Below are positions 1 through 64,000 of a stretch of 64,000 nt of DNA, piece by piece. How positions within the stretch are numbered: the stretch's first letter is position 1; the number at the start of each line of letters is the position of its first letter. Origin of the DNA: Siniperca chuatsi (taxonomy: Eukaryota; Chordata; Actinopteri; Centrarchiformes; Sinipercidae); contig NC_058063.1 of assembly GCF_020085105.1 (NCBI RefSeq), positions 6,544,501 to 6,608,500 on the forward strand. The letters are read 5' to 3'. Position numbers and translations under genes: made by a program. A model generated the notes under the pieces. The model was not told the DNA's origin, did no database searches, and saw only the letters and a program-made list of their open reading frames with translations.

Positions 1-229
1 GCAATACTGCAGTAAAAAAATCCTCCATTACAAGTCAAAGTTAAGCATTGAGTCTCAAAAGTAAAGGAAGGCTGCTCTTCATTCAGAAAAATGGGCCCAT
101 GTTATACAAAATTATATTAGTAAATTATTTATATTGACGCATTCATGTGGAGGCAGCATTATACTATCGTAGGTTAAGGTGGAGCTAATTTTATGCATAA
201 TCCTAATCTGTAAAGAAAATAGTATCTAA

Positions 230-350
230 AGCTGTCAAAAAATGCAATGGAGTAAAAAGTACAATAATTCCTTCTGAATTGTTAGAAGTATAAAACAGAC
301 CAAATTAAGTACAAGTGCCTTTAATTTGTACTTGAGTACAGGTTGTTGGA
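230..350. repeat. Fragment of a teleost AGTACTT-rich interspersed repeat
   Basis: TGGAGTAAAAAGTACAATA and GTACTTGAGTACAGG match the repeats at 54285-54935 and 62205-62350. The core pattern (ACTCAAGTA..GTACTTAAGTA) recurs in many fish genomes. I do not assert a family name. Confidence 0.55.
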
Positions 351-469
351 TAAACAGTAGGCTAGGCCTAACTCAAAATATAGCGTTGACATTAAAACAA
401 ACAAAACCTACTGCAAGAAAATGCTCAACTGCTCTGCAGGAGCAATGGACTCCCTGTAGTTAGTAGTTA

Positions 470-770
470 TTTTTGTGATGCTAGGCCCGACGATTGACAG
501 CAATTGTCAAACTGTCCCTGACTCATCCTAAAATAAGCCTTGAACCAACCATCATCCTGGCGAAGCTTCTGGACTAGCTGCTGGTAGCCCACTCCCTGTG
601 AATTCTCCTCTTTCTGAGGGTCTCATGTACCCACATGGATCTCCGTTTTCCTGTGTCCAGTCTACTAACTCTGTCTGATCGAGGCCTAAGAGTGGAAACA
701 CCTCTACATGCTGCTGACAATCACAAAGGCCAAGAAATACACAGTAAAATGCCTGCAAGGTCAAAAGGTC
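470..770 (-). mobile_element. PIF/Harbinger transposase fragment
   Basis: On the minus strand, between about 600 and 470, one frame reads GVGYQQLVQKLRQDDGWFKA followed by YFRMSQGQFDN. This resembles the N-terminal part of HARBI1-like transposases (LVxELRxDxxxFxxYFRMxxxQFD). Upstream in another frame is a short coding-like stretch of about 70 residues. No terminal repeats or DDE residues were found, so this is a dead fragment. Confidence 0.5.
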
Positions 771-1487
771 TCAAGACTGCCTCATTTATGTGTTCACAGT
801 AGAAACAGAGCCACAATGATAGTTAAACATAATTAGAGCAAAGCCTGATTACTCCACCCTGTTCTTAGACATTATTATTTCAACAACATACCCCACTAAG
901 ATCTGATCAAGTGGTCTATTTTGACAATATTGCGACCAAAAATTGTTGGAAGTCAAACTGATATTTCCAGAATTTGTCAGACTTTTGACAAAAAACCTCT
1001 TGTTTGCTGCCTTATTCATAGTTAGCTAGATAAGAAATTGATGTCAGTTTCATCGCTGTATGTTGAGTCCAGCAACATTATAGCCTAGCTTAGCATAAAT
1101 GCTGGAAGTGAAGGGAAACAGCTAGCCTTCATAAATAGAGCAAGGTCTTCCAACAACCCCTAAACTGTCTTATTTAAATGTTCTGTCATATTAGCTAGCA
1201 AGCTAGTCACCCATACCTCCAAGAGCCATCTGGGTCGTAGTCAATGTTAGTGCTCAAAGCTGGCAAACCCAAAAACAGGACAGGTTTGGAATGCTGCACA
1301 CATCACTGCAACCTGCTATTCACAGTCAAGAAAGAGTTACAGTGTGTAAACTAACTAGACAGAATGTGTAAATAAGCAGCTTTGAAGGCAGCTTTATATT
1401 TTATACATTTTTGCAGATTTTTCTAAATTGTTCACATTTTTTCACCCTAACTTTGAATGCTAAATTCCCTGTGCACTGTAGTTAGGG

Positions 1488-1620
1488 TTGCCAACCGTCC
1501 CATAAAATACGGAATCATCCCCTAATTGAAAACTAAAAGACATGTTCCGTATTGAACTGATACAGAACAAGCTTTTTTCTGTATTTTTGAGAATCAATCC
1601 ACCGCAAGTAAATGAGAGAG
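1488..1620. repeat. Possible interspersed repeat with a GTTGCCAACCGTCCC core
   Basis: AGGGTTGCCAACCGTCCCAT followed by AAAATACGGAA, with later TTCCGTATTGA and CTGTATTTTTGAGA, looks like a recurrent vertebrate repeat that I remember only vaguely. No second copy in the window, so family and limits are uncertain. The rest of 1-2040 holds no recognisable gene. Confidence 0.3.
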
Positions 1621-2638
1621 AAATAGGTTAGACTATTAAGACAGGGCGATTTGTATGAGACAGAAGGAAACCCTCCTGCTCTGTTATCTCTCAGCCTGTC
1701 TGTCATGTTATATTCCATTACCCAAACAGAGAATGTGCTTCTCATTGGCCGTGACTAACAACCAATGAGAAGCTTGAGTAACAGTGTTGCTACTATACAC
1801 CTGACAGTGGCTTTCAACGGGCAGGACCAGGATGAAGTTACATTTCCAGGTGTGTTCAACAGACAACTGGACACACGAAATAGTTCAAGATTTATTTCCA
1901 TTATGGTCTTTCACTTACAGCATCATTGAATCTGGCCTTTTAAATATACCGGTTTTGTTGGAAAAAAATAATTCATTGTCTACTAAAAGAATTAAAGGAT
2001 TCTGAATACATAGTTGCTTTTGTAGAAAAAAATTTACAATGTGAAGACATCCTGCTTGAAACCACACAGACACAAAAACAAAGATAGCACAGGTTTGAAA
2101 ATGTGCATATGTCCGACCCTTAGCAAAGCATACAGAGATCTGATCATTTGACTGCAGACCACAAAGGAAGCTATAAACAAATTCATCAGTGGGTTTGTAG
2201 CAACATGTACAAAAAATGTAGACTAAGAGTAAGGCATACAGTATTTCCCAGAACAGAGGAGCGGATGTTCTATTCCTTGAACCATTAAATCAAGAGAATG
2301 TGTTGCCGGTCTGTGAGGCTTCATACTACACATGTCCACATTGTCAGTGGTTAAGGTGTTTTCAACAGTCCAGCACTGAGAGACCGATACAATAGGTATA
2401 GTGACAGTGGAAAGATGGCACCTTTGCCAGCACATAAAAAAAACACATCAGACAGCTGTACTGTCATTTCACAAGCTTGTTCAAGTAGCTTACTGCAACC
2501 CAAGGCTTTACATTCATTATGTATTTGTATAATGTTGACAAAACTGTTCGTATTTTAAGAAAATGTACATCACTTCTCAAGACAGGTGTTAACAAACATC
2601 TTACACAAAAACAAAACACAAATGAAACATGTCCAGTT

Positions 2639-4237
2639 CTACTGCCTTACACTGGAGTACACACAGTCACTCATGGTGTTGTCTCTCGGTTTTCTTGATC
2701 TGTTGGACCTGTGATCCCTTAAAGCAGCATAATGGAGGTTGTCTGCATCTTGGTAACCCTGGCAAAAAGTATTTTAATGAATCATAATACAATACATGAA
2801 AGAAATAAACAAAACAACTAACTGCTGTAATGTTAAATGTGTCAGATTTTTCTTTTAAATAGATAATATTCACCTCTGTATTTGTTGTGGTAGAAGCTGA
2901 AACTCTCTGAGACGCTGTTGTGAAACACAGAAAAAGCTCTTTATTTTTAAAGCCATCTTCAGTGAATACAGTCAGTTAGATAAAAACTGTACTAGTTACC
3001 TGTACATTGGCAGATGTTTCTCTTGTTCATCATGCACACTGAGAAAGCCAGTAAAACGACCAGGATGGTGGTGAATACCAAAGCTCCGCTCAAGAAATTC
3101 ACAAGAGGGTCTGGAGAGTTCACCTCATCTGTAGATAAAAATACGTTTTAAAACCAAAAACTACGGAATACGTTTTATGATTGATTTTTTTCAAAGTCCA
3201 AAGTATCTATATCAGTATCAGCCTGAAAAAGCCAATATTGGTCGAGCTACACCTTTTGGCTGTTATCTCTGTATTTATGTAAAAATTGATTAGGCAGTAG
3301 TAAGAATTACTTCTCTGCTAGAATTTTACAGTACTTACCAGCAAAGTCCAGCTTGGTCCCGTTTCCAAACAGTATGTGTCCACATGCGGCAACAGCACAG
3401 TAGTAGGTCCCAGCATGAGAAAGATTCAGACTCTTCAGTGGCAAGTTGTAGACACAGGTGTTTGTTTGTGTGTTGGGTTTCCTCTCACACTGATCATTCC
3501 TGCCTCCATGGGTGTACATGAGTCCTGGATGAGATTCTTCAGAGTTTCTGAACCAGTAAACATTGTGTTCTCCATCACAGGTCCCAGTGTGTACTGTACA
3601 GTTCAGAGTCACAGAGCCTCCTGGCTGGATGGTCTCAGATGCTGACTGATGGACCGAAGCTTGGATGTTCAAACCTGAACCCTTTACACTGACAGTAATG
3701 CCCTCTGCAAACTCAAAAGTGTATGCATAGCAACTTATGCAGTAGTAAGTAGCTGAGTCTGAAATGTGCAAATCCGAGATTGTCAAGTGATTGTTCCCAT
3801 TGTTAGTCTCCAGTGTGAAACGTGGATTGTTCCTGAATTCATCAGTAAAAGTGCCAGCTTTATCATGTTTAAAGAAGGTAGAGATAAGCCTTGGTTTCTG
3901 TCCTAGAGTTTGCTTATACCAGTAGAACATAGCTGCAACCTTGTCACCATCATAGAAACATCGTAATGTCACGTTGTCTCCAACATTGGCTGATAAAAAA
4001 CCATTGTCTTGACGCACAGACAAGGACAATTTAGGATTAGTTGTCAGAGCTGATCAGAAAAGAGACATAGAAAGGTCGCGATCAATGTAATGATAGACGT
4101 TTCTCATAATAATTAGAAATTATACCAACAATGAATATTAATTTGTAAGGATGCAAATACATCCACAAAAGACCCAACTTACCTAATCTCCACAGGCAAA
4201 GACAAGTCAGATATGAAGCAAACTTCAGAGATGTCAT
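2639..4237 (-). CDS. nitr: Novel immune-type receptor, inhibitory type (NITR copy 1)
   Basis: Five coding exons: 4237-4183 (leader), 4049-3339 (V and I domains), 3128-3000 (transmembrane), 2914-2874 (linker), 2758-2639 (tail, TAG). All have GT/AG ends; phases 1,1,1,0 fit exactly, giving 351 residues. NITRs are teleost type I surface receptors of lymphoid and NK-like cells. The V domain runs from about residue 25 to 137 (CFYDGD, FYWYKQ, DSATYYC) and ends in FAEG where a J-like FGxG is expected. The I domain follows (LNC, VYWFRN, GTYYC) and ends in FGNGT. It has six cysteines, the usual I-domain number. The transmembrane segment has no charged residue, so adaptor pairing is unlikely. The tail has an ITIM, LHYAAL (Tyr about 322), and a second motif, CVYSSV (Tyr about 346). 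CDR3 has an extra cysteine (CISC). An in-frame upstream ATG exists at 4276, but the ATG at 4237 matches the paralogues. Family assignment is firm; ligand unknown. Confidence 0.93.
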
Positions 4238-4261
4238 AGTGATCAAAATGTCTTGAAGAAT

Positions 4262-4330
4262 ATAGAGAACCCCCATATGTTCTCTACTCTTAGAGAGAGG
4301 ACTCTGTCTGATTGGCTAACAAGAAGTGAC
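4262..4330 (-). promoter_or_regulatory. Proximal promoter of NITR copy 1, CCAAT box
   Basis: An inverted CCAAT (ATTGG at 4311-4315) sits about 75 bases upstream of the start codon, inside a block shared with the other copies: GTTCTCTACTCTTAGAGAGA, then GACTCTGT, then GATTGGCT. Conservation of the block and its spacing among paralogues supports a core promoter. No convincing TATA box. Confidence 0.5.
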
Positions 4331-4999
4331 ACTGAATGTCCTATTTTGGAAATAGTGAACACATGTTCATTTCCCCCTCCATTGTCAATTTTGGTTCTTG
4401 AGTCAAGACACGTGGAGAGATGCTACTAGAACCACAATATTACTCGTGAGCCTGATCATAAAATCACTAACAACAGGCATAACTTGGTAAAAAAAAAAGT
4501 TATCTAGTTATGCTCAACTAGAGTTATCTTCTGTCCACAGATCTCTCACTTTCATTAGTCGACATCAGAAGCAGAAACTGGGTCCAGTGGGTATTTAGAG
4601 TGGGCTTTGAGGACCGACCGCAAAGACAAAGACACAAGATGTATCAGACATTTCCTTTCAGATTAATGTAGAAAACTGAAAAGTAATGAATTAAAAGACT
4701 TAGGAGAAGTACTGAATTTCACGTATGATGCTGTATTAATGTAATTTGTTCTACTACACCAACCCAGATGAACACAACTTAACACTGCTTAGCTCAACAT
4801 GAGTGCAAACTTTAAGGAATTGAAACTTTAGGCAACTAAAACAACTTGGACAAGGGTAGGGTAAAGTGTTTGGTCAACATATTGTTTCAGTGTAAAACAC
4901 AGCCTGCTCCTTGCCCTGCCCCCAACAAATCACCTGTTCCACAAGGACAAACGTTTCTCACACTATATTCAAAAAAGCAAGTTGTTTGCATTTTAAAGT

Positions 5000-5130
5000 T
5001 ATCACATATTTCAGGCAAGAGGTCAATCTTCCTGCGTTCAAGCTCTGCTATGATGATGAAGTTTCCACTAATGGAAACACCACCTTCAGCACAGGAGTGA
5101 TAAAGGTGAATGCTGAAAGTTGTGCTAAAC
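5000..5130. repeat. Upstream block of the NITR unit, copy A
   Basis: TTCAAGCTCTGCTA, TTTCCACTAATGGAAAC, CACCACCTTCA and CACAGGAGTGA recur in the same order at 15826-15935. This copy is about 0.8 kb upstream of NITR 1; the other is about 1.4 kb upstream of NITR 3. Function unknown: it may be a distal control element or a remnant of the duplicated unit. Confidence 0.55.
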
Positions 5131-5769
5131 CCGAAAGATGCCACCAGCACAAATGTTCCTGAAAAGAGGGTATTATTTGATCTTGACCACCTGTCTCCTC
5201 TCCTGCTCTCTGCCTGTGTCATAGATGTATCTCTGGCGCTGGCAAAGCTCTAAAATGAAGTGTGGACATAGGTCTGGCTATGCGAGACTATGGTTGTATA
5301 AAGAGCTGCAGTGTATGTTTGACCGAGAGCGGAGCTGAGGTGCACACACGCAGAGAGCAGAGGCTGGGGACAGGACGAAGCGTGCGCTGTGGCTGAATTC
5401 ACACAAAATCCTGCAGTGTGGCTCCTTCCAGCAGCGTTGTGCGGAGATGTGGGCGATTTTATTTGTGCTTTAGAATGTAGCCACTGTGAAACAATCAGAA
5501 AACAACGTTTTATTTCTCTTACTCACTGCTTTGTTCTCCGTAATGCCGCTCCCTCTCTTTATTCATTCTCCAGTTCGCTCTCTCTCTCGCCCCTTGAGCT
5601 GGGGAGGAGGAGCCAACTTTGAATCGTGTGTTTACAATCAGCAACCGAAAAATCCTACTCATTCTGCCTTTAATGTTACAGAGTTGCAATGTGTAAATTA
5701 CTTGCTTTTTAATTTTATTACACCCTCTTTTAGCCTTTTGGCACTGATTTATTGGTATAATCTAGTAAA

Positions 5770-6250
5770 ATAGTCTGGGCATTACTGTGTGGCTGCTGCG
5801 CATGAAAACACTGCAGAGACTTCCTGTTTGAAACCACAAAGACAAAGAGAGCAGAGGGTCCTAGAAAAGTACATGACCAAAGTATATTGATTGATGATCT
5901 TTGACTGCTGACAACACAGAGGCTAAAAAGAGATCTTTACACCTCTGGGTTTGTGGTGTACAGTCAGCAATAAACATTATTGTGTCTAACAATAATCAAC
6001 CTGCAAAGACAATTTGGGAAAGACATTTATCAGTACACTTAAGGCGGACACCCACTATCTGACAGATTGGTTGCCTCCATGTTCAAAATGTGTATTCAGA
6101 AATGACGTGTTGTTTCTGAGAATGCAGCCGTATCTGGAAGGAGTCACATCCGTATCAATCATGCTTGATGTTTGCAGAGGCTAGCTGATAATGTCCCTCT
6201 TAAATTTCAGAATGTATAGTACATTAAAAGCACTTGAAATGTGAGCATGC
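5770..6250. repeat. 3' flank of the NITR tandem unit (copy behind gene 2)
   Basis: This stretch (for example CTGCAGAGACTTCCTGTTTG and CCTAGAAAAGTACATGACCA) closely matches 10910-11360 behind gene 3 and more weakly 2040-2215 behind gene 1. All three lie 3' of their NITR. The duplication that made the three genes therefore included their downstream flanks. Confidence 0.7.
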
Positions 6251-6988
6251 TAGCTACCTTACTGTTGCTGAGAGTTTTATTTGCTTTTGAAGTAACCACT
6301 AAGAAGGGCTCAATAACATAAAGTTTCACTTTCTGTTAAATTTGGCTTTGTCACATTCTCTTATGAACTTTCTCCTTCTCTCACTCATTTTTATGAATAA
6401 ATTTGCAATTTTGTTTCAACTAGGGAGCAAATGCTCAAGTGTTTTTCTTTTTTGTCTAGTGAAGAGCGAGAGAGAAATCACACTTGAACCAAAAAAACCC
6501 ATAATTTTTGAACAAGCATGTGAATGCACAATTGCATCTTGTAATGTGTTGCCCCATGACATCAGCCAATCTTCCTGTGTGCCCACTGTACCGATGTCAA
6601 TGTTTACATTATGACCAGGAAATGAGACATAACTACCACAAAGCGTCTCCCAGTCAGTAGTGCGAATTTTCCAGTGTGAACACTCTCTTACCTACCTGAG
6701 CCCACACGCACCACAGAGCTGAGTTGTGTGTGATTGTGTGTTTGTACACTGTAAGCTACAGTCATAGTGACAGTAAAATAACACCTTTGACAACAAAGGT
6801 CATACTTTATCAAGAAAGCATGGTGGCTGAAAGCACTTGTTTTATTAGTTTATTGCAGGGAAAGACTTAACATTCAGTATATTGAGGTGACAGCAATGTT
6901 CCTTTTCTAGAAAAAAAAATGCATGATATAGCTTTATAGACAAGTTCTTCTTACACAGAAACAAAGTACAAATGAAATGTTTCCAGCT

Positions 6989-9204
6989 CTATTGCCTTAC
7001 ACTGGAGTACACACATTCACTTTGTGTGTCACCCCTCTGTCTTGTTGATCTGTTGACCTTGTGTACGCTCAAAGCAGCGTAATGGAGGTTGTCTGAATCT
7101 TGGTAATCCTAGCAATAAAACACAATTTTAACATTTAATCACCATAGTAATACACATCACTTGTCTGATGCACATATATATTGAACACACCGACAGAAAC
7201 ACCTGTACAGTATAACACACATTGATATAACAGCGCTCCACCTAACAGCTACTGTATGCAGTATGTATTTAAGAGCGATTGTACTGAATTGCATTAATTT
7301 GCACAGGTGTTACTTTTTTCATCCCCTATACATTGTTGTTGTGCTGTATTATGTATTGTTATAGTGGTGCAATATTTCAAAAATACTCACCTCTGCATTC
7401 GGAGTCAAGGCAGCTGAAGATCTTGAGTCTGGTTAAACAAAAAAACAACAACAAAAGCTTTCAAAATTCACTAAGATGGTGGTGAGAGGACCAGTTCTTT
7501 TAACTTTTTGATTTTTCTATTCAACTACTACTCAAATATGGGCTGTGGCTTAGAGGTAGAGGTCGTCCACTGCGCCTTCGGTGTGTGAGTGTGTGTGTGA
7601 ATGATTAGTTTCTTTGTTGTGATGAGCAGTTGGCACCTGCCGTGAGTGTATGAATGGGGTGAATGGCATGTAGCGTAAAGCGCTTTGAGTGGTCGGAAGA
7701 CTGGAAAGACGCTATACAAGTGCAGTCCATTACCATTTACCATATGATGGAAAATGAAGCACAGCACAATAGCATAGCAACATAAATGAATCAATAAAGA
7801 CCCATACTAAAACCACTACAGCATACTACAACCACTACAGTTAAATGGTGTTGGTGTTACAGTATGTAACACCAACACCATTTAACAGTGGAAAGCCTCC
7901 ATCTATGTATGGCCTCTCTAGTTAATAATCGCGTTGACTGGCTCATTTTTCCAAATATTGATGACTGAAAATCATCACTGAAGGTGTAATTTTTGTTGCT
8001 GATGAGATTAGCAGCTAATAAACCATGGAATTAAGTAAATACAGTAGTCGTAAAAAAATGACAGTTAGCCTACCTGTACATCGGCAGCTGTTCCTTTTGT
8101 TCATTGTATATGCTGCATATGCCAGTACACCAACCAGGATGGTGGTGAATGCCAAAGCTCCAATCAAGAAATACACCAAGAGAAAAGAGTCATCTACAGA
8201 TCCAGACGTAGAAGGAGGAGACATTACAGAGCTGTAGTATAATGAGAAGGTAGTAATCATAACTACAGTATATATGAAACATCTGCTATAATGTTACTTA
8301 CACTCTAAGTCCAGCTTGGTCCCGTTTCCAAACAGTATGTGTCCACATGCAGCAACAGCACAGTAGTAGGTCCCAGCATGAGAAAGATTCAGACTTGTCA
8401 GTGGCAAGTTGTAGAAACAGGTGTGTGTTTGTGTGTTGGGTTTCCTCTCACACTGATCATTCTTGCCTCCATGGGTGTACATGAGTCCTGGATGAGATTC
8501 TTCAGAGTTTCTGAACCAGTAAACACTGTGTTCTCCATCACAGGTCCCAGTGTGTACTGTACAGTTCAGAGTCACAGAGCCTCCTGGCTGGATGGTCTCA
8601 GATGCTGACTGATGGACCAAAGCTTGGATGTTCAAACCTGAACCCTTTACACTGACAGTAGCACCCTCTGCAAACTCCAAATCATATTCATAAGAGCCTA
8701 CACAGTAGTAAGTAGCTGAGTCTGAAATGCGTAAATCAGCGATTGTCAAGTGATTTTTACCGTTTCCTGTGTCTAGTGTGAAACGAGGATTTTTCTTGAA
8801 TTCGTTATCAAGGGTGGCACTTTTTTTATGTTTATAGAAGGTTGAGATGAGCCTTGGTTTCTGTCCCAGAGTTTGCTTATACCAGTAAAACATCACTGCA
8901 TCACCTTCATAGAAACATCGCAAAGTTAGGCTTTCACCAACATTAGCTGAATAAAAACCACTCTCTTGACGCACGTAGATGGACAAGTTCAGTTCAGTCA
9001 TCTGAGCTGAAGAGAAAAGAGATCCAGAAAGAGCACATTTAATTCAATGATATAAGTTTATTGCTAGATTGCTATAGCCTGTATGCAAAATTTGGAACCA
9101 TAGTAACTATAGAAGTTGTTTACAAATACATTTACGAAAGACAACTTACCTATTCTTCCCAAGAACAGACAAGTCAGATACATAGCAAACTTAAGAGGTG
9201 TCAT
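6989..9204 (-). CDS. nitr: Novel immune-type receptor, inhibitory type (NITR copy 2)
   Basis: Coding exons 9204-9150, 9006-8302, 8193-8074, 7428-7391 and 7108-6989 give 345 residues with the same phases as the neighbouring copies. The leader begins MTPLKFAMYL; an in-frame ATG nine bases upstream (9213) is an alternative start. The V domain has LRCFYEGDA, FYWYKQ and DSATYYC, and ends in FAEG instead of FGxG. The I domain is nearly identical to that of copy 1 and keeps six cysteines and FGNGT. The transmembrane exon encodes an uncharged segment around FTTILVGVLAYAAY followed by NKR. The tail carries LHYAAL (Tyr about 316) and CVYSSV (Tyr about 340). AATAAA signals (TTTATT on the plus strand) lie about 140-150 bases past the stop near 6840-6853. 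Intron 3 holds a SINE and a perfect hairpin. Intact and likely functional as an inhibitory receptor. Confidence 0.93.
7540..7742 (+). mobile_element. SINE-like element in intron 3 of NITR 2
   Basis: The head GGCTGTGGCTTAGAGGTAGA resembles a tRNA-derived A-box. The body holds GTGTGTGAATGATTAGTT, and the tail AAAGCGCTTTGAGTGGTCG then CTATACAAGTGCAGTCCATT, all characteristic of a short element common in teleosts. It is inserted antisense to the NITR and far from its splice sites. Confidence 0.65.
7840..7886. repeat. Perfect 21-bp inverted repeat with 5-bp loop
   Basis: GTTAAATGGTGTTGGTGTTAC at 7840-7860 is followed by a 5-base spacer and its exact reverse complement at 7866-7886. It lies in intron 3 of NITR 2, about 100 bases 3' of the SINE. 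Confidence 0.9.
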
Positions 9205-9229
9205 CGTGTTCATTTTGCCATGTTGAATG

Positions 9230-9300
9230 AATTGAATCTCAATACGTTCTCCACTCTCAGAGAGAAGACTCTGTTTGATTGGCTGACGAGAAGTAGGACC
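9230..9300 (-). promoter_or_regulatory. Proximal promoter of NITR copy 2, CCAAT box
   Basis: Same cassette as copy 1: GTTCTCCACTCTCAGAGAGA followed by an inverted CCAAT (ATTGG at 9278-9282), about 75 bases upstream of the start codon. Confidence 0.5.
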
Positions 9301-9329
9301 TCATATCCTTATTTGGAAACAATGAACAC

Positions 9330-10900
9330 ATGTTCAGTGCTGCCTTGAATGCATAGAATGCATGCTTGACCTGCGAGCTCAAGCAGGTCTTTTGAGAGAC
9401 GTTACATTCTATTATCTGATTTCTTCTCTTTCATTCATTCGTGGACAATGGCAAGACTTATTATACGTTGTTAATGTTAAGCTAATGTTCTGTAAATGGT
9501 AAATTTGTGTTAAAAAGAACTCATTAGGGTACTTTCAGGTTATGCATGTAACATTTAAAGTATGCCCGTTGATGATGTCTTCAGTCTTATCGTTTAGAAA
9601 GAGTTTAAAAGCATGCACATTTGTGATTGCTATACAACCTCCTCACAAATCAGCTGTGGCTAATAAAGGAGTCAAATTCATACAAATTGCGGGCAACATA
9701 TCAACAGAAAGCTGGGGTGCCCACCCCTATCGTACACAGTCACTCCCGTGGGTCCTTCTTTGTTTCTAACAAACTGCTAACTTTGCAAACGTCAACACTG
9801 TCAGTAACGTTATACAATTAGCTACCTTTATAATCTATCACTAAATTCATCTGTTTACTCACCAGTGTTTCTCTAGAAGAAACATTGCATCAAACTTCAT
9901 CCCTTTACTTGTCAAGAGCTGTCTCCAGCGGTGGAAAGCAAGGCCAAGGTTAAATCTTGTTTTGCTTCTATTTCTATCACTTCGTTCTGTGCCGCCGAAC
10001 ATGGTTTCTTGCTCTTGGGGCAGCGCTACTTCTTCATCCCCTCATGTTGGACTGAGGGCCGAGTGGACGCTACAGTTACTCACTATCACCTCTCGAGGTA
10101 CAAAGTGGTATCATGAGACAGGACGGGCCGGGGCTAGTTGGTTAGCATGCTATCTTCAGTAGATATGCAACACAATACATAGACGAGACGTCTTTGACAC
10201 AACGTCAAAACTGTTGAAAAAATTGTATAATTTTTTGATAATTTTAGTTATTTTTTTTAATTTAAACTAAAATTCTTACATATACTACTTTTAAAGGAAC
10301 ATTTTGCTGACTTCTTGTCTATAATATCCATCCATTTTTGCGAGAGTTGTTGTCAGTGTCAGCACAGACAGACTGACATTGTATGGGACAACAGGGGGCT
10401 GGAACATTTGTTCAAAGATTAATCATAAGAAATAACCAATGCCAACAGGAAGAAGAGCTGTTGATGTTGCTGTAACCAAATATTATGTCTGTATTATGTC
10501 AGCAAATTTAATAATATATTTTTTGTTGTGGCTATTATTGGTACATGTGGCTATAATTGCTGGTAACAGTAGTTAGTTACATAGGGATGTTCACTGCCTC
10601 ACCGACTCCTTCCCAAGCACACATATCATGGCCGCTTGGTTAATATAACAGCCTGTGTTTTAAAAGACGGGCAGAAATACAAGGTTTCTGTGGGTGGACA
10701 TGATAAGATGCTCAGGCTTACACCAACATGAGCACATCAGTCCCCAAGCACCGCTGGTCATGAGGGTTTCTGGCAATGATTAGCTGTATTCCACTGCACT
10801 GATTTTGAGAAAAACATTGAAATAAATTAGTGCATATTCAGTTTCTAGTTATTATTTTTAGTTATTATTATTAGTTTGATTGCTAAAATAATTTCTTCTG
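9330..10900. other. Gene-free stretch between NITR 2 and the flank of NITR 3
   Basis: No open frame with recognisable similarity, no splice-consistent exon and no clear repeat ends. It separates the upstream side of gene 2 from the duplicated flank at 10910. Confidence 0.5.
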
Positions 10901-10909
10901 ATCTTAAAA

Positions 10910-11360
10910 CAGTCTGGGCATTAAAGGTATACCGTGTGTCTACTGTGCATGAAAACACTGCAGAGACTTCCTGTTTGAAACCATAAAGACAGAGGGAGCA
11001 GAGGGGCCTAGAAAAGTACATGACCAAAGTATATTGAGAGCTAATCTTTGACTGCCGACCACACAGAGGCTAAAAAAAGATCCTTACACCTCTGGGTTTG
11101 TGGTGCACAATCAGCTCATTTACAGGAAACAGACTGAAGAATAACAGGCATTATCAATACACTAGGGGTTGGCGCTCACTATGGGACAGATTGGTTTGTG
11201 CCGCATGCTACATTTATAAATCACATGTTGGCAGGTCTTGTTGTTACCCTGCTGTGAGAAGGTCGGCTCTGATGGTTCGGAGCACGCTACCATGCCTTGA
11301 AGGAGTCATGTGCATAGCAAACATGCTTGATGTTTGCAATGCCATACCGATTGTGTCCCG
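10910..11360. repeat. 3' flank of the NITR tandem unit (copy behind gene 3)
   Basis: Paralogue of 5770-6250, sharing GAAAACACTGCAGAGACTTC, CCTCTGGGTTTGTGGTG and ACATGCTTGATGTTTGCA at matching spacing. No coding potential seen. Confidence 0.7.
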
Positions 11361-11552
11361 CTGACTTTGAGCTAGTGTCGCTGTGAGTTTAAAGCGCTTT
11401 TGATTGACTAACCACAGACAAGAACCAAAATAATGTGTGTTGTGTGAAGGGAGAAACATTACACATGTACAGACTGTCAATGATGAAGGTATTACCGCTC
11501 ATGTCTTTAGCAGTGGGTAGTAGATTTGTTTTTATATTCATTTTCAAGGCAA

Positions 11553-11557
<5 letters not shown>

Positions 11558-11612
<55 letters not shown>
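11558..11612. repeat. (CT)n microsatellite
   Basis: Uninterrupted CT dinucleotide tract of about 55 bases, in the 3' flank of NITR 3. Confidence 0.98.
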
Positions 11613-11613
<1 letters not shown>

Positions 11614-11837
11614 AGTACCAGAGCCCACAATCACCACAGACATCAGTTATGTGTCGTTGTATGTTTGTACATTTGAGCATCGTGAGAGTGGAAATATGGC
11701 ACCTAGATCACATCAAAGAAACTTGGCTTAACTGTAGCTGAAGGAACATGTTTATTTGGTGCTTTGCAAGGTAAATCTTTACATTCAGTATATGGAGGTG
11801 AAATCGGAAAGAAGTGTCACAATGAAACATGTCAGTT

Positions 11838-14469
11838 CTACTGCTTTACACTGGAGTACACACATTCACTCCTGGTGTCATCTCTCTTTCTTGTGGATAT
11901 GATGGCCTTGTTTGTCCTTAAAGCAGCATAATGGAGGTTGTCTGCATCTTGGTACCCCTGGGAATAAAATATAAAAGAGTTAATTGCCATATTAGTATAT
12001 GTCTCATGATTGATATAGAAAAGTATTGAAAACAGCCTCACTAACATCTGTACAGTCTAATGCAAATCAAAGTCCTGCAAAAGTAACTTCCTTTGTGAAG
12101 CTAAACATGTAAATTTATGAATTTTTTTTGGAGACTATGTCAAAGAGGTGTTAACTCTGCTGTTGAGGTTTTTGTATTTCAAGCTGTGGACAAAATAACA
12201 GTAACACCAACAAAAATAGTGCAATCCAGAACAACTACAGCACCAACTTGTCTTCATCAACAGTCAATGACCATCGGCCACTGATTTACAATCTATAAGC
12301 GATCCTCACAAAGGTATGTGGTACTTATTGCAAGATATTAAGTATACAAATTGTACGGTTGTTGCTCTTTGCTCTTTTGTGTTCATCCTGATTCTCTGCT
12401 TTTTTGCTGTTAAATATATTACATTTATATTTGTGCAACATTTTGAAAATACTCACTTCGTCATTCGGACCTGAGGCAGCTGCGAATCTTGCTTGAGAGT
12501 CTGGTTGTGAAAAAAACAATAAAAGGCTTCTTCAAAATTCACTATGCTTGTGGTGAGAGGACCAATTATTTTGAGTCAGTTGGATAATTTAGACTAAAAG
12601 GTAATGAAACAGTTCTTCAGATTTTAGCATCTATCTTCTTCTGAAATGTGACACACGACAAGCCAGCATTGTAACATAAATTAATCAATGAAGACCAGCA
12701 CTAAACCTACTTCATAACACCAGCAAGTCATATATCAGTGTAAATATGAGGACTCCAACAATTTATACATACTTATATACTCCAACATACTGTTTTAATT
12801 TCTAAACTGTATGTAAAGAATATTCATTTTCTATGAATTTTTGACTAGAAATCTGTATCCATGATGCACATTTCAACACTGATGACGTTTTCAGCTGATG
12901 AAATGTAGAATAATAAATATATATTCCCATGGCCATGTGTCTTAACTGCTTGTTCTGCAATGTACAAATGAACATGTTAAAATCTAAATCCAGGCTGATT
13001 TACACATTATTTAGGTTGAGAATGTTGCTGTCATTACAATTTGCCTTGGTCAGTGAATTATCCATTCCTCTTGGATGGAGTGACAGAGTGAACCAGAACA
13101 AAAAATCTGTAACTAAGCAGTTTCACTTGATGTCTTCAAGTGTATCTAGATTTGCAAGTCACATGGTGGAACACGACTGTCCGAGAGTTACTCTTGTCCT
13201 AATTTGTTTGACTTAATGAATCGTATCAATTCATTTAGTTCTTTTCTGCTCTTCAATATCACGTACATTGAACACACGCTATCAAATTTAAAGGATCACA
13301 GTTTAGCCTACCTGTGCATTGGCAGCTCTTTGTCTTGTACATTGAATATGTCGTGTAAGCCAGGAAAGCAACCAGGATGGTGGTGAATGTCAAAGCTCCA
13401 CTCAAGAAATACACCAAGACAAGAGAGTCCCCCTTATCTGCAGACGAACATTAGGACACATTAAAGAGCTTTCACATTTTTTTCATCAACTTTGATTAGA
13501 AAGTATCCATCACTATTTAACAAATGAGATCATCTTTGCTAGAAAGTTACTTACGCTCAAAGTCCAGCTTGGTCCCGTTTCCAAACAGTATGTGTCCACA
13601 TGAGGCAACAGCACAGTAGTAGGTCCCAGCATGAGAAAGATTCAGACTCTTCAGTGGCAAGTTGTAGACACGGGTGTTTGTTTGTGTGTTGGGTTTCCTC
13701 TCACACTGATCATTCCTGTCTCCATGGCTGTAAATTAGTCCTAGATGAGATTCTTCAGAGTTTTTGAACCAGTAAACACTGTGTTCTCCATCACAGGTCT
13801 CAGTGTGTACTGTACAGTTCAGAGTCACAGAGCCTCCTGGCTGGATGGTCTCAGACGCTGACTGATGGACCAAAGCTTGGATGTTCAAACCTGAATCCTT
13901 TACATGGATAATAGTGCCCTCCACAAATTCATACACATATAAATAGGCACTGATGCAGTAGTAAGTAGCTGAGTCTGAAATTTGCACATGTGAGATCTTC
14001 AAGTTATATTTACCAGAGGTAATTTCAAGTTCAAAGCGTGGATCGGTCTTAAATTCACCATTCAACATGCCATTTTTGTCATGCCTATAGAATTTAGACA
14101 ACAGCTGTGGTTTCTGTCCCAGAGTGTGCTTATACCAGTAAAACATCACTGCAGCACTATGTTCATAGAAACATTCCAAAGTCACGTCTTCACCAACACT
14201 AACTGATACAAAATGTAAAGATGATGATGGTTTAAGAGCTGTCATATCAGCTGAGGAGAAAATGGAGACCAAGCAAATGCACAATTAACTTTCTACCATG
14301 ACTGGGAGCATATTGTAGAACACAAAATGTATTGCAGAACATATTAAAAATAGCAGAAGCAATGCTTTGAAGAAAAAAACGAGACAACATGCATGTACAA
14401 AAGTTACAACTTACCCGTTCTGCCCAAGATCAGACATGTCACATACAATGCGAACATTGGAGGTGTCAT
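11838..14469 (-). CDS. nitr: Novel immune-type receptor, inhibitory type (NITR copy 3)
   Basis: Coding exons 14469-14415, 14250-13555, 13437-13312, 12500-12457 and 11957-11838 join in frame to 346 residues. The leader starts MTPPMFALYVTCLILG. The V domain (LECFYEHSA, FYWYKH, DSATYYC) is the most diverged of copies 1-3 and ends FVEG where FGxG is expected. The I domain matches copies 1 and 2 closely and ends FGNGT. However, the cysteine in NTC.VYN is arginine (codon CGT for TGT), leaving five cysteines instead of six, so one is predicted to be unpaired. The transmembrane segment is uncharged. The tail has LHYAAL (Tyr about 317) and CVYSSV (Tyr about 341). A TTTATT (minus AATAAA) lies near 11752, about 85 bases past the stop. 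Intact reading frame; inhibitory type. Confidence 0.92.
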
Positions 14470-14494
14470 TTTGGTGAAAAAGCTGTGGTTAATT

Positions 14495-14570
14495 GAGAGG
14501 ATCTCTATACGTTCTCTACTTTTCAGAGACAAGACTGTGTTTGGTTGGCCAATCAGAAATGGCTCTGAAT
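14495..14570 (-). promoter_or_regulatory. Proximal promoter of NITR copy 3, CCAAT box
   Basis: Same cassette: GTTCTCTACTTTTCAGAGAC, then TTGGCCAATC, which offers CCAAT on both strands around 14545-14553. The proximal block is conserved, but the sequence further upstream differs from copies 1 and 2. Confidence 0.45.
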
Positions 14571-15825
14571 GATCACATGGTCAGTGCCATGTCAGGGCAT
14601 GTAATCAGGACCTACAGTATTTAGGAAATGTACAAACAAAATGCATGTTATATCTAGTTCAGTTTGTCTTCCAAAGTGATTGTGGTAGAATTGGCTGCAA
14701 TGAACATGAGAATACTACCGAATCAGCTGCTGTATACATAAAGGGGCCTTGTAACTGTTAGCAGTGTTAAATGCACAAAATGAGTGTCTTAAGATAACAC
14801 TATAAAACTGGTCGTGGCTGGAATGTGTTCTGAAGAGGAGGGACAAGACTCCACAGATACCCCTCCTCTTGACCTTGCTCCTATTACTGTTTGGTATATC
14901 TAGACCCGTTGTTTATTACTGACCTTAGGAGACACACATATTACACATGTGTTAACTCCCTATCACCAGGTTAATGAATACATGTAAGACAACATATACT
15001 GATCAGGGAGTGTTTTCATTCATCAATTAGAATCTGTGATGTTACAAAAAACACATTTTGGCAAAAACCTCAGGTCACAAACAATTTATCATTGACCTCT
15101 GACCTCCTCATAGTAGCATGTGTATAATATTCTCTTGTGTGTTTTAGCACTGGATTAGATGAAATATATGTAGTGCCTTACTAGAGTATTCCCCTTGACA
15201 TGATTCACCATTGACAATGCTTTTTATTCACTGACCTTTGCACATAGTTTCAGTTTCTGAAGTTAATTGTAGTGAAGGAAAATGTGTCTTTTTATACCAG
15301 TGGATGAATGTTTCAGTATGTTCTGTTCATTGTGACTTTATCAACCAGAAGAACCTCATATTGGATCTGAGTACAAGTTATGGACCTGCATGATACTGTA
15401 TGTCCTCTTCCTCAAAAAGTTGATGTAGCACAAACTGGACATGCCATTATGGTGAGTTTCCTATAAAGTAGAGCTTTGGGTCAATTTCGGCCATATGAGT
15501 TTTAGGGAACTGAAATTGTGAAACTTAAACCGTTACGGATGACTAAAATAACATTTTGATCGAAAGTTTTCCTCAGACCAGTCTTCCTATGAGCTAAGAA
15601 ATAAATCTGGACTGTTGGCGTTGTAGGTATGTAAAAGTCCTTTCACCTCACCTTAATGTGCATTGTCGTAATTCACACTTCATTTTGATGTCAATGCACT
15701 GCCTGCTTCTAGTTTTTCTTTTGTGCACAGCATGTTTTCTGCATCTAAGACATGATGCTTGTTTCACAAGTTCTGTGAGGTTCACCGAGATGCAAGACAC
15801 TGTGGCCTGGAAGCTACGGGCCGCT

Positions 15826-15935
15826 CTTCCTGTGTTCAAGCTCTGCTAGGAGTTATGTTTCCACTAATGGAAACTTATACTGTGTACACCACCTTCACCA
15901 CAGGAGTGAAAGGTAAACAGTGAGAGTCGGCTATA
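15826..15935. repeat. Upstream block of the NITR unit, copy B
   Basis: Paralogue of 5000-5130 (shared TTCAAGCTCTGCTA, GTTTCCACTAATGGAAAC, CACAGGAGTGA). It lies between NITR 4 and NITR 3. No open frame is conserved between the two copies. Confidence 0.55.
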
Positions 15936-16210
15936 GAGTGAAAGGTGCAACCCGTGCTTACGTTTCTGGCAAAAGAAGATATTAATAGATCGTAGGGGAT
16001 TTTCAAGAGCCTGCTTTGTCTATATCTGTGTGTAAGATGCTGATCCATGTGACCGTTGTACACTCTCAGAACATATTTTACATAAAAATACTGCAAACAC
16101 ATTGCACAAAAAATATTTTATTTTTTTATACTGTCACATGAAGTGTTGTTTTCTTGCAAGTGACTGACAGGAAAGAGAGATCATTTGGTGAAGTGGTTGA
16201 AGGTGAAGTC

Positions 16211-17745
16211 CTACTTCTCTCTTCTGCTCTTTACTCTAGAGTATACGCAAACACTCTCCACGTTGTCCTCTTGACGATGTCGTTCACTGGTTCTGTTCAG
16301 ACTCAGAGCAGCATAATGGAGAATGCCTGCATCTTGGCTCTAGTAATGACAAAATGACAATGGTACATTGTGTGAGAAATATAATACCAGAAGTACTATA
16401 TTAAAAGCTGTAAAATCTTATTTAGTGATTTAGTGAAGTATAAATATGGCTTCGATCATACAGTTATTTCACCTACCATGGCGTCAGAAGCTGCAGAACA
16501 TGTCAGATGAGAAGTAGTTCCTGCAAATCAAAATACACGAATGATCAAGAAAGGTCGCTACAGAAAACATTCAAATACCTTTATTCAGATAATCTTACCC
16601 TTGCAGAAAGAGCAGGAATTTTGTTTCAACTTGTACATGATGAAAGCCAAGACAAGGAGCACGATAATGGAAACTGCCAATGCCACAGAAAGGCAATACA
16701 CCAGGAGAGGGGATACTTTCGTAGAACGTCCTAACATGCAGTCAAGAGAAAACATATCGTACATCCGTTGTATATATTTATATTTATGGATATACAATAA
16801 ATGTGGTTAATTTCATTTTTAAGTAACTTAATTTTTAACTTCAAGATGGAAAAAACTATTCTATGCAATAGCAGCTCTTATCACCTACCTGCGATCTCCA
16901 CTCTCGTTCCATTTCCTAACACAATCTCCCCACAGGAGGCCAGAGCACAGTAGTACATCCCGGCATCAGAGGAGTTCACAGACTTAATAGTGAAGTTTGA
17001 AGTGCAATTCTTCATGTGAGACTCTTCATTGGAGAGGTTTTTACACTGTCCCGCACTGCGATACATGATCGCAGGCTGAGCCGCACCTTGTCTGAACCAG
17101 TAGAGGCTCTGCTCCCCTGCACATGGTTCAGCGTATACTGTACAGATTAAATTCACAGAGTCACCCAACCGAAGTGGCTCCAGTGCTGGCTGATGGACAA
17201 CAGCTTGGATGTTGGACAGTGATGTTTTGACGTGAAGGAAAGCTCCTTGTCCAAATTCAATTGCGTTGAATTCTAAAATCCCACAGTAATATGTTGCTGA
17301 ATCCGACAGTTGAAGGTTTGTGATTCTGAGATGGTTGATGTCTTCTTGACTTTTTGCTAAGACTTGAAATCTATCTTTATACTTGGGGGACATGGTAGTT
17401 TCCGTGCTGTGCTTCATCCGAGTGGATATGATGAGAGGTTTGCCTCCCAAGCTTTGCTGGTACCAAGAAAGGAAAGTTACAGCATCGTCTCGACAAAAGC
17501 ATTTCAAAGTCACAGTCTCCCCAACTTTAGCTATTATGAGCCCACTGTCCTGAGTTATACCTGAGGTCTTGTTAGCAGCTGGCACCTGACCTGCATAGAA
17601 ATGCACAAAATTATATTATTTATACTTTTAAAACCTAATCCCTCTCGCTCAAAATTATATTCATGCACATAGAAACAATAAAAAACAGTGTAAAATACTT
17701 ACAGATTTCACTGAGAAGCACAAGAAAAATGCAAAGTGGCATCAT
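16211..17745 (-). CDS. nitr: Novel immune-type receptor, inhibitory type, diverged (NITR copy 4)
   Basis: Coding exons 17745-17703, 17590-16889, 16730-16599, 16520-16477 and 16339-16211 give 349 residues with the same phases as copies 1-3 but much lower sequence identity, so this is an older lineage. The leader is short (MMPLCIFLVLLSEI). The V domain (LKCFCRDDAV, SWYQQS, DSATYYC) has an intact J-like FGQG, unlike its neighbours. The I domain (LICTVYAEPC, LYWFRQG, GMYYC) keeps six cysteines and ends LGNGT. The ectodomain has NKT, NLS, NCT, NFT and NSS sequons. The transmembrane segment is uncharged and followed by MYKLK. The tail holds ILHYAAL (ITIM, Tyr about 316) and CVYSRV, and ends in a basic KSRREK that the others lack. 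The first of two tandem ATGs (17745) is taken as the start. Plus-strand TTTATT near 16108-16117 may be the polyadenylation signal. Confidence 0.92.
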
Positions 17746-17789
17746 CCCTGAAGCTCTGCAGTCTGTATCCTCTGTGTTGACGGATGCAC

Positions 17790-17840
17790 CCAACTCTTAT
17801 AGGAGACGAAGGCTGTTTGTGATTGGCTAAGCTGACTGGT
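17790..17840 (-). promoter_or_regulatory. Proximal promoter of NITR copy 4, CCAAT box
   Basis: GATTGGCTAA (ATTGG at 17822-17826) lies about 77 bases upstream of the start codon. Only the CCAAT core and its spacing, plus AGACGAAGGCTGTTTG, are shared with copies 1-3. Confidence 0.4.
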
Positions 17841-17849
17841 TTGGTTTAG

Positions 17850-20800
17850 ACTAGCGATTTGTTCTGTTGCAAAAGATGAGTCTGATCAGGTGACCAGTGG
17901 TGTAATTTGGATTGAATGAGTCTTTTTGGATACATGATTGTTGTTGTACACTGGAGGACAGTAGGTGTGACAACATGTTTGTATAGCATACCATGAAAAG
18001 GAAATTCTCTCAACTCCATTTTTGAATGGAGGCGTAGATGTTGGTGCATGTCAGTGTTTATTCCCCATATGCACAGTGCTTAGAGGTGATTTTGTTTCAG
18101 TCTGGAAAAACATGCTGCACTCTTCGGTCATGACACGAGTTTGTCATTCTGTTTGTTAGATTTAGATGTGCTTATGTGATTATTTATAGGATTACTAGTG
18201 TAAGAAAGTGTTTTTTTTTCTGGAATGTGTGTGTTTAAATGGTTAGCCTCAATGGGTTGAAAGGGAGTGGGAGAGATGCAGAGAGAATATCAGAAATCAG
18301 GTCAAGTGTTTCAACCCATCTAAAGTACTTTAAAGTTAATGTTCATAACGTCATGGCTGTGGTTACATGTCTTTTCAATGTGACTTTGTAGGTCCCATCA
18401 TGCCAGTGATGCCCCACAGGTCAGATGTGACATTTGTTCCACTACTTCTCCTTGGAACAACACCCCATGTACACATCGCCAGACGTCTTCCGTTTAGAGG
18501 AAACCACATATGACATTTACAACACTGCTGCACAGAGTGTTTTTGTTCTTCTTTTAGTGTTTATAATTGTGACTATAATTCAATGTTACCTTTCTGCCCT
18601 CTACTGTTTTAATTATTCTTTACTTATTCATGATGTGTTATGTAGCCCTCAATGCCGAGTGCAGCGTCAAAAATGTTTGTAGGTAAAAGGAGGAAGAAGC
18701 TTGAGAACCAAGGGAGGAAATGGGAGATTGCATCTCAAATGTCACATTTTGAGATGGACTGCTTCCATTCCTATTATATCACACTCATGTATATCACACC
18801 TTGTTCATACAGTATGCTCTCCATTAGCTTCTGCCACAAATGGGCACATGGTGAGAATACACAAAGCAGCAACTTCCTGGGCTGAAAATATAGTCAATGC
18901 ACAAGTGCCGAAAACTGTTGTTCCTCGAATCGCCACTTTAGGCTGGCTCCAAAAGCGAGTCAATCTCCATAAGCCCCCATGTTAAAATGCCCAACTTCAC
19001 AGCAGAAATAAACAACTGCACGGGGGGTGAATTTTTATATGACTCACACGTTTAAATTACATTAAGGCTTAAAGTTATGCGTGACAGGTAGGTGCTGTCA
19101 CAGGTGACTGGTTTCTGCTAAAATACTTCAACGTACGTCAACCATAGTATCTTTGAAATTTGAATTCTCCTCACTTTTTGTGTAAGGAAAAAGTTAATAC
19201 TGTGGCTATTGTGCATACTTTTCCATTTTGAGTGGGCAACTGAGGGCTGGCCATGTCAACTATCGTGGTGCGCTGTTTGGAGCACATCATAGCCCCATGT
19301 ACTAGCCTTTGATTGTTGAAATACAGAACGTGTCTTTCTCCTTTTCCAACACACACACATACACATAGGCTATGTACCATTTAAGACATCAGTCAAACAT
19401 TTGGGGGCAGCAATTGTGCTGTTAAATTTGTATTGGGCTCTGAAAGTGGACGCTAGCTAGCTAGTTATTCAAGCTTGCTAACATTAGCACTGGTTTCCAC
19501 TAGACGTTAACTTTTGTTCATGCTTTTTCAATACCTGCTGAGTCATAGAGAGGCGAAGTCCCTCCCCTTCTGGTGTCCCCCATTGGGACCTTATTTTGGA
19601 AAAAATATGTACGGAGACAAATATTTTTTTGATCCCGTTTGAATTGTGCCATGAATTACACATATGATGTTTGTCAATTTAAAAGATAATTTTGCAAGTC
19701 AAGAAAGTCGCAGTTTGTCGTAGGTTTGTTGTGGTAAAATTCAGTTTTGGAGGAAACCGCTCAGTAAGCTACATCTCTAGCTTGCACAATATACGTCACC
19801 AACACCAACATGGCCGTCCCTTGTAACGTTAGTTAACCTGATTTTTTTTAATGTAATCTATTTCTGTCAGAGTCAATGGTAACGCAGTTCGAATTCATTT
19901 CAAAAATATGGCAACGTATTGTGCCGCATTCTAGTAAATCTTTTTATAAAGAGAGTGGCAGTCATTTAAATTATGATTTATTTGTAGTACGTGACATACA
20001 AACAACAAAAATACCAGTATTGTCCTCTAAACAGTAGCTGGCTAGAGAGGGTTGAAGAATTTGCTTCACATAATAGACTCATGGTGCTCGATTGTAACAT
20101 GTGGTTACAAGTTTTCACTGTTCGTGTGTGTATAATTGTGTAGGAGCTTGTGTTTCTGTTGGAGTGAGAAAAAATGTTGTCAGATATTTGCATCTGTTCC
20201 CACGCTTTAACCTAATTTAGTATTTTTGGTCTAATTCCCTCATCCTCTCCCTTGCAGATTTAATAACTGTCAACTCATGCAGCAGACCTTTACCAAGCAA
20301 AAGCGGGCCACTGCAGGTGACTCAAATATACCTTTTGATGTTTGTGGTCTCTATGTGGATGCTTTAACAACACTGAGGTAAAAGCTGTTGTTGACTCAGT
20401 AGAGATGAGGCATTATTGACCAACACTCTTCTCACTTGAACCCATACTTCCTGAGTCGTGCAAAATGACAGTAGGACGGCCTAATGCTCACTGTTTCTCA
20501 AAGCAAGTCAAAGCTAAAATGGAAGATAGATCCTCCCATTCTTGTTTTAAGAGAATGTGAGTCAGACAATATGGCAACAAATTAAAAGAGGAAGCAGTGC
20601 TGTATGTTAAAAGCCTTTAACATTCAGCACATATGTTGAGTACAAGCAAACAAGTGCTTTATTGAGAAGAAATGTTTACTATGGTTTTGGAAAGTTGAGC
20701 ATGCAGCTGCTTGTCAAAGTCTGTTATGACTTCAATGTCATTTCAATGTCATTTGGGGCTGAGTGCTCTATACTGTCATGTTTTTGTTCTGAACTTCCCA

Positions 20801-23600
20801 AAAACGTGAGGGTGGAGGCCCTTTTTTGCTTAGGTCATCAGCTGATGAAGTTTGACTTACTATGCCCAATGTCTTTAACTGATGAAAGTAGGTGGTCTTT
20901 TTACCTTCTTGTAGGACTGGGAACCTGCAGAGTCTCTTTACACACCAGGGCCACACAGAGCTGCTGCAAGCAGGGTTGCAACCTTGACAAATGTAGAAAG
21001 CTGTCATTTGTAGCTGAGTTTGTGAAATGAAAGTTCATAGGATGAGTTTAATTGGTCAAATTAGAACATTTAGAAATAAAAAGACAATCTCATAATGGAA
21101 TTTTTATTACTTGACTGTTCCATATCCAAGCCACATATGATTTCAAACTCCTATACCAAAGCCATTATATCAATAAGTCATTTTGAAGTAGAATCTTATC
21201 CAGTAATATTTGGAAACATCTATCATCAAATTCACTGTCACACTTATCACCAATATCTGTTATCTCACTGCTGTTACTTTGAATTGTTAAATGTTGATAG
21301 CCTCTCCCTTTTGAAGTCCTACAACTTCATCACACTTTGAACTAAACACTAAACCTTACGCTTGCTTTAAATCAACTTTTTTAAGGTAGATTTTTGAGAA
21401 ATCACGTTTTAGATTCCATGCTGTCTCAGAGTTGGTGGAGCCTGAGAGAGCTAGCTGCTGCTGTGGTTTGCTACATGAAAAAATATCTTTTTAATCTAAT
21501 CTCATTCCCACAAATTCCACTCTTCATACACAAAAGATAAGAGTATCTTGGTGAGCTGTTTTATACCAAAACAGATGCAGGTGAATTTTCTGCATGATGT
21601 TTTTTTCTTTGTTTTCTGTAGTCAATTTGTTTGTCATAACTGTTGGAAATAGGTCAGAGACACTGTGAGCTGGCTACCAGAGCATCACCTTGGGCAGCAG
21701 ATGCATCTTGTGGCAATACTACATTGTATTCCCACTGTGCTTTTGACAATTAAGAAGAAAATCAAGTCAGTTAGAGGCAAATGTACTTCCTCTGTACTTC
21801 TTTACTGTTAAATACAAAGAACAAATATATTTTTTGTGGCTTGTGTGGCATCAGAAATATTTAGCTATTTAGAACTTTAATGCTTCTATTTTCCCTTTAC
21901 ATTTATCATGTTCAACAGGAACATGAAGACAAGACTGGAATTAAAAAAACATTTTGTAACTGAGGAGAGAAGGTGACGCCCGGCCCCCAATAACCTTGTC
22001 ATAATACTCCTCCTCCTCCTTCCTCTATATCTGCTGTGACAGCTTCAGGTCAGCTGTATCAGTGACGTGAACACCTTTATTATCAGTACTTTTTTTGTTT
22101 ATGTGAAGTTAAAAGTGTGACTTTGTGTATTGCTTTTTAACCTGTTTACAGACCTATAAGTGTAAAAATATATATACATGCGAATGAGAAGTGAAAGCGC
22201 AGAGGCGTTATTGTGAAGCGACTGGAACAAACAAACAGCATCACAAATAAACCACATAGACATCCTGTCATGAGGGAGGGCAGGGGGGGAGAGGAGGGCG
22301 ACAAAACCACATGGGTTGAATTCGATATGAGTGACCAGAGCGGGAACTCAGAAGCGAGAAGTTGGGGTTTTTTTTGTCTTTTCTTTTTAGTCAGTCGGCT
22401 ACAGGACATCACTGTCTTTATGAGTGTTTGAGAGAAACAAACACCTTTTATCACATAATTCTCATCTTGATCTTCTTGATCATCTTTTTGTTTTCTGAGG
22501 AGGGATTGGCTACAGGATAGATAAAGCAGATTTCATCATAATACATGGTTAAGATGATTAAAAGCTGACCTACTCACTGAACAAATTTGGCTGCTCAAAT
22601 TCCATAATTTTGAAAGTAGAAGGTGTATTTTAACCAAACACGCAAGCTGAGAACCATGAAACTGAGCATTGCTTATTGCATTGTAACATGAAGTGTTGCT
22701 GTCTTGGTACTGGCAGTGCTCTGGGGGGAACAAACGCAGCTCACGGGTGTCTTTGACATGTTCAAATGCACTTCTTTAACCTTTCTCTGTGGTGTGTTCA
22801 CTTTAAATAACTTATCTGTCCAATCTTAGCTATCTGGTGGTCACGGCAACATGTAACTGTGTGACCAATTGAGAAAAATGTGTTCATCATAAAAAAAACC
22901 CAAAAAAGTATAAGCATCATGATGTAGCACTTGTGATGTGATTTCTACTGTAGGTGGACTGCTGCTCCCTACTGACCAAAAGCTTAACTGTACACAACAA
23001 ACTGAATAGAAACAACCACTGCCTGATACTGAATTTAAAGGGGCAGTTCACAAATGAAGTTTACATATGAAGTTCAGTTTACTTGTCATAAAGACAACTA
23101 CACAGCCTGTAAAAACTGTTCTATAAGCTTCAGTGATGCTGGAGCAGTCCAAAGTCAAAAATTTTAACCCTGATGATGTCACCAGTGTTGCAATGTAGGA
23201 TCCAGGGTTTTTGGAGCTTAACCCACACTAGGGACTAAAAGTTGCGATATCTCTGCCTCTGCAGTTTAAATTCTGACCATTCTTTTTGTAACCTGTCTCT
23301 TGTGAGTACCTTGACTTTATGAATACTAATACTACATTGCTGGAACACCTCTTTAGCCACATTCAGAGATGCACAAGAAGGTAAAACCACCTTAAGTCAT
23401 GGTAGCTCTTTGTTTGGATGAAGGTTTTCCCACCTGTTTTGGTTATAAAATCGTTAATACATACATGTCAAAACAGGAAAAAAGTTACAGTCACAGTTAA
23501 CTCATGCAGTTCACGTGAGGACTTTTTAGTAGTAAAAATATGTTAACGCTTTTAAGGAATATACAGTATATTTCTTCATATTGGTGGTTGTTTGCTGACT
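17850..23600. other. Long stretch without a supported gene
   Basis: I find no gene here. It includes a copy of a teleost interspersed repeat at 18885-19085, an exon-like 64-base segment at 20257-20320 (good AG and GT ends, no identified protein) and scattered short open frames that look random. 23040-23350 resembles another recurrent fish repeat. Confidence 0.5.
18885..19085. repeat. Teleost interspersed repeat
   Basis: GGCTGGCTCCAAAAGCGAGT, CCATGTTAAAATGCCCAACT, CAGCAGAAATAAACAA and GGGGGGTGAATTTTTATAT appear in an order I recognise from many fish genomes. Family name not asserted; no ends defined. Confidence 0.55.
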
Positions 23601-23610
23601 AAGATGTAAA

Positions 23611-25930
23611 TGTCATAGTTAGCCTCTATGTCCTCCCTGATCCCTGTGTGCTCCAGTATGCTTTCCCCTCCTTGTGTTTCCTGGCTGTCCCCTGTTCGTT
23701 ACTGTGTGTGTATGTTCTTGTCTGGCTTCCTGATCTCCTGCCTGCTGCTGATCACCGGCACACCTGACATCAGCCAATCGGGTCCAACCTACTGTCTCCA
23801 CGGGTCCGCTGCCTGGTCGGTTTAGCTCAATCCACTACGCCCGCCAGTCCAGAACCTGCCTCCCTGGTCTCCATCCGGAATGTCGCCAATTCTTCCTCGA
23901 TCCAGACCGGTCGAGTCCTCGGGGGCGACAAAGAACTATGCCAGACTTCTGCACAGACATTAGCACCACTTCTAATAAAACCTGTTGCAAAAATGCCCAG
24001 CTCTGTTCTGTCGTGTTTTGCATTTTGGGTTCAGTGATCGTGCACTACGACAGAATGATCTGGCCAACATGGACCCAGCAGGCGCCAATCCAGAAGCAGC
24101 CCCATTTCGTCAGGCACTAACCAGCCAGGGGATTCTTCTGGGCCAACACGAGCAGATACTACGGGCTCTCTCCGACAGCAACCAAGCCATGGTCACCCAG
24201 ATCACACAGCTAACTCATCAAGTATCTAGACGCACAACTTGCACCATCCTCGCCAACTACCCCTGTTAGCCCGCCAGCGACACTACCACCTCTCCGGGAA
24301 TCCTACGCCTCCGACCTGTATCCTTTCACCGGAGATGTCACCAGATGTCGAGGTTTTCTTGCTGCAATGCTCCCTGGTCTTTTGCCAGCGCCCTGTCACC
24401 TTTGCTTCAGATCAGTCTAAGGTAAATTACATTGTGGGATTGTTAAGAGGGAGAGCATTAGCCTGGGCAGAAGCCACACATGCTAGCCAACCCCTATCGT
24501 CATTTTCCTTGGCCGAGTTTTTGGAAAAGATGAGGAAGGTGTTTGATCATCCAGATGCCAGTGGAAACGCTGGGAAGCGGCTTTTAAGGATCAGACAGGG
24601 AGACTGCAGTGTGGCAGATTATTCTGTGGAGTTTCACACCCTGGCGGCAGATTCGGGATGGAACGAGGAAGCACTAATCAGTGTGTTTGTGAAAGGACTG
24701 AGTGAAACCATGAAGGATGAACTGGCAGCCCGGGAGGAACCCACCAGTCTGGACGCATTGGTCTTGCTATGTCTGCAAATGGACAACCGCAAACGCGAGC
24801 GGCACCAGGAGCGCTCCAACTGTCCTCACACCCTTCCCTCACGCAACCCAGCTGCTACTACGCCCAAAACGGGATCAGTCAGCCTGACCGCAGCTCCAGA
24901 TCCGCAGACCCCAACCACCTCGGAGGGGGAACCCATGCAATTAGGCTGGACCCATCTGACGCCAGCCAAGCGTCTCCATAGACGTGCAGCGGGGGAGTGT
25001 ATGTACTGTGGTAACAAGGAATATTTTCTGGCTATGTGTTCCTTGAGACCAAAAGATTAGGTTCACCAGTCGCAGTGGGGGTTCTGGTAAGCCAAGACCA
25101 CCCCGTAACCAGGGCCCGCCTAGGCTAAAAATCCCGGCCACCCTCTATAATCAACGGAAGTCGTTCCCCTTGCAAACCCTCATCAACTCCGGAGCAGAGG
25201 GTAATTTCCTTGACACCGAGTTGGCTCAACAGACTCAAGGCCGACCAGAGACTCCACCTGTGCGCCTTCTTCTCCCGACGCCTCTCCCCGGCTTAATGAA
25301 AACTATGATGTTGGGAATAGAGAACTCCTAGCAGTCAAGTTAGCCTTGGAAGAATGGCGGCATTTGTTGGAGGGAGCTGAACAACCATTCATCACGTGGA
25401 CTGACCATAAAAATTTGGAATACATCCAAACGGCCCTGCGTTGGGCCCTGTTCTTTGGCCGTTTTATGTTCACTCTCACTTACCGTCCCAGATCCAAAAA
25501 CATCAAACCCCGACGCACTTTCCCGTCAGCATCATACCCTGGATAGCAACCCCGGACCCGAGACTGTCCTTCTGTCCACCTGCGTTGTGGCTACTGTCAC
25601 CTGGGAGATTGAGTCTGTATTTAGGGTGGCCCAGCGTGACCAGCCAGACCCTGGTAACGGGCCCCCTAATCGCCTATTTGTCCCTAACTCGGCTCGTTCC
25701 CAGGTGCTTCAGTGGGTGCACAACTCTCGCTTCGCCTGCCATCCTGGGGTGACCAGCACCCTCTCTTTGCTTACAAGACATTTTTGGTGGACCACCATGG
25801 GGGCAACAGAGAACTACGCCAGACTTCTGCACAGATATTAGCACCACTTCTAATAAAACCTGTTGCAAAGATACCTAGCTCTGTTCCGTTGGGTTTTGCA
25901 TTTTGGGTTCAGTGATCGTGCACTACAACA
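23611..25930 (+). mobile_element. Ty3/Gypsy-type LTR retrotransposon fossil
   Basis: The element starts TGTCATAG, ends ACTACAACA and is flanked by a 5-base target duplication, GTAAA (23606-23610 and 25931-25935). The left LTR is about 23611-24052. The last 132 bases of that repeat recur at the right end (25799-25930) with roughly 11 differences by eye, about 8%, so it is of moderate age. Parts in order: a Gag-like region with a CCHC-type zinc knuckle (24.1-25.1 kb), protease-like (near 25.15 kb), RNase H-like ([12 protein letters not shown], 25.3-25.5 kb) and an integrase zinc-finger-like stretch (25.6-25.8 kb). At 2.3 kb it is far shorter than a full element. It is clearly broken, with several breaks. 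Confidence 0.85.
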
Positions 25931-26498
25931 GTAAAATGTAGAAACTACTTTTTAAAAAGTAATGATATATATACTTCACTAAATCCAGAAAAAAAGGGTA
26001 GCCTGTATCAGTTTTTGAAATGTTATTTTTGCTGTTTTTTTGTGCAAATATACTTTTAACTTTGCAGCTAAACATATGCAGGATTAAAGATTACCAAATG
26101 TGTTAAAAACACAAAAGTTTATCTTAATAAACTTAATTATAATAATAATAATTGAAATTACAGGATTTATAAGGAGAGCAGCGGAGGTTGGAGGTGCCTT
26201 GCCTCTAGAGCTACGTACTGCAAATCATCAGATTCCTCATTCTGTAGGAAATAAAAAAGCTAAATTATTATCACCAGATGCTAAACTAATTTAGATATAA
26301 GATGTGTCTATGTTCAAAAAAAATGTTTTGCTTCCCTGACTGTCAGATGTGTATTCTTGGACACTCGTTCAATGTAACAGACACATGCAGAGCTGCAACC
26401 ATGCAATGCATCAAAACGGTAGAAATGTCATCCTGTTTCCCTGTACAAACATAAAAAGCAATGTAGACTAAACAAAAAAAAGCTCCAATTTAGATTAA

Positions 26499-27245
26499 TT
26501 AAAATATATGTTGCTCACCCCCAACATCCAGTCTTGTTCTTTTCCCAAACAGTATCCCTCCACATAAAGTCACAGTAGTGACAGTAGTACGTCCCAGCAT
26601 CAGACATCCGGACACACTCTCACACTGCTGCTGTGTGTGTGGATGTACATGATTCCCAAGTGGGAGTTTCTTGAATGACACTGCTGGGGTAAAGACCAGT
26701 GACTAGACTTTGAAAACAGACATTTAAGAAAGGGTCATGAAATGGAAAATCAAATGGATTTTTTTTTTTTTATCAAAATAGTTCAAAATCTAAAACTAAA
26801 GACAAACTATCTTTTAAAAAAATATTCCTTTATCAAATTCAGTGACTGTAATACTGTTTGTTTCTCCACAGTAGTACATAGCCAAATCCGAGTCATGGAC
26901 AATAGAAATGTTCAGATGGTAGAACCCTTCTCCAGTATGAATTGAAAATAGTTTGTTACCTTTAAACTGATAGGAAGCTGTTGGAGTCAGGTGAATGTTT
27001 GTAGAACAACCTGCTGGTACCAACACTAATATTTGGCACTGGAGGCATAGAAACATGGTAAAGTCAAATTGTGTCCTGGGTTAGTGTAGAGTAGTGCACA
27101 ATCTGAAACACAGAGAGATAAATGAATGACCATTGAATGCAAAAAATAAGTTTCTAAAATGTCCTCTGAAGAAAAATACTATATGCAGTGACTTACAGGC
27201 TCTGAAGAGAGGAACCAAGAGCACATAAAACGTGTCTCTTCCAGT
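26499..27245 (-). pseudogene. NITR pseudogene (leader, V-domain and end of I-domain remnants)
   Basis: On the minus strand a leader-like stretch (FYVLLVPLFRA) ends at a good donor at 27197 with the phase used by the intact NITRs. It appears to have lost its ATG. An acceptor near 27103 opens a V-type exon reading NPGHNLTLPCFYASSAKY, then an in-frame stop just before WYQQ, then a shift of frame to GFYHLNISIVHDSDLAMYYC and TEFDKG. About 150 bases further on, CGGILFGKRTRLDVG matches the end of the NITR I domain (CGHILFGNGTKLDF); most of the I domain between is missing or unreadable. I see no transmembrane or tail exon downstream. It shares orientation with the four intact genes, so it is probably a decayed outlying member of the cluster, cut off from it by about 9 kb of repeat-rich DNA. 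Confidence 0.8.
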
Positions 27246-27639
27246 GTGATGGTGGTTTCAGTAAAGGCGTCAAAGGTAAAAGCTACACCTTCAGCAGAAA
27301 AATGTCTGTAAAATGTCTCCTAACCTGGGAGGTGCAGATTTGTGGGTGTCAATATTTGCACAAAAGGAAGTGAGAAGCTCTGATTTGCCACTTACTCCAT
27401 TTATCTGATTTTGCATTAAAGCAGAAACATTTCCTGCAGACAAAACAACACATTTCTTAGGTTCTTAATACTAAAAAAAAAACAGTTATAATACTTTCTA
27501 AAACATCCTCAGCTGATGATCTTTGTTTCACTTTTTGTGGTTGAGATGTATTTTATAGATGCATAAAGTGCACCAGGCTTGCTTGATCCTGCATCCTTTT
27601 GAGCATGCAAATGATGCTTCACATGAATGTTACTTTATT

Positions 27640-28300
27640 TGAACATTATACTAATTGGCCTGAAGGTGGCGCCAACAACACTGCATCATTTTTACAGGAT
27701 GAGATGTTTACTATTGCCTTGTACCCAGCAGTCACAAGGCACAAGGTGTTTTCTTTTATGGGCTAAGAAAACACATAAAAGAAACACAAGGCAGTATAAA
27801 GAGATGCATATGAATAGGATTTTAAAAAAGTCAAATTAAATAGACGATAGAATAAGCTACAATAAATTTTAGAATTAAACAGATTAAACAGGTTAATCAA
27901 AATTACAGCGCAGTTAGTGCAGTGCACGATGTGAATGAGTGGCGAACAGAAACGTCTTAAGCCCTGATTTAAAAGAACTGAGAGTTGCAGCAGACCTCAA
28001 GTTTTCTGGAAGTTTGTTTCAGATATATGGTGTATGTGGTGTAACGGAATAGCAGATGAGAAATGTATTTTGTACCAACAGAAGTATTTTCAAACCAGAC
28101 AAACAGGAAGCCACTATAAAGATCTGAGAACTTGATATGATCCACTCTCCTGGTCTTAGTGAGTCTAGCAGCAGCGGCAGCAATCTGATTCAGCTGCAGC
28201 TGTCTGATGGACTTTTGACAAAGACCTGTAACAAGAATGGAGCCTTGGGGAGCTCCCCATGTCATTTTTTTATTCACCCAGATGTGCAATTACCAATCGA
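27640..28300 (-). mobile_element. LINE fragment (CR1/L2-like) 3' part
   Basis: Minus-strand reading gives GAPQGSIL, QLQLNQIAAAAARLTKTRRV and then frame-shifted matches to the usual LINE C-terminus (SFKSGLKTFLF), followed by an AT-rich tail. The reverse transcriptase core is mostly lost and the reading frame is broken. 5'-truncated and dead. Confidence 0.6.
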
Positions 28301-28938
28301 CACAAAGTAATCCCTTGTCTTCTCAAAGTTTCAAAGAAAAAAAGACATACAGTACAGATCCTGTCAGAGATCATGTGAGGGATTACATAGGTATGCATTA
28401 CTGTACATCTGGCCAAATTTGGCAACATACAGTAGACATTTCATAACTCCTCTGTTACAGTTACAATTCTGTCATAATATTTCTAATTTGCATTAATAAT
28501 GCCCTACACTGACTTTTGTTAAAGTTGTATTTAAAGACACCAAATCAATATGGACTGGATCACTATTTTGGTATCTGGCTTGAATAGTGGGCCAGTTGTA
28601 GGTGTGTGATTGACAGTAATGAGTAACAACGACTGCAGGTCTGATCTTACACAGCAGACTGCAGAACTTTCTGGAATGTTTTCTGACTTGGATGGATGAA
28701 CTGATTCTTTGTTTTTGTGTCATATTACCAGTATTTCATATTTGCTAAAGATGTTTTTACTCTTTATTGTTTTACTCTATATTGCCAAGGACAAAAAGTT
28801 TGGTCATTTTTTGGCATGTGACTGAACTTTGAGAAAAAGAACTGCAAGTTTCTGTATTACACAAACAGAGGGATGGTATTTTTTGCCCTGTCACTGTGTA
28901 TATAGCATAGTGCACCCTGCACCCTCCACGCTCTCTTT

Positions 28939-28963
28939 CACACACACACACACACACACACAC
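28939..28963. repeat. (CA)n microsatellite
   Basis: About 12 CA units. Confidence 0.95.
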
Positions 28964-29419
28964 CCAAATACATACAGCAGTGAGACAAATAGCAGAAGTA
29001 AGTTCTTGCCACTTTATCTTTTGATCACCACATGCACTTTATTTATAAGTCTAGGTCATGTATGATATCATATGATTATAGTTGTGGTGACATAATTTGT
29101 GTTATGTCAACACAGAATAAGAGAGAGAAAGAGATGTATCATTACAAAACACATAATATTGGGCAACTTTCTTTGAGAGACAAACTGCCGAGAATACTAA
29201 ATGTGTCAACACTCCAGTGGACCAGCAGGTGTCAGTGTATACCTAGAACACAATCCAACCAAACCTGAAGGTCACATCACATGCATTCATACATCCTCAC
29301 AGTGGGTAAAAAGACAAACATGAGCCCATATTTGATGTATAATTTGTACAAACAGTGACATTTGGTACAGATGCAACACACTGATTGGAGTATGCCTTCT
29401 TATGTTTCACCATGTGACA

Positions 29420-29645
29420 GCCTCACTTGTTCATAAGTTTGGTAACTTCTTCTTTCTCCTTTGATGAGGTCTTTGGTATTGGTATTTTCACAAAGTTCAG
29501 ATTATCCTCAATAGTTAGTTAGATAAACTTTCTATAATCCGGAAGTCTGAGATCAATATCTCCTGTGTCATCAAACACAAGTTCTTAAGAGGAACACGCC
29601 TCTCTAACAGTTTCTCTCTCTTCAGTTTGTTTTGCAGTTCAAAGC
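29420..29645 (-). pseudogene. Unidentified decayed coding-like segment
   Basis: The minus strand reads SFELQNKLKREKLLERRVPL in one frame, then, after a shift, ELVFDDTGDIDLRLPDYRKF, a stop, and IEDNLNFVKIPIPKTSSKEK. The charged, protein-like composition across adjoining frames suggests an old processed pseudogene or exon. I do not recognise the parent protein, and no splice sites bound it clearly. Confidence 0.3.
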
Positions 29646-30479
29646 TCTGTGCTCGTGTTGTTTTGGAGTTTAGAATAAGCTTTAAATTAATAAAATAGGT
29701 TAGATTAGATTTACGTCAATAAGATAACACGTGATTTATCCACAGGCGGAACATTAGGTGTTACAGCAGTACAAGAAATATACCAAATAAATACACAAAA
29801 CGATTAAAAACAGAGGAAAGGAAATGATAAAGAAAAGAACTATACAATAAATGAGTTTATTTTGGTGATCCAGGGAGTAATGTTTGCACCTCATAAAGAA
29901 GAGTATTGTCTAGCACTTTTTGATACCTAAGTATGTGAATTTCTCCATCTTTATGGATAAAGGGGGTAATAAAAAGTAGGGTTAAACTGATATCAGCAGT
30001 GCACACAAGGTTGCAATCACTTTATAAATTAACTTGTAAGAAACAACTACATTGTTTATTTTCAATATATGCTGTATGGTTGCAATTATCTGTTGTTTTC
30101 CTGTTATTTTAGCATATTCAGGTCAGTGTGTTCTGGTGATAATGGTGTCCTCTGATGTTCATACTGCTGTCATTGAAGTAATTTTGCTAGTGGATTGGTA
30201 AAAGGTCATCAGACACCTTTCTCATGCCAAAAAGCAACAACTTCTAAACAACTTTTTTTTAATTGCATTGAAACATGATCAACTCAAAGCATAGTACATG
30301 AAGCTCTATAAATGACAACTCACATTTATTTCACTCAGAGTTTCTTTTCAGTAACCAGTTGACCTAACAAACTGTAGATTCTTAGAGGTCTTGGAAAATT
30401 AGGTTGGTTTGACACTTCTGTACTTCATCTTCTTAAAAAAGATGAAGTTCCTTTTGAGGTTTGTGACTTCCTTTTGCTG

Positions 30480-32339
30480 TACTTATACGCCAATGAGGCC
30501 AATGCTGGGTTATGTGTCATATAGCATAACATAACTGAGACCTCATCAAAACTGCCCAAAACAGAGGAACAGGTAAGTCATATTTTTTTTTGCAAGAAGA
30601 TCTGCATGTTTGCATGATATAAGGGAGAGGCCATTCTTTTCATTTTTCACTTTCACACAGTTTCAATTTCAGAGTGAGTATCTTGCAATGAGACATTACA
30701 ACTTCAAAAATCAAATGAATGTGCACTGGAAGTGGGTAAAATGTTGTAACTCGATGATTTGTTCTTGTAGTAAAACAAAGATTTTAAGGGACCAGACTTG
30801 TTAAAGCTATACCTGCTATGTTTGTTTTTTGCTTTCACAGAGATTGCATTAGCAGCAGAGTAGGGCAAATGGCCGGGCGATGTGTCTAACTAATATATTT
30901 TATATATGATATTCAGGGCTGAATACATATCAGTGTTTTCAACATTACATGGTCAGATCTGACAGGCAACAGTTAAACTAGTGGCCTTGAAAATAATTTG
31001 TAGAATTGTAGAGAGGATGTGGGAAATGTGAAAGATAAGACTGCAAAAAAATATAGTGGCACCACAAACGCTGCAAACAGAATAATAAATTCCTCTTTCA
31101 GAACTTCTTTGAAACAGACAAAAATGCTGTTCTTCAACTTTAGGTTCACACATAACAAGTAAATTGGAGTTTTACAATAAAACACATTTTTTCTCAAAAT
31201 CTGCAAAAATGGATAGCTATTGGTCAGTGAAATTTGGTGTCCAATGAAGATAAATAGAGGATTAGACCTGGTGTCAAAGCAATGCGTTTAAAGTGTGAGC
31301 TAGTCTGTGTCCATCCTATATGTAACTTTATTAGTGTTGTCCAGCTGTCTTATAAGTTTCTTTTGGTGTGATAAACTTATCGATCTAATGTTATGTGACA
31401 GTGTGGGCGCAGTTTGTAGACTTTATATAGGTTCATGTTTCAGGCATCCCCCTGGAAATATTAAATTCAGCACCTATGGTGGAAAACGTTGATGGTCAAT
31501 AGATTGCAACTTCCTATAAATGCCCAGTCTACAATTTTTGCCATCTTTCCTCCACAAGTTGTAACTAATGGTGATTGAAATGATTAATTAATTAGTTATT
31601 AATGCCTTAAAGCCAAGAAATAATCCATTAATGAGATCAACATTTGGATTGGCAGGTTGTAAAATATCCACGACAACCCAAAAGTTGTTAAAATTAAATA
31701 CTTATTACTGATCAATAAAGCATTAATACATTGTTTATTCACCATCACTCACAGATTATAAACGTAAATGTATTAATTTTAAAAGTAGTACAAAATATTA
31801 AAATGAAACATGCACATCTAATTTGCATACAGAAGCCTGAGTCAGCTGTGAAACAACACACCCATGTTCTTCTCACCTCTGCTGTACTTCTTGTTCTGTT
31901 TTAGATATAAGCCTTGGTGTTTGTGATGCATGTGAAAATGTATTCTAGCCTAAAAAACAGATTTTTCACAATTAGGATAACCACAAATTGTGAATTTTAG
32001 AGGACATATATGTTATGTCCTGAACAACTTTAACTGTTTTTGCAGTGAATTATTTATGAATTGTTATAGAACTAACTAAATATCTCAATAACCATATATC
32101 ATTATTGAAGAAGAAAACAAAAGCAAGCTCCTATGGCTAAAACTTCCCGTATAACCCGTGGAGTCCTGACACCATATATACACATTATAACAACAGACAT
32201 TTTAGAAAAAACCTTACCACATTCTTACTTTTTTTTTTCAATTTTAAAATGGTCTTTCTTTTCCAAACAGATTCTGTCATTTGACATTGTAAATTGCTTG
32301 ATTGCATCACAGTTTTACATGTTCTAATCTCTTTTGTAG
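30480..32339 (+). other. Upstream region of the PTGDR2-like gene
   Basis: A possible non-coding first exon ends at 30572 with the donor AACAG|GTAAGT. The coding exon opens at 32340 after TCTTTTGTAG. The two could form a 5' UTR intron of about 1.8 kb, but no transcript evidence is available. No other gene is seen between 28.3 and 32.3 kb apart from the decayed segment at 29.4-29.65 kb. Confidence 0.3.
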
Positions 32340-32409
32340 ATCTCAGCAGTGTGAAGCAAAAGTTAAAGGACATCAGCTTAGTACAACATCAAGACATTTT
32401 TTCTCCAAG

Positions 32410-33531
32410 ATGGTCAACCACATGGTGAATATCAGCAGTAGCCCATCAAACCAAACAGCCACGATGAGTTCTTTGAGTGTTTTCACCATTTCCCTCCATG
32501 GCTTGTTCTCTTCCATTGGCATCGTAGAAAACCTCCTCATCCTCATAGTAGTGGGCTTCCATGTCCGCCGCTCTATAATCAGCATCTGGATCCTGAATCT
32601 CGCAGCCTCTGACCTGCTGGCCACTGCTTCCCTGCCCTTCTTCACCCTCTACATGGCTCGCGGCCACACTTGGACATTGGGCACAACTTTCTGCCGCATC
32701 CATTCCTCCATCTTCTTTCTCAACATGTTTGTCAGTGGCTTCCTGCTGGCGGCCATTTCTATGGACCGCTGCCTGGTAGTGCTGAGACCCGTCTGGGCCC
32801 AGAACTACAGGAGCACCCGCCTAGTAGGGAGGATATGTGGGGTGATTTGGGCCTTGGCTGTGTTCTGCACTATCCCCTTCTACATATTCCGTGACACCAT
32901 TACCCAACCTGACGGCAAGATCCAGTGTTACTACAATTATTCTCAGTTCCTCCCTGCTAAACTTCCTCCCTTTGACCTGGAATCTTTATGTAAGCAGCGC
33001 AAGGAGGCCTTGGCCTTCATGAAGCTCTTTCTAGCCTTCCTGATCCCTCTACTAATCATCATCGTCAGCTATGCTGCCGTGAATTCCAGATTGGCGCGCA
33101 GAGGCTGCCGACGCCCTTTCCATTTTGTTCGCCTTGTAGTGGCCGTGGTGGTGAGCTTTGTACTCTGCTGGGCTCCATACCACTTATTCATCATCATGGA
33201 GGTGATGGCCTCCAGTGGGCATCTTATGCAGAAATTTGCAGCAAGGGCCCTCCCAACTGCAGCAACCATCGGCTTCCTTAACAGTGTCCTTAACCCCATT
33301 CTGTATGTGTTCAGCTGCCGTGACCTGCGCAATAAGATAAGACATTCTCTTGGTGAGGTGATGGAGAGTGTTCTGGCTGAGGATCTGACAGAGCTGGCCC
33401 GACGCCGCAGCAGTGGTCGCACTTCTATCAGCACCACCACGTTGAGGCCGAAGAATTCCATTACAACCTTGTGTCTGGGAGCAGAAGAGCAAGAGCAGGA
33501 TGAAAGTCTTACTAACCCTCCTCAGAACTGA
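32410..33531 (+). CDS. ptgdr2: Prostaglandin D2 receptor 2 (CRTH2/GPR44)-like GPCR
   Basis: A single coding exon of 373 residues. The exon opens at an acceptor (32340) and the first reasonable ATG is 32410; another in-frame ATG at 32422 is possible. The N-terminus has NIS and NQT sequons. Seven hydrophobic segments carry family marks: LNLAASDLL in TM2 (about 62-70), Cys95 and Cys173 for the extracellular disulphide, SMDRCLVVLRPVWAQ (about 117-131), CWAPYH in TM6 (253-258) and NPILY in TM7 (295-299). The DRC in place of DRY, followed by RPVWAQN and later FRDTI, is typical of CRTH2. That receptor couples to Gi and draws eosinophils, basophils and Th2 cells to prostaglandin D2. The C-terminal tail of about 70 residues is rich in Ser and Thr. 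AATAAA lies at 33941. Ligand is inferred from family only; a formyl-peptide or chemerin-type receptor is less likely. Confidence 0.85.
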   Translation: MVNHMVNISSSPSNQTATMSSLSVFTISLHGLFSSIGIVENLLILIVVGFHVRRSIISIWILNLAASDLLATASLPFFTLYMARGHTWTLGTTFCRIHSSIFFLNMFVSGFLLAAISMDRCLVVLRPVWAQNYRSTRLVGRICGVIWALAVFCTIPFYIFRDTITQPDGKIQCYYNYSQFLPAKLPPFDLESLCKQRKEALAFMKLFLAFLIPLLIIIVSYAAVNSRLARRGCRRPFHFVRLVVAVVVSFVLCWAPYHLFIIMEVMASSGHLMQKFAARALPTAATIGFLNSVLNPILYVFSCRDLRNKIRHSLGEVMESVLAEDLTELARRRSSGRTSISTTTLRPKNSITTLCLGAEEQEQDESLTNPPQN

Positions 33532-33540
33532 ACAAAAATG

Positions 33541-33640
33541 TACCGTAAATTCTCTAATAGTGGCCAGGCTTTTATTTTACTTCATCTGCACAGAGAACCA
33601 GCCTTTATTTGAAACAGGCCTTTATTTGTAATTTTGGAGT
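33541..33640. repeat. Interspersed repeat in the 3' UTR of the PTGDR2-like gene
   Basis: ACCGTAAATTCTCTAATAG, GGCCAGGCTTTTATTTTA and AACAGGCCTTTATTTG resemble a short element I recall from several animal genomes. It starts just past the stop codon. Confidence 0.4.
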
Positions 33641-34609
33641 TATATCTTATCATGTTTTAGTAAGAGACCCCCCGTTTTCGGATCTGTGTTTGTGTTTGCT
33701 TAACTTATCTGACTGATCTCACTCTAGCATGCATTGTTATATTCCCAAGAGCATTCAACAATTTAGTCAGCATTACTGAAGTATACAGTGTGTACTGAGT
33801 ACTCACACTAGGGTTGTGCTTGTAGTGCAGCTCTTAACTTCCAGATTAGTGACAACCGCTTGGATTTTGATTGATGTGTATATTTTTGAATGATGTTAAC
33901 AATAGCTGTACTTGGAGATACAGTATGTTCTTGCTATTTTAATAAATCCCCCCATTGTGCTTATAATAGAAAATAGATGCCTTAAATGTTGTATAATATA
34001 TATGCTTTAGTGTCCATGTAATGTCTGTACTTTTTAATACTGTAACATTTTCTAAACATTAAACAAAAAGCACTGTGTTGCAGCATGACACTTGCCTTGC
34101 AATTTATAACCGCAGTCATGCTTGTGTTTCCGAAGTGATTCACATCAATTCTATTTTTAAAATGACTGACAGCAAAATAGTGATTAAACATGCATTTTTA
34201 ATCATTGTAAACATAGCAGTAAAAAAAATGTATTGTGAAATGTCCACAATAGTTGATTTCCATACACCGGTGAGACTCTTCAAAACAAACAAATCTGGTA
34301 AATAGATGAATCAGATTAATTGTATTTCATTTGGCTGTATATGTCTAGTTTGAGGCTACAACGGGTATGGATATGAGTATCACAAAAGAGTGGATTTTTG
34401 ACAAATATGAAACATTGTATTTCCATATACTCAATTATATAGTGTTGAGTTTATGTAAGGAACAGTTTAAGTCTTTGCACTTTGAGGCAAATTAATGTAT
34501 TCACTCAGCTGAACCTCACAGTACACAAAAACTGTACATATGCATTTCCACTGGGTGGCACAGTTGCCTTGACTAAATACCAGGAGTCAGATCCATGGTC
34601 AAATCCAGG

Positions 34610-36066
34610 TTATATTGCTAGAAGATTATTATGTCCAGTTTCACTCTCCCTCTGGTTGTCTGAGGGAGCTCGGGTTCTGAGGTTGATCTTTTTGCGGGTG
34701 TTTTGCCCCCTTCCCAAACAGGGCAGAGACCTTTGCAGCTCTAGCCGAGCATCAGGGCACAGGAAGATGTAGAAGAGGGGATCCAGCAGGGTGTTGAGGC
34801 TGGTCAGACCGTAACACAGGCGATAGATGAGGAAAATGGAACGCTCCAATCCACATGGCTCATCAGTCAGCAGCAAGGACACAAATCTGTATCCGCCCAC
34901 AAGGTGATATGGTCCAAACACAACGATGAAGTTGACGGTGATCACGACTAGGATGCCCACGATTTTGTGCCGCTCATGGTCAGAGAGGGAAGGAGATCGT
35001 CTAAGTGTCACCCCAATGTGGGCTGAAGTGTAGCTAAGGGAGGAAGCAGAGTTGCAGATGAGAAATCAACCTGTCAGCCATCAGAATATAAAAAATGGTA
35101 TAATGTCCCCTAAGAACAGGGAAATCTGGTTTCCACTCACAAACAAGGAAAAGTAGCTCAGTAGCTCAGCATCACAAGGATTTCCCTGATGTTTTGTGCA
35201 TTCACTCCATGTTTTCAGTTTTAACCCTCATTTTAGTTTAAGTTGCAATTGGCTCCATAAGTTCTATTGTATTATTTCAACTTGAGGTTGGTAAATAGTC
35301 TGCTTCTCTTTTGCTGTCCCACAAATTTGACCACTTAAATTATTTAGGCATGAAAAAAGTTCTTGTGCATTGGAAAAGGTCAACTCATTTGACCACAGAA
35401 CCTTTGCATGAACAGTTTTGGAGACACAATATTATATGTCGGATACAACACAAATATGCTCACTGGGATCTTGGGGTTAACTCACCCTAATATGGCACAT
35501 GGCAGCAGAAAGCCGAGAGCCACAGTGGTGATCTTGAAGTGGGCGTATCCGGGGCTGACAGGGTACTGCTCCAGACACAGCAGTCTGTCAGAGTCAAACA
35601 CTGATGGCAGCAGCCCACTAAGGCAGAACAGGAAGGTGAGGGTCCAAACTGCCACACTGGACACCGCTGCCACCCTGACAGTCCGCACCCGTCGGCTGCT
35701 CAGCGGGTACACGATGGCCAGGCAGCGGTCCAGCGCTATCAGGCACAGGAACATGACGCTGGCATAGACGTTTACGTAAAACACATACCCCACCAGCTCG
35801 CAGGTTAGCTGGCCATAGGGCCAGCGGTGCGCACCTTGGAGATAAAGGATCCATAGTGGTAGGGTGAGCAGCTGGAGGAGGTCTGACAGCAGGAGGTTGA
35901 GGATGTAGACCAGCTGGCATCCTCCCCCACCTGAGCGGCCCAGGTGGTACAGTCCCCAGAGAGACAGCAGGTTGCTGGGGAGACCCAAAGAGAAGATCAG
36001 GCCATAGATACAGGTCAGGCCAAATGTATCCGTGTTCAAGGGGAGGTTGCAGCTGTCATTGGACAT
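34610..36066 (-). CDS. GPR132/GPR4/GPR65-like class A GPCR
   Basis: Two coding exons, 36066-35486 and 35033-34610, join at phase 2 across a GT/AG intron to 334 residues. The start is the first ATG in the exon (MSNDSC, with an N-linked sequon NDS); a longer frame upstream has no ATG. Motifs: LNLLLSDLL in TM2, Cys89 before TM3, ALDRCLAIVYPL at the end of TM3 (DRC for DRY), FGPYHL in TM6 and DPLFY in TM7. The FYVNVYASVMFL pattern, the FGPYHL and DPxxY motifs and CGLERSIF in the third extracellular loop fit the proton-sensing/lysolipid group (GPR4, GPR65, GPR68, GPR132), best GPR132. A non-coding exon probably ends at 36442 and joins an acceptor at 36085. The gene faces the PTGDR2-like gene tail to tail, about 1.1 kb apart. 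The exact orthologue is uncertain; a P2Y-like or LPA-type receptor is possible. Confidence 0.8.
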
Positions 36067-36442
36067 GTCTCTACTGGTCAAGCACCTGACATGGGAAACT
36101 AGAGGTGACCTTACTCAGACATACTTGCAGGATGATGAGTTGGTATAGAAATACCCATTCATTCACAGCAAGAGCAAGCAAAAGAAAAGTCTCTGTTGTT
36201 ATCAGTTTGATGCATCCACTTGTCATTTGTCCATTGTGTAATATTCATAAATGCATTCTCCTGTGGAAAAGGTCAGGCTCAGATTTCGTGCTGTCAGTCA
36301 ACCAGTCTTCAAAGCATCCAGGATCCATCGGGGGAAACAAACACCTGCAAAGAAGATAGCAAGAACATTCTCAGATGATTTAGTATAAGCAGGTGCATGA
36401 GCAATTAAACCATATAATTCAAACCAAGATTTTTCACTCACC

Positions 36443-36720
36443 TCTCAAGGCGATGAGATCGACTTTGTTCCACAAAAGCGTGCTGCCTGCTTTGCAGCTG
36501 GGTGACCTATACTCAAAAAATGTTGGGAACACGGTGTCTCGACCAAGCCTTGTCTATTCTGTGATCGTTTCCTCCACAGGAAACCCACTTCTTCAGCTTT
36601 AAAGGCAACATCCTGAGGCAGGAGAACGCCTTTCTACCCCAGAACAAAAACATACACTCTCTCTTTCTCTCTGTCTCCGTCTCTCTTACTCAAGTAGTGG
36701 ACAGGATGATTGAGGTGGAC
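36443..36720 (-). promoter_or_regulatory. Probable first exon and promoter area of the GPR132-like gene
   Basis: The donor CTTGAGAG|GTGAGT at 36442/36441 on the minus strand can join the acceptor at 36085. The upstream sequence holds a CT-rich stretch (36658-36690) and no clear TATA. Inferred only. Confidence 0.3.
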
Positions 36721-36937
36721 AGGCACTGAGAGGGGAGAAACTGATGTAGGGTGTCCACTAATATCCTTTAGATTGTCAGTTGCTGGCTACGTGCCATTAA
36801 ACACATTAACTCTTCTGCTATTTTTAAACATGCTTTTCAACACATGAATATTGTTTTTACTATGTAAGTATGCATACTCAAAAAGTAGGTTTCCCCAAGG
36901 TAAACCAACACATTTTTGGGGGCTTTTTTGTGTTTTA

Positions 36938-36975
36938 GGGTTAGGGTTAGGGTTTTGCTGAGGTTAGGATAAGGG
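36938..36975. repeat. Short interstitial TTAGGG-like tract
   Basis: Three imperfect TTAGGG units near 36940-36955, followed by GGTTAGGATAAGGG. Too short to indicate a fused telomere. Confidence 0.6.
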
Positions 36976-37083
36976 TTTGGGTTAGCAATGTAATTATTAT
37001 TGATAAGGTTACATTAGTGTTAGTCTCCAGAGCATGAATGTAAGTCAATGCAATGTCCTCCTAAGTGACAAAAACAAGACTTA

Positions 37084-37107
37084 GTGTGTGTGTGTGTGTG
37101 TGTGTGT
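37084..37107. repeat. (GT)n microsatellite
   Basis: About 12 GT units. Confidence 0.95.
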
Positions 37108-37559
37108 CTGATTTTAAAAGAGTGAGTTGATTGACAATCAAATTAAACAAATTAAAACCACAGAAAGAGAGAGCAGATAAACAGCCCTGTGGAACAAAGC
37201 ACATTTATGGCAGTAAAACAAATGTAGAGCTTAAATAAAATGCAGTTTCACTGAAAACATTTCCCCTGAACTTAAAATGACTTATTTCATTAATACAGTT
37301 TGCAGACAGTGAATGCATGTAATTTACCCAGGGTGAACTTTGTTCAGGCACCACTGGGAGAAAAAAACATACACAATTGAAATTGTTTTGGGGAAGAATG
37401 GGTATGTTGAGACAATGGGTGTTAGGCAATATTTTTACCACAAGGTTTCAAGGGAGGAGGGTCGAATCACTGACTTTGTTTCCTCAAATGTCACCGATCT
37501 CTGATTTATTGAATAATCCAACATTGTAACTAATAAACTGACCAGTCCCCTGAGACATT

Positions 37560-37725
37560 ACTACCACTCTATGCTCTCCAGAGCTCTGTATTAAGGTCTC
37601 CATGCCCCTATGTAGACCACATTGGACATGCAGAGACAGATATCTGCTGTACACTGCATAGACAGCAAATCAACTCCAGGGGGATGTGTCCCTGGAGCTG
37701 AGAGGCAGCATGATAAGTTGTTCCT
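37560..37725 (-). pseudogene. UGT gene relic
   Basis: CCCCTATGTAGACCACATTGG and CTCCAGGGGGATGTGTCCC correspond, in order, to CCCCCTATGTAGACCACGTTGG (about 40224) and TTCCAGGAGGAAAGTGCCG (about 40328) of the intact UGT gene 2 kb away. AGAGCTCTGTATTAAGGTCT likewise matches AGAGGTCTGCATGAAGGCCT. This covers only about 55 codons of the middle of the protein, with gaps relative to the functional copy. It is a remnant of a lost tandem UGT copy in the same orientation. Confidence 0.65.
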
Positions 37726-39473
37726 GCAGCCAGCCGGCTGCACAATGCAAGATGTTTTCTACTGGAAATTTCATCTTATCATGGAATAAGGGAGTAGTAC
37801 ATACTGTTTGCAAATAGAAAGCTGTGTGGAAGCCATTGCCACATGAGCTTCGCCAGCATTGACCACTGGCAATCTGAGGTACTGGGCTATTAGAACCCCA
37901 ATAGGGAACACTGGATTAAACAAGGTCAAAGCTTAAATGCTTAAGCCTGGGCACCACTACAGAGTTCTGCAAAATGAAAATCATACAGGAAGCTGCAGTG
38001 TGAAAAACTGGTAACCTCATTGCTACATCCTTCTGCCTGTCAGAGCACTAGTAAGGAGAAAGAAAAGGTACATTTTTAGCTAAAGTGCTACAGTAAAAGT
38101 GATTATTTCTATTATAATTACTAATTAAAATACTAAAGAGGGACTAGAAGTCTACAATGTTCTTTCTTCTAATATCTACTTGTTCAGTCCTTCGCGAAGC
38201 TGTATTAGAAAAAGGCATGAAGTTGTAAAGCAAATACTGAAGCTCACACTACTGTTGCAATGTAGCATCATCACTACAACTGAGGCCTTCTGTGGGTGGC
38301 TCTGTGGAATAAGGTCTGAATTACAGTATGTGCTCTGGGCATATCGTATATGTTATTATGCAACCAATTATCTTATCTTATCAGCTCTTGCCCTTATCTT
38401 TGCTCTGAATCACCACCACACATTGCCCAATCACTGAACAAAAATGTTCCTTTCCTTTTTATTTTTTTTTTCAATAACTGTGCAGGTAAGATAAAATTCC
38501 AAACCAGCTTGTAAAAACATTTTACCACATCTTCAGCTCTGCTACTGTCTAGTTTCATTTTGAACTACTAAGTACTTTTTCTCCTCAGTGCTTGAGCCCT
38601 CTGCTTGACCTAGTCTAAGGTTCTTTTCCAAAATTTAGCTGCCTACATAAGTGTACACCATGATCTCACATTTGTTTCTGGTTTGCAGCTCTGAAGTGAT
38701 CTCATGATAAGACTGCAGGTCTGTACTGCAGGTCATTATTATGTACATATTATGTTGATGTTATCTTGATATGTTAGCATATACTGTATGTAAGACGAAA
38801 TGTACTGTAATGTAACTACTCAGGAAATATAGCATAACTTTTGTCAGCATTTTTTAAGTGAGAGCCCTGCAGAAGAGAGTAGATATTAAAATATGTTTAG
38901 TAAAAAAATATAATATGTTGTTCCAGTGTTTGACCACCAGTTTATTCTCAGGTCAGAGCACTCTGTTAACACATAGAGGTGAAAAGTTAAGGTAGTTGGT
39001 TTATGCAACATATAACTATGGAAACTAGCTTGTAAAAGAAAATGTTTTCTGACTAGGAAGCTTGAAAAGAGCAGAATATGATTAAGGTTTGAGGATATGA
39101 TATCAATACAGTTCCAGATGATGTATTTTAAAGCATGTAGAACTGTATGACAAGTGAATGCATTCCCTAAAACTGACAAATCTCCCCTGGGGTGGGACGA
39201 TCCTTCACTTGTCTTAGCTATTTCTCCTATGTCTCTGGCAAAAACATGTATGTTACAAGATTGTCTGCATGTAAAACAAACATTTCACAACAATTTACAC
39301 ACTGATTAAGACCTTGATTTTCTGGAAAAGGTTAGAATATGAGGCAGAAATGTTGCTAAACTGCAAATGAGAGTCAGTCGCTGTTAAACTCCACTTATTT
39401 GTGGATTCTTGAGTAGTTTTTCCCCCAGAAAAACACAGGTCAGTCACTAAGCATGAGTCATGTGTTGAATCAT

Positions 39474-41054
39474 TTACTCTGCTTTCATCTTTCTCCTGGA
39501 CCTTCGGCAGCAGAGAAACCTACAGACTATGACTGAAGCCCATACAAAGCCTGCAATGAGGGCCATAATTAAAACAGCCACATCCAGGCAGAAGTAGGAG
39601 TACCAAGGCAGACTAAAACCTGTTGACTGCAGATGGGCTGCACCTTTGTTCCTGATGACATACTCAATCCAAAAGATGGCAGTGTCCATAGGAGACATTG
39701 GCTGATCGTGGTGTAGCTGTGAGAGACGCTGTATATTGTTACGGTATGAGGGAGTCTCCAGGATGTCCTTTAGAGCCTCCAGGAAGTCTTCTTTGGTGAG
39801 TGATTTGGCCTCCACCACCCGAGCTGCTCTGCGCACCTTCAGACGTTGTAGGTTGTCAAACTGGTCAAAGAGGAGGGGCAGGCCCAGAACGGGAACGCCA
39901 TGGTAAATGGCCTCATACATACCATTGGTGCCTCCATGGGCTACAAAAGCACGAGTCTTGGGGTGTCCCAAGAGGTCATTTTGAGGCAACCAGTCCACCA
40001 GCAGGGTGTTGTTCCCCAGGGATGAAGGCTTTTCACCCACTAACCTCCATACCACCTTCTGAGGGAGCTGTGCAAAAGCAGCAGCGATGGCCTCTGTGAC
40101 CTCACGTGGCAGGGCTGACACCAGCGTCCCCAAAGACATGACCACCACTCCATGCTCCCCAGAGGTCTGCATGAAGGCCTCCAGCTCAACAGGGAGGGGA
40201 CGGGCCTTTTTGCACTGGAACCCCCCTATGTAGACCACGTTGGGCATGGTGGGCCGAGGGAACTCAAAGACAAAATCCGTCCTCACCAGCCAGATATCAG
40301 CTTCATGCTCCAAAGACAGCAAGTCAGTTCCAGGAGGAAAGTGCCGCTGGAGCAGATCGGAGTAGGCAGGGTTAATGATAAAGTGCTGTTCAACAATACT
40401 ATAGAGATAATGCAACATATTCTTGGTCCTTTCCAGAAAATCCATCTGATCATTCAGTTCACTTCCTGACACAGGGACATAGGAGGCAGGAGAGGGAGCT
40501 ATGGTAAAATGTACCTCCCCATTATTAATCCAGCGCACATTGAAAACCATCGGTAGCTTGAGGTAACTACCCAGAAGAATCCCTATAGTCAGTGCAGGGT
40601 CCGTTAACATTAAGTCAAACTTGCCATCTTGCAGCTTCTTCATAAAAACAGGGTCATCTAACATTGCAGCAGCTGCTCTAGCAAGGATCTCATGGCCCTT
40701 TGCCAACATGGATGTGATCAAGTGCTGATGGCAGAAGGTGCTTATAAATGTTGGCAACCTGCGGCATTCCATAACATCGAGTAGCATTTTATTGTAGTAG
40801 CTTTTGTCCGACTCATCCTCCAGCATGTGCACATTAATTGAAGTATAAATCGAAGAGTTACTAGGGATGTACCAGCTCTTGGAAGAGTGTAGCACAGTGA
40901 TGTTGTGGCCTCTGGAGTGCAACTCTTTGAGGATCACCTCCATGTTGATCCAGTGGCTACCATCAACTGGCACTACCAGAATCCTGCTGCCACTACAACA
41001 AGTAAGCAACAGGAAGCAAAGTCCTGTCAGGAATACAGGGATCATGCTGGACAT
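39474..41054 (-). CDS. ugt5: UDP-glucuronosyltransferase, UGT5-like
   Basis: One uninterrupted coding exon of 526 residues. The acceptor CTCCCAG|GAAATG places a 5' UTR intron just before the ATG. UGTs transfer glucuronic acid from UDP-glucuronate to lipophilic substrates in the endoplasmic reticulum lumen. A signal peptide covers residues 1-22. The likely catalytic His is 34 (DGSHW) and its partner Asp is 152 (LTDP). The nucleotide-binding signature spans about 355-401: WLPQNDLLGH, FVAHGGTNG, EAIYHGVPVLGLPL and DQFDN. A transmembrane helix lies at about 489-511, and the cytosolic tail ends KMKAE, a KxKxx ER-retrieval signal. Single-exon coding structure is typical of the fish UGT5 family, whereas UGT1 and UGT2 are multi-exon. 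Residue motifs look fully intact. A relic at 37.6 kb shows the locus once held more copies. Substrate cannot be told from sequence. Confidence 0.9.
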   Translation of the reverse strand: MSSMIPVFLTGLCFLLLTCCSGSRILVVPVDGSHWINMEVILKELHSRGHNITVLHSSKSWYIPSNSSIYTSINVHMLEDESDKSYYNKMLLDVMECRRLPTFISTFCHQHLITSMLAKGHEILARAAAAMLDDPVFMKKLQDGKFDLMLTDPALTIGILLGSYLKLPMVFNVRWINNGEVHFTIAPSPASYVPVSGSELNDQMDFLERTKNMLHYLYSIVEQHFIINPAYSDLLQRHFPPGTDLLSLEHEADIWLVRTDFVFEFPRPTMPNVVYIGGFQCKKARPLPVELEAFMQTSGEHGVVVMSLGTLVSALPREVTEAIAAAFAQLPQKVVWRLVGEKPSSLGNNTLLVDWLPQNDLLGHPKTRAFVAHGGTNGMYEAIYHGVPVLGLPLLFDQFDNLQRLKVRRAARVVEAKSLTKEDFLEALKDILETPSYRNNIQRLSQLHHDQPMSPMDTAIFWIEYVIRNKGAAHLQSTGFSLPWYSYFCLDVAVLIMALIAGFVWASVIVCRFLCCRRSRRKMKAE

Positions 41055-41989
41055 TTCCTGGGAGAAACAACAGATAGAAATGATTAGGCTACAGGGAGAA
41101 AGGACGACTGTATGATCATGTCAGTATTTTCAGATTTTTATATTAACATAAGTACCGTAGCTGTTGAGCAACCTCAGCAATGTGTCTCATAATAACGATA
41201 ATTTCAGACTGCTAAATGAGATAACACCCTCAATAACAGTCACGCTTTGAGTCTAAACACTATAATCAGCAGATTTACAATAGTTCTGAACTTTAATTTG
41301 CCTTCGACATGACACATTTATAAAAACAATGAAACTTTATTTATAGAGCACTTATCAAAACAAAGTACAAAGTGCTTCACAACAAGAGAAATAAAATACC
41401 ACAGTGAATGACGAAATATAAAGAAATAAAATACATAAAATACACAAAAGCAATAAAATAAACAGCCAGTTCAGGTAAAATCAGGATATGATTTCAGATA
41501 AAAATGTGTTTTGAGAAGAGACTTAAACAAAGACACTGACTCAGACAACCTAAGTTCTTTAGGCAAGTTGTTCCAGAGCCTCGGGGCCCTGATAGCAAAA
41601 GCTCTGTCCCCCTTAGTTTTCATCCTGGACTCAGGAAAAGACAGGAGACCCCCGCCTGAAGAGCTCAAACTACGTGAAGGTTCATAAGGGATTACAAGGT
41701 CTAAAATATACTCTGGAGCCAGGCCATGAAGACCCTTAAAAGTAATCAACAATATCTTAAAATCAATCCTAAAACAAACAGGGAGCCAATGTAAAGAGGC
41801 TAAAACAGGTGTTATGTGGTCGTACTTCTTGGTCCTGGTTAACAGCCTAGCAGCTGAGTTTTGTACAGTCTGCAGTCGTGTCAAAGTTTTTTGATTAAGA
41901 CAAGTGAACAGGCTGTTACAATAATCAAGGCATGAGAAGATAAAAGCATGTACAACAGTTTCTGCATCACTAAGATTTAAAATAGATCG

Positions 41990-42025
41990 GATTTTTGCAA
42001 TGTTTTACAAAACATTGCAAAAATC
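41990..42025. repeat. Perfect 17-bp inverted repeat with 2-bp loop inside the LINE
   Basis: GATTTTTGCAATGTTTT, then AC, then its exact reverse complement AAAACATTGCAAAAATC. It sits exactly at the junction where the sequence between the YADD motif and the C-terminal block is missing. Confidence 0.9.
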
Positions 42026-42396
42026 ACAGGGAGGTACAACTGTGTATCATCCGCATAACAATGAAAAGAAATACCATGTCTGCGGATTACATCACCCAAA
42101 GGAAGCATGTATAAGGAGAACAGTATTGGTCCCAGAATTGAACCTTGAGGCACACCGTACTTGATATGGGAAAAGGATGACATGAAGTTATTAATTCTGA
42201 CACAGAATTTCCTATTGGACAGATAAGATGAGAACCAGTCTAGTGCAGTGCCAGATATGCCCACCCAGTGCCTCAGTCTATCTAAAAGAATGCCATGATC
42301 ACTTGTGTCAAAGGCAGCACTTAAGTCCAACAGCACAAGAATTGAACACATGCCTGCGTCTGCATTCATTAAAAGGTCATTGGTGACTTTGAGAAG

Positions 42397-42466
42397 GGCG
42401 ACACCACATGTGGAGGGCTGTCTCAGTGCTGCAGCACTGAGACAGCCCTCCACATGTGGTGTCGCC
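42397..42466. repeat. Perfect 70-bp palindrome inside the LINE
   Basis: A 35-base arm (42397-42431, starting GGCGACACCACATG) is followed with no spacer by its exact reverse complement (42432-42466, ending CATGTGGTGTCGCC); the centre is CTGCAG. One arm encodes the expected LINE residues ([10 protein letters not shown] region); the other is an inverted extra copy. Confidence 0.95.
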
Positions 42467-43418
42467 ATCAACACCACATGACGAAAGCGAGATTGGAACT
42501 TTTCAAAGGTATTATTGTTTTCCACAGCAGCAAGAAGCTGCTTAGATACAAGTTTTTTGAGAATCTTCGAAATAAAAGGCAATTTGGAGATTGGGCGATG
42601 TGGGAGGACGAGCGTGGGATCAAGGGTGGGATCAAGCCCAGGTTTTTTTAGGACTGGCTGGACACAAGCTGTTTTAAAGTAATCAGGGACAGCGAGCTGT
42701 TAAAAATAATTTGTAAAAGGGGCACAATACAATCCATTGGTAACATTGGTAATATATTGACCAGTCCAACACTGGCCCAGACGGACCAGTGACTGGTCAA
42801 TCAACTTGCCCTGCATAAATTATGTCAGACCCTGGCCCACTTCTAAATCCTCTGATACTCTTCTTCGTTATAATGTTACATTGTTTGAAGGAACAATAAC
42901 GCAGGGATTGACGCTGTTAATTTAACACATTAGTTAAGGTTTTAAGGACTATGGCTGTCAGTAGTTGTTGTTTATTTTGTTTAAATATACAGAACTGTAA
43001 TTTTATGGATTATTGTTGTTCGGACGATTAAGCTAAGTTAGCTAATACGTGCTAACGTCAGTGTCGTTTTTCCCACACTAACTGGCAACTATACCAAGTG
43101 ATACCAACATCGTTATACTTCTGGACACTTGTTAGAAGCAGGAACCAAACTTCAGACATCTCACACAGAGATAAACAAAACATTCATTTTGGACCCGTCA
43201 ACATTTTTAAAATGATTAATTGAAAATCATAATTTTTTTTTAGGAAAAGTGATACTTTTACTCTGCACCTTTCTAAAAGCTCTGTGGATGTGGATTTTTA
43301 AATAGTTGTTTACATAAAAATGTTATCAATATAACCTTTAATTAAAAAAACAAAAACAAACTGTAACTCTTGAGCGGTGATCGTACAAATACATCTTGGT
43401 CTGGTTATTATTATTATT

Positions 43419-43822
43419 TGTTACGGCCTGTGCCATAGCCTTAGAGTTTCTCTATTGTCTCAGTCTGTTTCTTTCTCTGTGTTGTGGGCTTGGAACTCCC
43501 TCTCTCCACGGGCTCCTGACTCATCACCCAACACACCTGCTCCAAGCCACACACCTGCAACTCATCCACTAATCAAGCGCAGCAGTATTTCAACCCTGGT
43601 CTTCCTTCCACTCATCGCCAGATAGTTGTTGTCAACCGATGTGGTAGTTCATGCCCTCAGTCCCTAGAATATCATTCTAGTTACTTTGCTTGCTTGTGTT
43701 TTGAATTGTACTAAACTTGCTCTTCTTGTGCTCAGAATCACTGCCTGCCTCGCCCAGCAACACTGCCTGCCTCGCCCAGCAACACTGCCTGCCTGCCTGC
43801 CTGTCTGCCTCGCCCAGCAACA

Positions 43823-43854
<32 letters not shown>

Positions 43855-44129
43855 CCCAGCAACTCTGCCTGCCTGTCTGTCTGCCTCGCCCAGCAACTCT
43901 GCCTGCCAGCCTCACTTGGTCTCAGCTACACAGCACACGTACCGCCGGAATTGGACCCCAGCCATACCTCATCCACCCACGGTTCCCCTCTCACCCCTCG
44001 TTCTCTGTCCTCTGGCTCCCTTCCCTCAATCCCATCAGAACTCTGAACTGTACAATAAATCCCCCTTATCTCTAACTCACCTCTTTGTGTCTGAGTCTGC
44101 ATTTGACTCTGCCTTTATGAACTGTAACA
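43419..44129 (+). mobile_element. Probable solo LTR
   Basis: The element starts TGTTACGG and ends CTGTAACA, is flanked by TATT on both sides (43415-43418 and 44130-44133) and has AATAAA near 44054. The composition (CACCTGCTCC, CACACACCTGCAACTCATCC, GTCTGAGTCTGCATTTGAC) fits fish Gypsy-type LTRs. No internal coding part is attached. It contains a small minisatellite. Age not estimable without relatives. Confidence 0.6.
43740..43915. repeat. CTGCCTGCC / CGCCCAGCAAC minisatellite within the solo LTR
   Basis: Variable units built from CTGCC repeats and CTCGCCCAGCAACACTG, seven to eight copies with differing lengths. It causes spurious Cys/Pro-rich open frames. Confidence 0.85.
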
Positions 44130-44133
44130 TATT

Positions 44134-46880
44134 ACTATTTTCCTGTGCATTATCCTGTGTAAAACACATCTTTTATAGTCCAGTGGCATTGCACAAAATA
44201 TGTTTAGTTAAAACTAGGTTTAAAGTGCTATATTTGTTAGTTTGTATTTTTGTCAAATTATTCACTTAAATGCCTCACCTTGTACTTGTATCAAAATCCA
44301 GAAGTTTGGCTTGATCTCCAGGTCCTGAGTGAGCCAGTATGTGATGTGTTTCCACACAGCTTAACATTTACACACACAGGCCCTATTCTACCAGACCAAA
44401 GTCCAGTATGTGGATTATAGGTAACTCACAAAGATCTGTGCGTTGTAATTAAGTGCAAACGTCAATGTTAAAAGCATGGAGTATGGTAGAGTGCATGTTA
44501 AATATGGATTTGTGATTTGAGTTAACCAACATTTTGCATTTGTCTTAATTGTGTCAAGTCATTTGATATCATTTTTGTCCCTTCACATGTTCACTTATTT
44601 AAGAGAAGTTATCAGATGAACTTAAGTCAGTGCTGAATGGTTGTTTCTTGCTCAATAAAAATATTTTTTTGAGTGTCTCAATGCAAAGTCACTCATCAGT
44701 TTATCTTCTGCTCAGCTCCAAATTGCTAATCATTTCATTTCTTTGGATGACAGTTTTCATTTCTTAGACATTCCTAAGTGCTCACAGGCAAGTTCAATGC
44801 ACAGACTTTATGAAGTTATGAGGAAACTTCAGGGTGAACAGGGGAAAAATCCAAACTTGGACACAGTCAGAGAGTCAGACAGGAGTGGCAGGGAATGAGG
44901 GAAGGAGGAAGCAGCAAGGTCACACAGCGGAGGGAAAATAAAGTGAGCACTGGTGATTACAATAAGTGCACGAGTCACTGTTCAGCAGTCATATCAGTGA
45001 ACCGCAGCCTTCCCCTCCTCTCCTCTGCCTTTGTGGAGTTATATAAACCTGAGCCAGGGTACAACAGCTCAAGGTAACAGCAGACCACGGAGATGAAGAC
45101 ATGCAGATTGTGGCACATGTGGCTCAAGAATTTACAAGTAACATAAATACATACGTTTACCAAAGTCTCATACCTGAAAGAATTCATTAAGTTATAAGTA
45201 AAAGTACATGCAGTCGATTATTTTTCTCGTTCCCTTGCTTCACAGCTTAACAAGAGTCAACACAGTTAACCTGAGCAAAGTTTGGCTTTCTCTTTGTGCA
45301 AATCAGGGCTTGTATGTATCATTAGTTATGAGAATTACCCTCAAGAATCTTCGAAAGAGCAATCTTAGGAGTTCTTTACCAAAAGGAAGGAATAAGACAC
45401 ATTAACATGCACACGTGTAGCAGTAACCTTTAAGAGCAGCTTTTAAATGATCACATCATTAATCACATGTGTGCTTAGAGCAGGAACAGCCAATCAGAGA
45501 AGCGGGTTTTATCTACAGTACATATGTCCCCCAGTTCATTCTGTGAAAAAAAAATCTAACAAATTATTCATGCATTTTCTCAGTGATACAAAAGTCTATA
45601 TGATTCAACTTTTTAAAGTTAATTTTATGTGTGAAATCTTTTAATATCTCCAGTAGCATTTAACACATGCAATTCAAAAGTATTTGCAACCATATTAACA
45701 GGAATGGAATTATATGAAATTGGGTGAAATTATAAAGAAAGTCAGATTGGAGCAGGGAGTAAAGTTGGCTGCTGGTAGAGAGAGAGAAAACATATAATAA
45801 AGGTTTGTATCAGATTTAAGAGTACAGAAAAAAAGATTGTAAAGAAAATCAAGACCAGCTTTATTTGTGTTTTTGTACTCCAGATGAATGCAAAAAAAAA
45901 AGAAACGTGGTCTAACATCCTATCAAAAGTGCATTTGACAGCTTACAAGAAAGCAGCAGCTGCAACTGGTAAACTATCATATTATATTTAGTTACTTAAA
46001 CATGTTTCTTCAGATTACATATTGTTCATCATGACCAATGATAGATTCCAAAACGTCTCAGAAGATGAATGCTTGCCAGTGTCCATCCAGGACATAAGAG
46101 CTATTTCTGAAGCTTCCTACACACCCTTTCAACAAGCAGTAGAAGATTTCATTTGAGAAAGAAAGGTATCACAGTAACATAAAATCAAATAAATCATGAC
46201 ATCTTTCAGCTTTCATCAGGAGTGACGCTGTAGAATCAACACATCCCAAAGGCTCAGAGATGATTTGATGAAGGTAAAGTGACATTAATCACAAAAATTG
46301 CATCATGTATTTATGACAAGCTATTTACACCCATGTAAAGGCATACATGATATGCTAATAATTGCTTTGAGCTGCTTGTGACACTGACAAATCCAGGGAA
46401 CTTAGAAATGTCATTAAAAGAAAAAAGTTAAGCTTTAAAAGTTGTAAGGGGCCCTACTGCCGCAGTGGCTGTATTTTTGTACTTGCCAAAAAAGTTTTGT
46501 CTATGGTGTCCTGGAAGTTTAAAATCAATCAGTATCTTTTAATCAGGTCAACAGTCTATATTTACCCACCTACTGGAATGTGTGCGTGTCTGTGTTTGTC
46601 TTATCATTTGCCACCTGCTACCAAATCCTAACAGGTTAGGATGCCTCTGCAGATGTCCTATATCCTGGAGGAGATAGGATGATATTCCTGGATTATGAAA
46701 GTTGATAAAATTCTTTTACATCTAAGTCTAAAAGTAGACAAACATGCACCACTCAGACTGATTTTTCAGATTAGATGTTATAGTTGGCCCCAGATTGTAC
46801 TTTATAAATTGCCTTTTAACATGTAAAACTCAGAGGTCTAAAGAAATAAAAATAAATCAGCATGAATTTGAGAGAACCAG
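44134..46880. other. Stretch without a supported gene
   Basis: No identified coding sequence. A promoter-like site lies near 45036 on the plus strand (GTTATATAAACC), with a possible donor 35-40 bases downstream (CTCAAG|GTAACA), but no exon follows that I can recognise. Plus-strand CTTTATTTG near 45850 could be the polyadenylation signal of the minus-strand PLAC8-like gene. Confidence 0.4.
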
Positions 46881-46883
46881 CAG

Positions 46884-48163
46884 TCACATGACCCTGGGGG
46901 TCAGCACACCCTGAGGAGCAGCTGAAATAATTGGCTGAGAGGTGACGACCCCCGGCTGGGTGGTCATCATATATTGTTGGGCACCCATGTACACTGGCTG
47001 GGCGGCGATGACAGTGCGCGGCCGGCTGCGTCTTTTGATCTCTCTGGCAATCTGGCACCAGGAGCATATGTTGCAGACGGTGGAGTATACACAGTCAGCT
47101 GTCATATCTCCCTGAGCAAAGACACACAAAACAGAAAGTTGCAGCCATGAACAAGATAAGAATCTCCCCTCTCCCGAGTTCCTCCTTTTTTCTAAACTCA
47201 CCTGGATTCCGTAGCGGTGACGCACAGCAACCCTCATGGACATGGAAACAGGTGGAGTGCATAACGGGACAGACATCATCTGAAGGGTGGTCCACAGCAT
47301 GTCCAGCAGGGGGAGACAGAAACACTCTCCAAATTCAGAGGCAGTATTGCAGGCAAAGCAAGGGAAGCACCAGTAGGCAAAGCAGCCTGGAACAAGGTTG
47401 AGATGGGTTTGCAATGATAGCAGGTCTTATCTCGAGAGGCAGCAACAGTCATTCATTGTGGGAAGGTTCAAAATAGACTGGACCGTTTTGTAAAAGATTT
47501 AAAACATTCTAAACTGAGGATTTAGTCTATATATAAAAGGAATAAGTGAAAAAGTTGCTGTTTATTTCCTGTGAATATTTATCACCTTTTAATCTGGTTG
47601 TGCACAGTTTTCTTCAAATTGAATCCAAAGTTTAAAGCGGGGCTGTATTCCAGTAGTGAGATGTTTTTTTTTTATTATCTCAGACTTCTCAGGCCCCCTT
47701 TCTCAGCTATTAAGTCTCCAGTCGTGTGTGCGAGACCAGCCCCTCCCTAATTTAAACAAGGCCATAAAGATTACACTTTTATCTGACTAACTGTGATATT
47801 TAATCACAACAGAATACTTAATGTTGAAATTTCAAAAGCAGTATTTTAATCAGACTCAACCACTTGGACTCGGTCTTGGAGCTGCTCGGTCTTGGACTTG
47901 TTTTGGACGACTCGACTTTAGTGTTCTTGACTACAGTAAAGATTCAGTCCAGATATTATATTTGACAATATTTGCATGCACCAGAGGAAGGAAAACACAC
48001 AGGAGGTGTAATGAAAATACCTGCCGTGCTGTAGAGAAAGAGACTTACAAACATTTAAATCATCGAAGCAGCCACAGATGCCGGTGCTCCACTGGTCAGA
48101 GTGGACAGCGATCAGAGTAGGAGACTGAGGCTGATTATTGCCGATGAACACATTCGTTGCCAT
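46884..48163 (-). CDS. PLAC8/cornifelin-like cysteine-rich protein 1
   Basis: Three coding exons, 48163-48049, 47386-47202 and 47111-46884, join in phase (1, 0) to 175 residues. The PLAC8 core is visible: SDQWSTGICGCFDDLNVCCF, then CCFAYWCFPCFAC, GECFCLPLLD, RHRYGIQGD, and CNICSWCQIAREIKRR. PLAC8-family proteins are small cysteine-rich proteins linked to immune and epithelial differentiation (onzin, cornifelin, fish ponzr). Compared with the other two genes here, exon 2 is 30 bases longer, adding about ten residues after CLPLLD. The C-terminus also has an extra tail of about 45 residues rich in Gln, Met, Thr and Pro. A non-coding first exon probably ends at 48581 and joins an acceptor at 48183. 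Family call firm; which paralogue uncertain. Confidence 0.88.
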
Positions 48164-48837
48164 GGTGATCACTCAAATAAGGCCTGAAAATAAAAGCATT
48201 TATTTCTGTTTTGTTTTGTTTTTTCTCATGGAAGTCTTTCTACATTCATTGCACCTTTTCAAAGTTGAACTCAAGCCCAAATATCTGAACAAAGCTCCCG
48301 GGACGCTCGCTGGTTCAGAACCTTTCCTTCCTTCAATTGTTCTGCATCATGATATGGCTCATTTAAATCCCCATGACAATGTTCACACCATTTACTCACA
48401 TGCCTAGCATGTACTATCACTTGGTGACAGCTGTTTATTATTAATCAAAACTGCTGAACTTCCTTGCATGCATGCTTTAAAATCATTCATCCTCATCATC
48501 TACAAGCCTGTTGTTTTGACATTTTCTGTGCTACAGCGTTTACTTTTTCAAATTTTAACTTTCATTTGATAAACACTTACCTGGTGTTGAAGCCTCTCCG
48601 TGAACACTGGATTGATCACATTTAATACTTCAACGCATGATTTTAACCTTTGTAGATTTGCATGTGTGGTTTGCATAGGATAGAGCACACTGAGCTTTAG
48701 TGTGTTCAACTTCAAACAGGCTTTGGGGTAGAGTTAAGAGCTTTATAGCAGTGTTCAAGCTCTCAAAGTCATGATTTAAAGCATTCAGGACCATAAATGT
48801 GAAGAATGTGTAGTAAAAATTATGACAAATACATCCA

Positions 48838-48985
48838 CAATTTCAATTCAATTCAATTCAGTTTTATTTACATAGCACCAATTCATAACAGAAGCTATCT
48901 CATTGCACTTTTCCTATAGAGCAGGTCTAGACCGTTGTCTTTATAATAGTATTAACAGAGACCCAACAAATCCACAGTACAACTT
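48838..48985. repeat. Teleost interspersed repeat fragment
   Basis: Triple CAATT at the start, then TTTTATTTACATAGCACCAA, CATAACAGAAGCTATCTCAT and TATAGAGCAGGTCTAGACCG, a tail sequence common in fish genomes. Family not asserted. Confidence 0.6.
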
Positions 48986-49114
48986 CCTCCAACTAACAAT
49001 TGCAGTATATTCTAATTGTGATACAATGTAATCATTCAGACAAGAAAAGTAATCTTTGCACACCTTTATAATGAAAGGTGTGTAGGACCCTAATTGTTGA
49101 GTCAAAGTATCATT

Positions 49115-49745
49115 AAGACAAAGAGTCTACAGCCATGTTAGCAGCTCTGTGAGGATGTACTCAGGCACAGTGCTTACTTTGAGCTAAATGCTAACATCGT
49201 CATGCTAACATGCTCACAGTGACAATGATAACATGCTGATGTTAAACAGGTAACGTTTACCATGTTCACCATCTTAGTTTAGCATGTTAACATGCTAACA
49301 TTTGCTAATTAGCGCAAACACAAACTACAGTTGAGGCTGATGGGAATGCCATTAGTTTCTGCAGGTATTTGGTCAGAAACCAAAGTATTGGGCAAATATT
49401 TTAATCTGATGACAGCGCTAAATTAAAGGTCAGAGGATCACCAAAGATATTACAATTCATCCGGAGGAGGATGCAAATGTGTGTACCAAATTCCATGGCA
49501 ATTCCTTCAATAGTTGTTGAGACATTACAGTAAAAACTAAAAATGTCAACCTTATGGTGGCGCTAGAACAAAAGTCAGAGGTTCACTAAAGTTGGTAGGA
49601 TTAATCCTCTAGGAATCATGAATTTCTGTACCATATTTCCATCCAATAGTTGTTGAGATATCGCATTCTGGACCAAAGTGGTGGATTGACCAACAGTTCA
49701 ACATTTCCATCCCTACACCCACGCTGCCGGCATGGCTAAAAATCA
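49115..49745. repeat. Teleost interspersed repeat, long copy
   Basis: Runs of GCTAACATGCT, TTTACCATGTTCACCATCTT, TTTGCTAATTAGC, GAGGCTGATGGGAATG, and twice ATAGTTGTTGAGA with CCATCC-type ends. Shorter copies lie at 56755-56850 and 57410-57715. It is a widely recurring fish repeat; no protein. Confidence 0.75.
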
Positions 49746-50360
49746 GTTCCCGCACACTGTCAACACTTTCATGAATTGAATGAATAGCTACGTTTCAGTA
49801 CAGCGGCCTCCTTTGGCTTTTATATAACAAGTTAAAATTAACCCATATAAACATATATATGTATACTTCTAAAGGATAACAACCACTACTGGGGACCAAG
49901 CAATAAAAAGGAACATATAAAACAAACATCTTGGAAGTAGTGGAGGAAGAGAAAAAAACATGTAAAACAACACCCACAATTAAAATATAAAGATTATCTG
50001 TGTGTAATGCCAATAACCCCCCACAAAAAACAGTATACAAATACAGTTTAACCAGAATCATCATCAGTAAACCACTTCTGTCACTGGCTTGCTGTCATTA
50101 ATCCTTGGGAGTGGATGTCACAGAGGCCAAATGTCTGCTTATCTCTTGTTTCAGTCATTAAGCAATGATTAACATTCATGACCCTCATGCGCTGACCTTT
50201 AATCAGTTGCTCAGTGACAATCCTCAGAGGCAGACATGCTTGAAACAGATCACAAATCAGTCAAGTAGCCCTCTCTTATTCCAAAGGGCATGACAACACT
50301 GATGATGGTGATGACGTTGGTTTTAATAATGTTGCTGTGGTGAATTGAGACTTTTTGTTC

Positions 50361-51546
50361 TTATCGGGCCGCCATGCTGATGAAGGCAATGGGATTCATC
50401 CTTGTTTTGATTTCTCTTGCTATTTGACACCAGGTGCAGGGCCCGCAGAAGCAGGCGTACACACAGTCATTGCAAACTGTACCCTGTGAAGACGGAGGCA
50501 CAGTTAGGGGCGAGGAGATAAGAGGGGTTAAACATTCAACAGTTAAGGGAAAAAAACAAATGCTTTCAAATGGTTCATGCTCACAAATACTGTTTTACAG
50601 AGTAGAATAAAGATTTCTTTGCATGATCCTATGGCTGCCAGTTCTATAACACAGCTGATTTTTTGGCTCCAGACATTAATCATTGTCAAAGTCTACCTAA
50701 ACACCTAGAACAAAGGAACACAGTGTGCTGTAACCCTCTTTAATGACCGTACTACATGAATTGCTGGATGTTGTGTAGGAACGTAAATACACACTGTGAC
50801 GAAAGGCTAAACAGGTTTAAGACTGATCTGAGATCAGATCAACAGATATGCTGTGCTGGTAAACACTGTGCTAATAAGTACTGACGCGGTTGAGGTGCAT
50901 ATTATTTCAACCAAAAAGCCTCAGTGATGACACATGGCTTAATAGGCTTGTTTTGAATAGGGGCTTAGTGTCTGTACCTCAATGCCATATCGTTGGCGTA
51001 CCGACACCCTGAGGGCTGTGGTCATAGGAGGGATGAGTCCAAAAGCGTCCAGCAGAGGTAAACATAGACATTCCCCGGCCTCGTGTGCTGTCTTACAGGT
51101 GAAGCAGGGTAGACACCAAAAGGCAAAGCAACCTGAAAAAAAAAGTCACATGTACGCTCAGCAGTAGGAATGTGCTCATCTAAAAGGAGAGCATCAGTCA
51201 CTGAGGTCATGTCTAAAAATCCTCTCTTGAACTTTGAAGCCTCTTAAAGAGCTTCAGTTTTGAGATTTGATTTGATCGTATTATCTGAGGATGCCGCTGG
51301 TTTGCATTATCATATGGAGGATCAAGAATGGTAATGCACAGCAATGCCCAAATACTTCACTACACCTACTGATCTCCAGTATGTGGTCTGTTGGCGTTCC
51401 TAAATCGAGATCAACATGAATGATCAGCATATTTTCAACTTCATGCACAAGAAAGGGATTTAGATGGTGGGTTCTTCAACAGGTATACTAAAAATTGCAC
51501 CTAGTGTCCCTCCTTATCCCTCACTGAGGGTATGTATATATATATG

Positions 51547-51583
<37 letters not shown>

Positions 51584-51724
51584 GGTCAAATTGCATTAAA
51601 ACAAAGAAGTGCACTTACACTGGGGCAGGTCTTGGAAGCAATCGCAGATGCCGGAGGTCCACTGGTTGGATACAGTGGTCTCGATGTAGGGCCTGGGTGG
51701 GGTCACAACCACCTTTTCAGACAT
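50361..51724 (-). CDS. PLAC8/cornifelin-like cysteine-rich protein 2
   Basis: Coding exons 51724-51619, 51132-50978 and 50483-50361 join in phase to 127 residues, near the usual PLAC8 length of 110-130. Visible core: SNQWTSGICDCFQDLPQCCF, CCFAFWCLPCFTC, GECLCLPLLDAFG, RQRYGIEGT and CGPCTWCQIAREIKTR. There is no signal peptide or clear membrane helix. A 5' UTR exon is likely at about 53083-53128, with a TATA-like CTATAAGAC on the minus strand at 53153-53161 and an acceptor at 51736/51737, eleven bases before the ATG. It lies 2.2 kb downstream of gene 1's first coding exon and has the same orientation, as expected of a tandem family. Confidence 0.9.
51531..51580. repeat. (TA)n microsatellite
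   Basis: TA tract with two TG interruptions, in intron 1 of PLAC8-like gene 2, about 40-90 bases 3' of the exon 1 donor. Confidence 0.95.
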
Positions 51725-53082
51725 GACTTCTGCTTCTGACAAAAAAACACCGGTTACAGTAACGTGCTATATGTAAGCACTTGATGAGTTCCTCACTCTG
51801 GCAAAGGCCTTTCTTGCCAGAAGAAAAACACAATACACGATAATGAGGAGAATACATTAGTGAAATAGTTTTCACCCAGTCATGCAGATTTGATGAGAAT
51901 ATAGTCTCATATTATATGGAAAAATAGATAATGGGCCATTCACGTAATACAGCTTTGTTGCATCCTCAGTGTCTGGTGAAATCCATTTAGCTCTAAGTAT
52001 GGAGACTGTGATGATTTCAGATTAATTGAGGGATTAAACATTGTACATGTTCGATACGTCTACCTCTTAGACGAACACATTCTTTTAATAAGCCACTGGA
52101 TTATCTAAAATCTGCATTGTTTGAAGGATTAAAGACGGATATTTTCTTGGTTCCTGAAAAGCAAACAGGGCATTCATTTGACAGCAGCAACATTATATTT
52201 GAAACTGATCAAAATCAGCACATAGTGCATATTATTATGGCATGTACTGTGTGTGTTTAAGGTCAACATTTCACACATACTGACTGAATGTAACACAGTT
52301 GGAAGAGCAGCTGGCATTATAACAAATTCTTTATGAAGTTACTTTAGAGGAGGAAGGAATTTTAAATGGAAACAAATATATTTGCAGACTATATTTAAAA
52401 AAAATATATATATATATGGGACGTCTCGACAACATTCTGACATCCATGTCCCCGTTAAGGATGTCAGATTTTGTTGTTGTGTGTGTATTGTACTGCACTG
52501 TTATGTAGGTGAATAGATTTAGAGAACCTATTTACCACATTAGTGTGGTTGTTAAAGGGCAATTACACCTATTTTATTCATATCTGTGGAGCAAGTATGT
52601 TTGTGGCTCATTTTCAGAAAGTATAAAAAACTATTTATTACTAAAAACAAAGCAGCACAAGTCTGGGAAATCAGACAAATTTGTCTTGAAACGGTGATAT
52701 CTTACACATGGCTGTTATCAAGCAAACGCCTCATATTTTCAATTTTTCACAGAGCAAGAAAAACAGACTTGATAGTAGGTGAACAGGTCTGTAGGTTAGA
52801 GTTCAGCTACTTCTGCTTTGAAAGGTTTCAGAAATCCACAGGTTGCAGAGTTTCCTGAACAGCTACGGGATCACGCAATCCTTCACCTTAAGTTAAAATG
52901 TGAAAATCCCTTAAGGAGGATAAGAAGCAGCTTTCCCTTTTGATATAAATACAACACATTTCAGTATAAATTAGAATTCATGTGATCTGTCCCACAGCGG
53001 ATCAGCATGCTGTCAATATTTCTATAGACTTGGCATCACTGCAAGTCTGTCTCTCTAAGCGTTTAACAGTGGATTGTCTTAC

Positions 53083-53165
53083 CTTATTGTCCTATGAGGA
53101 AGAGGAAGCAGGGAGAGTTCAGACAAGTGATGGATTTGCAGGGCAGTGCGGCGTCTTATAGACTT
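53083..53165 (-). promoter_or_regulatory. TATA box and non-coding first exon of PLAC8-like gene 2
   Basis: CTATAAGAC (minus strand, 53153-53161) precedes a short exon ending ACAATAAG|GTAAGAC at 53083. The spacing of about 30 bases from TATA to a start near 53128 is plausible. Confidence 0.5.
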
Positions 53166-54284
53166 GCTGCAGAGCAGTGAACGTGACAGGACATCAGAGG
53201 ATGCATGCCACTGACTGGTCTGTCCAGTCTGACTTGTGTCAACATCTCTGACAGTCAGACTATCAGACTATCTGACCGTCGCGCATCCTTTTTAAATCGT
53301 CATCATGCCACAAAATGCACATTACCTCATATTCAAAATGTGCAACTCAGACAGACGTACGTGGTAAGAACAAAACATGCCCTCTACAATGCGTGTCCTC
53401 TGTGCCACACTGACATGTGGCTCTATGACTTTGTGTGAGTGTTACAAAGTTCTTCATCACATTCACTGAGAGGCTGTTGATTCTGTCATTTCCTTGAATT
53501 CACATCTCCTTATTGTTTTCAGATAAGCACTGCAACATTTGATGTTTTATTAGAATTCATTCAAATAATTCAACACAAAATATTTGGATTTTGTATTTGA
53601 ACCACAAGGCCAGCAGCTGAATAGATTGGGGTAGGAAATGGAATAACAGCATACATTAAAATGGAATATTTCTGACTTTAGTAATCATAAGGTTTACCAC
53701 AGTAAAATTCTAAAATTTGCAGAAGCTTTGCCAAGTGTCAACAAGTTTGATCATTAACACAACTAGCAGATGATTTCCTTGATTTCTAGCAAATGTCTTA
53801 GTGCTTCATCTTAATGCAAAATGTAAAAACAATTACTTTAGCACTGAAATGAACAGAAATAGTTACGCTGTTGTACATGGGTGGTGTATAATTTCACTTG
53901 GAATATAAAATCACTGGCTAAGCTTATGTGTTTGACGTGCGTGTTTTCCCCTTTGGTTAGATTTAAATGTGTCTGCCAACAATCAAGATACGTAGTTACT
54001 TGATTCCCCTGAATGAAATTTTCCCCTGTTCTCTCTGATTCCTTCCCTCTCTGTGTGTCCCGCCCTGATTTAACGTGATAACAGATTCCAGGAATGACTT
54101 CTGTAAACAGAAGTGTTCAGGAATCATATTTAGGAAATCGCATACAAGAATTTGTTTTTGTAAATCTGTGGCAAGGTCAAAGTTGTGTTTTCAAACGGAG
54201 GCTTTCTAGTCTTTGTGTACTGTTTGTACAGAAATCATAACCATCAGTGTGCTGTGGTACCTCGCCTTTACGCTATTAAAGAAT

Positions 54285-54935
54285 ACAGTGGTTGAAGAAA
54301 TATTCAGATCCTTTACTTAAGGAAAAGTACCAATACATGTAAAAAATACTCCATTAGCATTCAGATTCATGTATTATCAGCTAATCGTACTTATACTTAG
54401 TATCAAAAATAAAAGTGCTCCTTCTGCAGAAAATTGGCCCCTGTGACTGATACATTGTTATATTTGACATTTTTAGATTGAAGGTAGCTGCTCATATCTA
54501 TTTTAGATACAGTTAGGCAGTTTGATCCAGTGGCTCTCAGCCTGGGGTTGGGCCCCCTCCAAGGGGTCACAAGATCTCTGAGGGGCCATGAAATGATTAA
54601 TGGGAGAGGAAAGAAGAAAAAACTGCTAACAATTTATAGACATCTGAAACATGACAAATTACTCAACTAGACACTGCTTTTCTTCACAAGGCAACAAGGT
54701 TGGGAGTCACTGGTTTCATCCGTAACAATGAATTGTATTTTATAAAGTTATCTTGTGTTTTGTGTGTAAAATCTTAATCTGAAAGGTAACTAGTAACTAT
54801 GGCTGACAGATGAATGTAGTGGAGTAAAAAGTACAATACTTCCCTCTGAAATGCAGTGGAGTAGAAATAGCGTAACATTTAAATACCCAAGTAAAACAGA
54901 AGTACCTAAAAACTTAAGTTGGTTACTGTCCACTA
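54285..54935. repeat. Teleost AGTACTT-rich repeat, nearly complete copy
   Basis: Starts AGTGGTTGAAGAAATATTCA and runs through GGCCCCCTCCAAGGGGTCAC and GATTAATGGGAGAGGAAAG to GTGGAGTAAAAAGTACAATA and GTCCACTACTGA. Its ends resemble the fragments at 230-350 and 62205-62350. A very common fish repeat; no transposase seen. Confidence 0.75.
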
Positions 54936-55119
54936 CTGAAAGAATATTATATAATTTGCTTACTCAAAAATTACATGCTACATTTCACATTGTGTCCCTG
55001 CTGAATTCTCTGAGGTAACAGGGAGCGGCTGCAGACCAGAGGAAGTGTGATTAAATCAACTCCTGTACTCTGGAGGGCAGGCTGCAGCAGAGGCCGGGAG
55101 AAAGGAGTGCTGCATGTGT

Positions 55120-61135
<6,016 letters not shown>

Positions 61136-62204
61136 CCACGTCCATAAAAGACAGGTGGGGACACAATTAAAATACCACCACTTGAAAATGAACTGTCATG
61201 ATGAAAATATATAGGAGCACAGTTACATTATGGTTTGGATGCTCTTCATACTGTATGTTCAAATAATGAACACAGCTTTTTTCCCCCCATTCTAACTTGT
61301 GAATTGCTGGGCCTCAGTCACGAATGGGTTCCCCTCATATTTTGTAGTTTCAGCATATAATATTGCTTTTTCCACTCTCTTTCTAATTTGAAGAAAATCG
61401 AGCGATGGAGGCTTGTTATGTGACTATTTTTATCATCCAACCTGCCTATAGTTTACAGTAGCAAATATGTTTCATATGAAACATAATAGTATTCACAGTG
61501 TTGCTCAAACTGAACATATCTGCAAACTGTTCACTGCCAATGCATTTCATTTGCTTTCCTGTAGTGTCTTCTCCTGACAATTAAAGCATGACTAACATTT
61601 TTTATGGGTATCTTTAGATAACTGAAAGTACTTGCTTAAAGGTGGGGTATGCAAATCTGGAGAAATCTAATGCCATGACCAATACCATGATATAGAGCCA
61701 ACAATGACACAGCAAGTAATGTAACTAACATTAGCTAGGTTGCGGGTTAGTTAACTGTCCCTACAGTTGCTTCTGCGAAGCTAACATGCAGAGAGGACGA
61801 GGCGGTTTCCCAGAGCCAGCACAGCAGCTCCAGACAGCGATGCTCACAACTCTGCTGCTGCTATAGCTAACATCACAACAACAGCATATCTTGGCAAACT
61901 AGAAAGTAAGCTGAATGTCCGTGGGCAAGTCATTTAACATTATGTGACACACAAATCATGGCTGGAATAGTGTTGTGTGGCTCGGTCCGAGCCACTGTGT
62001 TTATTTCAAATGTAGTGCAGTGTTAAGTTATTATATATTATAATATTGGTTTGTTATTACTAGTGCATTCATGCATTTTAATGTGGCATCTGGTCGAGAC
62101 AGAGCTACTTTTAACTACTTGACATGCTGTTGGGTAGTTTCATTTAAAACAATGTATCGCCTTTTATAAACTGATGATATGCTTTGTATGTAAACTATTA
62201 ATTT

Positions 62205-62350
62205 GTAAAGTAATGGAATGAAATGTAGTGGAGTAAAAGTATGAAGTGGCATAAAATGGAAATACTCAAGTAAAGTACAAATACCTCAGCACTGTACTTA
62301 AGTACAGTACTTGAGTAAATGTACTTAGTCTAGTTACAATCCACCACTGA
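62205..62350. repeat. Fragment of the AGTACTT-rich teleost repeat
   Basis: TGTAGTGGAGTAAAAGTATG, AATACTCAAGTAAAGTACAA, and the near-palindromic GTACTTAAGTACAGTACTTG, ending CAATCCACCACTGAG. Confidence 0.75.
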
Positions 62351-63031
62351 GATTGTTTGATGTTATTGGGGGTTTTTAAAGTCAATACTACCTGATTATA
62401 AAAAATACAAGTTCCCAGATATCCAGGAAGCAATTTCCTCCAAAACATATCTGGCAAAACAAATTAGTAGCAAACACCAGTAATATGAGATTTGTTAGAG
62501 TTCTATCTGATGTACAAATTTGAATATAAAGGAAACTCTGCATGAAGTGCCCCCTGCAATCTACCCAGCTCTACACATAACACCAGTTAGATCAAAGAGG
62601 ATACAAAGCAGCAAACTTTGTATCCATCACCCATAATTCTGGGCTATAACCAAAACCAACATCTACAGGAAACCACTATCTCAAAAGATAGCTCAACACA
62701 CCAGTGAGGTGCTTGCTAAGAACAAAGGTCCACGCCCCTCACTAAGGATTAAACGCTGCTGTCTCCTGACCGGAGTTATTCTTTAGCCCTGCTCATCAGC
62801 CACATGCCAAACTCAGAGGAGAGAAAGATTCCACCAGAGCTTTCCCCTTTTTCTGGTACATGCATGACTCAGAGCCAGCCTGCTGTACTCTGCCTAGAAA
62901 GTTGATGTAAATCATTCTTCAGAGTGAAGTATAATGATAAAGAAGATGACTTACTTGTGTAAGAGTTTTGTTATCCCAGGAAAACCAAGTACTGGGCACA
63001 GTTTTGTTAGTCTGTCTTCTCACTTTGACTC

Positions 63032-63032
<1 letters not shown>

Positions 63033-63086
<54 letters not shown>
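63033..63086. repeat. (TG)n microsatellite
   Basis: Uninterrupted TG tract of about 54 bases. Confidence 0.97.
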
Positions 63087-63088
<2 letters not shown>

Positions 63089-64000
63089 CTTTGCTTGACT
63101 GCAGTGTTTTGGTGTAAATATGAAACTGTCAGATAAGATGGGTAAACAAGACACCATGTTCCCATGACAATTAATTCTGCTGACCTGCCGCAGTTTATTC
63201 AGAGACCTCAGTGAGAGCTCAGTTGATGTCTAAAATTATTTTAATCGACCAGTCAGTGGCATTATGTTTGTTAACCTTCAGTGGTAAGGTCAATTCCACT
63301 TTATCAAGTTATTGCCCCCGTAGAAAAGAAGAGTATTTTAGTTTGAGAGTTACACCACTGGGCTCTCCTGATCTGTAACAGTTGAGTAAGAGGCACGAGA
63401 AATCACAAAATGTCATCACAAATCACTGAGAGTAATAATATGACTTACAAAGATGATGATTTTTTTTTTTTTTAAAGTGAGCTATAATGATGTTCATTAT
63501 AATTTCCCTTTTTAGGATTCTGAAAAGGCTTCAAATCAAATGAGAAGATTTACACGATCAATGGAATTTCACCATATGGCATTGCTGCATATGTAAGGGT
63601 TTCCAAAGATCACTATCACTGAAATAGTGCAACATAAGAAATTCCTTTACTTTGATATCTGATTTCTCATTGTCCTGATAGAAGTGAGTGAAACAGGAAA
63701 GGCCCAGTGGAGTAAATCCGACCCCTATGAAGCAAAACCCGTCTCCTCTTCCATAAGGGCTACAGCTGACACATGTGATCATACAGTGGATTAACAAAGG
63801 TGACATTCATGGTAGGTAAGAAGGTAGCACATCCACCCAAGAACGTAGAACCTGATCATTCACAGTAAAAACTGACAATGACAATATAATTTAATACATT
63901 TAATAATTTTATTAATTTACATAATAAAAGTATTAAGAAGAACTGACTTTGGCTACTTGACAACAAATACAAAAGGTATATGAAATCGTGATGAATGTTT

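Follow-up and report, generated by a model that had tools for sequence, protein, structure and literature searches.

Inhibitory-type NITR genes at one end of a mixed cluster in Siniperca chuatsi and the unequal divergence of the two halves of their V-I exon

Four NITR genes and a decayed copy in the window

The window analyzed here, a stretch of 64,000 nucleotides (G000:C22:6544501-6608500), covers the right end of a larger NITR cluster on contig C22. It contains four genes, G1 to G4, all on the minus strand and arranged head to tail (Table 1). Each is built of five exons in the order leader, V and I domains together in one exon, transmembrane segment (TM), C1, and C2, with exon entry phases of 0, 1, 1, 1, 0 in 4/4 genes, GT-AG at 16/16 introns, and a single terminal stop with no internal stops, which confirms the five exons, matching phases, and open frames reported in the initial annotation. 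The span from the stop of G1 through the ATG of G4 (2639-17745) is exactly the one given there. Exon 3 of G2 has an alternative in-frame acceptor, with which the exon would start at about 8231. Rfam and tRNA scans returned no matches.

Table 1. Positions of NITR-related features in the window
Feature	Position	Strand	Product	Details
G1, NITR gene	2639..4237	-	351 aa	exons 4237-4183, 4049-3339, 3128-3000, 2914-2874, 2758-2639
G2, NITR gene	6989..9213	-	348 aa	exons 9213-9150, 9006-8302, 8193-8074, 7428-7391, 7108-6989
G3, NITR gene	11838..14469	-	346 aa	exons 14469-14415, 14250-13555, 13437-13312, 12500-12457, 11957-11838
G4, divergent NITR gene	16211..17745	-	349 aa	exons 17745-17703, 17590-16889, 16730-16599, 16520-16477, 16339-16211
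Putative homogenized tract (I-domain half, exon 2), G1	3345..3695	-		351 bases compared among G1-G3
Corresponding putative tract, G2	8308..8658	-		ends approximate
Corresponding putative tract, G3	13561..13897	-		ends approximate
CCAAT box, G1	4311..4315	-		78 nt 5' of ATG
CCAAT box, G2	9278..9282	-		69 nt 5' of ATG
Inverted CCAAT box (ATTGG), G3	14549..14553	-		84 nt 5' of ATG
CCAAT box, G4	17822..17826	-		81 nt 5' of ATG
Decayed NITR	26170..27127	-		V pieces 27127-26999, 26981-26868; I pieces 26655-26514; stops and frame shifts

The N-terminal domains of all four proteins match the V-set (E 1.9e-25 to 2.4e-29) and end in a J-like motif that reads FGQG in G4 and is degenerate in G1, G2, and G3 (FAEG, FAEG, and FVEG, respectively). 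The I domain, which ends in FGNGTKL in G1-G3 and LGNGTRV in G4, carries the six cysteines considered an NITR hallmark (PMC2442602) in G1, G2, and G4, and five in G3. All four tails contain a canonical ITIM ([SIVL]xYxx[IVL]) in the form LHYAAL and finish with CVYSSV (three genes) or CVYSRV (one gene), a motif that is ITIM-like and noncanonical owing to the Cys at -2. These motifs are invariant even though the tail exon of G4 shares only 44-49% residue identity with those of G1-G3, so their common presence is not a matter of chance. The membrane core, taken as the best 19-residue hydrophobic segment of each protein, lacks D, E, K, and R in all four, so that the tail motifs and the uncharged transmembrane segments both agree with what had been described before.

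Among the best 60 matches of each Protein Data Bank search there was no named NITR, and antibody-type or TCR-type V domains appeared instead. The exon class leader, V-I, TM, C1, C2 is known, and most NITRs are inhibitory (PMC2442602), as is established for those of medaka and zebrafish (PMC2442602; PMC3463160). Exon order, domain matches, and tails place G1-G4 in this single-exon V-I class and support the NITR identity, inhibitory architecture, and head-to-tail order that the initial annotation had proposed. The four-gene array in itself conforms to expectation for NITR clusters in fish. G1-G4 are presumably expressed and able to signal: the V domain would bind ligand, and phosphorylation of the tyrosine in the LHYAAL ITIM would recruit an SHP-type phosphatase and damp the lymphocyte.

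The earlier description of the genes as complete and apparently functional stands for frame, splice sites, and tails. It does not extend to the I domain of G3, where Arg replaces the fourth of the six cysteines, a change unique to G3 among the 15 open single-exon genes of the cluster. The QC cysteine would thereby lose its likely partner, if the pairing is as supposed, and at least one of G1-G4, G3 foremost, might no longer function as an inhibitory receptor. We consider this possible but unlikely, as the frame, splice sites, and tail of G3 are intact and medaka NITR22 and NITR23 each lack one I-domain cysteine too (PMC2442602).

The window also holds a fifth, decayed NITR that had not been noted previously, with a tail piece reading LQYVAL within 26259-26170. 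It was the best match (E 2.6e-8) in a search of positions 18001-64000 for NITR fragments; matches elsewhere in that interval were weak (E 0.13-0.91), and positions 1-2600 gave only weak, stop-containing matches (best E 0.024). Reversed sequence used as a control scored E 0.18 and 0.92. Conserved synteny with MAP4K2, MEN1, and RTN3 counts among the traits by which NITRs are recognized; a PTGDR2-like GPCR is located at 32302-33528.

The larger cluster and an activating-type candidate

The C22 cluster spans approximately 6.449-6.572 Mb. Counted within it were 15 single-exon V-I exons with an open frame, 3 genes of the two-exon type, and 7 copies that are broken or fragmentary; the genome searches scored the best 150 of 1541 and the best 150 of 331 candidates. 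Eleven of the open single-exon V-I exons and the 3 two-exon genes lie to the left of the window. A canonical ITIM is present in 14/15 of the open single-exon genes, and the tail of N2, an open exon-2 gene, is without one. One two-exon gene (C22:6449330-6450724), 96 kb to the left of G1 and on the opposite strand, encodes V and I in separate exons, the second of which reads on from I through the membrane segment to a short tail. Its sequence LIWLAIVRTGLLLSFITICLLFYNNKCW is followed by a stop, it has an Arg in the middle of the membrane segment and no ITIM, and the first aligned bases of its I domain agree with G1 at 92/98 positions (counted by eye). The charged membrane residue together with the missing ITIM points to a candidate activating-type (NITR9-like) gene, which as such would signal through Dap12.

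The initial annotation had presented G1-G4 as an array of solely inhibitory, apparently functional NITRs, which can be taken to mean a self-contained and fully functional one. Within the window this holds for G1-G4 as far as reading frame, splice sites, and tails go, and all four remain inhibitory in type. At the level of the cluster it is refuted by the additional genes to the left, the Arg-containing gene without an ITIM, and the N2 tail, and inside the window it is at odds with the dead copy and the cysteine lost in G3, leaving it with very little probability. The inhibitory-only appearance is an effect of the window edge, since the cluster continues beyond it. The activating-type candidate within the cluster means that the balance of inhibitory and activating members can be studied locus-wide.

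Divergence of the V and I halves of exon 2

In pairwise comparisons of G1-G3, dS is 0.03-0.05 in the I half of exon 2 versus 0.44-0.66 in the V half. The tracts listed in Table 1 are identical at 343, 334, and 330 of 351 bases in the three pairs, and the break point falls at most 9 codons from the V/I boundary in 3/3 pairs (0/5000 shuffles as strong). G4 behaves differently: compared with G1-G3 it shows no synonymous break and only a weak break when all substitutions are counted (20, 97, and 48 of 5000 shuffles), the maximum chi2 being 7-8 versus 49-67 among G1-G3. G4, not being homogenized, was deliberately excluded from a broader comparison of 14 genes, and broken genes were kept out of the dS counts and handled apart. 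Median dS in this set is 0.418 for the V half and 0.044 for the I half, with V exceeding I in 91/91 pairs, which are not independent of each other; the pooled 4-fold sites that differ number 644/2941 in V versus 111/4649 in I. At least one shuffle equaled the observed break score in 11/91 pairs, and 17/91 breaks lay more than 8 codons from the V/I boundary.

This contrast would be explained by repeated ectopic gene conversion that keeps the I half nearly identical in G1-G3 and eleven further genes, with tracts ending close to the V/I boundary on one side and to the 3' end of exon 2 on the other. The cluster would then evolve in two parts, with V domains free to diverge and the I half of that exon homogenized. 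Strong purifying selection on the I domain could produce likeness of the I halves with no conversion, and the protein sequence of the domain is conserved, its six cysteines being a hallmark of the family (PMC2442602). We regard this as highly improbable, however, because synonymous and 4-fold sites are equally flat, dN/dS of the I half among G1-G3 is 1.1-1.6 (on few changes), and the I half of G4 differs from the other genes at 121/293 pooled 4-fold sites. Genes with a broken V also retain the same I half: in N3, N6, and N9 the I halves have median identities of 97.7, 96.5, and 98.2%, versus 79.9, 72.5, and 80.8% for the V parts (a V fragment at 6515750-6516155 was counted apart from N9).

A single sharp break in exon 2 would be predicted equally if the genes were very recent duplicates into which V halves had been swapped from diverse donors. 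The TM and tail exons have diverged too, with median dS of 0.25 and 0.43 (28 pairs among eight "divergent" genes hand-picked by the analyst; the tail set excludes N8, whose tail frame is shifted), as have introns 1 and 2. Replacement would therefore have to involve everything but the I half in each gene, and we give it scant credence. Domain-limited gene conversion is thus the preferred cause of the V/I contrast, and it is highly probable that G1-G4 are ordinary germline inhibitory single-exon V-I NITRs at the end of a mixed cluster, whose I halves, where alike, are kept so by conversion.

In favor of conversion, sites of difference between G2 and G3 are not intermixed within the tract (20/20000 label shuffles; 125/20000 without four edge sites). 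V and I distances are partly correlated (r 0.40, 269/5000 permutations for 14 genes; r 0.61, 183/5000 for eight genes), which indicates that the halves are not fully uncoupled. Mantel tests were weak or unspecific, as was the four-gamete test (failed by 62/120 site pairs in I, 1031/2556 in V). In 14/14 genes GC3 of the I half exceeds that of the V half, an effect that conversion may have, but the nonhomogenized G4 shows it as well, so GC3 gives conversion no support.

A second cluster and comparison with known receptors

A second NITR cluster, on a different contig (C8, near 9.0-9.2 Mb), shows V dS above I dS in 16/16 pairs, the dS sets covering 9 of the 12 stretches read. Among its minus-strand pairs, 3/10 are closely similar in V as well as in I (V dS 0.028-0.043). 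Inspection of the 12 stretches by eye revealed a membrane-like segment in 9 (L029 and L032 to L039, that of L035 being shortened by a stop) and none in L030, L031, and L040. None of the 9 segments carries a charged mid-core residue, though activating members may still lie elsewhere on C8. We lean moderately toward the view that the NITR I domain is a shared module subject to ongoing domain-limited conversion within each of two clusters, extending to broken genes and partly into the activating-type gene, with V left free. If so, a limit near the V/I junction within one exon would mean that selection excludes conversion from V and tolerates or favors it in I, for example through a common I partner. 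For the C22 cluster, trees built on V and I combined could mislead, and I-domain similarity is no proof of recent duplication.

Pufferfish NITRs and those on medaka chromosomes 18 and 21 (PMC2442602) resemble the genes described here in encoding V and I in a single exon, in the exon order (leader, V-I, TM, C1, C2), in having an I domain with six cysteines, a J-like motif, and tails with an ITIM and an ITIM-like motif, and in forming tandem clusters with pseudogenes and few activating members. The distinguishing feature here is near-identity of the I domain at synonymous sites in much of the cluster. Zebrafish and medaka NITR9 (PMC2442602; PMC3463160) shares with the candidate at C22:6449330-6450724 the separate V and I exons, mid-membrane Arg, lack of an ITIM, and location in a cluster with single-exon genes; the likeness is one of architecture, and the candidate differs in that a single exon encodes I together with the membrane segment and the short tail. 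The clustered protocadherins of fugu (PMC1852091) are likewise tandem genes with an exon whose 5' part has diverged and whose 3' part is homogenized by regional gene conversion, but they are adhesion proteins with six cadherin domains rather than immune receptors, and GC3, uninformative for the NITR cluster, backed conversion there. In the paired CEACAM receptors of Xenopus, inhibitory and activating, conversion is limited to one Ig-domain exon (PMC5112662). There the ligand-binding N domain is homogenized, whereas here it would be the membrane-proximal I domain, with V spared at a median dS of about 0.4, making the cluster a test case for paired-receptor evolution in which the homogenized domain is not the ligand-binding one.

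The NITR cluster at the four window genes

Four complete NITR genes, G1 to G4, lie on the minus strand at 2639-17745; they were modelled from the sequence with every splice site specified. Each consists of a leader exon, one exon encoding both Ig domains (the first, V-type, and the second, I-type, hereafter V and I), a membrane exon, a short cytoplasmic exon, and an ITIM exon; the proteins have 351, 348, 346, and 349 residues, respectively, and Pfam recognises both Ig domains in them. The five-exon models of the initial annotation, with matching phases and no stops, were borne out: exon phases are 0,1,1,1,0 in all four genes, each of the 16 introns is GT-AG, and no gene has a stop before its final codon. 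The motifs it named are likewise present, LHYAAL in every gene and CVYSSV or CVYSRV close to every C-terminus, the latter reading as ITIM-like rather than canonical because of the Cys at position -2, and the membrane core lacks charged residues in 4 of 4, as had been claimed. G3 has Arg in place of the fourth I-domain cysteine, which is kept in the other 14 open genes compared. A further in-frame ATG lies in G1 at 4276, 13 codons upstream of the likely start, and exon 3 of G2 has a second in-frame acceptor at 8231, use of which would give a longer stalk.

In exon plan, six-cysteine I domain, J-like motifs, and tail, these genes resemble the single-exon V-I class (both domains in exon 2) known from pufferfish and medaka chromosomes 18 and 21, and inhibitory members are the majority of NITRs, according to the available text of the medaka study (PMC2442602). 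By the medaka family rule (>70% V identity), G3 and G4 are each separate families and G1 and G2 fall on the line (84/120). The best 60 Protein Data Bank matches listed per query showed antibody-type or TCR-type V domains and included no named NITR. As observed, G1-G4 are ordinary.

The window occupies G000:C22:6544501-6608500. We scanned its flanks on this contig, C22 (6374501-6544500 and 6608501-6638500), in six frames with profiles from G1-G4, and the window's NITR genes proved to be the right end of a cluster at about 6.449-6.572 Mb. It holds 15 open single-exon V-I exons, namely G1-G4 and eleven others, each of the latter with membrane-exon and tail-exon matches downstream (full models were made for G1-G4 only), along with three two-exon genes and seven broken or fragmentary copies (6471574, 6476607, 6492611, 6513687, 6515750-6516155, 6521327, and, in the window itself, 6571317). 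Directly adjoining it on the left are successive short exons, each encoding a single V domain, of another Ig family. In a protein search of the whole genome, for which 150 of the 331 candidates were scored, a second NITR cluster came up at 9.02-9.14 Mb on another contig, C8. Going by the available text of the medaka study (PMC2442602), two clusters are expected, one made up chiefly of single-exon genes and the other having V and I separate, and the C22 and C8 pair would be in line with this.

A canonical ITIM occurs in 14 of the 15 open single-exon genes. The remaining one, N2 (6474302), has DYYIAL instead and Arg at the inner edge of the membrane segment; its sub-group has the membrane segment FWHGAFAFTTILSVLLAFLVRMMNKRN, with that Arg, and DYYIAL replacing LHYAAL in the tail. 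Another member, N8 (6506114), has a frame shift downstream of its ITIM. Two of the two-exon genes carry ITIMs in their tails, VVYAAV/VVYSDV and VIYAAV/VVYSDI (read by eye, without full models). The third, at 6449330-6450724 (+; in stretch L010, fetched outside the window), has three exons, for leader, V, and I; the I exon continues through a membrane segment with mid-membrane Arg to a stop, with no ITIM, and the splice phases of the gene fit (by hand). Its plan is like that of NITR9, and it is a putative activating type; in zebrafish, nitr9 alone among 39 is predicted to be activating, in the available text of that study (PMC3463160). The gene lies opposite in orientation to the window array, its stop 96 kb left of G1. 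The search of neighbouring sequence for charged transmembrane members, which the initial annotation had suggested, thus yielded one, and its inhibitory-only array holds inside the window and fails for the cluster: the all-inhibitory look is an effect of where the window ends.

Divergence of the two halves of exon 2

Among G1-G3, the V and I halves of exon 2 have dS values of 0.44-0.66 and 0.03-0.05, respectively. Pair by pair, 343, 334, and 330 of 351 bases are identical in the I tract, 274/348, 242/339, and 232/336 in the V part, and 87/187, 95/200, and 167/226 at the start of intron 2. A breakpoint scan places the switch at codon columns 135-141 (the two domains meet at column 144), and for each of the three pairs none of 5000 shuffles was as extreme, for all changes and synonymous changes alike. 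G4 against G1-G3 gave no synonymous break (1510, 4354, and 765 of 5000 shuffles as extreme) and a weak one with all substitutions (20, 97, and 48 of 5000; chi2 7-8 versus 49-67 among G1-G3).

Across the 14 open single-exon genes other than the divergent G4, dS is higher for V than for I in all 91 pairs, which are not independent (medians 0.418 versus 0.044), and pooled 4-fold differences are 644/2941 in V and 111/4649 in I. The observed score was unreached by any of 500 shuffles in 80 of the 91 pairs, and the break lies within 8 codons of the V/I boundary in 74. In eight divergent genes of our choice, identity climbs within about 40 bases of the boundary and drops at the exon end. On C8, where 9 of 12 fetched stretches entered the dS sets, median dS is 0.192 (V) and 0.027 (I) for five minus-strand genes and 0.401 and 0.056 for four plus-strand genes; one pair has V dS 0.566 and I dS 0.000, and three close minus-strand pairs show little V/I contrast.

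Protein constraint is a most improbable cause of the likeness of the I halves: it would leave synonymous sites free to differ, whereas these are alike too; I-half dN/dS among G1-G3, computed from few changes, is 1.1-1.6 and thus not low; in comparisons with G4, the I half differs at 121 of 293 pooled 4-fold sites; and three V-broken genes left of the window, N3, N6, and N9, retain the common I half (median I identity to the 14 genes 97.7, 96.5, and 98.2%; V part 79.9, 72.5, and 80.8%). We infer instead domain-limited gene conversion, which in N3, N6, and N9 may have preceded the breakage of the V halves. Along the I tract, sites of difference in G2 are not intermixed with those in G3 (20/20000 label shuffles; 125/20000 without four tract-edge sites), and therefore more than one conversion event among G1-G3 is likely. 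Over the first 98 aligned bases of the I domain, the 6449330-6450724 gene is identical to G1 at 92 (by eye), after which the match drops, to 219/299 overall. V and I distances correlate to some degree. GC3 is uninformative on conversion because the rise in the homogenised genes is equally present in G4.

Promoters and other features

Leader exons were located by motif for 9 of the 14 homogenised genes, G1-G3 included, the other five being unlocated. All 9, six of them beyond the window, and G4 have a CCAAT box (either orientation) 69-84 nt upstream of the start codon, against a window average of 0.08 per 50 bases; the 6449330-6450724 gene has one at about equal distance (by eye). This placement would fit expression of these genes.

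The initial annotation had overlooked a decayed NITR at about 27 kb (best E 2.6e-8, versus 0.18 for the top match in reversed sequence), the tail piece of which reads LQYVAL, ITIM-like. The gap in the GPR4-like gene may be either an intron or an insertion.

Features of the window and, where prefixed G000:C22, of its contig (L numbers, stretches fetched outside the window)
Feature	Position	Strand	Remarks
Near-identical I-domain half of exon 2	3345-3695, 8308-8658, 13561-13897		V half, introns, other exons diverged
CCAAT boxes of G1, G2, G3, G4	4311-4315, 9278-9282, 14549-14553, 17822-17826		-69 to -84 from start codon
Decayed NITR	about 27127-26170	- (as G1-G4)	V, I, and tail pieces, with stops and shifts between
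Ty3-type retroelement pieces	24230-25838	+	gag, integrase zinc-binding match
Prostaglandin D2 receptor 2-like GPCR, open reading frame	32302-33528	+	PDB match E 2.1e-108
GPR4-like GPCR, two open pieces	34613-36114	-	about 420 bases between pieces
UDP-glucuronosyltransferase-like open frame	39477-41120	-	548 residues; Pfam E 1.4e-154
Reverse transcriptase pieces	41980-42699	-	
N2 sub-group	G000:C22:6473683-6475042		membrane exons of relatives: 6476351, 6521072
Other-family V exons (e.g. SVSESQTVEVQPGEDVTLLCS)	G000:C22:6374503-6446560		L009, L010, L020-L023, L027, L028

Comparison with other gene families

What merits following up here is the domain-limited homogenisation. Our literature search, limited in coverage and so no proof of novelty, turned up no study of conversion acting on the NITR I domain. 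As the available text has it (PMC5112662), the paired CEACAM receptors of the frog undergo conversion in the ligand-binding exon alone, whereas in these NITRs it is the other domain, I, that is homogenised. The layout of the fugu protocadherins is shared by NITR exon 2: in the portion of the study available (PMC1852091), a protocadherin exon whose 5' part has diverged and whose 3' part is homogenised is explained by regional conversion.
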